This document shows positions 1 through 64,000 of a stretch of DNA of 64,000 nt, in pieces. The DNA lies in contig CAJXVS010000001.1 in NCBI GenBank assembly GCA_913061265.1, forward strand, positions 310,001-374,000, in the 5' to 3' direction. The notes beneath the pieces are model-generated. The model made no database searches. It worked only from the letters and a program-made list of their open reading frames with translations, and was not told where the DNA came from. Positions within the stretch are counted from its first letter, which is position 1, and the number at the start of each line of letters is the position of its first letter. The DNA comes from an uncultured Halobacteriovorax sp. (GTDB lineage: Bacteria; Bdellovibrionota; Bacteriovoracia; Bacteriovoracales; Bacteriovoracaceae). A program made the position numbers and the translations under genes.

Positions 1-1545
1 TAGAATTCTCATCTTATTAATGGCAATGATCTCATCCCCAGCATTAAGCCCGGCTTTATAAGCAGGTCCATCGAGGGCCACATCTTTAATCACTACTCTA
101 TCACCTAAGAAGTCAGGACGAAGGCCGAGCCAAGGTTTCTCTTTAGTATCATACTCAATCTCAAAACCCGCTCCCTTAAAGAGACCATCGAGGTCGAGTT
201 CTTCAGTTGTCTGAACCCATGTTTGAAATTTCCCAAGGACTTCCTCTCCAGCAATTTCTTTTACCATGGAGAAGACTTCACTTGCTTCAAGCCCTACTTC
301 AGGCCTATCGAGGTAGGATTTCCAAAGAAGGTTAAGGAGGTCATCAATCTTTTTACCTTCCTTAACAAATAGAGCGTTCAAGCACCAAAAGACAATGCCA
401 CCTTTATTATAATAACTCACTGATGAGTTTAAAGAGTTCTCGTCTGGGCGGTAGAGTTTTATCCATGCATTGAACGATGAATCTTCTAAGCTATGAAACT
501 TTCTACCAGGAGTAGCTAGGTATCTATTAAGATTCTCTTTTTGCATCTCTAAGTATTCTTCCATGGTGCAAAGCCCGCACCTTAAGATAAAGACTTCGTC
601 CATAAAAGAAGTTAGTCCTTCAGTAAGCCAGTGCATCTTCGTATAGTTTTCATTTAAATAATCAAAAGGTCCAAGTTCTCTAGGACGGATTCTCTTAACA
701 TTCCAAGTATGAAAGTACTCGTGTGCCACAAGCGCCAACCATTGAAGGTAGGTCTTTCTATTTTGCATGGCCATGGCGCTAAATTGAAGAGCCGTAGAGT
801 TTAGATGCTCTAGCCCTCCAAACTTTCCAGGAACAAAATGAGTGATAAAAGTATAATTATCATAAGGGATTGAAGAAAAGGTTGAACTGACTTCTTTTAC
901 AATAACTTCAATGTCTTTTTTTAAGTTTTCATTATGAGGAAGAAGATCTCCATACCATGCCAAGTGATGCTCCTTCCCTTCAAACATAAAGCCATCAGTT
1001 TCGTGACAGCCAATTTCTATAGGAGCGTCTATAAGGACGTCATAATTTTCAGCGCTATAGAGAAACTCTTCTCTTTTAGGTGAGATATCTTTAAGTCCCG
1101 TCGTTACCTTTGACCATGCTGGTGGAAACTTAAGGCTTAATTCAGGGTTAACTAACTCTTTATCCATGATACCCATTAGGTAACTAGGCCCATGTAAGAA
1201 AGCGTGAGAGGCATCAACATGAGAAGTTCTAACGGTCAGTTCATGACAGTAGATCTCATAAGTAATGCAAAAGTTATCATCCTTTTTATTTAAATCTGAA
1301 TTTTCAAAGTCTACGGCATAGATGCCCTTAGCGGTTTGCTCATGCTGCAGCACTTCACCATTACTGGTCTCGGCCTTAAACCATCTAATATTCCTAGAAT
1401 ATTCACGCATTAAATAAGACCCAGGGCTCCATGAAGGTAAAAAGAAATTCAATGCCTTATCAGAGGCTTCCCTTTTTCCCGTTAATTTGACCTTAACGAT
1501 ATGATTTTCAGGTGTCTCAATAGAGATAGAATAGTGGAGTTTCAT
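1..1545 (-). CDS. M61 family (glycyl) aminopeptidase, 3' end outside window
   Basis: A reverse-strand frame runs 515 codons from an ATG at 1545 to the window edge without a stop, so the C-terminus is missing. Around residue 275 it carries HEYFHTWNVKR, the M61 zinc motif in which both His and the Glu act in metal binding and catalysis. A GGLEH motif typical of the family lies about 30 residues before it. The last ~45 visible residues, beginning near WLGLRP and including GPAYKAGLNAGDEI, match the start of a PDZ domain, as expected for M61 glycyl aminopeptidases of about 600 residues. No signal peptide is visible, so a cytoplasmic peptidase that trims small N-terminal residues is the likely role. 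It diverges from the gene at 1632. Confidence 0.9.
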   Translation of the reverse strand, partial: MKLHYSISIETPENHIVKVKLTGKREASDKALNFFLPSWSPGSYLMREYSRNIRWFKAETSNGEVLQHEQTAKGIYAVDFENSDLNKKDDNFCITYEIYCHELTVRTSHVDASHAFLHGPSYLMGIMDKELVNPELSLKFPPAWSKVTTGLKDISPKREEFLYSAENYDVLIDAPIEIGCHETDGFMFEGKEHHLAWYGDLLPHNENLKKDIEVIVKEVSSTFSSIPYDNYTFITHFVPGKFGGLEHLNSTALQFSAMAMQNRKTYLQWLALVAHEYFHTWNVKRIRPRELGPFDYLNENYTKMHWLTEGLTSFMDEVFILRCGLCTMEEYLEMQKENLNRYLATPGRKFHSLEDSSFNAWIKLYRPDENSLNSSVSYYNKGGIVFWCLNALFVKEGKKIDDLLNLLWKSYLDRPEVGLEASEVFSMVKEIAGEEVLGKFQTWVQTTEELDLDGLFKGAGFEIEYDTKEKPWLGLRPDFLGDRVVIKDVALDGPAYKAGLNAGDEIIAINKMRIL

Positions 1546-1631
1546 CTAATTTCCTTATCTTTGGGCTTGCCAATTTATGCTGTTCTTGGCTACATACCCT
1601 ATTGCATTTAAACCCTAAAAATCAAGACCCT

Positions 1632-2069
1632 ATGACCGAAAGCCTCGTAAAAATAGATAAAGATAAAGTAAAAGCCCCTACTGTGGAGTTTACGGAAAAC
1701 GCCATCTCCCAGCTAAGGCTTATCTTAGAAAACGACCATACCTTAAAAGACAAGCACCTACGCCTTCTCGTGGCCACCAAGGGCTGCGATGGCTTTTCTT
1801 ACAATGTTGGGTTTACTGAACAAAACAAGGATGACTTCTTAGTCACTGTTATGAACGCACCGGACCTTAAAGTCCTTGTTGATCCTTTTGCTGCTTATTA
1901 TGGCGAAGAGATGAGCGTCGATTATATTCAAGACTTCGAAGAGAATATTGAAGGCTTCCTCGTGGTCAATCATCACCAAAAAGACTTTCACGGAAAGTTC
2001 TGGCGTGGAAAGCCAGAGTTAACTCCACCACTAGTTGATCCTGCTCTTAACAAAGACTTAAAAAAATAA
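1632..2069 (+). CDS. HesB/IscA-like A-type carrier protein lacking C-terminal cysteines
   Basis: The 145-residue protein has the HesB/IscA fold signature: a helix followed by LRLLVATKGCDGFSYNVGF, with the first conserved cysteine at residue 52, then the VDP...GEEMSVDY strand and EGFLVVN. Canonical members end with a CGCG motif after this; here the region reads HHQKDFHGKFW, so the second and third cluster ligands are absent. A role in iron-sulfur cluster delivery is inferred from the family, but cluster binding may differ. The frame is open from a TTG at 1602; ATG 1632 is preferred because the homologous region starts well after it. It stops 3 nt before the LysR gene and probably shares its transcript. 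Confidence 0.8.
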   Translation: MTESLVKIDKDKVKAPTVEFTENAISQLRLILENDHTLKDKHLRLLVATKGCDGFSYNVGFTEQNKDDFLVTVMNAPDLKVLVDPFAAYYGEEMSVDYIQDFEENIEGFLVVNHHQKDFHGKFWRGKPELTPPLVDPALNKDLKK

Positions 2070-2072
2070 ATC

Positions 2073-2876
2073 ATGGACTACCGATATATAAAAGCCTTTA
2101 TTCTTACTGCTCACTTCGCTTCTTTCTCTAAAGCTGCTGAATCTTTAAAGATTGCTCAGTCCGCTGTTAGCCGTCAGATCAAGTTGCTTGAAGAGTCCCT
2201 AGGCGAAGAGCTCATCATCCGCTCTTCAAAGAAAGTTCTCCTCACTAATAAGGGAAGAGAACTTTTTATAGCGGCTCAACAGTTTGATAAGTTCGCCTTA
2301 GATATCTTTCAAAAGGAAGACTCAAGACCCATCCGCATAGGGATCCTTCACGGCCTTCTTAAGAATTGGTTCACGCCGGTTCTTAGCCGCTTTCTCAAAA
2401 AGACAGACCGTTCTATCTTTATGAAAATAGAAGATCACCCAGATTTAAAGCGAGGGATTGAAGACGGAAAATTTGATATCATCTTCACAACAGAGAATAT
2501 TCAATCAGAGCTTATCTCATCTTTAAAACTCTTTGATGAGAAGATGGTCTTAATCTCTAAAGCTGAAGTTAATAAGAAGAAACTCCACGAGTACCGTTGG
2601 GTGGTCTATTCTGAAAATGATATGCTCTACCGTCTCAGTAAAAAAGTCTCCCCTTCTATCTTAGAAGTGGATTCTATTGAAACGATTATGGATATTGTAA
2701 GATCTGGAGTTGGTATCGCCATCGTTCCCGATCACGTACTAAAAAAGAATGAGACTTTAAATGTTTATGAACTACCAAGTCTGCCTAAGTCAGAGATCTA
2801 TCTAACGACGCTAAACTATAAGTCTATGCCAAGTCATATTAAAGAAATCGCTGATATGGTTCAATCCGATATTTAA
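2073..2876 (+). CDS. LysR-family transcriptional regulator
   Basis: The 267-residue protein begins with the LysR winged helix-turn-helix: residues 1-60 include FSKAAESLKIAQSAVSRQIK and LEESLGEELIIRS. The remainder resembles a periplasmic-binding-like effector domain, with IRIGIL near residue 88 and a GVGIAIVPDHVL segment near the end. It is somewhat shorter than the usual ~300 residues, but no domain seems missing. The gene follows the IscA-like gene by 3 nt and has no strong Shine-Dalgarno, which suggests coupled translation. The target genes and ligand cannot be read from sequence. Confidence 0.9.
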   Translation: MDYRYIKAFILTAHFASFSKAAESLKIAQSAVSRQIKLLEESLGEELIIRSSKKVLLTNKGRELFIAAQQFDKFALDIFQKEDSRPIRIGILHGLLKNWFTPVLSRFLKKTDRSIFMKIEDHPDLKRGIEDGKFDIIFTTENIQSELISSLKLFDEKMVLISKAEVNKKKLHEYRWVVYSENDMLYRLSKKVSPSILEVDSIETIMDIVRSGVGIAIVPDHVLKKNETLNVYELPSLPKSEIYLTTLNYKSMPSHIKEIADMVQSDI

Positions 2877-2899
2877 GATATTTAAAATTAAAGAAAAAT

Positions 2900-2923
2900 G
2901 AAGGGCCCGGAGGCGGACCCTTC
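2900..2923. terminator. Bidirectional intrinsic terminator between convergent genes
   Basis: GAAGGGCCCG and CGGACCCTTC form a roughly 9-bp stem with one mismatch and a GAGG loop. On the reverse strand the stem is followed by ATTTTTCTTT, a good U-tract for the gene ending at 2934. On the forward strand it closes the LysR transcript but lacks a strong U-tract. Confidence 0.7.
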
Positions 2924-2933
2924 AATAAGAGAC

Positions 2934-3221
2934 TTAGTTACATCTGTATTTTACGTAAGCTGACCACTGCTTCTGAAGCTCACCATGTCTATTTACTCGG
3001 TAAGACATTCCGTTAACACCAGCGCCATAAACTTTAGCATTTCTGCTATTACAATTCTGAAGTCTAATTCTTCTGCTCTTGATCGCTTCAACAACATCCA
3101 TCATTTTTGCTTCAGCGTCCGCTGAACTAATACGACTAAAGACAGTGTGAACACCAGTTTCAGTTTCGGCAAAGATGGCCGTTGATGTTAGTAGTGCGAA
3201 AGCTAAGATAAGTTTTTTCAT
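2934..3221 (-). CDS. Small exported two-cysteine protein (local paralogue family)
   Basis: A 95-residue protein with a clear signal peptide (MKKLILAFALLTSTAIFA) and a short mature domain. The mature part has just two cysteines, C57 and C94, the second at the very end in KYRC, suggesting one disulfide. It shares YRVNRHGELQKQ and the terminal KYRC pattern with the genes ending at 4729 and 5079, so the three are paralogues. SD-like GGAG lies just upstream of the ATG. I do not recognise a database family. Export through Sec is predicted; function unknown. An inverted repeat at 3320-3339 lies about 100 bases upstream. Confidence 0.8.
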   Translation of the reverse strand: MKKLILAFALLTSTAIFAETETGVHTVFSRISSADAEAKMMDVVEAIKSRRIRLQNCNSRNAKVYGAGVNGMSYRVNRHGELQKQWSAYVKYRCN

Positions 3222-3319
3222 TGTTTCTCTCCTTTAAAAAGAAATGTTTTGATTTGTTGAAATATATTTATCGAGTGCCGCCTTCTTCCTCAACCAAACA
3301 AATCTTTTAACAAGAATAT

Positions 3320-3339
3320 CTGTACCTTTTTGAGTACAG
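3320..3339. promoter_or_regulatory. Inverted repeat CTGTAC-N8-GTACAG, candidate operator (copy 1)
   Basis: A perfect 6-bp inverted repeat with an 8-bp spacer lies in the divergent region between the small exported protein gene (starts 3221, reverse) and the TIGR02147 regulator gene (starts 3473, forward). The same arms and spacer length recur at 5441-5460, upstream of two paralogous genes. The reverse complement of this copy shares CTGTACTCAA with that copy. The symmetry suits a dimeric regulator; the neighbouring TIGR02147 protein is the obvious candidate, by inference only. Confidence 0.6.
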
Positions 3340-3472
3340 AGAATGTTCGTCACGGGAGGAAATCAAACGTTAAAGTAGTTGATTACAGGTATGTTTACTG
3401 AAGTTTCGTCGTCACACTTTTTGACAGTGAATTTTGAAACTTATATTTTACGTGGACCAAGGGAGTACAAAA

Positions 3473-4318
3473 ATGGATCAAGAGATTAACCTCCCTCCAG
3501 AGGTGAGAAGCTATTCAGACTACAGAGTCTTTTTAAAAGATTTCTTTTCATATAAGAAAACAGAGAACTCAAACTATAGCCATAGGGTCTTTATTAGAAA
3601 GGCAGAGATGAGCTCCCCTAGTCATTTAAAGATGGTCATTGATGGAAAAAGAAATTTAACGGGCAAAACCCTTAAGAAATATATAAGTGCAATTGGCCTA
3701 AAGAAGAAAGAGGCGAACTTCTTTTCCTTATTGGTGAACTATAATCAAGAATCGAATCATGAAGAGAAAATAGCTCTTTTTCAAGAGATCATGAATGAGA
3801 GAAGAAAGAAAGGACTCTCAGATATTGAAGAAGTCCAGTACGACTTCTTATCAAAATGGCACTATGTTGCTATTTACTGCCTCCTTGATCTTAAGGGTTT
3901 TAACTCAGACCCCGCATGGATTTCTTCAAAGCTAAAAAAGAAGGTTTCTCTTCAAAATATAGAGAAGGCCTTAAGTGAACTAAAAAGACTAAAACTTATA
4001 GCTGAAAATGATAAAGGTGAATTAGTCCAAACGAATGGTCCCCTCGACACAAGTGATCAGGTGCAAAGCTTAGCCTTCAGAACTTATCATAAGAACATGG
4101 GAGAGCTTGCCATAAGCTCTCTTGAGAACGAAAAAGTTGAACACCGAGAATTTAATGGTGTCACCATTCCTATTGATGTTAATAAACTAGATATTGTAAA
4201 GGAGATGATTAGGGCCTTTAGAATCGAGCTTAATGAAGTCGCTAGTAATATGGAAAACCCTAATGAAGTCTACCAAATGAACATCCACTTCTTCCCCCTC
4301 ACAGAGGTTAACAAATGA
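3473..4318 (+). CDS. TIGR02147 / DUF4423 family regulator-like protein
   Basis: A 281-residue protein matching the TIGR02147 family known from Bdellovibrionota and Fibrobacter. It opens with YRVFLKDFF and a helix-turn-helix-like stretch (SSPSHLKMVIDGKRNLTG), continues with FFSLLVNYNQ, a second winged-helix-like part (WHYVAIYCLL through LKRLKLI), and ends with the family's IRAFRIEL and YQMNIHFFPLT. ATG 3473 is chosen over a TTG at 3434 because GGGAG lies 7 nt before it. The stop overlaps the start of the next gene by 4 nt. Family members are thought to be transcription factors; here the role is probably to control the surrounding exported-protein genes. Confidence 0.85.
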   Translation: MDQEINLPPEVRSYSDYRVFLKDFFSYKKTENSNYSHRVFIRKAEMSSPSHLKMVIDGKRNLTGKTLKKYISAIGLKKKEANFFSLLVNYNQESNHEEKIALFQEIMNERRKKGLSDIEEVQYDFLSKWHYVAIYCLLDLKGFNSDPAWISSKLKKKVSLQNIEKALSELKRLKLIAENDKGELVQTNGPLDTSDQVQSLAFRTYHKNMGELAISSLENEKVEHREFNGVTIPIDVNKLDIVKEMIRAFRIELNEVASNMENPNEVYQMNIHFFPLTEVNK

Positions 4319-4713
4319 AAAAGAAACTACTTTGTCTTTGCACACTTTCACTTCTTTCATTAGATTCATTTGCAGCGAGAGGAGGCGTAGGAGTTGGTAA
4401 TGGCCATGTGATTGCTGGGATCAATATTAATCAAGGTATTAAAACTAAAGAACAAGCTGTTGAACTCTTAAAGAAGTTGGCTGCTGAAATAAATGCTGGG
4501 AACTCTTCAAGAGTAAATAGTTTTATTAGAGAAGGCGGATGTGAAAAAGAGTACAGCGTCTTTAACGATGCTGAGTTCTTTGACTTCTATCCTATTGAAA
4601 AAGATTCGGTAAAAAGGACAGGCCAAGTCGCCATGCACTTAAGAGTCTTTCTCAAGAATTGTAAGAAGCTCTCTAAAATAAAAGATGATGATGTGTTTGA
4701 CGGGCCTAAATAA
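4315..4713 (+). CDS. Exported protein of unknown function, coupled to TIGR02147 gene
   Basis: The 132-residue product has a signal peptide (KKKLLCLCTLSLLSLDSFA) followed by a glycine-rich start to the mature chain (ARGGVGVGNGHV) and an alpha/beta-looking domain. The mature part holds two cysteines (C76 and C116), as in the three neighbouring small exported proteins, though I see no convincing sequence similarity to them. Its ATG overlaps the TIGR02147 stop codon (ATGA), so the two are translationally coupled. Small exported partners are common next to TIGR02147 genes in predatory bacteria. Function is unknown. Confidence 0.75.
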   Translation: MKKKLLCLCTLSLLSLDSFAARGGVGVGNGHVIAGININQGIKTKEQAVELLKKLAAEINAGNSSRVNSFIREGGCEKEYSVFNDAEFFDFYPIEKDSVKRTGQVAMHLRVFLKNCKKLSKIKDDDVFDGPK

Positions 4714-4720
4714 AAGGCCT
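4702..4720. terminator. Weak hairpin between convergent genes
   Basis: GGGCCT and AGGCCT pair over six base pairs around an AAATAAA loop, spanning the stop codon of the forward gene and the 16-nt gap to the convergent reverse gene. It lacks a good U-tract on the forward strand, so it is only a possible terminator. Confidence 0.3.
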
Positions 4721-4728
4721 GCGAGGAA

Positions 4729-5079
4729 TTAATCGTTATTGCTATTTGAACATCTCTTGTGGGTTATCTTAACTGTTGCCTGCTGAAAGGTTTCAAGTTC
4801 CCCGTGGCGGTTAACTCTGTAGGCCTTCTTAACAGTAACAGCTTCTAAATTGACGTACCTAGGCCTAGTAACCCCGCAGCCTCTTTGAGAGTAGATATTT
4901 CTTACCCTTTGATGTTGATACACACCCTTTCCATTCTTAAGTCCTTTTAAGGCCTCATCAACTTTATCTAGGGCCTCAGCATCGCTTTGCCCTTTAAACC
5001 TAAAGTAGAATTTATTTGTCCTAGCGGTTGCCATTGTAGCGAAGCTTAAAAGAGATAAGACTATTAAAGTATTTATCAT
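4729..5079 (-). CDS. Small exported two-cysteine protein (local paralogue family)
   Basis: A protein of 116 residues from ATG 5079; a GTG at 5088 would add three residues. The ATG is preferred because it forms a TAATG overlap with the stop of the upstream paralogue, a typical coupling arrangement, and directly precedes the signal peptide MINTLIVLSLLSFATMA. The mature part has two cysteines about 42 residues apart and the segment YRVNRHGELETFQQATVK, nearly the same as the paralogue at 2934-3221. It ends in a polar SNSNND tail. It is the most divergent of the three. Function unknown, probably exported and disulfide-bonded. Confidence 0.75.
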   Translation of the reverse strand: MINTLIVLSLLSFATMATARTNKFYFRFKGQSDAEALDKVDEALKGLKNGKGVYQHQRVRNIYSQRGCGVTRPRYVNLEAVTVKKAYRVNRHGELETFQQATVKITHKRCSNSNND

Positions 5080-5369
5080 TACCGGCACCTATACTTTAGA
5101 TGAGCTAAGTAGAAGGCCTTAATATTCCCATCTCTGTCAGTTGTATAACGAAGACCAGGTACATCTACGGCGTAGACTCGGCCTCTACCCATCCCATTAC
5201 ATTTATAATGAGGACCTCTGTAACGCCCTCTTTTAACCAGATCCATAACTTCTCTGATCCTAGGCTCTATCTCTTCTTCTGTTTCAAGGCGAAGAGAGAT
5301 AACTCCTGTTTCAACTTCTGCCATAACAGAAAGTGATATTAGGAATGTGAGTATGCAGAGTAATTTCAT
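5079..5369 (-). CDS. Small exported two-cysteine protein (local paralogue family)
   Basis: A 96-residue protein with signal peptide MKLLCILTFLISLSVMA, then AEVETGV, closely matching the AETETGV mature start of the paralogue at 2934-3221. C57 and C95 have almost the same positions as in that paralogue (57 and 94), and both end in KYRC plus one residue. The YAVDVPGLRYTTDRDGNI segment corresponds to YGAGVNGMSYRVNRHGEL. AGGAG precedes the start. It is the first gene of a two-gene unit with the gene ending at 4729, downstream of the inverted repeat at 5441-5460. No known family recognised. Confidence 0.8.
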   Translation of the reverse strand: MKLLCILTFLISLSVMAEVETGVISLRLETEEEIEPRIREVMDLVKRGRYRGPHYKCNGMGRGRVYAVDVPGLRYTTDRDGNIKAFYLAHLKYRCR

Positions 5370-5440
5370 TGAATCTCCTATGCCAGTTCTAGGATCCTAT
5401 TGATTTGAAGTCTAACTCAAACCATAAATTGAAGGGTTTC

Positions 5441-5460
5441 CTGTACTCAAATGTGTACAG
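5441..5460. promoter_or_regulatory. Inverted repeat CTGTAC-N8-GTACAG, candidate operator (copy 2)
   Basis: Perfect 6-bp arms with an 8-bp spacer, about 70 bases upstream of the small exported protein gene starting at 5369 and 125 bases before the forward gene at 5585. It matches the copy at 3320-3339 in arms and spacing. I saw no third copy in the window. Confidence 0.6.
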
Positions 5461-5584
5461 TAAGAATTAGCATGCTAAGCGCAATTGATCTTTAGCCATG
5501 ACGAATTATCTAGGTAAAACACCTAATGACAAGAAGCTAACTCCTCCCTGACATTAGATCAATTCCCCTTTTTTAGAATCAACT

Positions 5585-6238
5585 GTGAAGTTTAAAGACA
5601 AAACCCTCCCATGGATCATCCTCTTGAGTTTGCTCCACTTTATCTTGCTTATGCAGCAAATAAAAAAGGACACTCCTGCCTCTAAAGTGAAGATCCTCCC
5701 CGTGACTCTTAGTATTGAATTAAGAAAGGCGATTCAAAGAAAAGTACTCTCAAGATCTATGAAAGGTCTCAGAGCACTTTCTATGGGTGAAGGTTATTCC
5801 TTTCGTCCCCTACAAGAGGGCGATGACTCTTCAAGTGAATTAGGAGGAGGACTTGCCGGCTTTTTAAGGAATCAAGTCGTCGTTAATATTAATCATATAG
5901 GCCTAAATGGCCTTGTCGAAGTTAGGTTATCTCTTGATAAAAAGGGAAACGTAGATCCCTCGACGAGTAAGGTTAAAGGCGAGAATAAAGAGTTATGTGA
6001 TCATGTCTGGAACTATCTTTTACAACAAAATAGAAAGAACCTTCCTTTTTGGAAAAACTTAGCCGCTTCAAAAAAAGTAAAGATAAAACTCTTTTTTCTA
6101 AAAGAGATAAACTCGAGAGACTTAGCCTCAGTTAAAGGAGGCCAAAGTTATATTAGTGGCGATGAGCTTTTGGTCTTTGTTTACAAAAGGATTACTCCTT
6201 ACAACTACTCAAACTCAATCAACCTTCTTGATCTATGA
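5585..6238 (+). CDS. Membrane-anchored protein with TonB-C-like domain
   Basis: A 217-residue protein starting at GTG with one N-terminal membrane segment (about residues 10-24, WIILLSLLHFILLMQ) and the rest presumably periplasmic. Residues ~105-170 fit the TonB C-terminal pattern: GLVEVRLSLDKKGNVD, then a helix with W and Y, then a VKIKLFF strand. Unlike true TonB it has no proline-rich linker and keeps a C-terminal extension. It may be a TonB-like or TolA-like energy coupler, or a fold relative of unrelated role. The gene converges with the tautomerase gene, overlapping its 3' end by 6 nt. Confidence 0.55.
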   Translation: MKFKDKTLPWIILLSLLHFILLMQQIKKDTPASKVKILPVTLSIELRKAIQRKVLSRSMKGLRALSMGEGYSFRPLQEGDDSSSELGGGLAGFLRNQVVVNINHIGLNGLVEVRLSLDKKGNVDPSTSKVKGENKELCDHVWNYLLQQNRKNLPFWKNLAASKKVKIKLFFLKEINSRDLASVKGGQSYISGDELLVFVYKRITPYNYSNSINLLDL

Positions 6239-6616
6239 CTTCTTTCTAACGACTCCATCCCCCGCGATCACTTTCCCAGACTTTGCTTCTTTGTAGGTAA
6301 TAAAGATATTTCCTTCGATTCCGAGTGCACGACTTAAAGTAGTAGCCGTTATCTCTAAGAGCTTTTCTATCTCAAGATCCGAGCTTCCTTCAAAACAGGT
6401 TAACTCACAAATTGGTGGATGGGTTGATCTTGGCTGCTCAAGCACTTCATGCTCACCTTCAAGATAGTGACCAGGCTCTAAAACTTCCCAGGTTGCCCAG
6501 ACATGCTTTGGCTCGCAGTCATAGCACTCGCTTATTGCTAGGACCGTCTTTTTTAAGGCAGAAGTAACTATTGAAGGGTCCTTTTGAGGCAAGGACTTAA
6601 TATGTAAGATAGGCAT
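6233..6616 (-). CDS. Tautomerase superfamily protein (4-OT/MIF fold)
   Basis: The 127-residue protein starts MPILHIKSL; after Met removal Pro1 would be the catalytic base typical of tautomerases. A helix and a second strand-helix half (ITATTLSRALGI, then NIFITYKEAKSGKVIAGDG) support the MIF-like double beta-alpha-beta form. Its substrate is unknown. AGGAG 7 nt upstream supports the start. The reverse strand carries GCCGATAA 25 nt upstream, but no matching -35 element lies at the expected distance. Cytoplasmic, no signal peptide. Confidence 0.75.
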   Translation of the reverse strand: MPILHIKSLPQKDPSIVTSALKKTVLAISECYDCEPKHVWATWEVLEPGHYLEGEHEVLEQPRSTHPPICELTCFEGSSDLEIEKLLEITATTLSRALGIEGNIFITYKEAKSGKVIAGDGVVRKKS

Positions 6617-6743
6617 CTCTCTCTCCTGATTTTTATCTTCTTATCGGCGTTTCATTGTTAAAATTCGACACTTTATAAAGACTGACAAGATTCATCTTTT
6701 AAAAAAATCTTCACCCGCTGAGAATATTTTCCGATAGGATATT

Positions 6744-8153
6744 ATGCCAGATAGAAAGAAGATAATTCTCGTTACTGATAATAACGATGTTTCAGATTAC
6801 TTGAATTTAATCGTTTTTAAATTTTTAAAAGCAGAGTTAACTGTCATGGTTAATATTCAACACGCTTTATCAGAAATGCAAAAAGATGCAGTAGCTGATC
6901 TTATAATTGTTGAACTTCCTCAAGAAGAAGGGCTTCAAGATTTCTTTGATCAAGTTGATGGAAAGCAAAAAGTTCCAGTCCTCTTTATCGCCGATGACAA
7001 TCATATTCATCTTGCTAGCGAGTATATTCCTTATCACCCCCTTTGCGCTAAGATTTCTTATAACTTAAGCGACATGGTTATTGGTGGAGCCATAAAGAGA
7101 ATGCTACGTATCTCCCTCCGACAAGAAGTTGAAGCTGCTCCAGAGAAGGCAGCTCTTATTGAGGAAGAGAATCTTATTTATATGGAATTACCTATTGTTC
7201 TCTTTATGAGAAAGCAAACGATAAGTTATGACCTCTACTTAAAGATGTCAGAGGATAAGTATGTCAAAGTCTTTAAAAGCGACGAAGTTTTAGTAAAAGA
7301 AGACTTTGAAAAATATCAAAAGAGATCAGTTAAGACTGTCTTCCTAAAATCTGAGGACTATGTTGAAGCGAGCATTTCCTTTTCTAATCAAATGTCTAGT
7401 GCCCTTGAAGTTAAAAAGTTAAGAGTTGAACAGTATATGGCCCTTTCCCTTTTCTCTTTAGATAAAGTTAATAAGATCATTAATCGTTTAGGTCTTCGTG
7501 AAGAAGTTTTGGTTCTTACTAACCAAGTTTTAGGACTAAGCACTTCTATGATTGAGAAAAACAAAGACCTTTTAAAGCTTTTATCTACTTCGTTAAATGG
7601 TAGAGACTTCTTAAGCGAACACACAATGATGCTGATCTTTATAACCTCTTCTATAGCAAAGTATATGGGTTGGCACTCAGTCACAACTTCTGAAAAACTA
7701 ACCATGGCCGCACTCTTTCATGATATCAGCCTAGATGATGAAGAATTGGCAAAGATAGAAGTGATCACCCCTTCCACTGAGAAGTTTTTTAGCCAAAAAC
7801 AAATATCAAAGATGATGAATCACCCTCAAGATGCCGTTAATATCTTGGATAAGTTTCACGGCTTCCCTCCTGACGTTGATAAGATAATTCTTCAACATCA
7901 TGAAAGACCAGATGGTACGGGTTTTCCTAGAGGACTTGAATGGAAGCGAATCTATTCCCTTGCAGCTGTTTTTATTGTAGCTGAAGATTTTGTCACCTCT
8001 ATCTATGAATGTGGACTCAATCAAATCAACACAGATCATATTCTCTGTGAGTTTAAAGTAAAGTACGCTGGAAAAGGAAACTTCACCTTGGCAGTTGAAG
8101 CTCTTGAGATAGCCCTTGGTTATAGTGAGACTAAAACCTTACAGGCAGCCTAA
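6744..8153 (+). CDS. HD-GYP domain protein with degenerate receiver domain
   Basis: A 469-residue protein. Residues 5-125 resemble a CheY receiver (KKIILVTDN, LIIVELP, KVPVLFIAD), but the phospho-acceptor position 57 is Glu instead of Asp. A middle region of ~150 residues follows. Residues ~290-460 form an HD-GYP phosphodiesterase domain: HD at 326-327, HH at 385-386 and DGTGFP at 390-395, so the signature is GFP rather than GYP. The expected role is cyclic di-GMP hydrolysis in the cytoplasm, with activity possibly constitutive or partner-controlled because the receiver cannot be phosphorylated normally. The next gene starts directly at the stop codon. Confidence 0.88.
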   Translation: MPDRKKIILVTDNNDVSDYLNLIVFKFLKAELTVMVNIQHALSEMQKDAVADLIIVELPQEEGLQDFFDQVDGKQKVPVLFIADDNHIHLASEYIPYHPLCAKISYNLSDMVIGGAIKRMLRISLRQEVEAAPEKAALIEEENLIYMELPIVLFMRKQTISYDLYLKMSEDKYVKVFKSDEVLVKEDFEKYQKRSVKTVFLKSEDYVEASISFSNQMSSALEVKKLRVEQYMALSLFSLDKVNKIINRLGLREEVLVLTNQVLGLSTSMIEKNKDLLKLLSTSLNGRDFLSEHTMMLIFITSSIAKYMGWHSVTTSEKLTMAALFHDISLDDEELAKIEVITPSTEKFFSQKQISKMMNHPQDAVNILDKFHGFPPDVDKIILQHHERPDGTGFPRGLEWKRIYSLAAVFIVAEDFVTSIYECGLNQINTDHILCEFKVKYAGKGNFTLAVEALEIALGYSETKTLQAA

Positions 8154-8480
8154 ATGAATGCAATCCTAGGTGAAATCTCTAAAGGTATGATCTTTGATAT
8201 CATTCCCCTTGATTTGTTTCTTCATTGCTTAATCGGAGGGATGATAACCATCTTCTGTCTTAAGAAAAAAATTGGTTACTTTTATACATTCTTTGCCCTA
8301 GTCACTATCGCTGGATTAAAAGAGGCCAATGATTACTTTTTTCACTACTACTCAAACTGGCAAGAATACGCGACTGACTTTGCTATCACTTTTACTTATT
8401 TAGGGATTTCTCTCGCCATCAAAAAGTTCAAAGTCTTTAACTCCAGAACTAAGAACATCAAAAAAATCATCATAAAGTAA
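8154..8480 (+). CDS. Small integral membrane protein
   Basis: A 108-residue protein with about three hydrophobic segments (around residues 13-36, 42-55 and 72-90) and a basic C-terminus. The pattern GLKEANDYF followed by W and YATDFAITF resembles small VanZ-like membrane proteins with a KE...D motif, but the match is weak. Its ATG abuts the stop codon of the HD-GYP gene, so the two are co-transcribed and perhaps act together. Function is not known. Confidence 0.6.
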   Translation: MNAILGEISKGMIFDIIPLDLFLHCLIGGMITIFCLKKKIGYFYTFFALVTIAGLKEANDYFFHYYSNWQEYATDFAITFTYLGISLAIKKFKVFNSRTKNIKKIIIK

Positions 8481-8724
8481 TCTTCTAACTAATTTTCAGC
8501 TACTTAGAGGCATTTTATTTTCATCACCTTAAGTCCTTAGAATTAAGTCTTTATTAATAAATATGGAAAGAAGAAAAACCTCCTATCAACTATCCTAGGC
8601 AGTAAAGGATGGTTTATGAAGAGGACATCATAAATGCCTTCAATAAAAACAATGCCCTATAGCTCTTTAGGTAATAACTTCCATCTGATTTAAAATAGAT
8701 AGAGTTAGTAAGCCAAGGATAAGG

Positions 8725-8749
8725 CTCCGTCGAAAAGATAACGAAGGAG
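8725..8749 (+). promoter_or_regulatory. Hairpin enclosing the Shine-Dalgarno of the C25 giant
   Basis: CTCC (8725-8728) can pair with GGAG (8746-8749), and inner CG pairs with CG around an A-rich loop. GGAG is the only good ribosome-binding site for the gene at 8762, with a rather long 12-nt spacing to the ATG. Folding would hide it, so translation could be tuned by structure. The 281-base gap from 8481 to 8761 otherwise shows no gene; it contains two TTAAGTC direct repeats 14 bases apart near 8540. Confidence 0.35.
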
Positions 8750-8761
8750 AACTTTATCAGG

Positions 8762-11700
8762 ATGATTCAGTTATTACCCTATTTACTCATAGTAGCGTGT
8801 TGTTTTTTAGCACCGGTAGATTCCTTTGCACTCATTTCTAAAGTCGGTTTTTTTAGCGGAACTGAAACGACGGCCCCAACAACTTCAAACAATCTAAATC
8901 AGGCAACGGCCTATTCAATGAAATGGGATCAATCAAAGTTTGATACTAATTACTTTTCTCACTCAACAGGAAGTTTCTCTCATCAGGTGACGGTTCTCCT
9001 TGCAGGAGACTATAAACTAACTTTAGCAGCGCCGCTTTATTTGACGACAACGACAGGATCTAGAAGATCAGTCAGAGCTGAAGTTTATGTCAATGGAGTT
9101 GTCACTCCCCATGGGATTGCCGAATCAAGTTATATACGAAATGCTAATAACCACCAAGAATCATCCCTACACCTAGGAATTCTTTTAAAAGGACTCTCTG
9201 CTAACGATAAAGTTGAAGTCAAGTTCAACCAAGGGACTTCTGCTGGAGACTTAGACACTTCAGGCGCTAAATTATTTATGGAAAATGTTGATAGTGCTAA
9301 GGATATCTTCTCAGCGACAGGAACGAGAACGACCAGCTCTACCAACCTCAATCAGAACACCGCATTTGATTTTGAATGGTCAACAGTAGCGACTAAAGAT
9401 TCCATTTATACTCACAACGTTGGGGCATCTCCTGAGACGATTCAAGTAGGCACTACAGGTAGTTATTTTGTCTTTGTTAATATTCCTTTAGATCATAGTG
9501 TCGCCTGTACTGGTAACAGAGTGAATATTTTAGCTGACATTGAAATTAATGGTTCTCCATTTTCTGGTGGTAGTTTCTCTCAAGGATATATACGTTGTTT
9601 AGAGGGTCACTCTCGCTCTTCTATACACTGGTTTGGTGTTGTTGATTTAACTTCTCTTGATAACCTGAGCATCTCTTTAATTGCTGAAGGAACAGTTCTT
9701 AACACAGTGACAGTCCCTGGAAGTAGAGAAGGTTCCATTTATTTAGAAAGAATTGATTCTACTTCTGAATCAATTTCTCTTTCTTCGACTGCCTTAACCT
9801 CTGGAACGAACTGGAATACGGGAACCTCTGGAGTCGCTCTTAGTTGGAATGGTCAAAAATTTAAAGATGCTACTACTTTTAATCATTCAACTTCAACTAA
9901 CCCTGAACAAATAATTTTTAATGAACCAGGTGATTACTTACTTTTTTATAGTGATGAATTAACTACTGCCTCAGCCAGAATTAATCCTAATATTAACTTT
10001 AAAATAAATGGCGTTACGATAGATGGGGGTGAATGTAGCACTCACTATATGAGAAATGCTGAAGGTCATAATAATAGTTCTTGCTCAACTATTATTCCCC
10101 TAACAGGAATTGATGCAGGAGATATTTTAAAAATTGAAACTGCTCTTGAGGCGCAAACAGGGACGGCCACTTCGACAGGAAATTCTTATTTAACTATTAG
10201 AAAGAAAACCAATGAAATCCCAACTTTTGATATTGAGGATATTCCAAATAAGGTCCTTCATCTAGATGGTTCAGACTTCTCAAGTGTTCTAGATGGTAGT
10301 TCTAGAGATGCCAATGATATTTCTTTTACTGATACTGATGTTAAAACCTTCAAGGATATATCTGGCTCAACTAATATTCATAACGGCTTTCAAAACACAG
10401 CGGGAAGAAGACCAGACTTTGATACTGCTAATAAAATGATGATGTTTGATGGGACAGATGATTATTTTGATTTTAATAATCACGCTGACCTTAACTTATC
10501 TACTATAGATGAAAGAACTTTTGCCATTGCCTTTAAAACAAACGCTGATGTAACCTCTCGCCAAGTTATTTACGAAGAAGGCGGGACAGTTAGGGGCCTT
10601 AATGTTTATATCAGGGCCGGTAATTTATATATTGGGGTTTGGAATAATACAAATGACGGAGATGGAGTCCAGGCCTTTACCTCTTCTAATACAGCTGTCT
10701 CGGCCAATACTCATTATTATGTCTCTCTAGTCTTTGATTACTCAAATTACTCAGGACCCAGTGGCCCTGATGGTGAGCTTAGAGGTCATATTAATGGGGT
10801 TAAGTTTTCGGCCCTTGGAACAACAACCAGTAAGCTCTACGCTCACGCAGGACTCATAGGTCTTGGTGCTATGAGAAACGATAGTTATTTTGATGATGGC
10901 ACCCAAGGTGGAGATGGAAATTACTTTGATGGCTCTATCTTTGAGTTTATTATGTGGAACTCTGCTATTGATGATGGAACCGCCATAAATATCTATGACT
11001 ACTTCGTAGAAAAATGGCCTGACCCACAACCAGTGACTAACCTTCAATTAGACTCACAGTATACTTCAGCAACAGGTAGCACTCCTTTAATTTCTTGGAC
11101 GGCAAGTATTAGCCCCGATGTTGATCATTATGACGTAGCGGTAGGAACCAGTGCAGGCGCTACTGATACTTTAGCTTTTACAGATCAAGGGCTAGTCACT
11201 AGCACAACAATTTCAGGCTTAACTCTTAGTGAATGTACAGATTATTTTGCTTCAGTTAAAGCAATCGATACAGAGCCCAAAGAATCAACAATAGTTTCAA
11301 CAGAATTTTTTAAATATGATGGAACTGCTCCTAGCGCTCCTTCATCCCCAGCAATTACAGGTTCAGGATCAACTTCAGTTTCAAAACAGTTTAACTGGTC
11401 CCCTTCAATTGATACTTGTTCATTCTCTCACTATGAAATTGGACTTGGGACTACCTCTGGAGCAACTGATACGGTGGTCTTTACTAATATCGGAAACACT
11501 ACTGACCATATCTTTACAGGTCTTAGTCTTTTAAGCGCTACAAACTACTTTTTCACACTAAGAGCAGTTGATAGTGCAGGAAATACTTCTTCCGTTTTAA
11601 ACAGCGGTGCTTGGCAAATAGACACTTGTGTTGCAACAGATACAACCAACCCAACAGATCCATCGGGCTTAATAATATCAGGAAATGCGGGGCCTACAAC

Positions 11701-14700
11701 AAGTCCTAGTCTAAGTTATAGCGCCAGTAGCGATGCTTGTGGTTTTTCTCATTATGAAATTGCTATTGGCCTTACTTCAGGATCTACTGATGTAGTCTCT
11801 TTTACCAATGTAGGAGATGTTTTAACTCACAAGTTCTTCTCTATAACTCCTAGCTTATCGACGAATACAGATTATTTTACCTCAGTTAAAGCAGTAGATT
11901 TAGCTGGCAATGACTCAGGAACAGTAACCACAGCTGCTTGGCAACTTCCCTCTCCAGGAGGAGTTAGCCCAGCAGGGCTCGAAGCTTGGTTTGATGCAGA
12001 TGATTTAGGAACTCTTTATCAAAACGCCGCCTGCTCTACCCCAGTCACGACAGATGGACAAAATGTACTTTGCTGGCAGGATAAGTCAGCTAGTTCTAAT
12101 AACGCAACAATAGCTGCGAACAATCCTACTTATCAGACAAATGAATTCAATGGCAAAGCAGTTATAAGATTTGATGGCACGAATGACGTTTTAGATCTTG
12201 GAACTAATATCTCGACGATTAGAACAGTCTTTATAGTAAATAAATCTGATTCAAGTAATCACCAATTACTTCTAGGTCATAACTCATCTCAAGACTTCTA
12301 TACAGATAATGGAACGCTTCTTAATACAGGAACGGCCAATAGTAATTTAACCTCTGGTTCATGGCGGGTTAACAGAGTTTCAGAGTCTGATCCTACGAAC
12401 TTTAATCAATCTGGACAGTATTCATTATACTCAGTTACGACTTCAGGAAATGTTGAAGCGAATAATCTTTCCTCTGATAGAAAAGTAGCTGGGCGGTTTT
12501 TCCAAGGAGACTTAGTTGAAGTCATCGTCTTCTCTAGAGTCTTAACCTCAGATGAAGTAGAAGATGTTGAAGATTACCTTTATAATAAATGGTTTGATGC
12601 TGCTCCTGACGCTCCAACTGCTATTACCTATGATCCCACTTATACTTCAGTTTCAAACTCGAGCCCTCTTATTTCTTGGGCCCACTCTAGCGCCCCAGAT
12701 TTAAATAACTACGAACTCTCTATCGGAACTTCTTCAGGCGCCAATGATATTTATGGCTTCTCTGATATTGGGCTTATAAACTCTACAACTATTACAGGGA
12801 TTTCAACGACTGAATGTACGCCTTATTATGTATCTCTTAAGGCCATTGATACAGACACTTTCTCCTCTCCAGTAGCTGAGGGTAGTGAGTTTTACTTTGA
12901 TCAAACAAACCCATCTGAACCTGGATCGGGATCACTTTCGGGCGTTGCAAGCAATGACACTTCTCCTACCTTTACTTGGTCCACCTCGACTGATTCCTGC
13001 CTTCTCTCTCACTACGAAGTTGCTCTTGGAACGACTTCTGGTGGAAATGAAACTATTGATTGGCAAAATGTTGGTATTACAAATTCTCATATCTTTAATA
13101 GCATAGCTCCAGTATTAAGCACTGCTACTGATTACTTTATCTCAGTTCGTTCAGTTGATATGGCGGGAAATAAGTCGACGATTAAATCAAGCGCCTCTTG
13201 GCAGGTTGCAACTTGCGTTGCAACTGATACTACGAACCCTACAAACCCTTCAACTTTAAACCTTACTCAAGACCCAGGGCTTTCAAAATCAAAACTTTTA
13301 AGTTTTACGGGTAGTACTGATGCTTGTGGACTTTCTCATTACGAAGTGGCGCTAGGAACAACATCTGGTGGAACGGATATATCAGGCTTTACTAATATTG
13401 GATTAGTCACATCTTATCAATTTACAGGAGTTTCACCTTATTTAAATTATAACCAGCCTTATTTTATGACAGTACAGGCAGTTGACCTGGCTGGTAATAA
13501 CTCAACACCAGTACCAAGTGCATCTTTTGAACTAACGAGCCCAGGAAATATTAGTGCAACAGGAATGAACCTTTGGCTAGACATGGAAGATGCTGATCAG
13601 CTTTTTACTGATAGCTCTTGCTCTACTGTGGCCAGTACCAACGATGAGCGGCTTAGATGCTTAAAGGATAAAAGTGGGGGCGATAACCATGCCGTTAATG
13701 CCAATACTTCTAATAGTCCTAAATTAAGAGTTAGCGATTTTAATGGATTAAAAAGTGCTTATTTTGATGGCTCACAAAATGAATTTTTAGACTTTGGAGC
13801 TCAGTCAACAATTAGAACTGTCTTTTGGGTTTTACAAGAAGATACTTCTAATCTTGGAGATACGTCTTTTTTATTAGGTGATCCCGCTGGAACCACCCAA
13901 CATTTTTCTCGCGCTTCAACTGGCGGTAATATCTTTGGAGGTTCTGCTTCTGCTAATGTTACTGGTGGAACCCTAAAGCATGACTCTACGACAATTACAG
14001 GAACAAGCACTATTATGCCCTCTTCTCCTGCTGTCTTAAGTTTAACAACAACAGGAAATGTTACAGCTTCTTCTTTCTCACGAGATAGAACTTCTTGTTG
14101 TGGTGGAAGAACTTGGGGTGGAAACTTAGCAGAACTTATTATCTTTGATAGAGTCTTAACCGCCTTAGAAGTTCTCGATGTAGAAAATTATCTGATGGTC
14201 AAATGGGGTATATCCCCGTCTACTACTGAATGGCTTGGAAGTACGGATACAGATTGGTTTACACCAGCAAATTGGAGTAACGGAGTCCCCACTAAAGACC
14301 TAGATTGCATTATTAACGATCAGGCCAACGACCCAGTCATCACTTCTGCCACTGGAGTCTGTAAAGATGTAGAATTAGGTTCTGGAACTCTTACCCTTAA
14401 TGGTGGAACAACTGAATCCTTAGAGGTTCATGGAGATTTCACCAATACAGGTACTTTTAATTATAACAGTGGAGTTCTTCGCTTTAAAGATGATGGATCC
14501 ACTTCTGCAGATCAAAATATCCTCACAAATCAAAACCTAGGAAATGTAGAGGTTGATAAATCTGCTGGGGGCCTAGTATCTTCTTCAACGAGTAGCTTTT
14601 CGATTGATGACTTAATTTTCACAGGAACTAATCTTTCTACCTTTAAAGTAGAATCTAATAGCACAGTAACTCTTGTTGGCGGTGCTACCGTTCAAAAAGG

Positions 14701-17700
14701 AACTTTCCTTTTAGATAATAAAGCAGTCTTGGAAGTAGGGAACAACCAAACCATTCTCGTTAATGGAGGTACATTTCAAACAACTGGTATCAATGATGCC
14801 CATACCCAAGATACTACGAACAAAGCGCTTATTACAGTAGCTGGTGGAACTGGCGATTGGACCTTCAACGCCACCTCAGGTCAAGTTTCTCTCTCAGGTT
14901 TTATCATTGATAAAATCGATATTGATGGGATTCAAATCAATGGATCATCAAATCTAACAGTCTTCCAAGGTGGCCAGTTCACAAACCTTATAAAAGATTA
15001 TGCTACTCCAGTTAAGGCCCTTACATTAAATACAAGCACCCCTATCTCCGCGGCTATTGCTTCGAATGTAGGATTTAATTGGGGTGCTGCTAATGATACT
15101 TATGCAGGGGATCCGGTTCAAGCTGATAACTATTACCTTGTTTATGCCAACGCTTGTGGTGGAAATACTTTAGTCTTTGATCAGTGGTTTGGAGACTTTT
15201 ATCAAACTGGAGTTTCCCCTGAGACAAAGATTTTTGATCTAGATGACTCTGGATCGACTTGCCAAATTGTCATGGACGTAGGAGCTTCTCCTGTCACCCT
15301 TAAAAACTTTGAAGCTACGGGGCATGACGAGTCTGTTCTTGTGAGCTGGTCTACTATCATGGAGACAGATCATTTAGGATTTAATATCTACAGAAGTGAT
15401 ACCTATAACGGAAATTACGTTCAGATCAATAGTGAACTACTTAGAAACTACTTAACCTCCTCGTCACTTCGCGGATACTATCGATTCGAAGACTTAGGTC
15501 TTCAAAATGGAAAAAGCTATTATTATAAGATTGAAGACATCTCATTAGATGGAAACAAAAAGGCTCATGGACCTGTAAGCGCAGAAACAAATGCCGCCAA
15601 TGGGGCTATTCCCGCAGTTGGCGCAGGAGAGAATCAACTCCCTACTCCAAACCCAGTCGTTGATTTAGGGACAGGAGTTAGTATACTCTCTCAAACTAAA
15701 ACAAGTTTAAGAATTAAAATCACGCCACAAAATTTAACCGTCACAAACTCTGGCTTTAACCCCTCTTATAGTGATCTCTCTATTCCAGGTTATTCAAAAA
15801 CAATTGAAGCCGGTAGGCCAGCGCTTTTAAATAGAGTTATTTTAATTCCAGTTGATGTAAACTTCACTTCTTTGACTTCAACTGAGATTAACCTTATTCA
15901 AAGCGATAGCTCAGCAGCGCTTAGTGGGAATAAAGTATCCCCCGCTCCAGAGTGGAATTTAGGAGGAACTGGTGTCCTAGAGCCAACTTATAATGTCGAC
16001 AACAGTTTTTATGCTATTAACCAAGTACTACCTCAAAGTTTTTATGCCCTTCCTGAGGAAGCCAAAAAGATTGGGAACAAATACTATCTGGAGATTAACG
16101 TCACTCCCCTTAACTATAACCCTGTAACAGATAGTTTAATTAAGCTAGATGAAGTTGTTGTAGATATTGGACTTGATGGTGATGCTTGGTCTTATGACCC
16201 TCCCGCCGATGATTCAGTTATTGAGCCCGCCGCTTTAGAAGGAAATTTAAGAGTTAAGTATAAAAAAGAAGGATTTTTTCAAATTACCTTTGATCAATTA
16301 TCTAATCAAAATCTTGAAGGTCCTTTCTACAATCAAGCAACTGCTGGGTTTAGAGTTTATTATCACGGCATCGAGCTTCCTCTAGAGATTATTGATGCTG
16401 ATGGCGCTTTCAACTCTGGAGATAAAATAAATTTCTACGCTCCTTTTGAGTACTCATTTGAAGATGATGAGGATGAAGTTGTCTTAAGCCTCTTTGATCT
16501 AGATGAAACGAATGATCATGAAAATTGGGATTCGCCTCGTAGGTTTGATCCTGTATCCAATAATGATGCTATTCCTAACGGAAGTTTTGGCTCTCTTGAG
16601 AGGACTGATCTTTATGAAGAAAACTTAATCGCTCTTTTTAATGTTCCACTTGGTGATAATGTTGAACATCTTTATTGGAAGCAAATTTATACTGTGGGAG
16701 GAAGCACTCCTAATGCTAACTCAAGACTCGATGTGAATATTGATTTGAATTCATTAAATAAAGACTCTGATAAGACTGTTTATGTAAAAGTCTTCTTTAG
16801 AGGCAGAATGTCATTTCTTTCCTACAACACCACAAAGCATAATCTTGGTCTTAAGGTAAATGGCTCTGCTGTCCTTGATAACGTTGTCTTTTCAACGACA
16901 GCACCGACGGCCCATACATTTGAGATTCCTTCGAGTGAATTCATTCAAGGCGCTAATATCCTAGGACTAGAAGTTCAAGGAGATAAACTAGAGCTTGCTG
17001 GTGATTACGATATCATTCATATCGATAAAATTGAGATTACTTATGACTCTCTCAGTAACTCAGAAAATGATGAACTTCTTCTTAAAGGTACTACTGCACA
17101 TTCACAAATGATTGCTGGAGGTTTTTCGAGTGATCAAATTGAAGTCTTTGATATCTCAAATCCAAAAGAAGGTCTTAAGTATTTAGACCAAGCTATTAAT
17201 ACCGATGATGGAGGAACTCGCTTTTATACCCTTTTTAACACTCATCCAGGTAATTACGGAGCTAGTGGTTCAAACCTATGGGTTAAAGAGAAGGATCAAT
17301 ATTCTTCGCTTAGTCTCTTAAAGTTAGTAGAAGGCTTTGAGTATGATCTTAAGCTAAGTGAGAACCGCGCTGACCTTTTAATCCTTTCTGATCAGGAGCT
17401 CTTAGATGTGGCAGAGCCATTAATAGAGGCCCGCCGCGCGCAGGGTCTTGAAGTGATGGCCACAAGTTTTGAACAGGTCTACGCTCAATTTAGCAATGGA
17501 AGAATCTCAGTACAGGCCATAAAAGACTTTGTTCAATACGCTCTTGATACTTATGAGGTTAAACCTAGATACCTTCTCATTCTAGGTGATGCCTCTTACG
17601 ACTCTAAAGCTGCTCTGGCCGTCAGTGCTGGAATTAAGAAGAGCCCTATCCCTCTTGTAAAAGGTCTTCATAATGATTATGGCTCGGATCAGTGGTTTGC

Positions 17701-18670
17701 TGAAGATAGAGTAACAGGTGCTCCAAGATTAAGTATTGGACGTATTCCAACTTCAGACCCTATTAAGCTTGAAAACTATTTAGTAAAACTATTAGCTTAT
17801 GAATCTGGTGAACGAGCACCTCTAGATTCTAGAGTTAAAACAACTTCATTTATTGTAGGAACTGAATCTACTGAAGGTTTTTCAAATTACGTCTCAGCTT
17901 TAAGTCAAATATCTAGTGACCAATTTAGCTCAACATCTGATGAAATTATCGACAGAAATCAGCTTGGAAGTGATGCTAGTACTAAGGCCTCTATCAACGG
18001 ACTCTTCAATGATGCTCCTCTCTTTGTGACTTATTATGGGCATGGAGGAGAAGGTGAATGGGGAAGCTATGATGGAGATACTTTCTATGAAGTAAGTGAC
18101 GCTCAAGCGCTTAATAATGAAAAGCTTCCTATTGTCATGGCCTTTAACTGCCTTAACGGGCATTTCTATGATGCTAATGGATCCTCTACTTCCTTAGCTG
18201 AAGAGATGGTCTTGAATAAAGATGGAGGTGCTGTGGCCTTTTGGGGATCGACTACACTCTCCTCTCCTGTTTCACAAAACAACCTTGCGACTTCTTTTAT
18301 GAACGAGCTCGTTAGAGAATCTAAGACCAATTATTCTAAGGACACAACTATTGGAGATCTCTTTTTAGCCTCTAAGCTTAAGCAATCAAATGATGCTGTA
18401 ACAAATGATACGGTTAAAAGTATGGTTCTTATTGGGGACCCTTCTATGAAGATGCCTGCAGCTGTCTTTAATTCAGAGCCAATCTCAGCTGCTCCTACGA
18501 CTAGTCAGGCTAGTGCAGGTGGCGGCGGTTGTTCAGCTGTTGCTGGTGAAGGCGTCGTTAGTAAATCATGGGATGCTGGACTCTTAGAGATCTTTTTTCT
18601 CTTCTTCTTTGGGTTTTGCATAAAAAGAAGTCTTAATTTTTTGGGCAGCTTTTCTTCTTCGAATAAATAA
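8762..18670 (+). CDS. Giant surface protease: gingipain-type C25 domain, LamG/FN3 modules, sorting tail
   Basis: A 3302-residue protein with an N-terminal signal peptide (~1-25). Modules in order: three ~150-residue repeats (27-484); a LamG-like domain (~490-757); three fibronectin III-like repeats (~755-1065); LamG-like (~1067-1279); three more FN3-like repeats; LamG-like (~1596-1820); a region opening TDWFTPANWSNGVP (~1825); an FN3-like unit (~2177-2270); then a C25 protease domain (~2860-3220). The presumed catalytic pair is H3094 in YYGHGGEGEWG and C3130 in AFNCLNGH, and LIGDPSMKMP closes the domain. The tail GGGGCS (3253-3258), a hydrophobic stretch (~3273-3287) and KR resembles GlyGly-CTERM/MYXO-CTERM sorting signals. 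It is likely exported by the type II system and held on the surface, where it could degrade or bind prey or host polymers. The 3' end overlaps the convergent gene by 38 nt. Confidence 0.88.
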   Translation: MIQLLPYLLIVACCFLAPVDSFALISKVGFFSGTETTAPTTSNNLNQATAYSMKWDQSKFDTNYFSHSTGSFSHQVTVLLAGDYKLTLAAPLYLTTTTGSRRSVRAEVYVNGVVTPHGIAESSYIRNANNHQESSLHLGILLKGLSANDKVEVKFNQGTSAGDLDTSGAKLFMENVDSAKDIFSATGTRTTSSTNLNQNTAFDFEWSTVATKDSIYTHNVGASPETIQVGTTGSYFVFVNIPLDHSVACTGNRVNILADIEINGSPFSGGSFSQGYIRCLEGHSRSSIHWFGVVDLTSLDNLSISLIAEGTVLNTVTVPGSREGSIYLERIDSTSESISLSSTALTSGTNWNTGTSGVALSWNGQKFKDATTFNHSTSTNPEQIIFNEPGDYLLFYSDELTTASARINPNINFKINGVTIDGGECSTHYMRNAEGHNNSSCSTIIPLTGIDAGDILKIETALEAQTGTATSTGNSYLTIRKKTNEIPTFDIEDIPNKVLHLDGSDFSSVLDGSSRDANDISFTDTDVKTFKDISGSTNIHNGFQNTAGRRPDFDTANKMMMFDGTDDYFDFNNHADLNLSTIDERTFAIAFKTNADVTSRQVIYEEGGTVRGLNVYIRAGNLYIGVWNNTNDGDGVQAFTSSNTAVSANTHYYVSLVFDYSNYSGPSGPDGELRGHINGVKFSALGTTTSKLYAHAGLIGLGAMRNDSYFDDGTQGGDGNYFDGSIFEFIMWNSAIDDGTAINIYDYFVEKWPDPQPVTNLQLDSQYTSATGSTPLISWTASISPDVDHYDVAVGTSAGATDTLAFTDQGLVTSTTISGLTLSECTDYFASVKAIDTEPKESTIVSTEFFKYDGTAPSAPSSPAITGSGSTSVSKQFNWSPSIDTCSFSHYEIGLGTTSGATDTVVFTNIGNTTDHIFTGLSLLSATNYFFTLRAVDSAGNTSSVLNSGAWQIDTCVATDTTNPTDPSGLIISGNAGPTTSPSLSYSASSDACGFSHYEIAIGLTSGSTDVVSFTNVGDVLTHKFFSITPSLSTNTDYFTSVKAVDLAGNDSGTVTTAAWQLPSPGGVSPAGLEAWFDADDLGTLYQNAACSTPVTTDGQNVLCWQDKSASSNNATIAANNPTYQTNEFNGKAVIRFDGTNDVLDLGTNISTIRTVFIVNKSDSSNHQLLLGHNSSQDFYTDNGTLLNTGTANSNLTSGSWRVNRVSESDPTNFNQSGQYSLYSVTTSGNVEANNLSSDRKVAGRFFQGDLVEVIVFSRVLTSDEVEDVEDYLYNKWFDAAPDAPTAITYDPTYTSVSNSSPLISWAHSSAPDLNNYELSIGTSSGANDIYGFSDIGLINSTTITGISTTECTPYYVSLKAIDTDTFSSPVAEGSEFYFDQTNPSEPGSGSLSGVASNDTSPTFTWSTSTDSCLLSHYEVALGTTSGGNETIDWQNVGITNSHIFNSIAPVLSTATDYFISVRSVDMAGNKSTIKSSASWQVATCVATDTTNPTNPSTLNLTQDPGLSKSKLLSFTGSTDACGLSHYEVALGTTSGGTDISGFTNIGLVTSYQFTGVSPYLNYNQPYFMTVQAVDLAGNNSTPVPSASFELTSPGNISATGMNLWLDMEDADQLFTDSSCSTVASTNDERLRCLKDKSGGDNHAVNANTSNSPKLRVSDFNGLKSAYFDGSQNEFLDFGAQSTIRTVFWVLQEDTSNLGDTSFLLGDPAGTTQHFSRASTGGNIFGGSASANVTGGTLKHDSTTITGTSTIMPSSPAVLSLTTTGNVTASSFSRDRTSCCGGRTWGGNLAELIIFDRVLTALEVLDVENYLMVKWGISPSTTEWLGSTDTDWFTPANWSNGVPTKDLDCIINDQANDPVITSATGVCKDVELGSGTLTLNGGTTESLEVHGDFTNTGTFNYNSGVLRFKDDGSTSADQNILTNQNLGNVEVDKSAGGLVSSSTSSFSIDDLIFTGTNLSTFKVESNSTVTLVGGATVQKGTFLLDNKAVLEVGNNQTILVNGGTFQTTGINDAHTQDTTNKALITVAGGTGDWTFNATSGQVSLSGFIIDKIDIDGIQINGSSNLTVFQGGQFTNLIKDYATPVKALTLNTSTPISAAIASNVGFNWGAANDTYAGDPVQADNYYLVYANACGGNTLVFDQWFGDFYQTGVSPETKIFDLDDSGSTCQIVMDVGASPVTLKNFEATGHDESVLVSWSTIMETDHLGFNIYRSDTYNGNYVQINSELLRNYLTSSSLRGYYRFEDLGLQNGKSYYYKIEDISLDGNKKAHGPVSAETNAANGAIPAVGAGENQLPTPNPVVDLGTGVSILSQTKTSLRIKITPQNLTVTNSGFNPSYSDLSIPGYSKTIEAGRPALLNRVILIPVDVNFTSLTSTEINLIQSDSSAALSGNKVSPAPEWNLGGTGVLEPTYNVDNSFYAINQVLPQSFYALPEEAKKIGNKYYLEINVTPLNYNPVTDSLIKLDEVVVDIGLDGDAWSYDPPADDSVIEPAALEGNLRVKYKKEGFFQITFDQLSNQNLEGPFYNQATAGFRVYYHGIELPLEIIDADGAFNSGDKINFYAPFEYSFEDDEDEVVLSLFDLDETNDHENWDSPRRFDPVSNNDAIPNGSFGSLERTDLYEENLIALFNVPLGDNVEHLYWKQIYTVGGSTPNANSRLDVNIDLNSLNKDSDKTVYVKVFFRGRMSFLSYNTTKHNLGLKVNGSAVLDNVVFSTTAPTAHTFEIPSSEFIQGANILGLEVQGDKLELAGDYDIIHIDKIEITYDSLSNSENDELLLKGTTAHSQMIAGGFSSDQIEVFDISNPKEGLKYLDQAINTDDGGTRFYTLFNTHPGNYGASGSNLWVKEKDQYSSLSLLKLVEGFEYDLKLSENRADLLILSDQELLDVAEPLIEARRAQGLEVMATSFEQVYAQFSNGRISVQAIKDFVQYALDTYEVKPRYLLILGDASYDSKAALAVSAGIKKSPIPLVKGLHNDYGSDQWFAEDRVTGAPRLSIGRIPTSDPIKLENYLVKLLAYESGERAPLDSRVKTTSFIVGTESTEGFSNYVSALSQISSDQFSSTSDEIIDRNQLGSDASTKASINGLFNDAPLFVTYYGHGGEGEWGSYDGDTFYEVSDAQALNNEKLPIVMAFNCLNGHFYDANGSSTSLAEEMVLNKDGGAVAFWGSTTLSSPVSQNNLATSFMNELVRESKTNYSKDTTIGDLFLASKLKQSNDAVTNDTVKSMVLIGDPSMKMPAAVFNSEPISAAPTTSQASAGGGGCSAVAGEGVVSKSWDAGLLEIFFLFFFGFCIKRSLNFLGSFSSSNK
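8840..10213 (+). repeat. Triplicated ~150-residue module at the N-terminus of the C25 giant
   Basis: Residues ~27-176, ~180-335 and ~336-484 align with each other. Each has an opening with N-x-N-T/Q-x-T/G, a central beta-rich part, and a shared core Y-[IM]-R-x-x-[EN]-x-H-x-x-S-S (YIRNANNHQESS, YIRCLEGHSRSS, YMRNAEGHNNSS). They look like beta-sandwich binding modules; I do not recognise the family. Confidence 0.7.
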
Positions 18671-20468
18671 TCTTTCCAGACTCGCAAAGAGTTATATCAG
18701 CATGTTTTTTGATCTTAACTTTATTTAATAGGTAAGTTTTCTCTAATGGATATCCCTGAATATTTAACACAGGCCACTTAACAGTTACTGAGTAGAGCTT
18801 ATTATTCTTTCCAAGCCCAAAATAAGCTCCTGCCTGATTCTGACTAGGAAGTCCGCCCTCTTGTAAGCTGAGAAACTTCTTTGCTTGAAAGTTCTTCGTT
18901 TTAAGAATGAGGCTTGAGCCAATAGCATTACGATTGGCCCTTTGCCCTATTAAATGAAAAGTAATTGACTTATTTTTAGAAAAGTCCATTTGGTTTTCAT
19001 AGAAGAAGATCTGTCCTTTGATGCTCGAGTTCCTAATCGAAGTTTGGCCTGTAACAAAGTCTAAGCGCCCATCACCATTGAAATCAGCAATGATAGTTCC
19101 TGATGGATTTAACGAGTTAATCGCCATGTCTTCACTTACGTCCATAAAAGCATGATTCGCCTCTTGCATGAAAAGGATTAAGCGAGAATTTGGTGGAAAA
19201 CCAGTATTGTCTATAATTAAATCCTGTAACCCATCCCTATTATAATCAAACCACGAAGCTCTTCTATCTCCCTGAGACCAAGAGATCTTTCCATCGTCCA
19301 TATGATATTCAGTGCGGATGAATTTAGGAGGAAAACCGAAGGTTGATCCTGTCAATATACTTGATCTGTCTCTCGTTTCTGGATCATAAGAATGAAAGAG
19401 CTCACCTACAGCTAAATCAAAGATCCCATCATTATTATAGTCGCTACAGTTTAAGTAATAAGTATTACCGCCACCAAGGGGATCGTAGTCCCCATCAATA
19501 TCAGAGGCGACTCCCGAGGCTTTTGCATAGTCCTTAAAGGTTCTACTTTTGATGGCCCGGTTATTAACGTTCATCCAAAGTTTATTTTCATATCCACTTG
19601 AATTAGCCACGAGAATATCAGGGTATCCATTCTGGTCAATATCACAAGTGCTAACGCCAAAACTAGGCCTTGCATTTGGATAGAGCTTTAAAGGTTTTTT
19701 AAATTCGTGTTCATCCTTTAGTAAGATGGAAACATCTTTAAAGGTAAAACCTTTTCCTTTAAAAAGACGGTCAGGCATGGCCTTTGGTTTAGCGCCTTTT
19801 ACATTATACCAATTGGCCTGATAGATATCGAGCCACCCATCAAGGTCATAGTCAAAGATGGCAACAGATGAGTTAGGAACAATGCCCGCAGGTAGGTCTG
19901 TTTTTTCTTCGTTGTAACGAACCTTACCTCTAAACTTTCTCCCCTTAAATAAGCGAAGAGGATATTTAGAGAGCTCAGTCCTTTGATTTAATGTTCCGAC
20001 TACAACGTCAAGAAAGCCATCTCTATTAAAATCGGCAAAAGAGAGGAAGCTTGCTCTAAAATTTTCAGGAAAAGGATTATAAAGAAGAGGTTCAAAGACA
20101 TTCTTTATATTATTAAAACGGAAAAATCTTGGGCTACTATAATGGCTAGGCAAAGTTACTAAATCAGTAAAACCATCATTATCAAAGTCTACTGCATATA
20201 AAGCAGTAGCCGCTTGTCCGTGGAGCCCATATTCAAGAGTCTTATTCTCAAAGCCTGGGACCTTAGCCGAATTGGAAGTCGGCCCATAGATAACTTGCCT
20301 TTCCTCTTTAGATCTTTCTTTAGAAAACTTCTCAGTCCCCTCTCTTAACGAGGGATTTTGAGAGAGTTTCTTCTTACTAGAGCAACCGTTTAGAGAAAGA
20401 AGGCCCGTGAAAAGAATAAAGGCCCATGCTCGGGCCCTTTTATTAGTAGTCGATAATATCAAGGCCAT
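18633..20468 (-). CDS. FG-GAP/VCBS repeat lipoprotein with ASPIC/UnbV domain
   Basis: About 611 residues from ATG 20468 (an earlier ATG at 20495 is also in frame). The signal peptide ends in LLSLNGCSS, a lipobox whose cysteine codon is at 20384, so the protein should be membrane-anchored. Seven calcium-loop motifs of the D-x-[DN]-x-D-G-x-x-D type follow (for example VDFDNDGFTDL, FDYDLDGWLDI, ADFNGDGRLDF), consistent with a seven-bladed FG-GAP propeller. The end (NAIGSSLILKT, QEGGLPSQNQ, FGLGKNNKL) matches ASPIC/UnbV. Such proteins are surface or outer-membrane binding factors; the ligand is unknown. The 5' end overlaps the acyl-CoA dehydrogenase 3' end and contains that gene's terminator. Confidence 0.85.
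   Translation of the reverse strand: MALILSTTNKRARAWAFILFTGLLSLNGCSSKKKLSQNPSLREGTEKFSKERSKEERQVIYGPTSNSAKVPGFENKTLEYGLHGQAATALYAVDFDNDGFTDLVTLPSHYSSPRFFRFNNIKNVFEPLLYNPFPENFRASFLSFADFNRDGFLDVVVGTLNQRTELSKYPLRLFKGRKFRGKVRYNEEKTDLPAGIVPNSSVAIFDYDLDGWLDIYQANWYNVKGAKPKAMPDRLFKGKGFTFKDVSILLKDEHEFKKPLKLYPNARPSFGVSTCDIDQNGYPDILVANSSGYENKLWMNVNNRAIKSRTFKDYAKASGVASDIDGDYDPLGGGNTYYLNCSDYNNDGIFDLAVGELFHSYDPETRDRSSILTGSTFGFPPKFIRTEYHMDDGKISWSQGDRRASWFDYNRDGLQDLIIDNTGFPPNSRLILFMQEANHAFMDVSEDMAINSLNPSGTIIADFNGDGRLDFVTGQTSIRNSSIKGQIFFYENQMDFSKNKSITFHLIGQRANRNAIGSSLILKTKNFQAKKFLSLQEGGLPSQNQAGAYFGLGKNNKLYSVTVKWPVLNIQGYPLEKTYLLNKVKIKKHADITLCESGKIIYSKKKSCPKN
20418..20440 (-). terminator. Intrinsic terminator of the acyl-CoA dehydrogenase gene, inside the lipoprotein gene
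   Basis: On the reverse strand AAAGGGCCC, a GAGCAT loop and GGGCCTTT form an 8-bp GC-rich stem with one bulge, beginning 2 nt after the dehydrogenase stop codon, followed by ATTCTTTTC. It lies wholly within the signal-peptide codons of the lipoprotein gene (18633-20468). Confidence 0.6.
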
Positions 20469-22218
20469 AGCCATCGTTATTACAAACATGTTCACTTAGA
20501 GCTTTGATCGTTTTATCAAAATTCTTATTCATTCCTTTTAGATCAGTCACAAATTTTCTTCTAGCATCATGACAAATATAACGGGTTAACTTTTTCACAT
20601 AGTCTTTCTTGTCTTCAGGAACACTCTCATCTTCTAAGATAGAAGTTGTCCGGCTAAGAACACAGGCTATAGCGTAAAGCTGAATAACCATGTTTGAAAG
20701 TCTTGCTTGAGGAAGTTCATGGTCAATAATATTTTTTCCATACTTAATCAAAACATTCTCAACTTGAATGGCAAACCCACTCATCATTGAAGAGAAATGC
20801 TCAGCATAATCTTCTAAATCAGGATGTACCTTGGTTAAGCTTCTAGAACTCATCATTTTATTTAATCTACTTTTTGCAAAGTTAGTTAAAACTCCAAGAG
20901 ACTTAATAGGATCATTTAAGGCTCCTTGAAAGTCTGAAATCTTCCCAAGTTCTTTAAGTTGCTCAGAAGGACCTCTTACTCCGGAGAGAGCCAAGAAAGC
21001 GCGAAGGATTTCATTTGTTCCTTCAAAGATGAGGTTAATTCTTGAATCCCTCATAATTCTTTCATAAGGATATTCTTTCATATAACCACAACCGGCTGCG
21101 ATCTGAAGCCCAGTATCTACCACGCTCCAAAGGTTTTCAGATCCATAGATCTTGCAAACAGCCGTTTCTAAGTAGTAATCATTAAGGCCCTTACACATAT
21201 TCCCTGTGGTCATATAAACAACAGACTCAGTGGCATAGATCTTAGCCGCCATATCGGCCAACTTTTCTTGAATCAAACCAAACTCAGTAATTGAGCGGTC
21301 AAATTGCTTTCTTCCTTTAGCATGATCAGTAGCAAGCTTTAAAGTTGAACGCATCCCACCAACACAACCCGCACCTAGAGAAAGTCGCCCTGAATTTAAA
21401 ACATTCATGGCAATCTTAAAGCCTTTACCAAGCTCTCCAACAATGGCGTCTGATTTCACGACAACTTTATCAAAGTAAACAGCTCTGGTCTCTGATGCTC
21501 TGATTCCCATTTTATTTTCTTTTTCACCAAAGCTTAAACCTTCAGCTCCTTTTTCGATGATAAAACAAGAGATCCTCTCTTTAGTTTCTCCATCTATTAC
21601 ATGATCAGTCTTACAAAAGACTGAATAGAACTCAGCTCGTCCACCATTAGTGATCCATAGCTTTTGACCAGAGATGGTATAAGTCCCGTCTCCATTATCG
21701 ACGGCTTTTGTTTTAATTGAGTAAGCATCAGATCCAGACCCTGGCTCTGTTAAACAAAACGCTGCAATCGCTTCACCGCTTGCTAGTCTGGGAAGCCATT
21801 TAGCTTTTTGTTCATCAGTTCCTTCGTTTATCAAAGCGCGGTAGCCAATTGATTGATGAGCCCCAAGCATTGTAGCGATTGAGCCATCTATTGATGCGAT
21901 CTGCCCAAAGACCCTTGAGTATAGAGAATAATCGAGTCCCATTCCCCCATGCTCTTCTGGAACGGCTAAGCCGCATAAACCAAGCTCAGCAAGGCCTTGA
22001 ATCACTTCTTCAGGAATAAAGGCCTGATCATCAAATTTTTCTGAATCAATATTAGCCTCTGAAAATTTATCAATGGCGTCTGTCATGGCCTTGGCCATTT
22101 CTGTCTGGTCATCTGTAAAGCGAGGAAAGGGAAATATTGAATTCTCGTCAATCTCTCCGTAAAAAAGCCCACCAACAACGGACTCTAGCTCTTGATTTGT
22201 TGTATTCTCTTCACTCAT
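20443..22218 (-). CDS. Acyl-CoA dehydrogenase (long/very-long-chain type)
   Basis: A 591-residue flavoprotein that would introduce the 2,3-double bond in fatty acyl-CoA, first step of beta-oxidation. It has the family signatures CLTEPGSGSDAYSIKT and WITNGGRAEFYSVF, the FAD-binding R-Q region (HAKGRKQFDRSI), and FEGTNEILRAFLAL, whose Glu is the expected catalytic base as in VLCAD. The extra ~190 C-terminal residues make it longer than medium-chain enzymes (~380) and like VLCAD/ACAD9. ATG 22218 is preceded by GGAAGAG. The electron acceptor (ETF) is not encoded nearby. Confidence 0.92.
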   Translation of the reverse strand: MSEENTTNQELESVVGGLFYGEIDENSIFPFPRFTDDQTEMAKAMTDAIDKFSEANIDSEKFDDQAFIPEEVIQGLAELGLCGLAVPEEHGGMGLDYSLYSRVFGQIASIDGSIATMLGAHQSIGYRALINEGTDEQKAKWLPRLASGEAIAAFCLTEPGSGSDAYSIKTKAVDNGDGTYTISGQKLWITNGGRAEFYSVFCKTDHVIDGETKERISCFIIEKGAEGLSFGEKENKMGIRASETRAVYFDKVVVKSDAIVGELGKGFKIAMNVLNSGRLSLGAGCVGGMRSTLKLATDHAKGRKQFDRSITEFGLIQEKLADMAAKIYATESVVYMTTGNMCKGLNDYYLETAVCKIYGSENLWSVVDTGLQIAAGCGYMKEYPYERIMRDSRINLIFEGTNEILRAFLALSGVRGPSEQLKELGKISDFQGALNDPIKSLGVLTNFAKSRLNKMMSSRSLTKVHPDLEDYAEHFSSMMSGFAIQVENVLIKYGKNIIDHELPQARLSNMVIQLYAIACVLSRTTSILEDESVPEDKKDYVKKLTRYICHDARRKFVTDLKGMNKNFDKTIKALSEHVCNNDGYGLDIIDY

Positions 22219-22316
22219 AAACTCTTCCTTGATTTAAGCAATTTCTGATAAGCCAAGATTTTAGCACCATCAATAATGGCCTTACAATGACTTCATGGAT
22301 TCAAATCATTTAAGTC

Positions 22317-22439
22317 AAGTACCTTTGACATTAACCAAGCAAATGTCTCGGTTAAAAATTAACAAAGAACTTTCCAAATAATGATTTGTGCATTGGGTAT
22401 AAGTACCTTAAAATTTTAGTATTAATAGCTTTTAAGGTA
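22317..22439 (+). promoter_or_regulatory. Upstream region of the gsp operon with AAGTACCTT direct repeats
   Basis: The 243-base gap before gspC holds two exact AAGTACCTT copies (22317-22325 and 22401-22409), 84 bases apart, or about eight helical turns. A TTGACA (22325-22330) follows the first but has no convincing -10 partner. TAAGGTA occurs at 22433-22439. A third AAGTACC and another TAAGGTA occur just upstream of gspL (33450-33477). This could be a regulator site or chance in AT-rich DNA. Confidence 0.3.
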
Positions 22440-22461
22440 ATTGAGCCAATTGATTTAAATA

Positions 22462-24057
22462 ATGACTAATAAGAAGAAAGAATCTCTATTCTCAAGATTA
22501 AAAAGCAAACTCTTCAATAAGAAAGAGGAAGGCGACTTTGAACTCATCGACGATGAAGAAGAAGATTACGATGCCGTCAGTGATGATTATGAAGAGCGCT
22601 ATCATGGTGATGAAGAGGATATAACCAATCCTGGATTTGTCATGAGTGAAGAAAGTGGTGAGATGCCCGACCTTCCCTCTTACGACGAAGATGCTGATGA
22701 TGACGAGATTTTTGAGGCCTTACAAAAAGAAGCTCCCCTTAGTTTAGACGAAGAGGAAGAGGAAGAGGAAGACTTTGTAGCCGAGCCTATGAACCTCTCA
22801 AAAGATCAAAAAGAAGAAATAGATGAGATAGACGACGCTTACCCTGAAGTTCCAATGGAGATGCCTCGTCCAGATAAAACTCGCGAGATTGATCTCAATC
22901 AGATGAGTAGTGATGATCAAGATGAAGAGTACTTCGAAGACGATCATGGTGACTTCAGTGAGTTCACTCTCCCTGGATCAAAGCCAAGTATGAAAAGTAG
23001 GCTTATAGGAATCGTTCAAAGAGTTAAGTCTATTGCGAGAAGGAAGTCTCATAAGACAAACTTCACTCCTAGGAAGTCTAGCTTCTTTAAGCTACCGGAG
23101 AATTTTGATTGGGATAAAACTTTCGATTCACTTTTCTCTCCAGAATTAAGACCAACAATACACAGAGGTTTTTTAGCCCTCCTCTTTGCTTTTTCTACCT
23201 ACGGAATGGGCAAGCTAACTGCTCTTGGTCTTAAAGGAAGCAACCCTCCAGTAGCTTCTTTAGCTACTTCTTCCGGGGTCAAGAACACTTATATGGCCAA
23301 AAGAGAAATGAATAAAGTCACAGCCACGGATCTTTTTAACGCTCCAGGAAAGACCGAGACTCCTATCGAGAAAGCCATTAAGAAACCTATTAAGAATAAT
23401 ATTAAAGTCTGCGATACTTCAGATACTGAATCAAAGCTTTCCTTAAAACTTGTAAACACATTAGTTCTTCAAGACAGTGTTAAATCAATTGCGGCGGTTC
23501 AAGTAAGAAGCGAAAAAACGGTCCTTAATATTAGAGAAGGCGAAAAGATTAAAGATATCGCCGAAATTGGAAGGATTGACCGTCAAAGGATGATCTTTAA
23601 GAATCTAAAGACTGGGACTTGTGAGTATATCTCTAATCAAGATAAGAACCTTAAAAGAATCACACCTCTTAAGATCCTTAAGCCAAAAGAAGGTAAGAAA
23701 CTTCTTAATACCCAAAAAAGTGGCATTAAGAATGCTGGGGATAACTATAAGATCCCAAGTAAAGTCAGAGAAGAGATGCTCTCTAATATTAGTGAAGTCT
23801 TAACTCAGGCAAGGGCCGTTCAAATCAATAATCCAGATGGCTCTTTAAGTTTTAAACTAACTGAAATCGTTCCTGATAGCATCTACTCGAAGCTAGATAT
23901 ACAAAACGATGATGTCATTAAAACAATTAATGGAAAAAAGATTACCAATATAAATGAAGTCATGACTCTTTTTGGAAACATTAGGCAGATTGATCATTTT
24001 GAATTGGGAATTATAAGAAATGGTGCCGAAGTTAATAAAGATTATGACTTCGAATAA
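22462..24057 (+). CDS. gspC: Type II secretion protein GspC with long acidic cytoplasmic extension
   Basis: A 531-residue bitopic inner-membrane protein that links the inner-membrane platform to the secretin. The single membrane segment is at ~236-256 (GFLALLFAFSTYGMG). The periplasmic part includes a homology-region-like domain (~310-400) and a C-terminal PDZ domain (~445-531; KLDIQNDDVIKTINGKKITN). Usual GspC proteins are near 300 residues with a short cytoplasmic tail. Here ~235 residues precede the membrane segment: residues ~20-155 are highly acidic (DDEEEDYDAVSDD, EEEEEEEDF) and ~165-210 basic. It opens the gspC-N run, 44 nt before gspD. Confidence 0.82.
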   Translation: MTNKKKESLFSRLKSKLFNKKEEGDFELIDDEEEDYDAVSDDYEERYHGDEEDITNPGFVMSEESGEMPDLPSYDEDADDDEIFEALQKEAPLSLDEEEEEEEDFVAEPMNLSKDQKEEIDEIDDAYPEVPMEMPRPDKTREIDLNQMSSDDQDEEYFEDDHGDFSEFTLPGSKPSMKSRLIGIVQRVKSIARRKSHKTNFTPRKSSFFKLPENFDWDKTFDSLFSPELRPTIHRGFLALLFAFSTYGMGKLTALGLKGSNPPVASLATSSGVKNTYMAKREMNKVTATDLFNAPGKTETPIEKAIKKPIKNNIKVCDTSDTESKLSLKLVNTLVLQDSVKSIAAVQVRSEKTVLNIREGEKIKDIAEIGRIDRQRMIFKNLKTGTCEYISNQDKNLKRITPLKILKPKEGKKLLNTQKSGIKNAGDNYKIPSKVREEMLSNISEVLTQARAVQINNPDGSLSFKLTEIVPDSIYSKLDIQNDDVIKTINGKKITNINEVMTLFGNIRQIDHFELGIIRNGAEVNKDYDFE

Positions 24058-24101
24058 ATAATAGACAAGATCTTATAGATCAATGTTTCAAGGATGGAAC
24101 T

Positions 24102-26516
24102 ATGTTGGCTACTTTTAAACCTGCAGGGCTAGCCCTTTGCCTTTTGATGATCCTCTCCCCTTCGACTGGCTTCGGCCAATTTAAGAAATACAAATCTAAG
24201 TCTAGATTTAATAAAGAGGCGAAAGAAGTCACTACTAAAGACTTTATCAATCAAAAGAAGAATGCTGCCCCAGTCGTAAAAGTATCTGCTGGTGGGGACG
24301 ATGTCTTTGGTCGTTCTAACGAAGGCGGAGCAAACGGTCCCACTAACCCTAAGTACGTAAACTTAAACCCTGAGACGGCTTTTGGTCCAGAAGTTGTGAC
24401 TAGTTTTGATTTTCCAAATACTAGCCTTATTGATTTAACTAAATTCATGCAAAAGCTTACCGGGATCAACTTGATCCTTGATAAAGAGTTAAAAGGTAAG
24501 ATCACTATCCTAGCCCCAACGGCGATTACTGTTGGTGACGCTTGGAAAGCTTATCTAACGGCTCTTAACCTAAACGGTTATACTCTTGTTAAGTCTGGTT
24601 CTTTTTATAAGATTGTTAACGCTAGAGATATCCGTTATACGCCAACTAAGATTTACACCGGTAACTACACTCCAGATACAGAAAACTATGTGATGAGAAT
24701 TCTTCCTCTAAAGAATATCGATTCAACTGAAGTAACAAGATCCTTTCGTCCTTTTATGAGTCGATATGGACGTATTATTGATATTAAACAAACCAATACC
24801 ATCATCGTTCAAGATACGGGTTCTAATATTAATCGTCTTGTCCGTTTGATTAAGTTTATCGATGTTCCTGGTCACGAAGAAACACTTCAAATCATCAAGG
24901 TTAAGTACTCTTCAGCTCAAGAGATCGCGAAGCTTCTTGATCAGATCCTTAAAAGTGGTGGCTCAACAAGTTCTAAGAAATTTAGCAGCGCAAGCGCCTC
25001 TAAAAAAGGTGAAACGATTAGTAAGATTATCGCTGAGCCTAGAACAAACTCGATTATCGCTATGGCCAATGCTGATGGGGCTAAAAGACTTAGGGCCTTA
25101 ATCAACCGTCTAGATGTTAAAGGCATCGCCTCTAATGGCGGCCGAATTCATGTGTATTATTTAAATTATGGAGATTCAGAAACCTTAGCTAAGACTCTAA
25201 GCTCTCTTGTCTCCACAACGAAAGGGTCATCTAAGACAACTTCTCGTTTTTCTAAGTCTTCAAGTAATGATTCTAATAGCCTCTTTAATAATGAAGTTAA
25301 GATCACAGCGGATAAAGACAATAACGCCCTTGTGGTAACAGCCTCCCCTACTGATTATTTAACAATCAAATCAGTTATCTCTAAACTCGATATTCCAAGA
25401 GACCAAGTTTATGTAGAAGGTCTTATGATGGAAACTCAAGTTAATAGAAACAGAGGTTTTGGGATTTCAGTTCTTGGTGCTTATGGATCAGGAAATGCAA
25501 GAAAAGCAGGTTTTACTGGTGGTTCATCGGACCTTGTTAACCTTCTTACTAATAATATTACAAGTCTTGGAGGTCTCTTCGTTGGTGCCGGTGTTGGTCG
25601 TTCGATTGATTTTGACCCTGGGACAGGAAACACTATTCAGATCAATTCAGTGAACGCCCTTGTTACGGCCATTGCAACAAACTCAGATACTAATGTTTTA
25701 GCCACCCCTCAAATTCTAGCTCTTGATAATACTGAGGCCGTCTTTGAAGTGGGTGAGAGTATTCCAACTCCAGAGAGAACAAATGCAGCTAACGGGTCTT
25801 CAACGACATCGATTAAGCAGCAAAAGGTTGGCCTTACTTTAAAGATCACACCTCAAATTAATAAAGTAACTCGTTTTGTTAAATTAAAGATCGATCAAAA
25901 GATTCAAGACTTCTCAAGTCGTGCTCTTCCTGATGGAGTAAGTGCTGATGGTGTGGCAACAGTTGAAAGAGCTGCTGTAACAACTGTTGTTGTTAGAGAC
26001 AGAGATACCATCGCCATGGGCGGTCTTATGCGAGATAAAGAAGTTTCAACTGAATCAAAGGTTCCACTTTTAGGGGATATCCCTATTCTTGGTTGGCTCT
26101 TTAAGAACACAAGAAATGCAATTGAAAAAGTGAACTTACTCTTTTTCTTAACGCCAAAGATTCTTGATGCTAAACAAGTAACAGCAGCGAGAACAGTGAA
26201 AGATCTTCTTAATAGACGAAGCGCTCACCTTGAAGAAGTTATTGGTGATGAAGATTCATTCAAGGCCACTACAAAAGGTCTTTACGAAAAAGCTGTTAGA
26301 CAAGAAAAAGGTCCTCTTTATAATAAAGAAGAAGCCGGTCAATACCAAAATTCAAATAGAGAAAATGGTGGGATTAAATCAGGCACAACTCTTGATGATG
26401 ACTTAGGTCTTTTAAATGACTCTAATGTTCCTGATCAATCTTCAGCAGAAGAACCAGATTATAAAGCGATCTTAGATCAAGTTAAGTTAAAGAATTCAGC
26501 AATTAAAAAGAAATAA
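24102..26516 (+). CDS. gspD: Type II secretion outer-membrane secretin GspD
   Basis: An 804-residue secretin that forms the outer-membrane pore. It has a signal peptide (~1-25, ending near GFGQ), the N0 domain (~100-170; TGINLILDKELKGKIT), N1-N3 ring domains (~195-440) including serine-rich stretches in N3, and the secretin core (~450-700) with VPLLGDIPILGWLF near residue 654. After the core comes an unusual ~130-residue polar C-terminal tail without a clear S-domain motif. No pilotin gene is seen in the window. AAGGATGGA precedes the ATG. Confidence 0.95.
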   Translation: MLATFKPAGLALCLLMILSPSTGFGQFKKYKSKSRFNKEAKEVTTKDFINQKKNAAPVVKVSAGGDDVFGRSNEGGANGPTNPKYVNLNPETAFGPEVVTSFDFPNTSLIDLTKFMQKLTGINLILDKELKGKITILAPTAITVGDAWKAYLTALNLNGYTLVKSGSFYKIVNARDIRYTPTKIYTGNYTPDTENYVMRILPLKNIDSTEVTRSFRPFMSRYGRIIDIKQTNTIIVQDTGSNINRLVRLIKFIDVPGHEETLQIIKVKYSSAQEIAKLLDQILKSGGSTSSKKFSSASASKKGETISKIIAEPRTNSIIAMANADGAKRLRALINRLDVKGIASNGGRIHVYYLNYGDSETLAKTLSSLVSTTKGSSKTTSRFSKSSSNDSNSLFNNEVKITADKDNNALVVTASPTDYLTIKSVISKLDIPRDQVYVEGLMMETQVNRNRGFGISVLGAYGSGNARKAGFTGGSSDLVNLLTNNITSLGGLFVGAGVGRSIDFDPGTGNTIQINSVNALVTAIATNSDTNVLATPQILALDNTEAVFEVGESIPTPERTNAANGSSTTSIKQQKVGLTLKITPQINKVTRFVKLKIDQKIQDFSSRALPDGVSADGVATVERAAVTTVVVRDRDTIAMGGLMRDKEVSTESKVPLLGDIPILGWLFKNTRNAIEKVNLLFFLTPKILDAKQVTAARTVKDLLNRRSAHLEEVIGDEDSFKATTKGLYEKAVRQEKGPLYNKEEAGQYQNSNRENGGIKSGTTLDDDLGLLNDSNVPDQSSAEEPDYKAILDQVKLKNSAIKKK

Positions 26517-26526
26517 TGGAGATTTG

Positions 26527-28269
26527 GTGAAGATATCCGATCACGTTTTAGAGCAAGTAGAAGGTCAAAAAGAAAAGATTGGTGAACTACTTTTAAAACA
26601 TACACAGCTTACTGAAGAGCAATTAGAAGAGGCCCTTGAATCTCAAAGAGAATCGGGATCTTTAATTGGTGAAATTCTTCTTAATAAAAATTATATTCAT
26701 CCTCACGATGTCATAAAAGTAATGTGCCACCAAATCAATATTCCCTATACTCTTGATTTAAAAGTAGATGAGATTGACCCGGCTATTACTTTAGCGCTCC
26801 CCATTAACTACGCAAAACACCATGAAATTATTCCCTTACTTGAAACTGATAACTCAGTAACAGTGGCCATGACGGATCCCTTTAACTTTGATCCTCTTAA
26901 TGACCTTCAAGAGATTTTTAGAAAAGAATTAAAAATAGTTGTAGCCCCACCTCTTAAGATTCAAGACGCTATTAACCGCGTCTATGAAAAGGCCAGCCGT
27001 AACTTAGTTGATACGCTTGAAGATGAGTTTGATGAAAACCTAGACCTTGATGGACCAATCGATATTCTAGATGCTGGAGCTGATGAAGCCCCGGTAATTA
27101 GATTTGTGAACTCCATTCTCTTTAGAGCTGTTAAAGAAGGCGCTTCAGATATTCATATCGAACCTTATGAGAAAGAGACGGTTTACCGCTTTAGAATTAA
27201 CGGGATTATGACGGAGATCTTAAGGCAACCTCTTAAGACCCACTCCGCAGTGAGCGCCCGTATAAAAGTTATGGCCAGGCTTGATATCGCTGAAAAAAGG
27301 CTTCCTCAAGATGGTAGGATCCCTCTTAAGATGGCAGGAAAGGACGTTGATATTCGTCTCTCGACTGTTCCTGTGCAAACAGGTGAAAGAATTGTCATGA
27401 GGGTTTTAGAGAAGTCCTCAAAAGTTCTAAGGCTTGAAGACCTAGGTTTTCACGGAAGAACTCTTAAGAACCTTGATGAGTTAGTAAAAAGAAAACATGG
27501 GGTCCTCTACGTTTCAGGACCAACTGGTTCTGGTAAAACGACCACTCTCTTTGCTTGCCTCGATAGAATCAATGATCCCGATAAGATGATCATCACCGTT
27601 GAAGATCCGGTGGAATATGAAATCCCAGGAGTTAGTCAGATTCAAGTGAATCATAAGATTAACCTCTCTTTTGCCCGCGCCCTTAGATCAATTGTTCGTC
27701 AAGATCCAGACGTGATCATGGTTGGGGAAACACGAGATTTAGAAACCGCGCAAATGGCCATTGAAGCATCACTTACTGGTCATATGGTTTTATCTACTAT
27801 TCACACCAACGACGCTTCTTCAGCACCTAACAGATTAATTGATATGGGAGTGCAGCCTTTCTTGATCGCCTCTTCCCTAGTGGGAGTTCTAGCTCAAAGA
27901 CTTATTCAAACTCTTTGCCCAGCTTGTAAGGTTCCTCATGAGATTACTAAAGAAGAAATAGATGACGTGGAACTCGGAGAGATCCCAGTGGACGCTACGT
28001 TCTTTAAAGCAGAAGGTTGTCCCAAGTGTAATTATAGAGGCTATAACAGCCGAACAACTGTATCAGAGCTCTTATTAATCTCTGACAATATCCGCCCTCT
28101 TATCTTAAAGAAAGCTGACGCAGGTTCAGTGAAGAAAGCCGCTATAGCAGATGGAATGACAACTCTCCGTCAAGATTGCTTGTATAAAGTTTTTCAAGGT
28201 ATAACTTCAGTTGATGAGATGATTCGTGTTATTAATGAAGACGAAGCCTCAAGCGAAGAAAAGGAATAA
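26527..28269 (+). CDS. gspE: Type II secretion ATPase GspE
   Basis: A ~580-residue cytoplasmic ATPase that powers pseudopilus assembly. It has an N-terminal GspE-N domain (~1-150), Walker A GPTGSGKTTTLF near residue 331, the Asp box and Walker B (DPDVIMVGETRD), a His box (HTNDASSAPNRL), and the zinc-binding tetracysteine region with CPAC near 464 and CPKC near 500. A TTG at 26524 is also in frame; GTG 26527 is preferred because GGAGA then lies at a better distance. It follows gspD by about 10 nt. Confidence 0.95.
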   Translation: MKISDHVLEQVEGQKEKIGELLLKHTQLTEEQLEEALESQRESGSLIGEILLNKNYIHPHDVIKVMCHQINIPYTLDLKVDEIDPAITLALPINYAKHHEIIPLLETDNSVTVAMTDPFNFDPLNDLQEIFRKELKIVVAPPLKIQDAINRVYEKASRNLVDTLEDEFDENLDLDGPIDILDAGADEAPVIRFVNSILFRAVKEGASDIHIEPYEKETVYRFRINGIMTEILRQPLKTHSAVSARIKVMARLDIAEKRLPQDGRIPLKMAGKDVDIRLSTVPVQTGERIVMRVLEKSSKVLRLEDLGFHGRTLKNLDELVKRKHGVLYVSGPTGSGKTTTLFACLDRINDPDKMIITVEDPVEYEIPGVSQIQVNHKINLSFARALRSIVRQDPDVIMVGETRDLETAQMAIEASLTGHMVLSTIHTNDASSAPNRLIDMGVQPFLIASSLVGVLAQRLIQTLCPACKVPHEITKEEIDDVELGEIPVDATFFKAEGCPKCNYRGYNSRTTVSELLLISDNIRPLILKKADAGSVKKAAIADGMTTLRQDCLYKVFQGITSVDEMIRVINEDEASSEEKE

Positions 28270-28278
28270 TATTGCCCT

Positions 28279-29487
28279 ATGGCCATGTACAGTTACAAAG
28301 GTCTCGATAAGACTGGCAAAGAAATTAAAAATACTATTTCCGCTGAAACTCTAAGTCAGGCAAAGTCCAAACTTAGAACTTCTGGGATTATGCTCATTGA
28401 TATTAAGGCGCAAAAGTCTAATACTCAAAAAAAGGGCGAACTCACTTTTGGAAGTAGCGTTGGCTTTGAAGACCTCTCCTTAATGACAAGGCAGCTCGCC
28501 ACTTTAGTAAAAGCTAAGATTCAGATTGTTGAAGCCTTCTCGGCCCTTATGGATCAAACGGAGAATCCAAAGCTTAAAGTCATCCTTGCTGAAGTTCGGC
28601 AAAAAGTGAATGAAGGAACAGGAATCGGTGCCGCCCTTTCGGCCTACCCAAAGATTTTTAATAATGTTTACGTCAATATGGTTGAAGCTGGTGAAGCCTC
28701 AGGAAACCTAGAAGTAGTTCTCCTAAGACTTGCTGACTTTACCGAAGCGCAAGTTAAATTAAAAAGAAAAGTCCAAGGGGCCATGCTCTACCCCCTTATC
28801 ATGTCAGGAATTGGTTCTCTCATGATGGGAGTCATCTTTATCTTTGTTATCCCTAAGATTACAAAGATCTTTGTTTCCATGAAAAAAGAACTTCCTCTCC
28901 CTACTAAGATTTGTATTTGGATTTCAGAGTTCTTACAAAGTTACTGGTGGTCAATTCCCATTGCCCTTTTTGCAGCCTATTGGCTCTTTAATAAGTGGAA
29001 AGCCACACCAAAAGGCGAATCTGCTTGGCATGCTATAGTTTTAAAACTTCCCATTGTAGGAAAGCTCGTCACGATGATCAATGTCAGTCGCTTTTCGTCA
29101 ACTTTAGCCACTCTTTTAAATTCAGGTGTTCCTATTTTAACGGCCATGCGTATCGTCAAAAACTTAATCTCAAATGTGCATATGCAAAAGGCCGTTGAAG
29201 AGTCTAGGTCAAACATCCAAGAAGGTGCCTCCATGGCGCCGCCTCTCATTGCCTGTGGTCACTTCCCAGTTATGGTAACTCATATGATTAAACTTGGTGA
29301 GAGCTCTGGTGAGATTGAACCTATGCTGCAAATTGTTGCAGAAAATTATGAAGATCAAGTTGATGCAAAGCTTAGTGGACTAACCTCCACCCTAGAACCT
29401 ATAATGATAGTCGCCATGGGAATTTCTGTAGCCTTTATTGTGTTTGCTGTAGTTGTCCCTATGATGGAGCTTAATCAGGTTCGTTAA
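28279..29487 (+). CDS. gspF: Type II secretion inner-membrane platform protein GspF
   Basis: A 402-residue protein starting MAMYSYKGLDKTGKE, as is typical for GspF/PilC. It has two related cytoplasmic domains, each with the family pattern (RQLATLVKAKIQIVEAF and STLATLLNSGVPILTAM), and three membrane segments near 170-195, 220-235 and 370-395. It is the polytopic core that couples GspE to the pseudopilus. The 71-nt gap after it, containing GGAG ahead of gspG, could hold a processing site or internal promoter. Confidence 0.95.
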   Translation: MAMYSYKGLDKTGKEIKNTISAETLSQAKSKLRTSGIMLIDIKAQKSNTQKKGELTFGSSVGFEDLSLMTRQLATLVKAKIQIVEAFSALMDQTENPKLKVILAEVRQKVNEGTGIGAALSAYPKIFNNVYVNMVEAGEASGNLEVVLLRLADFTEAQVKLKRKVQGAMLYPLIMSGIGSLMMGVIFIFVIPKITKIFVSMKKELPLPTKICIWISEFLQSYWWSIPIALFAAYWLFNKWKATPKGESAWHAIVLKLPIVGKLVTMINVSRFSSTLATLLNSGVPILTAMRIVKNLISNVHMQKAVEESRSNIQEGASMAPPLIACGHFPVMVTHMIKLGESSGEIEPMLQIVAENYEDQVDAKLSGLTSTLEPIMIVAMGISVAFIVFAVVVPMMELNQVR

Positions 29488-29558
29488 AACACTAAATTGA
29501 CCTATACCTGACAAAAAGAATTTAATTTCGTTTATATTAGCCTTAAGGAGCTTATTTT

Positions 29559-30032
29559 ATGAATCTGTGGAAAAGACAGGCTAGCGTTGCCAAAAAAGTA
29601 TTAAAAACAAACTCAGGTTTCTCACTTGTTGAGATCCTTGTAGCCCTTACCCTTATTGGTTTGGCCGGTACTTTTGTTGTTGGTAAAATCTTTCAAAGTT
29701 TAGATGACGGTAAAGTTAGTACCGCCAATATTCAAATGGGTGGGTTTGCCAATCAGCTAAAAGAGTTTAGAAGAAAGTGTAACTTTTATCCTGATACAGC
29801 TCAGGGCCTAGACTCTCTTATCTCTGCTCCTTCGGGACGTGAGTGTAAGAACTATCCGCCAGATGGTTTCCTAGATTCAGGAACAATTCCTCTTGATCCA
29901 TGGGAAAACGAATTCCTTTACGAATCAGATGGTAAGAAGTTCACAATCAAGTCTTTAGGATCTGATGGTGAAGAAGGCGGAGATGGTCCACATGATTCGG
30001 ATATCTTCTACCCTGCAAAGAAAAAGAACTAA
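29559..30032 (+). CDS. gspG: Major pseudopilin GspG
   Basis: A 157-residue prepilin with an unusually long basic leader of 20 residues; the prepilin peptidase site is G20-F21 followed by SLVEILVALTLIG with Glu at +5. The globular part keeps the GspG layout: an alpha-helix (GGFANQLKEFRRKC), the PDTAQGLDSLI motif, LDPWENEFLYES, and the calcium-loop-like SLGSDGEEGGDGPHDSDI. It builds the pseudopilus shaft. AAGGAG is well placed. The prepilin peptidase GspO/PilD is not in the window. Confidence 0.95.
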   Translation: MNLWKRQASVAKKVLKTNSGFSLVEILVALTLIGLAGTFVVGKIFQSLDDGKVSTANIQMGGFANQLKEFRRKCNFYPDTAQGLDSLISAPSGRECKNYPPDGFLDSGTIPLDPWENEFLYESDGKKFTIKSLGSDGEEGGDGPHDSDIFYPAKKKN

Positions 30033-30038
30033 GACCCC

Positions 30039-30719
30039 ATGAATAGTCAGGCCATCAAGAATGAAAAGGGTTTCTCCCTTATAGAAGTTTTGGTGGCCAT
30101 CACTTTAGTATCCATTGTTTTTGCTATCTTTGCAGGTTTCACCTTTAGTGAAGCCGATGACCTTGAAGGCGCCGTAAGTGACGTTGAACGAGCTGTTAGA
30201 TTCAGTGTAGACGAAGCGGCTCTTAGAAATGTCATCGTCAGAACTAGATTCTACCTAGATAGCTCTCCTCAAAAGATGTCAGTCGAGTACGGGCCAGATG
30301 ACTCTTTTGTCATTCCTCTTAGCCAAGTAGAGCCTCCTACTTCTTCAGTTTTAGATAAAGAAGAAAATGATAAAGAAGACAAAGAGTTTAATAAGAAATT
30401 CAATCGAGTCCCCGAATTTAGCGACGGGCCTAGAGAAGTAAATGATACAGTCAGAATTGTTGGTGTTGGCTCTGCCTTAACCGGTCTTCTCTTTTTAGAT
30501 GGTCAAGGCTCAATCTACGCCTACCCTACTGGGGAAAAAGATGGTGGAATCGTCATCCTTTCTAATCAAAAACAGATTGTTGGCGTTACATTTGCCCCTT
30601 TTCTCTTAGGATTTGATAAAATAAGAAAGAATATTGACCCTGATATTAGCCTCGATGAATTGCCTGAAGAGCAAGACAAGATGGCTAAGGAGATGTTTGA
30701 GTCGTGGGTAAAAAAATAG
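30039..30719 (+). CDS. gspH: Minor pseudopilin GspH
   Basis: A 226-residue prepilin with cleavage site G11-F12 and SLIEVLVAITLVSIVF, Glu at +5. The body is loosely GspH-like and has a charged insert (~105-125; EENDKEDKEFNKKFN) that makes it longer than usual (~170). Assigned to H by position between G and I and by fold pattern; sequence similarity alone would be weak. It overlaps gspI by 16 nt. Confidence 0.82.
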   Translation: MNSQAIKNEKGFSLIEVLVAITLVSIVFAIFAGFTFSEADDLEGAVSDVERAVRFSVDEAALRNVIVRTRFYLDSSPQKMSVEYGPDDSFVIPLSQVEPPTSSVLDKEENDKEDKEFNKKFNRVPEFSDGPREVNDTVRIVGVGSALTGLLFLDGQGSIYAYPTGEKDGGIVILSNQKQIVGVTFAPFLLGFDKIRKNIDPDISLDELPEEQDKMAKEMFESWVKK

Positions 30720-31207
30720 TCAATAACCAAAAAGGAATGTCACTTATAGAGGTTATGATCGCCATGACAGTCTTCGCTGTTTTTGTTTCTGTCTTTGTCA
30801 TGACTAATGGGCAAAACCTAACAGATTCTCGTAATTTTAAAGATGAACTTAAATTAAGAGACCTAGCCTCAACTGTTATTAACGAACTCCTTGTTAATCC
30901 TCCCACTTTGACAGAGGGACTTACCCTAAGCCCTGAAACAAAACCTTTTGAAGATAACCCCAGCTATACCTACACAGTTGAATGGAAGAAGTTTGAACTC
31001 CCGGACTATACTAAAATGATGGGTGAGAATAATGATGACCCTCAAGCAGCCTTTCAAAAGAAAGTCTTTGAGCAGGTAAAAAAGAATATGGAACTCATGG
31101 TATGGCAGTTAGCCGTTGAAGTGAGAAGCCTTGATTCAAATATGAGTTATCGTTTAGCTACTTGGATCTACAATAATGATGCAAAAGTTAAACTTTCTGG
31201 ATTTTAA
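30704..31207 (+). CDS. gspI: Minor pseudopilin GspI
   Basis: A 167-residue prepilin, cleaved at G11-M12, with MSLIEVMIAMTVFAVFVSVF and Glu at +5. GspI is part of the I-J-K tip complex of the pseudopilus. The body is longer than the classic ~125 residues, with an extra acidic/polar middle part (PDYTKMMGENNDDPQ). Its start overlaps the end of gspH by 16 nt, so translation is probably coupled. Confidence 0.85.
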   Translation: MGKKIVNNQKGMSLIEVMIAMTVFAVFVSVFVMTNGQNLTDSRNFKDELKLRDLASTVINELLVNPPTLTEGLTLSPETKPFEDNPSYTYTVEWKKFELPDYTKMMGENNDDPQAAFQKKVFEQVKKNMELMVWQLAVEVRSLDSNMSYRLATWIYNNDAKVKLSGF

Positions 31208-31210
31208 ATA

Positions 31211-32071
31211 ATGATAAGAAACCAATCAGGATTCACCATTTTAGAGGTCTTATTGTCGACGACGATATTATCCTTTCTTATGTTAGGCGTGAATACGATT
31301 GTCTCCAATAGCACTGATACAAAAGATTCCGTAACAAAAGAAGATAGGGCCTATCTCCAAATCTATACCGCCCTCAATCGTTTCGAAGTCGACTTTATTC
31401 AAATCTACTCTCCCCTCTATTTTACTGTTAAAGAAAAGAGCCTAGATGAAGCGGCTAAAGAGCGAGCTGAGGACGAAGCCTCTGATAGAGATACTTACGA
31501 CAATCCAAATCTTGCCTATCAAGGAAGTGAAAAGTATCCCACGATTAGCCGAAAAGGTGAACCTATTGGAGCTATTGTTAACGAAGATAAGAGTTCTTTA
31601 ATATTCTCTACAATGAGCAATAGACGTAAGATTCAAGATGCTAAAGAATCTCGTTTTGCTTGGGTAAAATACTCTCTTGGAAAGATCTCTGACGATGAAG
31701 ACCTACAGGGCGAAGAACTTATTCGAAACTATTCTGCCCAGGATCCTTATGCAAAAGAGTTTGATTGGAAGAATACAGAAGGCCAAGTCCTCCTTCAAAA
31801 TGTGAAATCTCTAACTTTCTGGTTCTATGATAAAGCTAAAGAAAAATGGGTAGACAAGCTCTCGGATACTGGTGTTGATCAAGAAACACCAAGGGCCATT
31901 AGGATCAATTTAGTTTGGGTGAATGATCTTGGAAATGAAGTAGAATTTGAAAGAACCTTTAGGCCTCTGTGGCCATATTTTGATACCATCAATGATGAGA
32001 AAGACCGTCAAGCCGCTTTAAAGCCTAAAACTGGTAATGATCCAGATGCAGCTAAGGATGAAGATGAATAA
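31211..32071 (+). CDS. gspJ: Minor pseudopilin GspJ
   Basis: A 286-residue prepilin with a short leader, cleaved at G7-F8, with FTILEVLLSTTILSFLML and Glu at +5. The body follows the GspJ plan, including a late VKSLTFWFYD strand-rich part and PRAIRINLVW. It is larger than the usual ~200 residues and has an acidic C-terminus (DPDAAKDEDE). It sits at the pseudopilus tip with I and K. The last 8 nt overlap gspK. Confidence 0.88.
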   Translation: MIRNQSGFTILEVLLSTTILSFLMLGVNTIVSNSTDTKDSVTKEDRAYLQIYTALNRFEVDFIQIYSPLYFTVKEKSLDEAAKERAEDEASDRDTYDNPNLAYQGSEKYPTISRKGEPIGAIVNEDKSSLIFSTMSNRRKIQDAKESRFAWVKYSLGKISDDEDLQGEELIRNYSAQDPYAKEFDWKNTEGQVLLQNVKSLTFWFYDKAKEKWVDKLSDTGVDQETPRAIRINLVWVNDLGNEVEFERTFRPLWPYFDTINDEKDRQAALKPKTGNDPDAAKDEDE

Positions 32072-33437
32072 AAAGAGTCTCTTAAGAAACGAAGACGGAG
32101 TGGCCATCTTAATGGTCATGGCCGCTATCGCCTTAATGACCTTTCTTTTAGTCGATTTTACCTTCGAAACAAAGCTCAATAAGATCAAGGCCTATAATCA
32201 AATCGAAAAAGACCAGGCAAGGATGAATGCCGAAGCAGGTCTTACTTTTGCTATGGCAAAGTTAAAGCTCTACCAAGAAGGGCGAAACTATATTGAGAAG
32301 ACTGAGGCGCTTAAAGGTGTCGTCAATCCAAGTGATATTGAAAGTATAGTCACAATGCCCTTTGTCTTCCCTATTCCAGCTAATTTAGGAAAGGACCTTC
32401 AGGCCAAGACTGCAATTCAAGAATTTAGCAAGTCCGCCATCCTCCAAGGGTCTCTTCAACTAACCGTTACGCCAGTTGGTGGTTTTTTAAACCCAAACAA
32501 CATGAGGATTAAAAAGAAGAAAAAGGGTGAAGAAGAAAGAGAAAATGATAGTGATTCTGACCAAGATGATGACGGAAAAAAGAAGATTGCCCCTCAGGCC
32601 TATATCGAAAATAAATTAGTTGAGACCTTTGCAAAGGCATTCAATGATAAAAGAGAAAGTGATGATGAATTCGATAACCTCTACGGAAATCTAGAACCGA
32701 AACTGCTTATCAAAGAATTGAAATACTTTGTTAACTCACCAGAGAACTTTGTTGATTCGGAAAAGGCTGAGATTGAACAAATTTATTCAAAAGCGGAAGT
32801 GACCCCAAAACACGCTCCTATGACTACAATCGATGAGATGTACCTCCTTCAAGGCTGGAGTGATGAATTAGTCGCTCTTATTAAAGACAGGCTCGCAACT
32901 CATGAAGTGACCATCATTCCAGTTAATAAACTAAATGAAGATCAACTAGAGATCCTCTTTCCCAACATTACAGATGAACAAAAAGAGGAATTCTTCAAGC
33001 ACCGTGACGGTGATCAAGAGACTGGAGATCCGCCTAAGAAATTTAAGAATGCAGGAGAATTCAAGGCCCTCATAGTAGGCACCCTTGGAGTTGTCTCTGA
33101 TAAGGATTACGAAGAAAGAGCGAAAGAATTTGAAAATGCAGGTCTTAAGATCGGTGTTGCTGGAAAACTGTATAAAGTCGAGAGTATTGGTGAGTACAAT
33201 AGGGCCCGCTATCGACTGGTGGCCTTTGTTGACTTACCTATTCAGCCAGTACCGGTTAAAAAGGAAAAGAAGAAGGAAGATGATAAAGAGGTCAATCCTG
33301 AGGTCGACCCTGATACTGACCCTGATGATGACGATGACCAGGTTGCTGACAATGATCCTGATAAGGATAAAAAGAAAGCTAAAGCCCCGCCCCTCCAATT
33401 AATGAATCCAAGGATCGTTGAAATCCGACTTAACTAA
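32064..33437 (+). CDS. gspK: Minor pseudopilin GspK
   Basis: About 457 residues from ATG 32064; an in-frame ATG at 32037 would place nine extra residues inside gspJ. Cleavage is expected at G12-V13 before VAILMVMAAIALMTFLL, which lacks Glu at +5 as GspK proteins do. The large body has the GspK features NAEAGLTFAMAKLKL and a saposin-like alpha domain (TIDEMYLLQGWSDEL). It is longer than the usual ~330, with charged low-complexity inserts near 160-180 and a Lys/Asp-rich region before the C-terminus. It caps the pseudopilus. Confidence 0.88.
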   Translation: MNKKSLLRNEDGVAILMVMAAIALMTFLLVDFTFETKLNKIKAYNQIEKDQARMNAEAGLTFAMAKLKLYQEGRNYIEKTEALKGVVNPSDIESIVTMPFVFPIPANLGKDLQAKTAIQEFSKSAILQGSLQLTVTPVGGFLNPNNMRIKKKKKGEEERENDSDSDQDDDGKKKIAPQAYIENKLVETFAKAFNDKRESDDEFDNLYGNLEPKLLIKELKYFVNSPENFVDSEKAEIEQIYSKAEVTPKHAPMTTIDEMYLLQGWSDELVALIKDRLATHEVTIIPVNKLNEDQLEILFPNITDEQKEEFFKHRDGDQETGDPPKKFKNAGEFKALIVGTLGVVSDKDYEERAKEFENAGLKIGVAGKLYKVESIGEYNRARYRLVAFVDLPIQPVPVKKEKKKEDDKEVNPEVDPDTDPDDDDDQVADNDPDKDKKKAKAPPLQLMNPRIVEIRLN

Positions 33438-33487
33438 TCAAGTAACTTAAAGTACCAAAATTTAATGCTCTAAGGTAGAATAAATAC

Positions 33488-35080
33488 ATGAATATATTGG
33501 CCATCGACTTAGGTACATATGCAGTAAAATATGCTTTTTGCGTACTAGAAAAAAAGCAAATCATTCTTCAGTCTCATGGACTAGTCGTCATTGATGAAAT
33601 TAGAAAGGACCTCTCTGAAGATCTAAGCTTAGAGGAAATCCAACTCGATATTGTTAAAAACTTTGTTCAAGAATTTCCTGATTCAAAGATCATCACTCAT
33701 ATCCCAATTGATATGATCACAACTAGGTATCTTTCGCTTCCGGTTAATAATAAAAAGAAAGCCGAACTAATGATTCCTTTTCAGTTAGACGAAAACCTTC
33801 CCTTTCCAATAACTAATGCTCATTATTCTAGCTATATTCAAAAGGTTGATGATCATTCTGAGGCTCAAGTTTCTATTGCTCCTATTGAGCAATTTGAAGC
33901 CCTTTACTTAAAATTAGAAAAAAAAGAAATCATGCCTCACTTGATGGCATCAGAATTGGCCTATATCCAATCTTACGCGGAACAAAGCCCAAACTCTGGC
34001 TCTTATGCAATCATTGATATTGGTCATCAGTTTACTAAGGGTTATTTTATTCATAATAAGAACGTGATCTCTAATCACCTCTCTTATATAGCGGGCTCCG
34101 TCATTGACGATGTTATCTCTGAAACTTATGAGATCCCACTTGATCAATCAGTAACCTATAAGCATCAAAACTGTTTTCTTTTAACTGATGCTCAGTATGA
34201 AACTGTTAACAAGGACCAAAAAGAATTTGCTCTTCTTATGAAGCAGATTTTTACGCCCCTTATTCAGGATCTAAAAAGATGGGAACTGGGGTTTAGAGTT
34301 AAATATGGCCGGCCAGTAGATAGAATCTACATCACTGGTGGAACGAGCAATATCAATAATATTAACAATTTTCTAAGCATTGAACTAGGTATCAAGGTTG
34401 AGCACTTACCTGAACCTCATGACTTTATCTTGGATGATGATATTTTAGAAGAGTCTGGAAACTTACTCTCCTCAATCTTTACCATGACTGCTTCTCAGAG
34501 AGCGAAGAATCCTCCTGCAAATATGTTAAGTGGGAACTTCTCTGGCTCAACGACGGCAAGCCTCCCCTTACACTCGACTTCATTTATTCTTTCTAGGGCG
34601 CTCATTCTTTTGGCCGTCTTCACTTTATTTATGGGTGCTGAGAAAATATTTTTCTTAAAATCTGAAGAGAAGAAACTAGATATTAAGATCACAAAATTAA
34701 TGAAGCTACCTACTCTTAAAACAAACAGTACAGATCGCAATAACTATCGAAAGAATCCTACTAAACTACTAAAGAAATTAAAAAAGAAGAACTCTCTAGT
34801 CTTAAAAGAAATTGAAACTATCAAAAAAGCATTAAAGGTTAATGCTCTGAAGTCTCTAAGTGACCTTCATAGTTACCTATCAAAGAATGAAAATATTCAT
34901 TTAACTCTTTTTGAATCTGCGAACGGTCAAATCAAGACTCAGTTTAGAAGTAATTCAGCAGATGATTTAAAGGTTCTCCAAAGAACGTTAGCAGACCTAC
35001 CCTTACTTAGAAAAAAGATTAAGTACCAATCGAGTAATCCTCTTCTTTTAATGATGGAATTTAGTGAGGACCAAAAATGA
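33488..35080 (+). CDS. gspL: Type II secretion platform protein GspL
   Basis: A 530-residue protein whose cytoplasmic part (~1-340) is PilM/GspL-like with an actin-type ATPase fold: NILAIDLGTYAVKYAF at the start, AIIDIGHQFTKGYF near 180 and RIYITGGTSNINNI near 280. One membrane segment follows (~370-385; ILLAVFTLFMG), then a ferredoxin-like periplasmic domain. GspL recruits GspE to the membrane. Its gene follows a 50-nt gap with AAGTACC and TAAGGTA motifs also found before gspC. Its last 4 nt overlap gspM. Confidence 0.88.
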   Translation: MNILAIDLGTYAVKYAFCVLEKKQIILQSHGLVVIDEIRKDLSEDLSLEEIQLDIVKNFVQEFPDSKIITHIPIDMITTRYLSLPVNNKKKAELMIPFQLDENLPFPITNAHYSSYIQKVDDHSEAQVSIAPIEQFEALYLKLEKKEIMPHLMASELAYIQSYAEQSPNSGSYAIIDIGHQFTKGYFIHNKNVISNHLSYIAGSVIDDVISETYEIPLDQSVTYKHQNCFLLTDAQYETVNKDQKEFALLMKQIFTPLIQDLKRWELGFRVKYGRPVDRIYITGGTSNINNINNFLSIELGIKVEHLPEPHDFILDDDILEESGNLLSSIFTMTASQRAKNPPANMLSGNFSGSTTASLPLHSTSFILSRALILLAVFTLFMGAEKIFFLKSEEKKLDIKITKLMKLPTLKTNSTDRNNYRKNPTKLLKKLKKKNSLVLKEIETIKKALKVNALKSLSDLHSYLSKNENIHLTLFESANGQIKTQFRSNSADDLKVLQRTLADLPLLRKKIKYQSSNPLLLMMEFSEDQK

Positions 35081-35706
35081 CAGAGAAAAAACCAATTTTC
35101 AGGTTCGTTGACGAGTTTATCTTTAAACAAGTTGATGCCTTAAAATCAAGTCAGCCCTATCAAGATCTGATTAGGCAAATGAGTGCTCTTTCTGACTTTC
35201 AATTAAAGACTGTCAATCAAGTCATTAGTTTACTACTTGTTTTTCTCCCCATCCTTCTTTTTATTATTCTTTGGATAGTTAACATCAATTTTAATAATAG
35301 CCTTGATAAGAAACGTGAAATCCTAAATGAAATAAATAAATTTTCCAGCTCTCAAAAACAGTTGCAGTCTTTAGGGAGGAATATAATCTCTGGAGCTGCT
35401 ATTAATAACCGTGGAGATTTTGGAAAACAAATTAGTAATTCAATGGCAACGGCTGGTTCTGATAGAGCGAATGTAAAAGCTTTAAATTTTGAATCCTCGT
35501 CCAAAGATGGAATTGTCAATTCAACAGGTGTTGCCAAGTTTAATAATATTAGTACTAAAGTCTTAAGTGATTTTTTAGCTGATTTAGCAGGACGAAGTAA
35601 GTTTAGAGTCTCCGCCTTAATGGTAAAGAAGAACTTAAAAGATAATGTGGTAAATGGTCAGGTTCAGCTACAACATTATGGTCGCGCCCCCGAGGGAGCC
35701 AAATGA
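35077..35706 (+). CDS. gspM: Type II secretion platform protein GspM
   Basis: A 209-residue bitopic protein with a membrane segment at ~48-66 (LLLVFLPILLFIILWIV), then a coiled-coil stretch and a small ferredoxin-like periplasmic domain (~135-200), the GspM plan. It partners GspL. The assignment rests on size, topology and position between gspL and gspN. It overlaps both neighbours by 4 nt (ATGA). Confidence 0.8.
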   Translation: MTEKKPIFRFVDEFIFKQVDALKSSQPYQDLIRQMSALSDFQLKTVNQVISLLLVFLPILLFIILWIVNINFNNSLDKKREILNEINKFSSSQKQLQSLGRNIISGAAINNRGDFGKQISNSMATAGSDRANVKALNFESSSKDGIVNSTGVAKFNNISTKVLSDFLADLAGRSKFRVSALMVKKNLKDNVVNGQVQLQHYGRAPEGAK

Positions 35707-36641
35707 GCAATGTTGATAAGAAGTCAGTTGAAAATGAAATTGAAGATAAGATCTATCTAAATAAAACCCCTTATTTTACTATCGCGATTTTCTCTTTTGT
35801 CTTTATAAGTTTAGCCTTTATTTTGAATTTCCCGTTAGAAGAGAAAGTTCAAGGGGCCATTACAAAGGCCTTAAAATCAAATAAATCATGCCAAGTTTCG
35901 TACTCAAAGATGGATTTCTCTCTCTTTCTTTTTCCAAGCTTCAACCTAAAAGATGTAACCCTTCCAGGTCGCTGCTTTGGTCAGTCGAGATCAGCTGGGC
36001 TTAACTTCTCAACCGTTGATATTGATATAGTAAGACCGACTGTTCTCCCTCCAGGGGTACTAATAGAGACGAAGATTAAAGATAAAGTAACGGATCTCAG
36101 TATTTTCGCATCAATGGGGATTACATCTGCCTCTTTTAGAGTAGAGAAATCTCAAGTGGAAGGTGACCTTATTGCTAAAGCAGGTAACCTCCCTCTTAAA
36201 TTAAAAGGCTCTCTCTCAGTAGACGCCTTAATTGATACTGATTATAAGATTCCAACAGCCGGAAGCTTTCATATCACCTCAAAAGATTTAACCCTCCCTC
36301 CACAGATGATTAAGATCTTTCAATTAAAGAACCTCTCCCTTGCTCCTTTAGTTTTAAAAGGAAATTTAAAAGAAGGGATTGTGAGACTGCTTCGATTTCA
36401 AGTTGGAAATGCCCAAAGTAAGATTGAAGCTATCTTCACAAACGGTGTTATTACTCTAAACCCAAAGAACCCCCGTCTTCATAAAGCAGACCTAGAAGGA
36501 AAGCTTAGATTAGGGGAGGCCTTTCTCAAAGAATATCCCATCATCAATGCCTTTTTAGGAAACGCTAAAAAAGATGAAAAAGGCTTCTATACTATTGAGC
36601 TCAAGGGCCTTCTTAGCCAACTAAGACCAAAGCTTCTGTAG
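35703..36641 (+). CDS. gspN: Type II secretion protein GspN
   Basis: A 312-residue protein with one N-terminal membrane segment (~23-45) and a beta-rich periplasmic remainder, the layout of the GspN type found in delta-proteobacterial-like gsp operons. The KGSLSVDALIDTDYKI and LEGKLRLGEAFL patterns resemble AsmA/YdbH-like repeated beta strands. GspN is absent from many type II systems and its function is not settled. It is the last gene of the gsp run; the next gene starts 37 nt later. Confidence 0.78.
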   Translation: MSNVDKKSVENEIEDKIYLNKTPYFTIAIFSFVFISLAFILNFPLEEKVQGAITKALKSNKSCQVSYSKMDFSLFLFPSFNLKDVTLPGRCFGQSRSAGLNFSTVDIDIVRPTVLPPGVLIETKIKDKVTDLSIFASMGITSASFRVEKSQVEGDLIAKAGNLPLKLKGSLSVDALIDTDYKIPTAGSFHITSKDLTLPPQMIKIFQLKNLSLAPLVLKGNLKEGIVRLLRFQVGNAQSKIEAIFTNGVITLNPKNPRLHKADLEGKLRLGEAFLKEYPIINAFLGNAKKDEKGFYTIELKGLLSQLRPKLL

Positions 36642-36678
36642 ACTTGTAAGAACTGCCTGAATTTGATAATTTCCCACC

Positions 36679-37617
36679 ATGAAGATTGATCAGTTGCAAA
36701 AATATATTGAAGCTCATCTAGAGGTTCACTTAAGAAAAATGCTTCCTAAGCATTCTATTAGTGAAGCTTACTTATATGCCAGCCTCCCCCCTGGGAAGCT
36801 GTTCCGCCCCCTTTTAAGCGCCGGAGTCTTCCTTTTTCATAACCCTGATCAAGTAAATGAATTTGAAGATCACCACAGTGCTCCATCAAAACTAGCCTCT
36901 TTTTTAGAGCTTCATCATGCCTACACTCTTGTCCATGACGATATGCCATGCATGGATGACGATGACATGAGGCGTGGTAAACCATCAACTCACAAGAAAT
37001 TTGGTGAATGGCAGGCACTTCTCGTTGGCGATGGTCTTCTTGGGGCTAGTTGGCAATTACTCTCCCAGATTAAGCATAAAGACCTTCTCACCTATTTTAA
37101 CTACGCCACTTGGTGCTTGGGCCCTAAAGGGCTTTTACAAGGACAGGTCTTAGACCTCTCTGAAGAGATGACTCTTTCTTTTAATAACTTAATTGAAACT
37201 CATAAATTGAAAACGGCCCGCTTAATTCAGGCCTCATTAGTAGGTGGTTATCTTTTAAGTACCGAACCTAATATAAAAACAGCCAAGGCTTACCACCGTT
37301 TAGGTGAGGCTCTTGGAATAAGTTTTCAATTACTCGATGACCTCACTGAATTAACAGAGAGCTTAGGTGAGCATGAAAAGAAAGTGAACCCCTGGATATG
37401 GGCGAATAGCGAAGCAAAGACTTCCCTAATCGAAAACTTAAACTTAGTCACAAAGTTAGTTCCTAAAGAAGCAGCTCTTCTTCAAGAAATTCTTTCGATG
37501 TATTTTGCGGGAATAGGTAAAAAAATAGGGCCCAATATGGACCCTCTCAATCAATTTATAAGTGATGAAGACTTAGGACCAATTATATCGCTCTTGAAGG
37601 TTTTGGGTCACGCTTAG
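36679..37617 (+). CDS. ispA: Polyprenyl (farnesyl/geranyl) diphosphate synthase
   Basis: A 312-residue class I trans-prenyltransferase that condenses IPP with allylic diphosphates. The first Asp-rich motif is HDDMPCMDDDD followed by MRRGKPSTH; the KT pair (HKLKTARLIQ) and the GQ..D motif (LQGQVLDL) are present. The second Asp-rich motif reads FQLLDDLTE, with Glu where DDxxD has its third Asp. The chain-length region before the first motif lacks the two bulky aromatics of typical short-chain stops, so product length is uncertain. It converges on the MerR gene with a 45-nt overlap. Confidence 0.85.
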   Translation: MKIDQLQKYIEAHLEVHLRKMLPKHSISEAYLYASLPPGKLFRPLLSAGVFLFHNPDQVNEFEDHHSAPSKLASFLELHHAYTLVHDDMPCMDDDDMRRGKPSTHKKFGEWQALLVGDGLLGASWQLLSQIKHKDLLTYFNYATWCLGPKGLLQGQVLDLSEEMTLSFNNLIETHKLKTARLIQASLVGGYLLSTEPNIKTAKAYHRLGEALGISFQLLDDLTELTESLGEHEKKVNPWIWANSEAKTSLIENLNLVTKLVPKEAALLQEILSMYFAGIGKKIGPNMDPLNQFISDEDLGPIISLLKVLGHA

Positions 37618-38010
37618 TAAATCACTAAGCCTTGATTTCGCCATAACCAATTTCTGGATATCATTTTCTTCTAAGTTTCTAGATGTCATTGAAGGCATTT
37701 CTTCAGGCAATGGAGGCATCTCAGTTTCACTGAATTCCTCGACTACAGGGTTTTGTTCCTGAAGCGCATAAAGCCTTTGAATCTCAAACTTTGCTTTTTC
37801 AATTGTTAGCTTATCTTCGAAAAGAAGTTTCTTAACAAGAACAATAGCTTCGATATCTTTATGCTCGAAAAGCTTTTGCCCAGAAGAAGAAATTAAAGGG
37901 GAGATCTCTGCAAATTCTGATTCCCAGAACCTAAGAACATAAGGCTTAACACCCGTTAAGGTGCACACTTCATTTGCTTTGAAATGAGACTTATTAGGGA
38001 TCTTTATCAT
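37573..38010 (-). CDS. MerR-family regulator
   Basis: A 145-residue protein with an N-terminal MerR winged helix (FKANEVCTLTGVKPYVLRFWESEF, broken as FKANEV and YVLRFW, then HKDIEAIVLVKKLLFED). After this a helix (TIEKAKFEIQRL) leads into a short Pro/Glu-rich part, with no effector-binding domain. It lies 20 nt downstream of the IHF gene; this IHF-MerR pairing is common in delta-proteobacteria-like genomes. GGAGG precedes the ATG. The 3' end overlaps ispA in convergent orientation. Targets are unknown. Confidence 0.85.
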   Translation of the reverse strand: MIKIPNKSHFKANEVCTLTGVKPYVLRFWESEFAEISPLISSSGQKLFEHKDIEAIVLVKKLLFEDKLTIEKAKFEIQRLYALQEQNPVVEEFSETEMPPLPEEMPSMTSRNLEENDIQKLVMAKSRLSDLLSVTQNLQERYNWS

Positions 38011-38030
38011 AGACGCTCCTCCTAAATTAC

Positions 38031-38429
38031 TTAATCTTCCATACCCTCATCAGAGTTCGACATAAAAGAACTTAGTGCTCTGGCCGTACCCTCTTTTGCA
38101 GGTAAAGATTTATCTTCTTTACCTTTATCATCTAAACGATGAGAGTAACGAGCTGTCACATCTTCTTTTAAAACCTGTGATGGCTTGAATGTTAAAACAC
38201 GTCTCGCGCTAATTTCCATAGCGTCACCCGTCTGAGGATTTCTCCCCACACGTGTTGCCTTATCTCGAATAGAGAAGTTTCCGAAACCGGAAATCTTCAC
38301 CTTCTCGCCTCTAGCAAGTGTGTCCTTGATTACTTTGAATACCAAGTCTACAAGATCAGCCGCTTCCTTTTTTGAGAAACCTGCTTCTTTGTATACTCTC
38401 TCTACTATGTCTGCCTTTGTAAGACTCAT
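38031..38429 (-). CDS. ihfA: Integration host factor alpha-like (HU/IHF family) DNA-binding protein
   Basis: A 132-residue HU/IHF protein. Residues 1-91 are a complete family domain (LTKADIVERVYKEAG, KVKISGFGNFSIRDK, RVGRNPQTGDAMEISARRV with the arm Pro, FKPSQVLKE). About 40 extra, mostly polar residues follow (SHRLDDKGKEDKS...), which ordinary IHF-alpha lacks. The protein bends DNA in the nucleoid. CGGAGGAAG precedes the start. It is probably the first gene of a unit with the MerR gene. Confidence 0.88.
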   Translation of the reverse strand: MSLTKADIVERVYKEAGFSKKEAADLVDLVFKVIKDTLARGEKVKISGFGNFSIRDKATRVGRNPQTGDAMEISARRVLTFKPSQVLKEDVTARYSHRLDDKGKEDKSLPAKEGTARALSSFMSNSDEGMED

Positions 38430-38642
38430 GTCATCTTCCTCCGTGAATAAAACATGGATTTCTTCCTAATATTAATAGTTTAAGGTAAGTCGCCGCCGTT
38501 AGCTATTAAAATCTTTACCCGAAACAAATTTCCTTGTTATTTTTCCTTACACGCCAGAGTGAGGCACTCAAGTACTAACGAAAAACCCATGATTTTAACT
38601 CCCTAGACTCTATTTTAGGGCCCTTTTAGCCGAATAGATGTC

Positions 38643-39140
38643 ATGAGCGAAAATCTAGAGGAAAAAGAAGAAGTACATTTTAAAATATGTAACTCTGTTC
38701 TTAAATTAGAAGTAAATAAGGGCCATCTTAAGTGGACCATCTCTGAAGTTTCTAAGGACAGCGGTGTTACACGCTCTTTAATTTATTATTATTTTGGAAA
38801 AGAAAAGATCACTCTCCTAGAGGAAGCCTACCGCTATATGGTTCAGATTTTCTTCAATGTAAACATTGAGAAAAGCCTAGGACTTAGAGAAAGAATGAAA
38901 CTTGTTCTTAAGAACTTAAAAGAAATGCCCTACGCTTATATACTTTTCTTTTTAGAAAGAACCAAAGATACAGAAGCAGGTTCTTTAATGAGAAACGCTG
39001 AGGCGGAACTCTTTAGAAAGCTAAAGATAGAGTTCCCTGAATTAAGTGAAATAGAGATTATTCGAATCTATATACTAGAGCTAGGCTCCGTCGCTTATGG
39101 ACTAGAGCCTGAGTTAGTGGATGAAGTCTTTAAGTTTTAA
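38643..39140 (+). CDS. TetR/AcrR-family transcriptional regulator
   Basis: A 165-residue protein with an N-terminal TetR helix-turn-helix (WTISEVSKDSGVTRSLIYYY and FGKEKITLLEEAY) and a helical C-terminal part of ~110 residues, a little shorter than usual. It is expected to act as a small-molecule-responsive repressor; its ligand and target are unknown. No clear Shine-Dalgarno is seen. The 213-base gap upstream, shared with ihfA, has AT-rich promoter-like sequence but no feature I can assign. The end overlaps the topoisomerase gene by 4 nt. Confidence 0.8.
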   Translation: MSENLEEKEEVHFKICNSVLKLEVNKGHLKWTISEVSKDSGVTRSLIYYYFGKEKITLLEEAYRYMVQIFFNVNIEKSLGLRERMKLVLKNLKEMPYAYILFFLERTKDTEAGSLMRNAEAELFRKLKIEFPELSEIEIIRIYILELGSVAYGLEPELVDEVFKF

Positions 39141-40576
39141 CGCTTTTTAGTCTTCTTCTTAGAAGCTTTCTTACCCGTTTTTTCAAGCTTCTTATAAAGC
39201 TCTTTTCTCTTAGCGTCTTTAAGTTTCATCCAATCTGTTAGTTTCGCGCTTACTTCAGTTAGCTCTTCCACTAATTTCTTTTTGATTAACTTCGTCGACC
39301 CTGCGATCTTTTGGAACTCTTTAAGCTTGGCCGTATCTTCTTTAACCATAAGAGCTCTTTTAGAAACCTCTTCTTTGGTCATTCTATAGATAGGCATATC
39401 AGCGAGGTAATCACTATAAAAATATTTCTTCTTAGTTAGGTACTCAACAAAGGTTTTCCTGTTAGCACTTTTAGTTGCTGCAATATATTCTTTATTCTTA
39501 ATAAACTTAATGATCTCGTTATTTTGCCTGATCTTATTCTTGTACTCTTCAGATAAGAGCTCATAACGAGTCTTAACCACTACAAGTCTTTGTTCTGTAA
39601 AGATCTCTAGAATCTCCTCAGGCTTTTTAAAGATCTTAACCCCACGCTCAGAGATAAGTGTGTAGTTTGGAGATAGTGAAGAGACAATGCCCATTTTACT
39701 TCTGACTTCATTAAGAGATGGCTGCGCCCCTCTTTTGAAGATCAATTCAATATGAACCAAGTTATCAACTGATGAGTCGATAAAGTCTTTTATGTAATCA
39801 TTATCAATATGTTTTGTAAGGTATCTATAAGTCTTAGTGGCATCGTAGCCTCTAGGAAGTTCAGTGATGACTATCTTTCCTGAAATCTCTTCAATTCTGA
39901 TAGGAAAGATGAACTTTCCTTTATCATTTTGAATCTTCTCAGAATAGTAATGCACATAAGGGCTAATCTTCTTAGGCTTCCCAGTCTGAACAATGCTGAT
40001 CATTGAGGCGCAAATATCTTTGTGGTGAAAGCTAGGAATCGCAGAACTAAATCCAGTCCCAATCCCTTCCGAACCGTTAAGAAGCATGAGGGGTAGTTTT
40101 GGAAGAAGACTTACTGGCTCCATCACTGTTTCATCATAATTAGGAACCATTTGAACTTGGTTCATATCATCAAAGAGTATGTATTCAGCAATCTTTGCTA
40201 ATTTACATTCAATATAACGTCCAGCGGCTGGCGCCGTTTCCATCCTTTCCCCGAAATAACCTTTCTTCTCAATAAGAGGATAGTTATTAGAGAAAGTATA
40301 ATCTTGAGCTAAGTTTACAATGGTTGATTCAATTGAAGCGGGACCATGTGGGTGAAGAGTAAGGACTAAACCAGTTGCTGCTGAAACCTTAACCAGCCCT
40401 TTACTTTGATTCTTGTAAAGAGTGTAGAGGATCCTTCTCTGACCTGGTTTTAAGCCATCACGAAGATAAGGAATAGCTCGGTCCATCAAGGTATAGATTT
40501 GATAGATTCGGTATTCTTCCTTAACAATCGCCGCTAGAGGTACTGATTCAAGGTTATGTAGATATTCAATTTCCAT
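39137..40576 (-). CDS. Short type IIA topoisomerase A subunit (eukaryote/T4-like)
   Basis: A 479-residue GyrA/ParC relative with the breakage-reunion core but no C-terminal beta-pinwheel domain (ParC is ~750 residues). Features include DGLKPGQRRILYTLYK, HGPASIESTIVNLAQ, R120-Y121 in AAGRYIEC as the DNA-cleaving tyrosine, and LLNGSEGIGTGFSSAIP. These motifs (GLKPGQR, TI-NLAQ, NN-PL) read closer to eukaryotic Top2 and phage T4 gp52 than to standard GyrA (GLKPVHRR). A Lys-rich tail ends the protein (TGKKASKKKTKKR). It is encoded 6 nt after its B partner. Likely role: decatenation or relaxation of DNA with ATP. Confidence 0.85.
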   Translation of the reverse strand: MEIEYLHNLESVPLAAIVKEEYRIYQIYTLMDRAIPYLRDGLKPGQRRILYTLYKNQSKGLVKVSAATGLVLTLHPHGPASIESTIVNLAQDYTFSNNYPLIEKKGYFGERMETAPAAGRYIECKLAKIAEYILFDDMNQVQMVPNYDETVMEPVSLLPKLPLMLLNGSEGIGTGFSSAIPSFHHKDICASMISIVQTGKPKKISPYVHYYSEKIQNDKGKFIFPIRIEEISGKIVITELPRGYDATKTYRYLTKHIDNDYIKDFIDSSVDNLVHIELIFKRGAQPSLNEVRSKMGIVSSLSPNYTLISERGVKIFKKPEEILEIFTEQRLVVVKTRYELLSEEYKNKIRQNNEIIKFIKNKEYIAATKSANRKTFVEYLTKKKYFYSDYLADMPIYRMTKEEVSKRALMVKEDTAKLKEFQKIAGSTKLIKKKLVEELTEVSAKLTDWMKLKDAKRKELYKKLEKTGKKASKKKTKKR

Positions 40577-40582
40577 AAGCTA

Positions 40583-42721
40583 TTACTTCTTCTTTTTGGT
40601 TGTTTTTTTCTTAGTTACTTTCTTTTTGGCTACTTTCTTCTTTGCCTTCTTTTTTGCTGAAGTGGTCTTAGCAACCTTCTTCTTCCCAGCTTTTTTAGCT
40701 GCTTTTTTCTTAGAAGAAGACTTCGCATTCGCTTCACGAACTGCTTTTCTAGAAGACTTAGTTGAAGAGCCACCTTCTCCGTCCATCAATAATTCTTTTC
40801 TAGGAGCCGAGTCTTTACCAAAGCAAACATCAAGCATGGCCTTAGCCTCGTTAACATTGTCAGCTGTGATCTTAGTAAACTCTTCTCTTTGAAGAACATA
40901 TTTCCAAGCCTCAGGAGACATCTCCCCTAGCCCTTTGTTTCTATGAATAGCTTTAATCTTAAGGTTCTTTTGTTTCTTCATCTTCTCTAACTGATCAGGA
41001 GACTCTACATATTGAGTGTCTTTATCCGTTACAATTTCAAAAAGAGGCGCTTTAGCTATCTGAATTGAGCCTTGCTCAAAGAGTTCAGGCCAAAACTGAT
41101 AGAAGAAGTTCGTTAAAAGCGTATTAATATGCCCACCATCCACATCCGAATCAGAAAGGAAGACAATCGTTGAAAATCGAAGGCTCTTCCAGTCTACTTC
41201 TTGTCCGATAGTCAGCCCTACTGAGGCCATAATATTGGCAAATTCTTTATTCTCTAAAATATCTTTAATTGAAGACTGAGCCACATTCATGGGCTTACCT
41301 CGAAGAGCAATCCCTCCTTGGTACAGCTTATTTCTAGCAGAGCGAAGCCCACCAATAGCTGAGTCCCCTTCGCAAATAAAGAGGGTACATTTAGAGCGGT
41401 CTTTTCTTTCGTTAGCATCAAGGAGCTTTTCAACTCTAATTTTCTTTTGCTTACGACCGACTTTAGCTGCGTCTTTGAATTCTTGAAATCTATGGCGGTT
41501 CTTAGCTCTATCAATAACGAGTTCAATAAACTCCTTATTCTTACGCATCCACTTATCCATATGACGACCCATGAATTTTTCAATACCTTTTTCAAGGTTA
41601 GTATCACGGACTAATTTTCTTTTTGTTTGAGATTCAAACCGGGGATTAGGCATTGTAATACCTAAAATAAAGGTCATTCCCGCTAAGATATCATTATCGT
41701 GAACAACCACTTTAGCTTTCTTAGCTAGGCGCTCAGTCTTTTCTTTGACAGCATTGATAAAAACCCTTCTAAAACGGTCTTGGTGAAATCCACCATCAAA
41801 AGTAGGAGTAGAGTTCACAAAAGAGATGAACTTTTCTCTATCTTCAGTTTTCTTATCAAGAACGAGAGAAAAGTGCATATCAATAGCACCTTTTACTTTC
41901 TTCCCTTTAACATTGGTTGTTTCGTACTTGTAGACTTCGTCCCCTATAAGTTGAGCTGTATCCTTGTTAATTCTTTGAGCCAGCTCAAACATCCCCTTTT
42001 TAAAGTGATACTTTTCCTTATTAAAATAGAAAGTAAGACCTGGGTTGTTATAGGCTAAATCGATGATCCTCTTTCTTAGAAGCTCTTCATCAATAGTATT
42101 GTTCTTATAAACCTTCTTAGAGAGGACTAATTCAATCTTTACACCAGAAGGCCCTTTGTAGGACTTTGGCTTTGATTTCTTAATTTTTAAAGCGCCATCG
42201 ATAAAATTATAGGTTTGCTCTTTTTTTGAATTATAGTGGCGGACAGTCGCTATATATTCATCAGAAGTTAAACAAGTAGCAGCGGCACCAAGACCGTTTT
42301 GCCCGAGTGTCCTATGTAAGAACCCCTTCTCATCAACTTCTTCATCTTTAAACTTTGAGCCTGTTCTAAACTCTGAATAAACTTGAGGAACTTTATTTAA
42401 AGGAAAACCAATTCCATTATCTTGAACGATGACTCTCTTTCCAGCTTTATCTAAAAAGCAATGAACTTCCGTCACATGCCCACGATAATATTCATCAATA
42501 CAGTTATCGAGGATCTCCTCAATAGCCTTTGATTTTGCTTGGTGGAACTGAACAGTCTTAAACTCGATACCCTTTTCCGTATATACGTAGGTATCTAGCT
42601 CTTCGACGTCATTACTTCCAAAAACAAGAGTAATTCTATTTCTACAATGCCAGCGCTGATCTTTTGCTTCGATCTGCGCGTCTTTTGCTTTGCCTTTTCT
42701 TTTGACACTTCCAACAGCCAT
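40583..42721 (-). CDS. Type IIA topoisomerase B subunit with histone-like Lys-rich tail
   Basis: About 712 residues from ATG 42721; GGAG lies 11 nt upstream, while an in-frame ATG at 42745 has no such site. The GHKL ATPase has EEILDNCIDE, VQDNGIGFP and TLGQNGLGAAAT, then FVNSTPTFDGGFHQDRF, TOPRIM motifs FICEGDSAIGG and FLSDSDVDGGHINTLL, and LRGKPMNV. FVNS and GQNGLGA resemble eukaryotic Top2 (FVNS, GRNGYGA) more than GyrB. The last ~60 residues are a Lys/Ala repeat tail of histone H1 type. It pairs with the short A subunit. Symbol not assigned because gyrase versus topo IV cannot be decided. A TATAAT-like element lies about 40 nt upstream. Confidence 0.87.
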   Translation of the reverse strand: MAVGSVKRKGKAKDAQIEAKDQRWHCRNRITLVFGSNDVEELDTYVYTEKGIEFKTVQFHQAKSKAIEEILDNCIDEYYRGHVTEVHCFLDKAGKRVIVQDNGIGFPLNKVPQVYSEFRTGSKFKDEEVDEKGFLHRTLGQNGLGAAATCLTSDEYIATVRHYNSKKEQTYNFIDGALKIKKSKPKSYKGPSGVKIELVLSKKVYKNNTIDEELLRKRIIDLAYNNPGLTFYFNKEKYHFKKGMFELAQRINKDTAQLIGDEVYKYETTNVKGKKVKGAIDMHFSLVLDKKTEDREKFISFVNSTPTFDGGFHQDRFRRVFINAVKEKTERLAKKAKVVVHDNDILAGMTFILGITMPNPRFESQTKRKLVRDTNLEKGIEKFMGRHMDKWMRKNKEFIELVIDRAKNRHRFQEFKDAAKVGRKQKKIRVEKLLDANERKDRSKCTLFICEGDSAIGGLRSARNKLYQGGIALRGKPMNVAQSSIKDILENKEFANIMASVGLTIGQEVDWKSLRFSTIVFLSDSDVDGGHINTLLTNFFYQFWPELFEQGSIQIAKAPLFEIVTDKDTQYVESPDQLEKMKKQKNLKIKAIHRNKGLGEMSPEAWKYVLQREEFTKITADNVNEAKAMLDVCFGKDSAPRKELLMDGEGGSSTKSSRKAVREANAKSSSKKKAAKKAGKKKVAKTTSAKKKAKKKVAKKKVTKKKTTKKKK

Positions 42722-42811
42722 AATTAATGCAACTCCATGCGTCATGCTAGTTGATACAATTTTGATATTATAACCAAGGGTAGAGGGCCGGATTATCGGT
42801 GAAAAGGGTAT

Positions 42812-43477
42812 ATGCGTTATTTAAGTTTAATAATCCTATTAATTTTAATTAGTTATTCAGCATTAGCACAGGACCTAAAAAGCTCCATATCCCCTACAAA
42901 TGCTCCTTTCACCATAGACTCGGCTGGTCTAACTTCTAAGCAAAAAAAAATTATTAAAGATCATGAGATCTATGCCAAATCTGAGGTCAAAAACCACAAA
43001 AAGTCCTCTCAGATCGTAGGCCCACTAAAAACTTCGATGCAAAAGGTTCAATCTCTAGACTTCAAATTAGCAGGAGTCCACAAACGTTCTTGCCGCTATG
43101 CCTTGAAGAAAATCTCTCTTTACGAGAAATACAAAGACTATATGGGTTTTATAAAAAATAGCACTTATGATGAGAAAACCTCAAGGATTTACTTAAAGAT
43201 TAGCCACGTTATCCTTCCCATAGATATGGTCCTCTACTTTATCATCCCAAGAATCAAGAAGCCTGGCGCCTATCCCTTCGTCTTTGATAAAGGTTTTCTT
43301 AAAGACCTAAAGGGTAAGATTCACGTAAGCCCCCTAGGTAATGAGTGTTTCTTCTATGTTACTGCCAACTGGGAAGGGCCTGATACCGGCTTTTCAAACA
43401 GCCTTTTTGAGTTCTTTTCAAAGGGTATAGCCGTCCTTGCTATTGAAAACCTTTTCCGCGTAAGTGGTGGAAATTAA
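42812..43477 (+). CDS. Exported protein, possibly SRPBCC/START-like
   Basis: A 221-residue protein with a signal peptide (RYLSLIILLILISYSALAQ). The mature part begins with a charged helix and continues with YEKYKDYMGFIKNSTYDEKT, IYLKISHVILP, and NWEGPDTGFSNSLFEFFSKG near the end. This order (helix, long beta strands, a C-terminal amphipathic helix after a TGFS turn) looks like a polyketide-cyclase/START (SRPBCC) fold, but I would not assign a family firmly. Two cysteines are in the mature part. Function unknown, likely periplasmic. A short 5-bp hairpin follows at 43484-43496. Confidence 0.65.
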   Translation: MRYLSLIILLILISYSALAQDLKSSISPTNAPFTIDSAGLTSKQKKIIKDHEIYAKSEVKNHKKSSQIVGPLKTSMQKVQSLDFKLAGVHKRSCRYALKKISLYEKYKDYMGFIKNSTYDEKTSRIYLKISHVILPIDMVLYFIIPRIKKPGAYPFVFDKGFLKDLKGKIHVSPLGNECFFYVTANWEGPDTGFSNSLFEFFSKGIAVLAIENLFRVSGGN

Positions 43478-43544
43478 TACAGTACCGCGCTGCGGTTCAA
43501 AAGCGACCCTGCACCTACTATAACAGTCCTTCAAAGGGCACTAA

Positions 43545-43982
43545 TTGAAAGTTAAACAGATAAACGCGAACGATACTCATGAACTTCGTCATAAGATGCT
43601 TAGGCAAGGCCTTCCCATCGATGAATGCGTCTTCAAAGGCGATGAAGACGACCAAAGCTTCCACCTCGGGGCTTTTGTTGAAGGGAAACTCGTAAGCGTG
43701 GCTTCATTCTATTTTGATAGGAATCATGACTTCGATGAACCTAATCAATATAGGCTTCGTGGCATGGCCACTAGCCCAGATCACCAAAGAAAAGGTCTCT
43801 CTCAAGAATTACTTAAGATGGCCTTTCCCATTATCAAACAAAATTTTTGTTCTCTTCTTTGGTGTAACGCCAGAAGCTCTGCTGTTGGTTTTTATCAAAA
43901 AGCGGGTTTTGAAAAGATGGGCGAAGAGTTTGAAATTCCAACTGTTGGCCCGCATTTTCTCATGTACAAAAAGCTAGGCTAG
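43545..43982 (+). CDS. GNAT-family N-acetyltransferase
   Basis: A 145-residue GNAT protein starting at TTG. The acetyl-CoA pyrophosphate loop is RGMATSPDHQRKGLSQELLK, matching the R/Q-x-x-G-x-A/G motif, followed by LLWCNARSSAVGFYQKAGF, the usual second CoA-facing part. The acceptor may be a protein, amino acid or drug; nothing in the sequence decides. It stands alone after a 67-base gap and overlaps the convergent gene by 4 nt. Confidence 0.88.
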   Translation: MKVKQINANDTHELRHKMLRQGLPIDECVFKGDEDDQSFHLGAFVEGKLVSVASFYFDRNHDFDEPNQYRLRGMATSPDHQRKGLSQELLKMAFPIIKQNFCSLLWCNARSSAVGFYQKAGFEKMGEEFEIPTVGPHFLMYKKLG

Positions 43983-44383
43983 TATTTAGCATTCTTTGAA
44001 TTCTGACAATACGACTTTTCACTCTGACTATGAATCAGGCTATACTGCTTGTTAAAGCATTCCACCTGCTCCTTAAATTCTTTTAAAGGAGCGCAGGGAA
44101 GGGCCAGCCTTTTCGCTCTATAACCGAGATTCCTTTTTTCCCTACAAAGTAAGTAACTAGGCTCATTCACGCAGACAAAGCTTCTTTGCTTACAATCGTA
44201 GATTAAGAATCGCCCTCGTGAGAACTCTTGAGAGATCTTAGGCTCTTTTCTTCTTCTTTCCATCTCACTTAAGGTCTCTTTATCAATATAGGAGGTCCCT
44301 GCCCTAGGGTCCTTCACATCCCCCAAGCAAAGGCTTGAGAAGCAAAAAGACAATAGAGTAAAGCAAAGCATAATTGAGGACAT
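43979..44383 (-). CDS. Exported cysteine-containing protein of unknown function
   Basis: A 134-residue protein with a hydrophobic N-terminus (MLCFTLLSFCFSSLCLGD) acting as a signal peptide. The mature part is basic and has six cysteines (YDCKQ, FVCVN, LLCRE, LPCAP, VECFN, SYCQN), consistent with three disulfides. I do not recognise the family. It diverges from argS with only 44 nt between starts; TATAAT-like sequence lies upstream. Periplasmic or secreted, function unknown. Confidence 0.65.
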   Translation of the reverse strand: MSSIMLCFTLLSFCFSSLCLGDVKDPRAGTSYIDKETLSEMERRRKEPKISQEFSRGRFLIYDCKQRSFVCVNEPSYLLCREKRNLGYRAKRLALPCAPLKEFKEQVECFNKQYSLIHSQSEKSYCQNSKNAKY

Positions 44384-44427
44384 AGTCCATTAATTATACT
44401 ATATACTTAGGATTATAGGAGAGCTGC

Positions 44428-46194
44428 GTGGCCGAATTTCATAATAAAATATATCTAAAACTGAGTACTCTCATCGGGGAAGCCGTTACCAAAGCTTTCG
44501 ATGGTACTACTTTAAATCAAGAAGAGATCATCTCCATGATTGGAGGCGCACCTAACCTTAAGATGGGACACTTTGCTTTTCCGTGCTTTATCTTGGCAAA
44601 GCCTCTTAAAAAAGGTCCTCCACAAATTAGTGCAGCCCTTTTAGAAAATATCGAAAAGCCTGAATGGGTCGCTGAAATCATCACTCAAGGTCCCTATCTC
44701 AATTTCTTTTTAACACCAAAAGCCTACGGAGAACTTGTTGTAGAGAGCATCCTAGAAGGAAGCTATTTTAAACAAGCTATCTCAAGTGATAAACGTAAGA
44801 CTATGGTTGAGTATTCTCAGCCAAATACCCATAAAGAACTTCACGTAGGCCATATGAGAAATCTATGCCTAGGAAACGCCATCGTTAGAATGAGTCAGTA
44901 TGCCGGGATTGAAACTATTCCTGTGACTTACCCAGGTGATGTTGGTACTCACGTGGCCAAATGCCTTTGGTATTATAAATATCATAATAAAGAACAAGCT
45001 CCTGAAACTAATAAAGGAGCTTGGCTTGGTCGTCTTTATTCGAATGCCAGTAATCTTCTTGAAGATCAAAAAGGCACAGATAAAGAAGATGAAAACAGAA
45101 AGATCTTAACTTCTATTCTTAAAGAACTTGAAGAAAAGAAAGGTGAATACTTCGACCTTTGGGTTGATACTCGTGAATGGTCAATCGCCCTCATGAAAGA
45201 AGCTTATTCTTGGGCCGATGTGGAGTTTGACCGTTGGTTTTGGGAGTCTGAAGTCGACTCTCCTTCACTTGAACTAGCAAAGGAATACTATGAAAAAGGG
45301 CTTTTTAAAGAAGATGACGGCGCCATTGGCATCGACCTCTCTGAAGATAAGCTTGGTTTTTGCATTCTAATCAAAAGAGATGGCACAGGACTCTACGCCA
45401 CAAAAGACCTTCACCTAGCAAAGAAGAAATTTGAAGAATATAAGATCGACCGTAATATTTATATTGTTGATAACCGTCAAGCTCACCACTTTAAACAAGT
45501 CTTTAAAGTCTTAGAGCTAATGGGCTTTGAACAAAGTAAAGACTGTCATCATCTTCAGTATGACGTCGTTGATCTTCCTGATGGAACTATGAGTTCAAGA
45601 AGTGGAAATATTGTTCCTCTTATGGATCTAATCGCTCAAATGGAAGAGACCATCAAAAAGAATTATCTCAACCGCTACTTAGAAGATGAAGAATCTGGCT
45701 GGAGTGCTGAAGAAGTTAACTCAACAGCTACTATGGTGGCTAATGGCGCTATCAAGTACGGTATGATCCGTGTTGATAATAATAGAAAGATTGTCTTTGA
45801 TATGGACGAATGGCTTAAGCTCGATGGCGAGACTGGTCCTTATTTACAATATGTTCATGCTAGAATCTGTTCACTTTCAAGTAAGCTTGGCTTCAAAGAA
45901 GGAGCTGTTGACTGGACTCTTCTAGAAGCTTCCCAAGAAATTGCACTTCTTCAAAAGCTTTCTCTCTTTAACTCTATCGTTGAAAGCTCGGTTGCTTCTT
46001 TAAAGACAATTCATCTATGCTCTTATCTTTATGAGCTAGGAAAACTCTTTAATTCTTTTTATTCAGAATGCTCCATCGGAAAAGCAGATACGGAAGAATT
46101 GAAAAAGACTAGGCTTGCTCTTGCTGTTGCCACGGGTAAGGTTATGAATAAGGGTCTTGAGATTCTTGGGATTCCTGCTCCTCTGAAGATGTAG
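44428..46194 (+). CDS. argS: Arginyl-tRNA synthetase
   Basis: A 588-residue class I synthetase starting at GTG with GGAG 6 nt upstream. It has an N-terminal Add1 domain, the HIGH motif as HVGHMRNLCLG, a long catalytic domain, the KMSK-equivalent DGTMSSRSGN (the lysines are replaced, as in many ArgRS), and the C-terminal DALR anticodon-binding domain. It charges tRNA-Arg with arginine. Length and motifs are complete. A strong hairpin follows its stop codon. Confidence 0.95.
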   Translation: MAEFHNKIYLKLSTLIGEAVTKAFDGTTLNQEEIISMIGGAPNLKMGHFAFPCFILAKPLKKGPPQISAALLENIEKPEWVAEIITQGPYLNFFLTPKAYGELVVESILEGSYFKQAISSDKRKTMVEYSQPNTHKELHVGHMRNLCLGNAIVRMSQYAGIETIPVTYPGDVGTHVAKCLWYYKYHNKEQAPETNKGAWLGRLYSNASNLLEDQKGTDKEDENRKILTSILKELEEKKGEYFDLWVDTREWSIALMKEAYSWADVEFDRWFWESEVDSPSLELAKEYYEKGLFKEDDGAIGIDLSEDKLGFCILIKRDGTGLYATKDLHLAKKKFEEYKIDRNIYIVDNRQAHHFKQVFKVLELMGFEQSKDCHHLQYDVVDLPDGTMSSRSGNIVPLMDLIAQMEETIKKNYLNRYLEDEESGWSAEEVNSTATMVANGAIKYGMIRVDNNRKIVFDMDEWLKLDGETGPYLQYVHARICSLSSKLGFKEGAVDWTLLEASQEIALLQKLSLFNSIVESSVASLKTIHLCSYLYELGKLFNSFYSECSIGKADTEELKKTRLALAVATGKVMNKGLEILGIPAPLKM

Positions 46195-46215
46195 AGTTAC
46201 TCTATTTCTAATTAT

Positions 46216-46240
46216 AGTTCGCTTCGTTACGAAGCGAACT
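46216..46240 (+). terminator. Terminator-like perfect hairpin after argS
   Basis: AGTTCGCTTCG and CGAAGCGAACT form a perfect 11-bp stem with a TTA loop, followed by TATTCATTTTCTTT. It lies 21 nt after the argS stop codon and reads well as an intrinsic terminator. The rest of the 230-base gap to 46425 holds only a second hairpin. Confidence 0.65.
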
Positions 46241-46335
46241 TATTCATTTTCTTTATAGATTCAAAGCGCCTCGTGGCAATGCTCATTTGCTACGCAAACA
46301 ATCATCGCTCTACAAAATAAAAAGAAGAGATAGGG

Positions 46336-46358
46336 GTTCATTAGCGAAGCTAGTGAAC
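46336..46358 (-). terminator. Terminator hairpin for the giant reverse-strand gene
   Basis: GTTCACTAGC and GCTAATGAAC (read on the reverse strand) form a 10-bp stem with one wobble pair and a 3-nt loop. On the reverse strand it is followed by a T-rich tract, CCCCTATCTCTTCTTTTTAT, about 67 nt after the stop of the gene ending at 46425. Confidence 0.5.
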
Positions 46359-46424
46359 ACCAACCAAGGGCTAGATTAATCGTTAAGGTTTACAAAGTAA
46401 TTTCCCAAGGAACTAAAAAAAGTT

Positions 46425-49400
46425 CTACTCCCATAGCCCAACACCATTCTCACCAAGGGCATCTTCAATCATAGGAGTGATATACTTTTCAGTTCTCTCA
46501 TCAATCTTTTTCTTTTGAGAACTGCCTTCACCGAGTTCCCCTTTCATAAGAGGTGCGAGTATCTTATCAGCAAAGTTTTCGACAGCTTTTTTTCCACTTG
46601 GAGTATTTCTAAGTGAGTAAGACCGATTATCCCACCTAGTTCCCCAGTGAAATTCATGTCGGTTATAGCCCATTAGCCCAGCGGCTGGGACTTTAAAAAG
46701 AGCAGAGAAACCAGTTTCAATTCCATCTCTTTTTTCTGTTAATCCTTTTTGAACGATAGGTCCAAAGAGCGTTTCAACAAAACCCCCATTTGCAGAATCA
46801 TCTGCGAGAGTATCAATAACCTTTCCATTTATATCTTTCATAAGACTATCAAGTTTCACTTTAGAACTTGGATTCTTCGTATCAAGAAGTTCAAAGATCT
46901 CACTTAACTCAAGTCCTTTTAGTTTTCTCTTTATATCAGTCATGGCCTGATTGCCTTTTTTTCCTGCAAATATTCTATTTAGCATATCTTTTGAAGAGAG
47001 TTGCCAAACAACTCCCCCAGGATCAACACCTTGGTCTTTCAAGGCCTGAGTTGATTTATCTTTAATAATCTTAGAGACAAGTGACTTTAATAAGATGTCT
47101 CCGAGTTTAGAACTTACGAGAAGATCTTTTAACTGCTGTACTGACATATTCCCTTTATTTAATTTAATAGCTCTTTTAACTTTTTCTTCAAAATCCCTAA
47201 TTCCTTCTAAAAAACCTTGTTGGTCATAGCTGACGAGATCTTTAATATAAGAAGCGATCATTGGCTGAAACTCTTCCATGATAGTAATATAGTCTTTTTC
47301 GTTAGTTGCCGAATTCTTTACTTCAGGTTTTCTATCGATTTCTTGATTAATATCTTTGATAAAAGTATCGACATTAAAGTTAGTAGGTTTTCCGTCATAC
47401 TTAGTTGTTAAGATGCTGCTTAGTGAGTCAAGAAAAGCACTCGTAACCACTTGCTCCTTAGCATTCAATTTTAACTTAGGGTCGGTAATAAGCTTCATCT
47501 TATATTCTTGAATAAGATTTGGAGCTAAAGACTCGAGACCACAATCCTTAATTTTTCCAGCTATCCAATCTGTATCAACAGGCTTATAGGCGTCATCCTT
47601 AATCGAAGCATTAAGCCTAAAAGCTTCTGAAATAAATTCAAAGTCTTCTTTCCTTCCTTCGAGAGACTTAATACTGGTAAAAGGAGAGAGTTTTTCTGCA
47701 ACATCTGACCGAACTCTTTGAATACAAGCGTCCCATTCAATAATCGTTTTTTCATCTTGAACAAAGAGCCCATCGCCTAAGTCTCTTGCGTACTTAATCG
47801 CGCCTTTAGTAAATCCAAAGATTGTCATGGCCGCACAGGCATCCACCTTGTATTTATACTCCTTTGTCTTTGAGTAAATATCCACTTCCCTCGTACATTT
47901 ATTAAAATAGAGAAGGCTATCCTTTATAACGGAAGAGTTTTGTTTCTCGTTTTTGCTTAGAAGTCTTAAGATCTCTTTAAACTTAAAGGGCATTATCTTT
48001 TCCATTGAGTCTAATCTTAGTTTGTTTGAACAAGCATCGAATTCTTCATCTGGGTTATACTTTTCATTTGACCAATTACCATCGAGAGCGGCTTCAGCAT
48101 CTTTTTTGTATTTGCTTAAGCATTTATCAAAGTCGCCAATCAATTGCTCTTGAAGATTAGATTTAAAGGCAATTGTTTGAGCTCGCATTTGATCACTCGC
48201 TCCGCCGCTAATCTTAACCGTTTGATCGAGAGTATAAGGGATCACTCCTTTTACAATCTCTGCTCCTGCAGTTGCTTTGATCGTGATAGTTAAACGTTTT
48301 AAGGCCTTATCTGCCTCGGCTTTATCTTTAATCCTACTTATATTTTCAATTTCTTTTTTAACTTCGGGATTTAAAATAGTTCCAATGATTCTTTCTTGTT
48401 CATTACCATTAAAGATCCTAGAGTTCTCTTCTTCATTCAAGTTCTTCGTCAAAGTCTTACCTATAACCCATACCGTTGAGTTTGACTTTAATTCAACCAC
48501 ACATTCGTCTAGGTGCTTATCAACGGAGACCCCAGGAGCTCTATTATCTAAGCACTTATTTATTATAGCGATTGATCTCTTCTTCATCTCAATAGCATCT
48601 TGCTCTGTTTCCAAAAGACCATCTTTTATAAGCCCTTCTGCTGTGAGACCCACAATTTCAGGACCGATCAATCTCGTGGCATCCACCTTAAAATTATCTA
48701 AGGTATCTGCCATCACCCTCGCATTTTCATCTTTTGAAGCCTCAAGAATGCGGGCCTTATAATCCAGTCCATCAGAACTAAGTAGTTCTTTTTGGGCACG
48801 GGCCACAATGCGGCTAACTTCTTTATCCTTACGAAGAGGGTCATTTAATGAAACGAGGTCACTAACCTGCTCTTGTAAACTAAAGTCTATAATCTGAATT
48901 GCAGCTTTTCCTTTATAGGCCTTGGCTCTAGAGACTAACTCATCAATTGTCTTAGAGCCCTGCATGTCTTTATCCATGCCATCAAGAACGACCTTACCCC
49001 AGGATTTTAAATTGCCCTCTTTTACATTGGCGTCTTTAAGCGAACCTTCAACAATGGGTTGAAAGATAATGGCCTGAATCTCGCCATCTAGTAATAGTTC
49101 AACACCACATTTCTCTTTGAGAGGATCCAGAGCATCAGTCATTTCATTGACCGTTTTAAAGTCTTTTAATTCTCGATCAAAGCATGCCTGAATTTTTTTA
49201 CCCATTAATATTTTACTGGCGGCACTTAGATTGACTAATTTTCCAAGCTCAGGGTCTGCGGCTAGAGTGTCTTCAACGATTTTTCCAACCGCATGAAAAC
49301 TTGCCCAAGACAGGGCTTCTTTTAAACATCCAGCATGAGCACTATCTGCATATTCTGCTCTATAAGTGGCCCTAATGACCTTCTCATCCTTAGAGAGTCC

Positions 49401-52313
49401 AACTTCTTTAGGTAGGGTATTTTGAATTTCATCGGTAATCCTTTTCTCTTCTCTATCAAAGCAAAAGAGAAAACGAGGCATTGTTTCAGGATTCTCGGAT
49501 AAGCTGTCATAAAAATCGGGACCAATCGCCTGCTTAACCATTTCAGGAACTACTCTTGATAGAGTTCTGTTTAGAACTAAGTTAGCGCATTCACCTGGCT
49601 CAAGAGAAGGAACTGATACGATCTTCTCTGACTTAGGTCTAGGCCTTCCATTTTGATATTTTACATCGTCAACTGAGTTTGAAATCTTAATCTTGGCTAT
49701 AACTTCTCGCTGCTTATTAATACAAGCTTCATAACCCTTCTCTAAGACCATAGTACTAGTCTCTAGCCTCATCTCAGGGGTAAGGTCTTGTTTCGCTAAC
49801 TCGATCGTTAGAATCTTATCAATAACAACTCGGCCTGTATCAACCTTGATTTCACTCACACAACCCATAAGGCTATTTTCAAAGTCTACTGGCTCCATAG
49901 AGTTTAATTTTTCTGTATTATACTTAGTTCCAAAAATGCCATCTGATTGAAGTCCTGTTGAATTAAAACAATTTCTTCCATCTTTTAAGACTTTTTCTTT
50001 TTCATTACTTGTTAACGTGAATTTATAGCCCTTTGAATCAGCTATGGCCTTGACTTCAGTATCGAGAACAGGGCCTAGTGCCTTATCTACAGTTGAAAGA
50101 AAAGCCTGGTAAAGGCAGCCTTTAATTTTGTTTGTGGAATCAGCTTCAGAGGCGACAGGTCTATAATTTTCTTTGATACAGGCCATATAAACTTTGCTGG
50201 CCTCTTCACTCATATGAGCTAGATCATTTTGCTTAAGCTTTAAGAGAAGGATTTCGTTACCTACAAAGATAGGAGCTTCAACTTTGAAGATATCCATGCA
50301 TTTATCAGCGACTTCTTTATTGCGGTTCTTACCTGCCCGTGCCAAGCACTCTTTAAAAGCATCTGTTACGTTAAGGACAATGGTTTTTATCGCCCTTTCA
50401 GATTCCTCTGGTAGCATTTCTTTAATAACTCTCAAAAGAATCTGATCACCAAAGGCGGCATAAGCTAACTGTGCCCCTTTAGCCGTAATGTCAGTCACGC
50501 CACTTTTAAAATTATTAGTTTTCTTACCAAGCTCTATTGAAATATCATTAGAGATGGCCCAAATTTCACGGTTTGTGATCAAGTGACTAAAGTCTGGTCC
50601 AGCTAATGTTTCATTTGCATTTTCATATATCGAATCTCTAACAAATTCTCTTCTACTTTCTTTTCCAAAGAATAACTTAAAGAAGCCATTCTTTAAGCCC
50701 CCAGAACCTTCTACATAAGGAGCATCAATATCATAATAGTTCTTTGCCGATCCATCTAAACGAATCCGACTTCCACTTGAAGCTAACTCTCTTCTGTCTT
50801 TATCAAAAGAAAAAGGAAAGATATTTTTCTCAAAACCCTCATATTCAAATTCACCTGACTTTCGTCCTTTAACAAAGACCGCTAGGTTACCTTTTAAAAT
50901 ACCATTTTCGACACGGATATTATCCGCATTGATTCCCATAACGGACTTCCATTCTTTTTTATCTGGATAGTTTGTTGAGATAAGATAGTTTCTTTGACCT
51001 TCGTCATCAGTCTTAAAGTCGAGTTTCAGCCCTTCTTTCAAAGCTTCTTTATCACTCATACCTACCCATTCCATACGAGCAACTTGACCCTTGGCATCTA
51101 GGAAGACTTTAACCCTTCTAGGTTTATCGAGAATATTGAGCTCAAGGAAGAGGCTTCTATTAGTGCTTGGGATAATATTATTGGCCACCGCTTTATGCAG
51201 CTGCTGATCCCAAAGAGAATCAGTGATGTTTTCAAACCCACCTAGGTCTGGAAGGATATGGGTCTCAACCACGTCCCGGCAAGGAAGTGCTTTTGAGCCT
51301 CTAAAATTATCTAGTTCTGTTTCAGAATAAATTCTGCTTGAAACCAAGTCATTTCTAGCAGCTTGGTAGCCATGCTCTGTTGTTAAATCATAAACGGTAT
51401 CAATAGTTCTTAAAACTTTTGATCTGTCGTTACTATCAAGTTCTAACTTTTGAGAAATTAACTCTTGTCTCTCAAAATTAAAAGAAACACGGTAAAGATT
51501 ATTTCCGCTATAGCGCTCTTTTACTAAGACATCATCTTCACGCTGCTTAAGCATACTTTGGTAGGCTTTATTAAAGTGATCATTGTTAAACCCAAAACCA
51601 GCTTTTCGCATCTCGGATTTTATCTTTCCCATTGATGATTGAAACTGAACGGGAGTCTTGGCCCAGTGGCTACTATTTTCACTTATAGAGAAATTGTTAT
51701 CCCGAGAGCTTGGGTTTAGAAGATCTGGTCTCGCAATCTTTCGAGGAAAATTAAAACCAGGAGCGCTAGATTTTTTTGCTTTAAAAACTTTTGTTACAAA
51801 CTCGCCTCTCTCTTTATTAAAATAGACACCAAGATGCTTAGCGCTTCTTCCGCTTCCACTTTTACCAGTAGAGATCAGTTCAAAGTTATTAGAGGAGTTA
51901 TCAACCCTTTTTTCAAGCTTTGCGACAAAATCCTTAGCCGCTTGCTTAGTTCCAAACCGTACACCTAGCCCATTTGCGGTTTTTGATCTATTACCTGGAT
52001 TTGATAAAGAATGAACTCTGTAATCAGCTTTAACATTATGCTCATCAAGATTGGACGGTGATACATTTGAGAGGCTTCTTGAATTCTTTGGGAACTCAAA
52101 GCGCGCCTTACCTGAGGCGACTCTTCTTCTTTCAAATTCTTTAGACCAGCTAAAGGTCTTTGAGACTAATCGTTGTTTTTGAGAATCGTAGTAAATAGCG
52201 GTAGAAGTTCTTCTTCCCTCATCATGTTGCTGGGCCTCTAAGCTATAGCGCTCCCCTGCAAAGGCAGAACCTACGCAAAAAAAGCAAAGCAAAATGCCTT
52301 GAATAAAAAACAA
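46425..52313 (-). CDS. Giant exported protein with ten cysteine-pair repeats
   Basis: A 1962-residue protein with a signal peptide ending near SAFAG (residue 20). I recognise no known family. Residues 21-515 are beta-rich, with four copies of a strand motif near 41 (YYDSQKQRLVSKTF), 164 (YFNKERGEFVTKVF), 278 and 501. Residues ~600-1600 are charged and helical, with 20 cysteines in ten pairs. Residues 1600-1962 lack cysteine and end in ENGVGLWE. The length, charge and disulfides suggest a large periplasmic or extracellular scaffold, perhaps exported by the type II system; function unknown. It lies 83 nt after the rhomboid gene on the same strand. Confidence 0.75.
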   Translation of the reverse strand: MFFIQGILLCFFCVGSAFAGERYSLEAQQHDEGRRTSTAIYYDSQKQRLVSKTFSWSKEFERRRVASGKARFEFPKNSRSLSNVSPSNLDEHNVKADYRVHSLSNPGNRSKTANGLGVRFGTKQAAKDFVAKLEKRVDNSSNNFELISTGKSGSGRSAKHLGVYFNKERGEFVTKVFKAKKSSAPGFNFPRKIARPDLLNPSSRDNNFSISENSSHWAKTPVQFQSSMGKIKSEMRKAGFGFNNDHFNKAYQSMLKQREDDVLVKERYSGNNLYRVSFNFERQELISQKLELDSNDRSKVLRTIDTVYDLTTEHGYQAARNDLVSSRIYSETELDNFRGSKALPCRDVVETHILPDLGGFENITDSLWDQQLHKAVANNIIPSTNRSLFLELNILDKPRRVKVFLDAKGQVARMEWVGMSDKEALKEGLKLDFKTDDEGQRNYLISTNYPDKKEWKSVMGINADNIRVENGILKGNLAVFVKGRKSGEFEYEGFEKNIFPFSFDKDRRELASSGSRIRLDGSAKNYYDIDAPYVEGSGGLKNGFFKLFFGKESRREFVRDSIYENANETLAGPDFSHLITNREIWAISNDISIELGKKTNNFKSGVTDITAKGAQLAYAAFGDQILLRVIKEMLPEESERAIKTIVLNVTDAFKECLARAGKNRNKEVADKCMDIFKVEAPIFVGNEILLLKLKQNDLAHMSEEASKVYMACIKENYRPVASEADSTNKIKGCLYQAFLSTVDKALGPVLDTEVKAIADSKGYKFTLTSNEKEKVLKDGRNCFNSTGLQSDGIFGTKYNTEKLNSMEPVDFENSLMGCVSEIKVDTGRVVIDKILTIELAKQDLTPEMRLETSTMVLEKGYEACINKQREVIAKIKISNSVDDVKYQNGRPRPKSEKIVSVPSLEPGECANLVLNRTLSRVVPEMVKQAIGPDFYDSLSENPETMPRFLFCFDREEKRITDEIQNTLPKEVGLSKDEKVIRATYRAEYADSAHAGCLKEALSWASFHAVGKIVEDTLAADPELGKLVNLSAASKILMGKKIQACFDRELKDFKTVNEMTDALDPLKEKCGVELLLDGEIQAIIFQPIVEGSLKDANVKEGNLKSWGKVVLDGMDKDMQGSKTIDELVSRAKAYKGKAAIQIIDFSLQEQVSDLVSLNDPLRKDKEVSRIVARAQKELLSSDGLDYKARILEASKDENARVMADTLDNFKVDATRLIGPEIVGLTAEGLIKDGLLETEQDAIEMKKRSIAIINKCLDNRAPGVSVDKHLDECVVELKSNSTVWVIGKTLTKNLNEEENSRIFNGNEQERIIGTILNPEVKKEIENISRIKDKAEADKALKRLTITIKATAGAEIVKGVIPYTLDQTVKISGGASDQMRAQTIAFKSNLQEQLIGDFDKCLSKYKKDAEAALDGNWSNEKYNPDEEFDACSNKLRLDSMEKIMPFKFKEILRLLSKNEKQNSSVIKDSLLYFNKCTREVDIYSKTKEYKYKVDACAAMTIFGFTKGAIKYARDLGDGLFVQDEKTIIEWDACIQRVRSDVAEKLSPFTSIKSLEGRKEDFEFISEAFRLNASIKDDAYKPVDTDWIAGKIKDCGLESLAPNLIQEYKMKLITDPKLKLNAKEQVVTSAFLDSLSSILTTKYDGKPTNFNVDTFIKDINQEIDRKPEVKNSATNEKDYITIMEEFQPMIASYIKDLVSYDQQGFLEGIRDFEEKVKRAIKLNKGNMSVQQLKDLLVSSKLGDILLKSLVSKIIKDKSTQALKDQGVDPGGVVWQLSSKDMLNRIFAGKKGNQAMTDIKRKLKGLELSEIFELLDTKNPSSKVKLDSLMKDINGKVIDTLADDSANGGFVETLFGPIVQKGLTEKRDGIETGFSALFKVPAAGLMGYNRHEFHWGTRWDNRSYSLRNTPSGKKAVENFADKILAPLMKGELGEGSSQKKKIDERTEKYITPMIEDALGENGVGLWE
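47541..50348 (-). repeat. Tandem cysteine-pair helical repeats (ten) in the 1962-residue protein
   Basis: Cysteines pair as 656/672, 712/733, 782/818, 864/909, 951/996, 1044/1069, 1254/1271, 1398/1428, 1473/1493 and 1530/1591. The first of each pair usually sits in a hydrophobic-x-x-C-[LIF] context (FKECL, YMACI, YEACI, QACFD, INKCL, FDKCL, FNKCT, WDACI). The second precedes a helix ending in L/I. Repeat spacing is mostly 55-95 residues; the exception is a cysteine-free stretch near 1070-1253. Confidence 0.6.
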
Positions 52314-52396
52314 CTGACTAAATCTTATAACTACCTCTCTATAGCTCTTCTTCTCATCGGTATAATTTGAAGAAGACTAAAGAGGCTTTATTGAAC

Positions 52397-53323
52397 CTAA
52401 TGCCCTGTAATCATAGGCAATATAAAGAATTCAAAAGAGAGAGTTCCAGCCCCGAAGAGAACTGCTATCAATGAGAACTTAAGCATTTCACCCAGTGGGT
52501 ATTCACCTGAGGTTTTAGCACCATTGAGGATTCCAAAAAGCATTCCTACACCAAGGCCAACTCCGTGGGCAGTGTTGGCGATAGAGCCAATGGCCCCAGT
52601 AAAGCAAAGAAAGAACCAACCAATTAAGATCCAAATATCTTTTTTAGGGAGGGCGAAGGTCGAGTTTTTATCAAACTGTTTATTCATCCAAATAAAGCCA
52701 AGAAGTGCATAAACAATGCCTGAGAGACCTCCGAATGGATTCTTACTGACAAAGTATTGAGCAAGGTTTGAGAGGACTCCTGAAGATAAGAGAAGGATAA
52801 GATAATAAGTCTTCCCCTTTAAATTTTCGATCAAACTTCCTAAGTCCTTCATCCACATGGCATTAAAAAGAATATGCATAAAACCAAAATGAAGAAAGAC
52901 TGGAGTGATGAGACGCCATACTTCTCCTTGCATAATTTCGGGTAGAAAACTGTCTTGCCCGTGAAAGTTTGTCATAAAGAAAAGCTTGTAGATTGAATCA
53001 TCGACAAAGATCTTACTAATAAAAACTAAACCACTAATTGCGAGGAATATAAGACTGATAGTCCCAAGAGGAGTCTCCTTCATTTTCTTATATTCTTCAG
53101 GCATCTCTTGAGGTGGAGGAGCAAAACCGACTTTTACTCTATAGTAATCAAAAGCGTCGGGTGCTGTGGCCTTATCTTCACTTGTTATGACAAATAGCCC
53201 TGATTCACTGTCTAAATGAACCCTAACGTGGATATTTCTTTTTAGTAATTCTGATACTATTTGGTCAGCTACTTTCTTATCTGCTAACTCCCCAATCTTT
53301 ATCGTATTTTCAAATTCATTCAT
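52397..53323 (-). CDS. Rhomboid intramembrane serine protease, GlpG-like
   Basis: A 308-residue protein with an N-terminal cytoplasmic domain (1-70, rhomboid-N-like: SELLKRNIHVRV, VITSEDK) and about six membrane helices. The catalytic Ser201 lies in GGLSGIVYAL and His253 in NTAHGVGLGVG; H150 and N154 in the HILFN motif form the oxyanion part. It should cut membrane-spanning substrates within the inner membrane. Rhombosortases are smaller and lack this N-terminal domain, so assignment as GlpG-type is better. The next gene on the strand is the 1962-residue giant. It diverges from the gene at 53412. Confidence 0.9.
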   Translation of the reverse strand: MNEFENTIKIGELADKKVADQIVSELLKRNIHVRVHLDSESGLFVITSEDKATAPDAFDYYRVKVGFAPPPQEMPEEYKKMKETPLGTISLIFLAISGLVFISKIFVDDSIYKLFFMTNFHGQDSFLPEIMQGEVWRLITPVFLHFGFMHILFNAMWMKDLGSLIENLKGKTYYLILLLSSGVLSNLAQYFVSKNPFGGLSGIVYALLGFIWMNKQFDKNSTFALPKKDIWILIGWFFLCFTGAIGSIANTAHGVGLGVGMLFGILNGAKTSGEYPLGEMLKFSLIAVLFGAGTLSFEFFILPMITGH

Positions 53324-53411
53324 GGTTTAAGATTATAGATAGAGAAAAGCTTTCGCAATTCCTAAAGAAATTATCTTCAGGCTCGAAAAGGTTTAAGTAA
53401 CTGGAGGAAAA

Positions 53412-53666
53412 ATGGCATATAACAGCAATGAATTAATGAAACAGATTGAAAAAAGAATTTCACATCTAACTGAAAGCAGTGATCCAAAGAAAGAACTACA
53501 AAATATGTGTAGGCTTCAAATAGAGCACACCCCTCACCTTTCTCAAACAGAGGCAAAGGACTATGTCATTCTAGGACTTATTGAATCTCATAAAGATCAC
53601 GAACTAGATCATCTTTGGTATCAGTTTAAGAATTTAGCAGAAGAGTCTTCAGAGGAAGCTGCTTAA
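53412..53666 (+). CDS. Small cytoplasmic protein of unknown function
   Basis: An 84-residue acidic, helical protein (NELMKQIEKRISHLTE, KKELQNMCRLQIEHTP, AKDYVILGLIES). GGAGG 5 nt before the ATG strongly supports that it is expressed. It carries no signal peptide or membrane segment and no family I recognise. Its last 4 nt overlap the 3' end of the convergent 697-residue gene. Its start is about 90 nt from the divergent rhomboid gene. Confidence 0.65.
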   Translation: MAYNSNELMKQIEKRISHLTESSDPKKELQNMCRLQIEHTPHLSQTEAKDYVILGLIESHKDHELDHLWYQFKNLAEESSEEAA

Positions 53667-55756
53667 AGTCCGCTTAGTACTTTTTCAAGGGCAAGATCGA
53701 TGAGTTTCTTATGTTCTCTGGTCACCTTGCCCCCTAATAAAACTCCCCATTCCCCACTTGTCGTTTGAGAAGGTTTAAAATCGATGGCTATCATTAATTT
53801 CTTAGCGTCTGCTGGACTTATTTTATCAGGGCCGATACCTGTAATAGCTTTCCTTATATCTTTTTCTACTTTTTCAGCCCTAACAATATATTCACTTCGG
53901 CTAGAAACAGGAATTGAAGATCCATCAGGGTATTTGGTTTCTACAAAGGTAACACGGTACTTAGAAGGATCTTTTCTCCCAAGGTTCCTCACCAGCTTAA
54001 TCTTATCTTTTGAGCTCCATGCGCCATCTGGAAAATAGATACCATCGTCACCAGAGAAAACAGCGGGCTTTCTGGTCTGAGTTACCTTTTGGGTACCTCT
54101 ATTAAAAGTTCTTTTTGCTGTATTCATAGAGTCAGTAACTTTTTCGACATGTTCATCCACCGCCGTAAGAGCTTTTCCAACCATCGATTTATTATCAAGT
54201 TTATGAGTCGCATTTTTAGCTAGTCCCACCATCGCCTGATAAGCATTATCAACACCGACGCCTGTAAAATCCACTGATACCAATCCATTTTCTGATTGAC
54301 CGAGATCTATCCCCGCCCTATTCCTTACAAATAATGGAGGAGCCAAACTATCAACATTCTCAAAATATCTTGTCATTTTGTCTAAGGTCTGAGGTTCAAC
54401 TTTAGTTCCAAAGATCTTTTTAAATTGAGTATTTAAGGCGGCATGGTATTTTTCAGGCGTTTCAAAGTCTGTTGATTTAGTCTTTCTTAAGATACCAATA
54501 GCATCTTTAGATAAAACTTTCTTTCTTCCAACTCCATTAACTAATATTTTATGATCAGACAATCCAATTGATCTTTGTAAGTCGATTCTAATACTTTCGA
54601 CTCCTTTAATATCACTAGCTAAATTATCGACTCGGCTTTGATACTCAACCAGCTTTGACTTTGAACCAGGTTCACGAATCATTCCTCTTGACTGCCTTGC
54701 TGCCATATTCGCTTCCAAAGGAGTATCCCCAGTTCCAGCAAGGAACCATTTTTTAGGATCCCCTAATTGTCCATTTCGACTCTCCCAAAGAGGCTTTAAA
54801 CCAGTTGAGCTTAAAGCCTTTTCAAACTCAACTGTTGATTCTTGATAAAGCTTTTTAAGTGCTCTTAAAAGAGCTGCTGAGTCTTCTCCCTCATTTATGA
54901 GAAAACGAAAACGCAGAGACTTAAAATCTCGATAGCGACCTTCTAGTTTTCCTGCGAGTTCCGGATTCTTTTGAATTTTATCAAAAAGAATTTTATTAAA
55001 GAGATTTCCAGTTGCATCAGATAAATCTTTGGTTTCCATAATTTCATCATTTAATTGCTTTAAAACAGAATTTTCCACGTCGAAATAAACAGGTTTTTTT
55101 CCTGTCGGAATATCATCTATCCCGTTAATAAAGATCCTGTTATCAAAGTCTAAATTACTTTTTGCGTTTGCTGTCTTAAATTTTTCAACTGTAGGAAGTG
55201 ACCTGACTCGTGACCTAGAATAAGAAGAATGTAAGCTCGCTTTGAAATCTGATGCCTTAGCTGCAGAGATAGGTCCTAGCCTAATAGAGGAAGATAATAA
55301 CTCTGCATCACCTAATCTATCTAAACGTGGAACTGAAATCGAATCAATAGCCACTGCCGGAAATGAATTTGTATCTGAATGGGCAATACCCCTAGAGTCT
55401 AAGCTAACAACTGAGAAGTGTTCTGAGCCCTCTGCCATATTTGACACTCTCGCTTCTTGACCAGCAATAGCAATAGCCTCTGTATCGGTGAGAAGACCGG
55501 CCTTGGCATCAACGGCTGAATCAGTAACCACAACTACCTTTGCTTCAGCGGCGGCATTAACACCAACCCCTTGCATTCCATCATTTATCAACGACGCTGA
55601 CTTAGCTTCTGCCGCTACGCTCGTACCAGAGATTCCATCCATTTCATTTCGAAGGATTTTAGCTAACTGCTCTGCCCCTTTCTCACAAGTAGCTTGAACA
55701 CTGATCCATTGCAGTTGCAGGAAAAGAAGGAAAATGATTTTTAAAACAAGTTTCAT
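53663..55756 (-). CDS. Large exported protein of unknown function behind sigma-28-like promoter
   Basis: A 697-residue protein with a signal peptide (MKLVLKIIFLLFLQLQ...VQA). Residues ~47-105 contain alanine-rich segments with repeated AAEAK (SVAAEAKSAS, NAAAEAKVVVV) and VDAKAG. The middle and C-terminal parts are mixed alpha/beta, including FINGIDDIPTGKKPVYFDVEN near 210 and LVRNLGRKDPSKYRVTFVET near 615. No known domain is recognised. An almost perfect sigma-28 promoter ends 10 nt before the ATG. It could be secreted by the type II system; function unknown. Confidence 0.7.
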   Translation of the reverse strand: MKLVLKIIFLLFLQLQWISVQATCEKGAEQLAKILRNEMDGISGTSVAAEAKSASLINDGMQGVGVNAAAEAKVVVVTDSAVDAKAGLLTDTEAIAIAGQEARVSNMAEGSEHFSVVSLDSRGIAHSDTNSFPAVAIDSISVPRLDRLGDAELLSSSIRLGPISAAKASDFKASLHSSYSRSRVRSLPTVEKFKTANAKSNLDFDNRIFINGIDDIPTGKKPVYFDVENSVLKQLNDEIMETKDLSDATGNLFNKILFDKIQKNPELAGKLEGRYRDFKSLRFRFLINEGEDSAALLRALKKLYQESTVEFEKALSSTGLKPLWESRNGQLGDPKKWFLAGTGDTPLEANMAARQSRGMIREPGSKSKLVEYQSRVDNLASDIKGVESIRIDLQRSIGLSDHKILVNGVGRKKVLSKDAIGILRKTKSTDFETPEKYHAALNTQFKKIFGTKVEPQTLDKMTRYFENVDSLAPPLFVRNRAGIDLGQSENGLVSVDFTGVGVDNAYQAMVGLAKNATHKLDNKSMVGKALTAVDEHVEKVTDSMNTAKRTFNRGTQKVTQTRKPAVFSGDDGIYFPDGAWSSKDKIKLVRNLGRKDPSKYRVTFVETKYPDGSSIPVSSRSEYIVRAEKVEKDIRKAITGIGPDKISPADAKKLMIAIDFKPSQTTSGEWGVLLGGKVTREHKKLIDLALEKVLSGL

Positions 55757-55765
55757 CTAGGTCTC

Positions 55766-55792
55766 TTATCGGTAAAGGTCAGCCATTCTTTA
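55766..55792 (-). promoter_or_regulatory. Sigma-28 (FliA)-type promoter for the 697-residue exported protein
   Basis: On the reverse strand TAAA (55792-55789), exactly 15 nt, then ACCGATAA (55773-55766). The sigma-28 consensus is TAAA-N15-GCCGATAA, so only one base differs. Transcription would start within a few nucleotides of the ATG at 55756, leaving a very short leader. Confidence 0.5.
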
Positions 55793-55889
55793 CCTTTATA
55801 GTCGGTTACTCTATGAGTCATTCTACACCATGTTTTTAATGTAATAATATCAGCCATTTAATATAAGTCATAAAAAGTCGTATTTATGT

Positions 55890-55895
55890 TATAAT
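55890..55895 (+). promoter_or_regulatory. TATAAT -10 element of the suf operon
   Basis: A perfect TATAAT lies 70 nt before the Rrf2-family gene. No clear TTGACA stands 17 nt upstream, which fits a promoter that needs or is controlled by a regulator such as the Rrf2 protein it expresses. The 208-base gap (55757-55964) holds no other assignable feature apart from the reverse-strand promoter. Confidence 0.4.
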
Positions 55896-55964
55896 GCCTT
55901 AAATAGGTTTCTTTTTGCCCCCTTTTGAGGTAAGTAGAAGCCCTTGAATTTATAAGGAAGTTCT

Positions 55965-56408
55965 ATGCTTAAGATTAACCGTAAAGTGGAATACGCTTTG
56001 ATGGCCTTGAAGTTTATGGCCCCCAAAGAAAAAGGTGACCTCACCAGTGCTAGAGAAATCTGCGAGGCCTTTCATGTTCCTTTTGATACCACGGCAAAAG
56101 TTCTTCAGATCATGAACACAAATGGTCTTCTTAATTCCGTTAAGGGAATTAGAGGCGGCTATCATTTAGAAAAGAGCCTCGATGAGATAACTTATATGGA
56201 GCTTGCCCGAATCATTGAGGGAAAAGATGCCAGTCAGTTTTGTCAAAACTCTAAGGGAGAACTTTGCGAGCTTCATAGCAGCTGCAATATCTCAGACCCT
56301 CTTGAACAATTAAATAAGAAACTAAATACTTACTTAGAAGGACTTACTTTAAGTGAACTTCTCTTTGAAAATGAACCACAGACAACTGAATTAAGGATGG
56401 AAGTATGA
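55965..56408 (+). CDS. Rrf2-family (IscR/SufR-like) iron-sulfur regulator
   Basis: A 147-residue protein with an Rrf2 winged helix ([31 protein letters not shown]) and three cysteines, C93, C101 and C107, in the loop that binds a cluster in IscR. Spacing is C-x7-C-x5-C rather than IscR's C-x5-C-x5-C. It probably senses iron-sulfur status and represses the suf genes. Its stop overlaps the sufB start (ATGA), so it heads the operon. AAGGA precedes the ATG. Confidence 0.87.
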
Positions 56409-57835
56409 GCCAAAATGAAGTGCAAGACGGCGAATACAAATATGGTTTTTACACCGATATCGAAACCGAAGAATTCCCTAAGGGATTAAACGAAGATATC
56501 GTTCGCCGTATTAGTGCAAAGAAAGATGAGCCCCAGTGGCTATTAGACTATAGGCTTAAGGCCTTCCGTCATTGGTTAACACTTAAGCATCCTGATTGGG
56601 CCAAGCTTGATGTACCCGCTATTGACTTTGAAGACCTGTATTATTATTCAGCTCCGAAAAAGAAGGTTGATCTTAAGAACTTAGATGAAGTAGACCCTGA
56701 GCTCTTAGCCACTTTCGAAAAACTTGGAATCCCTCTTGGTGAACAGAAGAGGATCTCTGGCGTAGCTGTTGATGCTGTCTTTGATTCAGTTTCAGTTGCT
56801 ACTACTTATAAAGAAGAATTAGAAAAAGTCGGCGTCATCTTTTGCTCTATAAGTGAAGCTGTTAAAGATCATCCTGAACTTGTTAAGAAGTACATAGGAT
56901 CAGTTGTTCCTTATACTGATAATTTCTATGCTGCTCTAAACTGCGCTGTCTTCTCAGACGGTTCATTTGTGTATATTCCTAAAGGCGTAACTTGCCCTAT
57001 GGACCTCTCAACTTATTTTAGAATCAATGCAAAAGAGACAGGTCAGTTTGAAAGAACTCTTGTGATTGCTGAAGAAGGAAGTTTTGTAAACTACCTAGAA
57101 GGTTGTACTGCTCCTCAAAGAGATGAGAATCAACTTCACGCCGCTATTGTTGAATTAGTGGCACTAGATAACGCCACTATCCGCTACTCAACTGTTCAAA
57201 ACTGGTACGCGGGAAATAAAGAAGGCCTTGGTGGAATCTATAACTTTGTTACTAAACGTGGAAACTGCTTAGGCAAGAATTCTCATATTAGCTGGACTCA
57301 AGTTGAAGCAGGATCTGCTATTACTTGGAAGTATCCTGGCTGCAATTTGATTGGTGACAATTCACAAGGCTCTTTTTATTCAGTCGCCTTAACCAATAAT
57401 CATATGCAAGCGGATACCGGAACCAAGATGGTTCATATTGGTAAAAATACAAAGAGTACTATTATCTCTAAGGGTATCTCAGCCGAGCAAAGCGAGAACA
57501 ATTATAGAGGTCTGGTTAAGATCATGCCTTCAGCAGATGGAGCTAAGAACTACTCTCAATGTGACTCAATGCTTGTTGGGGCTAAGTGTAGTGCCAATAC
57601 ATTTCCTTATATAGACGTAAAGAATAATACGGCGACAGTTGAACACGAAGCATCGACGACTAAGATTAGTGAAGATCAACTCTTTTATCTACAGTCTCGA
57701 GGCATGGACATGGAAAAATGTATTTCCATGATTGTGAATGGTTTTTGTAGCCAAGTATTTAAAGAGCTTCCTCTAGAGTTTAGTGTAGAAGCCGTAAAAT
57801 TATTAGAAATGAAATTAGAAAATTCGATTGGATAG
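56405..57835 (+). CDS. sufB: Fe-S cluster assembly scaffold SufB
   Basis: A 476-residue SufB with hallmark segments [54 protein letters not shown], the NRGN-like [15 protein letters not shown], and [19 protein letters not shown] with EHEAST. SufB forms the SufBC2D scaffold on which clusters are built. It starts by a 4-nt overlap with the Rrf2 gene and is followed by sufC after 8 nt. Confidence 0.97.
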
Positions 57836-57843
57836 GATCAATT

Positions 57844-58614
57844 ATGATTGAAATTAAAAACTTACACGCAAAAGTAGAAGCAGAAGAAAATGGTGAGAAT
57901 ATTCTTAGAGGAATAAACCTAACCATTAAGCCAGGTGAAGTTCACGCAATTATGGGACCTAATGGTTCTGGAAAAAGTACGCTGGCGAAGGTTATTGCAG
58001 GTCATCCCGCCTTTGAAGTAACTGAAGGAAGCATCGATTTCGATATTAACAATAAAGCCTCAAATCTTCTTGAACTAGAAGCCTTTGAAAGAGCGCAAAA
58101 AGGAATCTTTCTTGGTTTTCAATACCCAGTAGAAATCCCAGGCGTTAGTAACTTTGCTTTTCTTCATGAATCATTCAATGAAGTATGTAAGGCTCAGGGA
58201 GTTAATGAAATGAACGAAGAAGAGTTCAGATCTTTCCTCGCTCCTAAGTTAAAGCTTCTTGAGATGAATGCTAGCTTTCTTGACCGCCCAGTAAACACAG
58301 GTTTCTCTGGTGGAGAGAAAAAGAAGAATGAAATCCTTCAAATGGCCGTTCTTAATCCTCGCCTCTCACTTTTAGATGAGACAGATTCTGGTCTTGATAT
58401 CGACGCTTTAAAGATTGTCTCTAAGGGTGTTAACGCTCTTAAGAATAAATACAATGCAGTAGTCTTAGTTACCCATTACCAAAGACTTCTAGATTATATT
58501 GTTCCTGACTTTGTACATGTTCTTTATAAAGGACAGATTATTAAGTCTGGTGGAAAAGAGCTCGCCTTAGAACTTGAAGAAAAAGGTTACGACTGGCTGA
58601 CAAAGGTTCAATAA
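57844..58614 (+). CDS. sufC: Fe-S cluster assembly ATPase SufC
   Basis: A 256-residue ABC-type ATPase with Walker A GPNGSGKST, the SufC-specific signature FSGGEKKKNEILQ and Walker B LLDETDSGLDIDAL. It powers conformational change in SufBCD and has no membrane partner. Its stop overlaps sufD by one base (TAATG), which implies translational coupling. Confidence 0.97.
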   Translation: MIEIKNLHAKVEAEENGENILRGINLTIKPGEVHAIMGPNGSGKSTLAKVIAGHPAFEVTEGSIDFDINNKASNLLELEAFERAQKGIFLGFQYPVEIPGVSNFAFLHESFNEVCKAQGVNEMNEEEFRSFLAPKLKLLEMNASFLDRPVNTGFSGGEKKKNEILQMAVLNPRLSLLDETDSGLDIDALKIVSKGVNALKNKYNAVVLVTHYQRLLDYIVPDFVHVLYKGQIIKSGGKELALELEEKGYDWLTKVQ

Positions 58615-59858
58615 TGACAAATAGAGAAATACTAAATAAGAATATTCTAGATAAAGCTTCGAAGCTTGCACTTAAAGGTGATCGTCTTTCGGCCATGAAG
58701 AGGTTTGAACTCTTAGGACTTCCTCATAAGAAACTAGAGAACTACAAGTACACAAATGTAGATGCCTACTTTCCAACAGAGCTAGAACTCTCTCCTATGG
58801 CCCCGAGCTTTGAAACTGAAGATAAGACTAAGTTAGGACTAAGCTTTCATAATGGTTATCTCAATGAGAAGTCAGTTAATCTTCCTGAGTCAGTGACTCT
58901 TGAAGTCTTAAATCAATCAACTGAACCTAGTGATGACTTTGATGCTTTAGAGAACTTAAACCTTGCCTTAAAGGAACAAACGATTCTTCTTACGGTTAAG
59001 GCCAACTCTTCACTAAAGAGCCCACTGTATATAAATCACTTTAGCTCTGATGATTCAAAGAACTCAATTGTCTCAACAAGAGTGCAGATCAAAGTTGAAA
59101 AGAATAGTGTGGTTAGAATTGTTGAAAGATTCACCTCCCCTTCAACAGAAAGATTAAACCGAAATCACCTAAGCTTTATTAGTGTTGAAGAAAACGCTAA
59201 CGCTGAACATGTAAAAGTCGTCACTGAAGGCAGTGAAAGTTTTCATTTTGGTTCACTAAAGGCCAGAGTGGGAAAAGATGCTTGTTTTCATAGTTTTACT
59301 TTCACAACTGGTGCCAAGCTTTCAAGAAATAATATCCAGGTTGATCTCAAGGCCATTGGCGCCCGCGGAGAAGTTCATGGGCTCTACGCTCTAAGAGGAA
59401 CTCAACAGTGTGATAACTTCTCAACGATTAACCACCTCGTTGAAAGAACTGAATCAGAACAATTATTTAAAGCGGTTCTTGATGATCTAAGCCATGGTAT
59501 CTTCACCGGTAAGATTGTCGTTCATAGAGACGCTCAGCTTGTTAATTCAAGCCAGCTTAATAAGAACCTTCTCCTTTCTAAGAAAGCTCACGCCGACACT
59601 AGACCTCAATTAGAAGTTTATGCTGATGATGTTAAGTGCGCTCACGGGGCCACTGTTGGTCAACTAAGTGATGAAGAGCTCTTCTATCTTGAAAGCCGCG
59701 CCATCTCACCAAAAGATGCCAGAGTTATGCTCTGTCATGGATTTGTTCAAGAGGCCCTCAACAAGATCAAGAGCGATGAAGTCAGAGTTTCATTAGAAGA
59801 ACTTCTTTTTGAAGAATTTGAAAAAGACATCCATACTCGCATGAGAGAGGAAGCTTAA
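58614..59858 (+). CDS. sufD: Fe-S cluster assembly protein SufD
   Basis: A 414-residue SufD with the SufB/SufD beta-helix core: NGYLNEKSV, NSVVRIVERFTS, HFGSLKARVGKDACFHSF and the late conserved VYADDVKCAHGATVGQLSDE ELFYL region. It dimerises with SufB and recruits SufC. It overlaps both neighbours by one base. The N-terminal 70 residues include the typical R-W-like MKRFELLGLPHKKLENYKYT. Confidence 0.95.
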   Translation: MTNREILNKNILDKASKLALKGDRLSAMKRFELLGLPHKKLENYKYTNVDAYFPTELELSPMAPSFETEDKTKLGLSFHNGYLNEKSVNLPESVTLEVLNQSTEPSDDFDALENLNLALKEQTILLTVKANSSLKSPLYINHFSSDDSKNSIVSTRVQIKVEKNSVVRIVERFTSPSTERLNRNHLSFISVEENANAEHVKVVTEGSESFHFGSLKARVGKDACFHSFTFTTGAKLSRNNIQVDLKAIGARGEVHGLYALRGTQQCDNFSTINHLVERTESEQLFKAVLDDLSHGIFTGKIVVHRDAQLVNSSQLNKNLLLSKKAHADTRPQLEVYADDVKCAHGATVGQLSDEELFYLESRAISPKDARVMLCHGFVQEALNKIKSDEVRVSLEELLFEEFEKDIHTRMREEA

Positions 59859-61072
59859 TGACTGATTGGAACCAAATAAAAAATGACTTTCCTGCACTTA
59901 AACAAAAAGTGAATGGAAAAGATCTTATTTATTTAGATAGCGCTGCTTCTGCCCTAAAGGCGAAGCCGGTTATAGACGCCCTTCATCTTCATTATGAAAA
60001 AGAGACCGCCAATGTTCATAGAGGCGTTCATTACTTAAGTGAACAAGGAACAAGAAAGTACGAGGAGACTCGTAAAACAGTTCAGAAGTTCATCAATGCA
60101 AAAAAAGACCTAGAAGTTATCTTCACCAAAGGAACTACTGACTCACTTAACCTTGTGGCCTTTAGTTTTGGAGAAAAATTCATAAGTGCGGGAGATGAAA
60201 TTCTCATTTCAACAATGGAGCACCATTCAAATATAGTTCCTTGGCAGCTTATGGCATCAAGAAAAGGTGCTAAGGTCATCGAAGTTCCTATTGATGATAA
60301 TGGTGATATTGACCTTAATGCTTATAAAAATCTTTTAAACGATAAAGTTAAACTGGTTTCTTTTTGTCATATCTCAAACACCTTAGGAACGATAAATCCT
60401 ATTAAAGAGATGATCAAGATGGCCCACGAAGTGGGTGCTAAGTTTTGTGTCGACGCCGCTCAAAGCGTTCCTCATATGAAGGTAGATGTTCAAGACCTAG
60501 ATTGTGACTTCCTAGCCTTCTCTGGGCATAAGATCTACGGACCAACTGGTGTTGGGATTTTATATGGGAAAGAAGATCTCTTAAATCAAATGCCTCCCTA
60601 TCAAGGTGGCGGGGCCATGATTGAAAAAGTCTCTTTCACCGAGACGACTTTTAATCACCTTCCAGAGAAGTTTGAAGCAGGAACACCAGCGATTGCTGAA
60701 GTTATTGCTTTAAAAGATGCTGTTGATTATATTCAGTCTATCGGCTTTGATGAGATTGAAAAGAATGAGCATGAGCTTTTAACATATGCTACAGAAAAAC
60801 TTTTAACGATAGATGGACTTCGAATCATCGGGACCGCCAAGCATAAGACTTCGGTTATCTCTTTTGTGATCAAAGACATTCATCCTCATGACCTTGGAAC
60901 TTTATTAGATCAGCAAGGAATTGCTGTAAGAACCGGTCATCATTGTACTCAACCATTAATGGAGAGATTTAATGTCAATGCAACAGTCAGAGCGTCCTTC
61001 AGTATCTACAATACTAAAGAAGATGTGGACGCGCTTATGGCCGCAATCATCAAATCTCTCAAACTCCTCTAG
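59858..61072 (+). CDS. sufS: Cysteine desulfurase SufS
   Basis: A 404-residue PLP enzyme (group II desulfurase) that takes sulfur from cysteine for cluster assembly. It starts with the family's FPALKQKVNGKDLIYLD, has EHHSNIVPWQ, the PLP lysine in FSGHKIYGPTGVG, and the catalytic persulfide Cys in RTGHHCTQPLMER. No SufE or SufU gene follows, so the sulfur relay partner is elsewhere or replaced. It overlaps sufD by one base. Confidence 0.96.
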   Translation: MTDWNQIKNDFPALKQKVNGKDLIYLDSAASALKAKPVIDALHLHYEKETANVHRGVHYLSEQGTRKYEETRKTVQKFINAKKDLEVIFTKGTTDSLNLVAFSFGEKFISAGDEILISTMEHHSNIVPWQLMASRKGAKVIEVPIDDNGDIDLNAYKNLLNDKVKLVSFCHISNTLGTINPIKEMIKMAHEVGAKFCVDAAQSVPHMKVDVQDLDCDFLAFSGHKIYGPTGVGILYGKEDLLNQMPPYQGGGAMIEKVSFTETTFNHLPEKFEAGTPAIAEVIALKDAVDYIQSIGFDEIEKNEHELLTYATEKLLTIDGLRIIGTAKHKTSVISFVIKDIHPHDLGTLLDQQGIAVRTGHHCTQPLMERFNVNATVRASFSIYNTKEDVDALMAAIIKSLKLL

Positions 61073-61079
61073 GACCAAT

Positions 61080-61646
61080 ATGGCAGAAGATCTAGACATC
61101 ACCATTCAACCGACTCCTAACCCTAATGCGCTTAAGTTTATCTTGAGCACAAAGGTTAAAAACGAAGGCAACTCAACTTATAAGACTCCCATGGCATGTG
61201 GGGAAAATAAGTTGGCCTTAAACCTCTTTACCCTAAGAGGCGTTGATCAGCTTCACTTCTTTGAAAATGTTGTGACGATAACTAAGTTCGGCTACGAAGA
61301 ATGGGAAATCCTAGAAACTCAGATCATTGAGACTCTCCAAGGCAGTATGCCGGCCCACAATCCAGATTATAATGATCCTGATCCTGAAAAAGATAGAAGA
61401 GAGAACCTTCCTCCAGAGTTAAAAGAAATTGAAATCATCCTAGATAAGACTATTAGACCTGGGCTTCAAGGTGATGGCGGGGATATTCAGACTATCTCTT
61501 ACGAAGATAATGTTCTTCTTGTGAGATACCAAGGGGCCTGCGGAACTTGTCCTTCTTCAACAACAGGAACTCTAGAAGCGATCAAGGGAATCTTAAGAGA
61601 TCAGTACAACCCAGACATTGATGTTTACGTCGCTCCTGATTGGTAA
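61080..61646 (+). CDS. Nfu/NifU-type Fe-S scaffold or carrier
   Basis: A 188-residue protein with an Nfu N-terminal domain (ITIQPTPNPNALKFILS, residues 6-90) and a NifU-C domain with the cluster-binding CxxC in YQGACGTCPSSTTG (~155-170). It is longer than a minimal Nfu because an acidic linker (NPDYNDPDPEKDR) joins the halves. ATG 61080 is chosen because AGGA lies 5 nt upstream and the homologous part starts right after; a frame-open ATG at 60972 lies inside sufS. It probably carries clusters from SufBCD to targets. Confidence 0.9.
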   Translation: MAEDLDITIQPTPNPNALKFILSTKVKNEGNSTYKTPMACGENKLALNLFTLRGVDQLHFFENVVTITKFGYEEWEILETQIIETLQGSMPAHNPDYNDPDPEKDRRENLPPELKEIEIILDKTIRPGLQGDGGDIQTISYEDNVLLVRYQGACGTCPSSTTGTLEAIKGILRDQYNPDIDVYVAPDW

Positions 61647-61649
61647 TAA

Positions 61650-61859
61650 ATGGAATTCAATCCTGATAGCCTATATAAGATCAAGACCATGAAGATGCCC
61701 TTTGGTAAGTACTCTGGTATTGCCTTGATTGATCTTCCTGATAATTATGTCGAATGGTTTTATGAAAATGCTCTCAAAGAAAATGAGTTTAGCCGCCTTA
61801 TGGCAGAGCTCTATGAAATCAAGCTAAATGGCCTAGAGCCCTTGATTCGAAATCTCTAA
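61650..61859 (+). CDS. DUF3820 family protein
   Basis: A 69-residue protein of the DUF3820 family: MPFGKYSGIALIDLPDNYVE then WFYEN and the closing YEIKLNGLEPLI. The family is small and cytoplasmic, of no firm function. It starts 3 nt after the nfu stop and so is likely co-expressed with the suf genes. It is not itself known as a cluster protein. Confidence 0.8.
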   Translation: MEFNPDSLYKIKTMKMPFGKYSGIALIDLPDNYVEWFYENALKENEFSRLMAELYEIKLNGLEPLIRNL

Positions 61860-61930
61860 GACCCCTATTTTATTAAAAGATGACATCTTGCGTAGTTTCA
61901 CTTTGGCCTTAGGCACTATAGAATTTTACT

Positions 61931-62647
61931 ATGCGCAAAATCTACCAAAGCTTTGAAGAATTACTAAAACAAAACCAAGGGCTCTTTAGCCTGCTTCGTA
62001 AGAAAGAAGGCAGAAAGATGGACGGAACCTTCCGCGCCATTTGGGATGCCCGTCAAGCTGAGATTGATGAATTCAAAGTCGCAGTAGATGAACTCTATAA
62101 GCAAATAAATTTTGAACAAAAACAAAGCAAAGAATATAAAAGTCTTCTAGAGAAATCTATCAGTGAAAATGCTGCTCAAGAAGAAAGGCTTAATAGGTTA
62201 AGTGAATTCCTCTCTGTTTCAACAACAGAGTTTGCAGATGAGCTCTTTCAAAAAGAGAAGATGATCACTTACTTAAATAAGAAGTTTGAAGAAAGACTCG
62301 CCTTTGAAGAAACCCTTAATACTGAGATTGAAAAGAAAGAGCGCTTTAGCCGCTCTCTTGAATCAGCCTTCAATATGGCCCAGTCACAAATCGGTCATGA
62401 TTCAGAAGTTGTAGAAAATAAAGAAAAAGCTGTAGCTGAGCAGTCTGTTCAGATAAGTCTTCTTCTTAAAGAAGTTAAGAACCTTAAAAATAAGAATCAA
62501 GAAGTGAATCAAGAGTTAGAAAACACACTAAAAGAGCTAGAAGAATCAAAGAGCTACGCTAGGCAATACAAGATGATCAATAATAAGATGTCTAATGAGC
62601 TTCACCGCTTAAATAATAAAGTTCACGAATTAGATCCCTATCAGTAA
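61931..62647 (+). CDS. Coiled-coil protein of unknown function
   Basis: A 238-residue protein, mostly one long coiled coil from about residue 45 to 230 (EIDEFKVAVDELYKQI; NLKNKNQEVNQELENTLKEL). There is no signal peptide or membrane segment. Residues 1-40 are basic. Likely a structural or scaffold protein in the cytoplasm. It meets the next gene tail to tail with no gap. Confidence 0.65.
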   Translation: MRKIYQSFEELLKQNQGLFSLLRKKEGRKMDGTFRAIWDARQAEIDEFKVAVDELYKQINFEQKQSKEYKSLLEKSISENAAQEERLNRLSEFLSVSTTEFADELFQKEKMITYLNKKFEERLAFEETLNTEIEKKERFSRSLESAFNMAQSQIGHDSEVVENKEKAVAEQSVQISLLLKEVKNLKNKNQEVNQELENTLKELEESKSYARQYKMINNKMSNELHRLNNKVHELDPYQ

Positions 62648-63526
62648 TTACTGACAGACTGATTTAATATTAGTTTTGAATTTTCGGTCAGCTGTAATCT
62701 CATCAGAAAGCGCATTGATTGCCCTCCAATTATGTTTCATCCCGGTCTTCAAATGGCAGACTGCCTTTAAGATACCTTGAAAACCTGACTCATTAAACTT
62801 TAAGCCTTTTAGTTTTTCGAAGACTAAAATAGTTGTATAGGGATCAGCGCCGCTTAATGATTCTTCAATAAGAGACTGCATCTCATCGTCAGAGATAGAC
62901 CCATTGTTAATTAACTCTAAAGACCTGATAACCGCTTTACCTTTCATATTTGAGAGGACTTCTTTTAGTGTCCCTTTTCTGTGAAGCTGAAGGACTGCTT
63001 CCCCAGCCAATTCATTATTCTCGCTTTGAATAAAACTCTCTAGAACCGATGTTGGTAGGAGAAATTTACTCTCTTCTTTTTCTTCATAAGCTTTATTTAA
63101 GAGCTTAATCAGTCTTAACTGACTCTTTCTTGCGTGAGTTTGAGATTCATCAAAATAACCGTCTTCATCGGGCTCCATGCCACAGAAATCTTTCTCTTGG
63201 CAGTTCTCTAAGTTTTCAAGCAGGCCCTTAGCCTCATCTTGCCACTTCTCTTTTAGCTCCGGTAAGAGTTCTTTTATGGACTTTGAGAAGTCTTGGGCCT
63301 TTTCAAGAAGCACCACTTCTGTACTTTTACGAGAGACTTTACTGTTAAGGATCTTTAATTCCGCGGTTGGCCCCCCAGGAGCTTCGACTTTAATGACAAT
63401 TTCTTTGGTTTTTTTAGCTTTGACAGGCGCATCTGAAAAATTCTTTTTGAGGTAGTACTCATTGAATAAAAAAAGAAGGGGGGCGAACCCCATTGTGAGT
63501 AAGACTTTGCGCCAAAAACCTTTCAC
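62648..63526 (-). CDS. Membrane-anchored helical protein of unknown function
   Basis: A 292-residue protein beginning with GTG, with one N-terminal membrane segment (KVLLTMGFAPLLFLFN) followed by a basic stretch. The rest is helical with possible HEAT-like pairs (NNELAGEAVLQLHRKG, VIRSLELINNGSIS, TTILVFEKLKGLKFN). Four cysteines are in the exported part (CQEKDFC; CHLK; VCQ at the end). No family recognised. GGGGGG lies before the start. Confidence 0.6.
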   Translation of the reverse strand: MKGFWRKVLLTMGFAPLLFLFNEYYLKKNFSDAPVKAKKTKEIVIKVEAPGGPTAELKILNSKVSRKSTEVVLLEKAQDFSKSIKELLPELKEKWQDEAKGLLENLENCQEKDFCGMEPDEDGYFDESQTHARKSQLRLIKLLNKAYEEKEESKFLLPTSVLESFIQSENNELAGEAVLQLHRKGTLKEVLSNMKGKAVIRSLELINNGSISDDEMQSLIEESLSGADPYTTILVFEKLKGLKFNESGFQGILKAVCHLKTGMKHNWRAINALSDEITADRKFKTNIKSVCQ

Positions 63527-63541
63527 TTTCGCCCCCCAGAA

Positions 63542-63565
63542 GAGGTTTCTCGTTAAAGAAACTTC
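63542..63565 (-). other. Hairpin between two reverse-strand genes
   Basis: GAGGTTTCT and AGAAACTTC form a 9-bp stem with one wobble pair and a 6-nt loop, 6 nt after the partial gene's stop. No U-tract follows on the reverse strand; the next bases are GGGG-rich. It may slow or process the transcript rather than end it. Confidence 0.35.
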
Positions 63566-63571
63566 TCGGTA

Positions 63572-64000
63572 TTATTTATTTAATAATCTTTTAAGTGCTA
63601 CTGAGTTATTTGTTTTATTCTTCATGTTGTTAATAACTTCAATAACAGCTGCCTTAACATCTCCACTTAGGCGAAGATTTAGGTCTTCATGCATACCAAT
63701 GATACCTGTCTCAGGATAAGCTAAAACTTTATCTAGGTTTCTTTTGAACCCTCTGTCATGACCTTGGTAAGCTGAAGCACTGTCTGCAAAACGACAAGCA
63801 TTCTTGTATGATCCACCATTATAATAACCACCCCAGATTCCTCTCACAAGGCTTTCGTAGTTAACAGATCCATTTTCATAGATACAATCATAGTTATTAG
63901 CCGTTCTATAGAGAGGCTCAAAACCTTTCATTAGAAAACCAATTCCATACTTCATTGTTTCATCAACTGACTCATAGTTCTTGTTGGCCAAGAATACATC
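63572..64000 (-). CDS. C-terminal part of a protein of unknown function (window edge)
   Basis: The reverse frame is open for 143 codons from the window edge; the first possible in-window start is a TTG at 63991, so the true start is most likely outside. The visible part has two cysteines (NYDCIYE and NACRFAD), an aromatic-glycine-rich run (GIWGGYYNGGSY) and GHDRGFKRNLDKVLAYP. It looks exported. The YNGG segment recalls lytic transglycosylase tails, but without the catalytic part this is only a guess. Confidence 0.55.
   Translation of the reverse strand, partial: DVFLANKNYESVDETMKYGIGFLMKGFEPLYRTANNYDCIYENGSVNYESLVRGIWGGYYNGGSYKNACRFADSASAYQGHDRGFKRNLDKVLAYPETGIIGMHEDLNLRLSGDVKAAVIEVINNMKNKTNNSVALKRLLNK

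Follow-up and report, generated by a model that had tools for sequence, protein, structure and literature searches.

Two copies of a conserved palindrome flanking a TIGR02147/DUF4423 regulator gene are candidate activator sites for small exported-protein genes in an uncultured Halobacteriovorax

Helix-turn-helix (HTH) regulators of the lambda-repressor-like fold are often repressors, and the LexA SOS box has the spacing CTGT-N8-ACAG. Among the positions described for CRP in PMC6301791, sites centred at -61.5, -71.5 and -72.5 give strong activation and those at -66.5 and -76.5 little. The YefM operator, as described in PMC7730913, carries two TGTACA hexamers 12 bp apart from centre to centre, as in TGTACACATTTGTGTACA. 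For the TIGR02147 family, which an earlier note on the present DNA had taken to be without a well-described DNA site, our full-text searches for TIGR02147, DUF4423 and Fsuc_second likewise found none. A DUF4423 protein, Bd3700, appears in a published proteome table.

The window analysed here is a stretch of 64,000 nucleotides from an uncultured Halobacteriovorax sp., and its features are collected in Table 1. The two perfect CTGTAC-N8-GTACAG palindromes that the earlier note had read as operators lie exactly where it had placed them, at 3320-3339 and 5441-5460. The note was right about these ends of the cluster but not about its extent, as the first exported gene (2934-3221) falls outside the interval 3320-5460, so that site 1 stands between E95 and the regulator gene. 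Scanning the whole genome (3,971,546 bp), we found only these two perfect sites, 2.1 kb apart, against 0.17 expected per genome from base composition (0.003 per 64 kb), which bears out the argument that identical arms and spacing are not due to chance. One additional place in the genome matches with one mismatch.

Table 1. Features of the window around the two palindromes
Feature	Position	Strand	Remarks
E95, small exported protein, first target gene	2934..3221	-	95 aa; signal-peptide-like start, two conserved cysteines
Putative E95 promoter	3265..3293	-	-35 TTGAGG (3288-3293), 17-bp spacer, -10 TAAATA (3265-3270)
Site 1, CTGTACCTTTTTGAGTACAG	3320..3339	none	perfect 6-bp arms
Putative regulator-gene promoter	3421..3449	+	TTGACA-N17-TATTTT, consensus scan 10/12
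TIGR02147/DUF4423 regulator	3473..4318	+	281 aa; TIGR02147.1 E 1.9e-66, PF14394 E 2.5e-39
SPSHLKM codons (residues 48-54), predicted recognition helix	3614..3634	+	overlaps model helix 51-56
GG, exported protein	4315..4713	+	GGVxVGN motif, two invariant cysteines; start overlaps regulator stop
E119, paralogous exported protein encoded by the second gene after site 2	4729..5088	-	
E96, paralogous exported protein encoded by the first gene after site 2	5079..5369	-	
Putative E96-E119 promoter	5386..5414	-	-35 TAGACT (5409-5414), 17-bp spacer, -10 TAGAAC (5386-5391)
Site 2, CTGTACTCAAATGTGTACAG	5441..5460	none	full long motif

The scan of this genome and its relatives that the earlier note had proposed produced neither of the outcomes named there as refuting: perfect sites exceed background in this genome, and the motif occurs beside orthologous clusters. 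The bare 12-letter pattern, with mismatches or family-wide, is not enriched over its reversal. With at most one mismatch, the pattern occurs at 3 places in this genome and the reversed pattern at 7; with at most three, the 16 matches in the window are at background level (12.4 in shuffles); and across 95 family genomes 6 perfect sites stand against 13 for the reversal. The signal therefore comes from this pair of copies, from where they lie and how they are conserved, and not from a genome-wide regulon; by the sequence scan, the candidate regulon in this genome comprises two promoter regions only. That the palindromes are chance occurrences or terminator-like RNA hairpins with no regulatory role would agree with the unenriched bare pattern, and on the minus strand site 1 is indeed scored as a terminator-like stem. 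This explanation is nevertheless highly improbable, given the two perfect sites so close together against 0.17 expected, a position kept across genera, the phasing with promoter-like hexamers, and a location upstream of genes rather than behind them.

The actual motif extends beyond the 6-bp arms to approximately STGTACWCA-NN-TGWGTACAS. Site 2 contains the full TGTACWCA-NN-TGWGTACA, and in site 1, degenerate inside, only one side retains the inner part. The earlier note had raised the case of a motif missing beside orthologous clusters; we found the long motif at at least 15 of 18 positions in 18 of the 19 clusters of close orthologs, the consensus and the test loci being partly interdependent, and at at least 16 of 18 positions in 15 of the 19, with a maximum of 15 in 600 shuffles. 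It occurred in none of 11 distant TIGR02147 loci. The 20-mer of site 2 recurs identically, on the other strand and in the same place, beside the ortholog of another genus (G044), and two same-genus genomes retain TGTACTCA-NN-TGTGTACA at site 2 amid diverged flanks; at site 1 these two genomes show 2 and 1 mismatches to CTGTAC-N8-GTACAG. Two loci with SPSHLK-type helices and exported paralogs (L066, L081) yielded no site, and at L031/L071 the locus sequence ends early upstream. Perfect sites in G022 and G028 lie within long open reading frames and look like chance.

The gene between the sites encodes a full TIGR02147 protein, as the earlier note had supposed: it scores 224.3 bits against the NCBIfam model (cut-off 50), with residues 10-278 aligned to model positions 3-271 of 272, and its C-terminal DUF4423 part scores 135.2 bits against PF14394 (gathering score 30), a model matched by all 19 aligned orthologs at E of at most 0.01. 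A Pfam sequence search found no HTH domain in the regulator, and a sequence-profile search returned nothing from the PDB but TPR-repeat matches, which cover residues 64-110. Its AF2 model (mean pLDDT 83.5) shows an N-terminal HTH and a C-terminal winged helix. Residues 14-100 of the model resemble HigA, DdrO, 434 Cro and P22 c2 with Z of 6-8, values that may reflect only a common arrangement; DdrO aligns over 73 residues at 2.5 A (Z 7.4), and 434 Cro reaches Z 6.3. No relative was found in viral contigs. This genome holds 10 TIGR02147 matches, 8 of them above the cut-off, and no palindrome in the 18-bp frame was found upstream of the nine others.

The exported genes are indeed paralogous, iterated HMM searches confirming the homology of E95 to the 96-aa and 119-aa proteins (E96, E119). 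The E95 fold model is beta-alpha-beta-beta; a fold search with the exported protein gave no match at E of at most 0.001, and a Pfam search of the exported families nothing convincing. GG, whose start overlaps the regulator stop by 4 bp, is also present beside orthologous regulators.

We then compared the positions of the sites with those of predicted promoters. The -35-like hexamer of E95 stands exactly 26 bp from site 1, an offset common to the orthologs, and that of E96-E119 stands exactly 26 bp from site 2, with TTGACC-N17-TAAAAC at the same place in L019. Across 21 hand-chosen site-gene pairs, a predicted -35 hexamer with at least four matches to TTGACA occurs at offset 26 on the exported-gene side of 12 of 19 sites; the remaining 7 have no hexamer with four of six matches there. 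The mean match at this offset is 3.79 against 1.7 over all offsets (3.80 when averaged by genus), a level that none of 2000 jitter controls attained. At the -10 element the signal is weak, with a mean of 2.95 at the expected offset and 3.05 two bases earlier. On the regulator side, the promoter TTGACA is also present in both same-genus relatives, and its distance from the site is 81-82 bp within the genus and 78, 81, 82, 88 or 114 bp across clusters, and hence not fixed.

The 26-bp spacing between the site and the predicted -35 hexamer on the exported-gene side is new here. It would put the centre of the site at about -71.5, which is a position of class I activators, and this phasing points to activation rather than repression, a choice on which the earlier reading took no side. 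Alternatively, the same protein might use the same sites to repress the exported genes, through a DNA loop or by obstructing an upstream element, and its own gene as well. Such a role is familiar for HTH regulators of this fold, and it would suit the location of site 1 in the divergent region shared with the regulator, where several orthologous clusters carry two sites. We consider repression unlikely, since the sites overlap neither proposed promoter, the gap is 26 bp to the exported -35 hexamer in most clusters but variable to the regulator promoter, and fixed helical phasing far upstream fits contact with RNA polymerase, not a steric block.

Other binders have to be weighed for the same sites. 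A LysR-type regulator gene (2073-2876) adjoins E95 in the window, and the palindromes could belong to its product or to another global regulator; this is very improbable, because tblastn against 40 cluster loci found that LysR only in the window and in L018 (the same DNA), and for a global regulator one would expect the genome to hold more than two good sites. A Phd/YefM-type antitoxin deserves mention because such palindromes precede Phd/YefM-like genes in five family genomes. With at most one mismatch to TGTACWCANNTGWGTACA, 129 genomes gave 20 places against 5 for the reversed pattern: 11 in exported-gene/regulator clusters, another 5 upstream of Phd/YefM-like genes, two (G021, G042) in or beside unrelated open reading frames and one (G044:C141) 216 bp ahead of an exported gene, a sorting by context that omits G105:C21. 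As the binder in the window, however, such an antitoxin is largely refuted and only a slight chance is left to it. PF02604 was unmatched in 9 of 12 genomes checked (G000, G007, G053, G085, G105, G079, G066, G010 and G128), all nine of which carry the clusters, and no Phd/YefM-type gene was found in the cluster loci. The window sites also interrupt TGTACA (TGTACC/AGTACA in site 1, TGTACT/TGTACA in site 2), and 26 bp separate them from the -35-like hexamer downstream, unlike the YefM operator, which is located inside its promoter. With Phd/YefM not found in the genome and LysR not kept beside the site in relatives, the neighbouring candidate binders are unlikely.

The regulator itself is tied to the site by its predicted recognition helix. 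SPSHLK is unchanged in 19 aligned close orthologs, and M54 nearly so. A TGTAC site (at least 15 positions) accompanies 14 of 17 SPSHLK rows against 2 of 63 other rows, these being largely the same clusters as the set of 19. A paralogous regulator with SPSHFK, in the same genomes as the SPSHLK type, goes with a different palindrome, TGTTCACGGCCGTGAACG, of which G007 and G053 each hold one exact site beside that paralog; G000 has no exact site, and no gene near the paralog's score was found there. Both SPSHFK clusters show TTGAGA at offset 26 and TAATTT 17 bp further. These comparisons support the view that the palindrome changes where the predicted recognition helix of the paralog changes and that the TGTAC site goes with SPSHLK. 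The conserved site and the helix-linked change of palindrome thus lend comparative sequence support to the earlier proposal of a regulon whose operator is bound by the TIGR02147 protein.

A wider operator pattern in other phyla, YGTATTC-N4-GAATACR, looks real at 13 of 79 loci, yet it failed in held-out tests. In 80 loci, the very ones from which it was picked, it had 12 occurrences in the 26.6 kb preceding regulators against 8 in the other 519 kb, three control patterns having none, and it was seen only alongside xPN[FY] helices (13 of 38). It was absent from 22 held-out new Myxococcota loci, one of which (L195) has a TGTAC-type site with one mismatch, and from both new loci in 247 genomes of the phylum of L090; we therefore rejected it as a family-wide operator. 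Among 240 Bdellovibrionota genomes, a TIGR02147 gene stands close to only 2 of 11 such sites, and one of these two is apparently from the genome that had supplied L099. Among the extra sites of the 14 discovery genomes, L169, L170, L173, L180 and L181 have no TIGR02147 gene in the examined flanks, and a fixed promoter spacing was not seen for this pattern. It is conceivable, though doubtful, that TIGR02147/DUF4423 proteins form an undescribed activator class that shares the 18-bp frame YGTNNNC-N4-GNNNACR, reads its three inner half-site bases with the recognition helix (SPSHLK with ACW, SPSHFK with TCA, xPN[FY] with ATT), controls adjacent exported proteins and keeps duplicated clusters of one cell insulated through matching changes in helix and operator. 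If this helix code is true, Leu52Phe would shift the regulator's preference toward TGTTCACG.

Taken together, the palindromes are probably operators of the intervening TIGR02147/DUF4423 protein, which as a dimer would activate two exported-gene promoters in class I fashion. The dimer would bind approximately STGTACWCA-NN-TGWGTACAS through a predicted lambda-repressor-like N-terminal HTH, with SPSHLKM as helix 3, and from a centre near -71.5 would activate the promoters of E95 and of E96-E119 (4729-5369). The products of these targets would be small exported proteins, each bearing a conserved pair of cysteines, a further member, GG, being co-encoded with the regulator, and the C-terminal winged-helix DUF4423 part may serve in sensing or dimerisation. 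Binding by this protein and activation as its effect are what we infer, along with any inducing signal and the role of the exported proteins. A widespread uncharacterised regulator family of predatory and related bacteria would thereby gain its first concrete candidate DNA site, together with a proposal for the direction of control and for a family of target genes. The occurrence of SPSHLK and SPSHFK regulators in one genome, with unlike palindromes and equal promoter spacing, offers a natural test of a duplicated regulator gaining a separate regulon.

Compared with known systems, the window sites differ from the LexA SOS box (rejected for its mismatched spacing) in reading CTGT-N12-ACAG. They resemble YefM/Axe operators in the TGTACA core and in the 12-bp spacing readable in the strongest sites, but have TGTACT/TGTACC variants and lie upstream of the putative promoter, with an antitoxin gene found neither nearby nor in the genome. 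The regulator is a full-length member of the TIGR02147 (Fsuc_second)/PF14394 proteins; over residues 14-100 its model may share the fold of the lambda-repressor-like proteins HigA, DdrO, 434 Cro and P22 c2, and it differs from them in its added C-terminal winged helix and in a predicted activator geometry instead of a promoter-overlapping operator. Although it belongs to another protein family than CRP and is not a global regulator, its arrangement recalls CRP at the lac promoter (class I), with a palindrome whose predicted centre is at about -71.5, one helical turn upstream of -61.5, in fixed phasing.

Re-reading of the window placed both inverted repeats, CTGTAC-N8-GTACAG (the bare pattern), exactly at the positions originally claimed, with E119 and E96 sitting behind site 2. 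The stop codon of the regulator gene overlaps the start of the gene for the exported protein GG, which contains the motif GGVGVGN. Iterated HMM searches joined E95, E96 and E119 in one group, bearing out the paralogy proposed for the exported genes, and added GG at greater distance; the E-type and GG-type alignments each contain two invariant cysteines. None of the four proteins gave a convincing Pfam match, and the predicted model of E95 (beta-alpha-beta-beta, pLDDT 83.9) had no significant match in the PDB. By eye, the LysR gene and E95 converge on a G+C-rich hairpin-like sequence, probably a terminator common to both. Elsewhere in the window, one ORF of 3302 aa with a signal-peptide-like start encodes a very large exported protein.

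Features of the window, from left to right
Feature	Position	Strand	Description
LysR gene	2073-2876		
Hairpin-like sequence	2900-2923		G+C-rich
E95	2934-3221	-	small exported protein
Site 1	3320-3339		inverted repeat
Regulator	3473-4318	+	TIGR02147/DUF4423 protein
GG	4315-4713	+	small exported protein
E119	4729-5088	-	small exported protein
E96	5079-5369	-	small exported protein
Site 2	5441-5460		inverted repeat
Large ORF	8762-18670		

Sites 1 and 2 are the only perfect matches to the bare pattern in the genome of the window, G000 (3,971,546 bp, 12 contigs), and one further place carries it with one mismatch. The enrichment anticipated by the earlier note thus held for perfect sites in this genome (2 vs 0.17 expected from base composition) and not with mismatches or across family genomes: the reversed-pattern control was commoner both at up to one mismatch in G000 (7 vs 3) and among perfect sites in 95 family genomes (13 vs 6). 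Since the reversed controls outnumber the 12-letter pattern, the data describe two sites at one locus rather than a large regulon.

The same note had named absence of the motif beside orthologous clusters as evidence against its proposal. By tblastn against 129 family genomes, we collected 19 loci of at least 43% identity, the window's included, and scored them with STGTACWCANNTGWGTACAS (18 scored positions). Scores of at least 15 were reached by 18 of the 19 loci, a descriptive figure because the consensus was partly derived from these same loci, and 15 reached at least 16. The single exception, L031, lies on a contig ending early upstream. Mononucleotide-shuffled versions of 30 loci (20 per locus) stayed at or below 15, and 11 more distant loci (30-39% identity) scored at most 13; this contrast, like the promoter phasing described below, rests less on the choice of consensus. 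In G044, a genome of another genus, the 20-mer of site 2 recurs identically, with an exported gene on one side and the ortholog of the regulator on the other. Two same-genus genomes retain TGTACTCA-NN-TGTGTACA of site 2 inside diverged flanks and also site 1, with 1 or 2 arm mismatches. G044 also carries a long-form site, CTGTACGCAACTGTGTACAG, at 1501-1520 of locus L017, 216 bp upstream of a gene (1737-2081) for a 114-aa exported protein; this gene does not lie beside the regulator and may be an outlying member of the regulon.

The AF2 model of the regulator (pLDDT 83.5, pTM 0.56) resembles, at modest values, HigA, DdrO, 434 Cro and P22 c2 in its N-terminal HTH (Z 6-8) and ArsR-like folds in its C-terminal winged helix (Z about 6; 4g6q, Z 8.2). 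Model helix 51-56 lies within SPSHLKMVID; SPSHLK, the predicted recognition helix, is invariant across 19 orthologs, and locus L023 reads SPSHLKM. Across 80 loci in named genomes (the top 80 of 374 relatives), a TGTAC site scoring at least 15 accompanied 14 of 17 SPSHLK loci vs 2 of 63 others, many of the SPSHLK loci being the same clusters as in the conservation set. L066, L081 and L071 (truncated upstream) have the helix without the site. The sites might instead be bound by the neighbouring LysR protein, yet among the cluster loci this occurs only in the window and in L018, which is the same DNA. Phd/YefM antitoxins are another candidate, as they use TGTACA palindromes 12 bp apart according to one study (PMC7730913). 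Five operators of this type were found in family genomes, with TGTACACA-type palindromes immediately preceding Phd/YefM-like genes (L150, L152, L154, L155 and L156, site near 1501 in each). However, PF02604 matched nothing in G000 or in 8 of 11 other genomes checked; of the three with a match, only G020 was above cut-off, its gene adjoining that genome's own extra palindrome. By sequence, two unrelated regulators appear to share the same core and nearly the same palindrome.

For the TIGR02147 regulator, the strongest case linking helix to palindrome is a second cluster, carried by two genomes congeneric with G000 (L076, L079), whose regulator reads SPSHFK and whose palindrome is YGTTCACGGCCGTGAACR. 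Exact YGTTCACN4GTGAACR occurs once each in G007, the genome nearest to G000, and G053, both times adjoining the SPSHFK regulator, and nowhere in G000, where the next-best match to the window's regulator scores 99 bits vs 612; at up to one mismatch the pattern is at background level (10 vs 17 reversed). The SPSHFK pair falls in a tree inside the 25-row group holding all TGTAC clusters, so the two forms diverged between relatives.

Palindromes upstream of other TIGR02147 clades fit an 18-bp frame, YGTNNNC-N4-GNNNACR. YGTATTC-N4-GAATACR occurred 12 times in 26.6 kb upstream vs 8 times in the other 519 kb; in the 79 of the 80 loci covered, it accompanied no SPSH helix. It was absent from all new loci, 22 in Myxococcota and 2 in the phylum of L090, and only 2 of its 11 sites in 240 Bdellovibrionota genomes lay near a TIGR02147 gene; a general operator code across these clades is thus hypothetical. 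Locus L161 (G164:C137, 1358-1375) carries TGTATTCTATAGAATACA upstream of an exported gene, behind which lies a TIGR02147 gene whose helix differs (STAHFNQ). L083 has CGTTCTCAAACGAGAACA, a palindrome in the same frame, 268 bp upstream of a regulator match reading SPGHLK.

Of 21 hand-picked pairs of site and exported gene, two at least 70% identical downstream were dropped, and the remaining 19 were aligned on the site, ungapped, and hexamers scored against TTGACA by offset after the 20-mer. At offset 26 the mean match was 3.79 of 6, with at least 4 matches in 12 of 19, the mean over all offsets being 1.71 (sd 0.45); none of 2000 jittered alignments reached 3.79, and averaging in 11 groups (genus plus cluster type) gave 3.80. 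The best -10 signal was lower, 2.95 where it was expected and 3.05 two bases earlier. In both SPSHFK clusters, which played no part in setting the offset, TTGAGA stands at this distance and TAATTT 17 bp on. A 17-bp spacer and the predicted -35 hexamer place the dyad centre at about -71.5. According to a published study (PMC6301791), activation by CRP is strong at -61.5, -71.5 and -72.5 and almost nil at -66.5 and -76.5. Towards the regulator, where a TTGAC-type hexamer can be seen at all, the best one is 78-114 bp from the site. From the phasing, the CRP positions and this spread, we read the site as a putative class I activator site of the exported genes. In the genera of L030, L027 and L028, exported genes precede the regulator, all in one direction, an arrangement in which the site would raise the regulator level as well.

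Searches of full-text literature, subscription journals and preprints aside, turned up no function or DNA site for TIGR02147, DUF4423 or Fsuc_second, in agreement with the earlier remark that this family lacks a well described site; Bd3700 is given as DUF4423 in one proteome paper. Systems in which a local regulator works through a palindromic operator at an activator position are known. Within the reach of the searched literature, the proposed TIGR02147 site and its target family are new.

Follow-up and report, generated by a model that had tools for sequence, protein, structure and literature searches.

A gene on the minus strand of the window (the 64,000-nucleotide stretch of Halobacteriovorax DNA analysed here, as a whole) encodes a 1962-residue exported protein with an invariant frame of 21 mature cysteines. 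Judged by profile comparison, the gene product founds an unannotated superfamily of four clades (types 1 to 4), wider than one protein. Twenty of the cysteines form pairs along a predicted array of helical hairpins, and the junctions between hairpins are probably stapled by ten disulfides, each linking Cys 2n−1 to Cys 2n. The best explanation, which we hold to be somewhat better than an even bet, is that the protein is a Sec-exported, non-enzymatic, DsbA-dependent component of the cell envelope, stapled at its junctions and serving as scaffold or binding rod.

Cysteine pattern, start codon and export

Cysteines are 23 in total, i.e., Cys10 and Cys13 in the signal peptide, Cys345, and 20 at residues 656–1591; none follows residue 1591 in the whole-protein count. 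This agrees with the sequence-only reading, which had placed twenty cysteines in that zone and, counting up to about residue 1600, a single mature one, Cys345, outside it. The clustering of 20 of the 21 mature cysteines has P = 5e-6. They fall into ten pairs (Table 1) with 16–61 residues between partners, as had been proposed. The claimed recurrence every 55–95 residues or so stands for most first-to-first steps (56–93), but left out two larger ones, of 210 and 144. The first cysteine of a pair has a hydrophobic residue at −3 in nine cases of ten and L, I or F at +1 in nine of ten. Both occur together in eight, so the hydrophobic-x-x-C-[LIF] context noticed earlier does prevail at first cysteines (chance P about 1e-8).

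The conservation of these residues was assessed in 19 aligned full-length proteins, two of them about 63% identical to the window protein and the others about 20–30%. All 21 mature cysteines are invariant, together with nine other residues among about 1920 (F548, P681, L803, F811, F952, T1280, D1697, S1735 and F1914). With alignment columns treated as independent, cysteine invariance reaches log10 P = −42, an exact value not to be leaned on since the sequences are related. The cysteine pattern is other than chance. None of the residues invariant in the 19 proteins is His, Glu, Lys or Arg; hence, the non-cysteine set provides no candidate catalytic set.

The length of 1962 residues, counted from the TTG start picked by the ORF finder, is that given earlier; the strand, not given then, is minus. 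This TTG is unconserved in the genus of the window, and TTG seems to be the start in most other family members. Five codons upstream stands an ATA preceded by a Shine–Dalgarno (SD)-like motif, and the whole SD-ATA stretch, AGAGAGGTAGTTATAA, is identical across three genomes of the genus. The ATA at 52328 is likely the true start, which would make the signal peptide five residues longer. Non-ATG starts (positions 52257–52340, minus strand) thus seem to be family-wide, SD-ATA in the genus and TTG in most others, which is unusual for a long, conserved gene. Export, already proposed from the sequence, is supported by the relatives, which also have a hydrophobic start with A-x-A, as in a signal peptide. 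The mature protein shows no evident transmembrane segment.

Table 1. Features of the gene and its surroundings (window positions; residues counted from the TTG start).
Feature	Residues	Positions	Strand	Basis or remark
Whole gene, type 1 superfamily member, 1962 aa exported protein		46425..52313	minus	ORF; open-frame homologues in 17 syntenic loci
Probable true start: SD-like AGAGAGG (52340-52334), then ATA (52328-52326)		52326..52340	minus	inference
Signal peptide (...VGSAFA^GERYS), Cys10 and Cys13 inside	1-19	52257..52313	minus	sequence
Module M1	22-141	51891..52250	minus	hhalign; beta-beta-beta-beta-alpha-alpha in model
Module M2	142-258	51540..51890	minus	model; hhalign
Module M3	259-342	51288..51539	minus	hhalign M2/M3
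Cys345, lone conserved Cys in low-confidence linker 342-357	345	51279..51281	minus	invariant in 19; pLDDT < 50
Beta-rich domain	~384-540	50694..51164	minus	AlphaFold2 model
Helical-hairpin array, about 14 hairpins	~606-1635	47409..50498	minus	models; unit-unit similarity
Staple 1 (predicted)	Cys656-Cys672	50298..50348	minus	invariant; helix register mismatch 0
Staple 2 (predicted)	Cys712-Cys733	50115..50180	minus	invariant; spacing 17-55 across relatives
Staple 3 (predicted)	Cys782-Cys818	49860..49970	minus	both substituted in L038, neighbours kept
Staple 4 (predicted)	Cys864-Cys909	49587..49724	minus	invariant; spacing 13-50 across relatives
Staple 5 (predicted)	Cys951-Cys996	49326..49463	minus	invariant; spacing 28-65 across relatives
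Staple 6 (predicted)	Cys1044-Cys1069	49107..49184	minus	invariant; spacing always 25
Cys-free repeat units	1070-1253	48555..49106	minus	segment at 1214 vs 1353, Cys masked; model helices
Staple 7 (predicted)	Cys1254-Cys1271	48501..48554	minus	invariant
Units without internal Cys	1272-1397	48123..48500	minus	segment at 1271 vs 818, Cys masked
Staple 8 (predicted)	Cys1398-Cys1428	48030..48122	minus	invariant; spacing 11-35 across relatives
Staple 9 (predicted)	Cys1473-Cys1493	47835..47897	minus	invariant
Staple 10 (predicted)	Cys1530-Cys1591	47541..47726	minus	invariant; spacing 22-69 across relatives
Cys-free helical C-terminal domain	~1660-1962	46428..47336	minus	profile matches in types 1-4
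Rhomboid-family intramembrane protease gene, directly upstream, 83-base gap		52397..53323	minus	PF01694, E 5e-28

Predicted helical array and probable pairing of its cysteines

We predicted the structure with two AlphaFold2 models, made from 22-sequence alignments and covering residues 20–862 (mean pLDDT 84) and 763–1962 (mean pLDDT 83); since pTM is 0.52–0.58, the global shape of the rod is uncertain. In these models the array is 79% helical, its helices alternate between roughly 30 and 20 residues, and all 20 array cysteines lie in helices. The hairpin repeats suspected from the sequence are thus predicted, with the cysteine pairs on consecutive helices, Cys 2n−1 and 2n flanking the junction of successive hairpins; neither a structure without repeats nor unpaired cysteines was seen.

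Repeat units were also compared with one another by hhalign, the segments being taken from the family alignment between each even cysteine and the next odd one. Unmasked, 818–864 matches 1428–1473 (P 90), and the control segments, taken from the N- and C-terminal parts, give scores near 0 except where neighbours trivially overlap. With the cysteines masked, 1214–1254 matches 1353–1398 (P 94) and 818–864 matches the segment starting at 1271 (P 90), both in register; only a few masked comparisons exceed the controls, many unit pairs being weakly similar. At the level of profile alignment, this shows the array units to be related to one another, cysteine-free ones included. The masked matches imply that the cysteine-free stretches are further copies of the repeat unit, and these copies would account for the two large steps in cysteine spacing. 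The idea of a solenoid of cysteine-pinned hairpins hence keeps its repeats and its pairs, but the predicted staples sit at the junctions between hairpins of near-constant length, and the array runs on through units devoid of cysteines.

Two pairings are geometrically possible, i.e., across junctions (656–672, 712–733 and so on) or within hairpins (672–712, 733–782 and so on). Junction pairing is favored because it pairs every invariant array cysteine, because the homologue L038 has replaced exactly 782 and 818 (by E and I) and retained 733 and 864, and because the mean helix-register mismatch, calculated from distances to helix ends in the models, is 5.5 residues against 10.1 for within-hairpin pairing. 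Loop lengths support it as well, several within-pair loops varying widely among the 19 proteins (e.g., 13–50 and 22–69). The same fold with its disulfides inside each hairpin (Cys 2n to 2n+1) would agree with the fact that a hairpin has its two ends on one side and that the spans of constant length are those from Cys 2n to 2n+1, mostly 37–49 residues in the 19 proteins. The odd number of array cysteines in type 3 proteins is compatible with either scheme. However, the within-hairpin scheme increases the register mismatch, leaves the invariant 656 and 1591 and the cysteines flanking each long gap single, and distributes the two residues co-lost in L038 over different pairs whose other members, 733 and 864, stayed; we regard it as improbable. 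That the cysteines would serve metal binding, redox or thioester chemistry instead of structural disulfides is hardly credible. Invariance alone would also suit metal binding, but the cysteines lie 13–69 residues apart on different helices, no metal-site CxxC or CxxH motif and no invariant His or Glu accompanies them, and the protein is exported, in an organism whose genome has four DsbA-like matches and one DsbB.

The regions flanking the array had been overlooked in the sequence-only reading. At 51288–52250 (minus strand), three beta/alpha modules precede it, unrelated to the cysteine repeats and without known family. They occupy residues 22–342 in tandem, with about 117, 117 and 84 residues, and share in the model the order beta-beta-beta-beta-alpha-alpha. 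Comparison by hhalign (M1/M2 P 95, E 3e-8; M2/M3 P 90; M1/M3 P 78; near 0 against other segments of the protein) confirms them as mutual homologues at the sequence level. The other overlooked part is the conserved C-terminal domain, found by profile matches in all four types, with the signature ...GGF.ET...DF.W...LR..P.GKKA...F...IL.P. Between modules and array, the linker that carries Cys345 is the only stretch of the N-terminal model with pLDDT < 50. L038 has lost Cys345, and L097 and L105 lack its type 2 counterpart although both keep all 16 array cysteines; hence, no array cysteine has Cys345 as its partner. Our guess is that it may form an intermolecular bond, cross-linking two molecules.

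Superfamily and known analogues

The closest named record is a Halobacteriovorax metagenome-assembled genome (Bdellovibrionota, Bacteriovoracia), at 63% identity. Searched with a profile of 15 members, 57 of the 129 genomes of the class give matches and 72 have no detectable member, and among 369 genomes of the phylum only two matching genomes lie outside the class; a type 3 profile extends the latter to six genomes in three other families. The superfamily is provisionally confined to the phylum, genomes beyond it having been covered by a close-relative scan only. A tree of the C-terminal domain sets type 2 (support 0.999), type 3 (0.983) and type 4 (0.986) apart from type 1, whose grouping is poorly resolved. 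Types 1, 2 and 3 have in common an exported helical array with paired cysteines, a variable within-pair loop and then a span of roughly 45 residues.

The genome of the window carries, besides this type 1 gene, a type 2 paralogue (L074, at G000:C4) of 1408 aa and 17 cysteines. Type 2 proteins have 16 array cysteines and their own conserved neighbourhood. In L074 (5686–17344), this locus comprises the 17-cysteine paralogue, exported proteins of 323 and 1600 aa, and an exported endonuclease/exonuclease/phosphatase-like protein of 505 aa (weak Pfam match, E 0.19), a set kept together in about a dozen genomes. Type 3 proteins show the repeat at a glance, as C-x(9-22)-C with about 45 residues after it, and their pair numbers vary by whole units (12 in L088, 10 in L101). 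An HMM of the type 3 unit matches the window protein with E 6e-5 overall, but individual matches are weak and a shuffled control reached 0.007, so that this is not proof. Type 4 proteins (L043, L044 and L083-L085) present a cysteine-rich domain in place of the N-terminal modules; a degenerate chymotrypsin-like N-terminus, suspected by eye, received no support from Pfam or PDB. In L043, the helical array is also interrupted by a bacterial SH3 domain (PF08239, E 2e-9).

The earlier impression that no known family fits is upheld. Pfam gives no family for the window protein at E <= 10, searches of Pfam, NCBIfam and PDB sequences give no significant match to the superfamily, and neither Sel1 nor TPR is among the families at E <= 1 in 15 relatives. 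In Foldseek comparisons with PDB, no natural solenoid of solved structure comes up at E <= 0.001, and the matches in PDB and viral models are whole-length and low-TM only. Several weak hits were discarded: one PHROGs match over a 27-residue stretch (unusable), a DUF445 match of one type 3 relative (E 4e-4, its 20.8 bits falling short of the curated cut-off of 33.8) and Tim13, the top PDB match of the family profile (non-significant, E 0.13), the last two being judged chance. The literature on Halobacteriovorax and Bacteriovorax and on disulfide-containing helical solenoids yielded nothing on this protein.

Mitochondrial intermembrane-space proteins of the Tim9/Tim13 and CHCH groups also consist of antiparallel helices stapled by cysteines, as predicted here, but each of them is one small hairpin carrying CX3C or CX9C motifs, whereas the spacing is here long and irregular and the hairpins stand in tandem. 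The closest mechanical analogues are HcpB and HcpC of Helicobacter, Sel1-like and disulfide-bridged. In HcpC, a disulfide joins the end of each repeat with the beginning of the following one (PMC3851747), and such junction tethering is what we predict here. Neither protein (1KLX, 1OUV) was found by PDB sequence search or among the Foldseek PDB matches listed. The Hcp unit has 36 aa (PMC2581425), unlike the spans of about 45 aa from C2n to C2n+1 and the stapled loops of 11–69 aa seen here, with helices of about 30 and 20 residues; moreover, the ten predicted staples, the additional N- and C-terminal domains and the 1962 aa differ from mature HcpC, of 267 aa. As membership of Sel1/Hcp fails on sequence, unit length and fold, the likeness looks like convergence. 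CagY, a surface protein also of Helicobacter, contains a very long stretch of alpha-helical repeats in which cysteines recur at regular places and disulfides stabilise the motifs (PMC2581425), and resembles our predicted array in this respect. However, its repeats have 38–39 aa, are highly identical and are encoded by direct DNA repeats prone to expansion and contraction, while type 1 units are fixed in number and so diverged that their similarity appears by profile-profile comparison only. None of the searches run reported sequence similarity to CagY.

Proposed role and gene neighbourhood

We favor a scaffold or binding rod because the protein is exported, keeps a frozen cysteine frame over fast-changing loops, has no candidate catalytic residues and is built of tandem arrays in two parts. 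Its head would consist of the three N-terminal beta/alpha modules and the beta domain, its long rod of about 14 helical hairpins, and the conserved helical domain would close the C-terminus. After export, oxidation of the DsbA/DsbB type would link Cys 2n−1 to 2n across the inter-hairpin loop, so that each disulfide would tie the end of a hairpin to the start of the next and stiffen the rod, presumably in the protease-rich periplasm or on the surface of a predatory bacterium. The loops inside the staples, free in length, could form a variable surface for putative binding partners.

Against such an envelope scaffold count the 72 class genomes without detectable member, the pTM of 0.52–0.58, the weak similarity of many unit pairs and the fact that Foldseek gave no solved natural solenoid at its threshold. 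A factor secreted into or onto prey (an adhesin, a toxin carrier or an inhibitor of prey proteases), with disulfides that would stabilise it outside the cell, would suit the confinement to a phylum that includes predators, the fast divergence over a fixed cysteine frame and the position of the type 2 paralogue next to other large exported proteins. But the protein has no secretion signal beyond its signal peptide, no known toxin domain and no surface anchor, and the gene, a single syntenic copy near housekeeping genes, gives no sign of having been exchanged between lineages, which makes this a minority option, although one to keep in mind. Another candidate is suggested by the conserved surroundings of the gene, which had also gone unnoticed. 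A block formed by SufBCDS-Rrf2, rhomboid, the big gene, convergent ArgS, a GNAT enzyme and topoisomerase IV is kept through the type 1 genomes, and in 14 of the 15 checkable type 1 loci the gene immediately upstream, with the same orientation, is rhomboid. The big protein might then be a substrate or partner of the protease, i.e., an envelope protein that intramembrane proteolysis would release or regulate. However, ArgS was found without the big gene alongside in 16 genomes of the class, and two of them (G011 and G013) still carry rhomboid at the same place; L034 shows the converse, a type 1 gene without adjacent rhomboid. The persistence of rhomboid without the big gene weakens the functional link, for which synteny is suggestive at best. 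Furthermore, the whole Suf-rhomboid-ArgS-topoisomerase IV block being conserved, adjacency may be plain synteny, and the mature protein is without evident transmembrane segment; we give this option very little credit.

Going further than the envelope rod, one can imagine a predator-lineage superfamily of giant, oxidatively folded rods at the interface of prey invasion or the bdelloplast, with stapled loops as recognition surface and covalent dimers through Cys345, a speculation that we think unlikely. If true, this kind of envelope scaffold would be new and would have arisen independently of Sel1 or TPR repeats. Disulfide-tethered alpha-solenoids are rare in bacteria, and a 2008 count gave three repeat proteins with reported intramolecular disulfides (PMC2581425). 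The superfamily would be a larger, unrelated case, in which predicted staples number up to 12 and the cysteine frame stays frozen while the rest of the sequence changes fast. It lends itself to the question of which roles large exported proteins play in Bdellovibrio-like predators, and its members form a natural set in which to learn how a repeat protein, thanks to modular disulfides, accommodates changes in sequence and loop length.

Two other genes of the window deserve mention. Beside rhomboid, at 53663–55756 (minus strand), lies the gene of a 697-aa protein with no Pfam match, kept in the genus, in L080 and in L129. At 8762–18670 (plus strand), a 3302-aa ORF would encode another giant protein.
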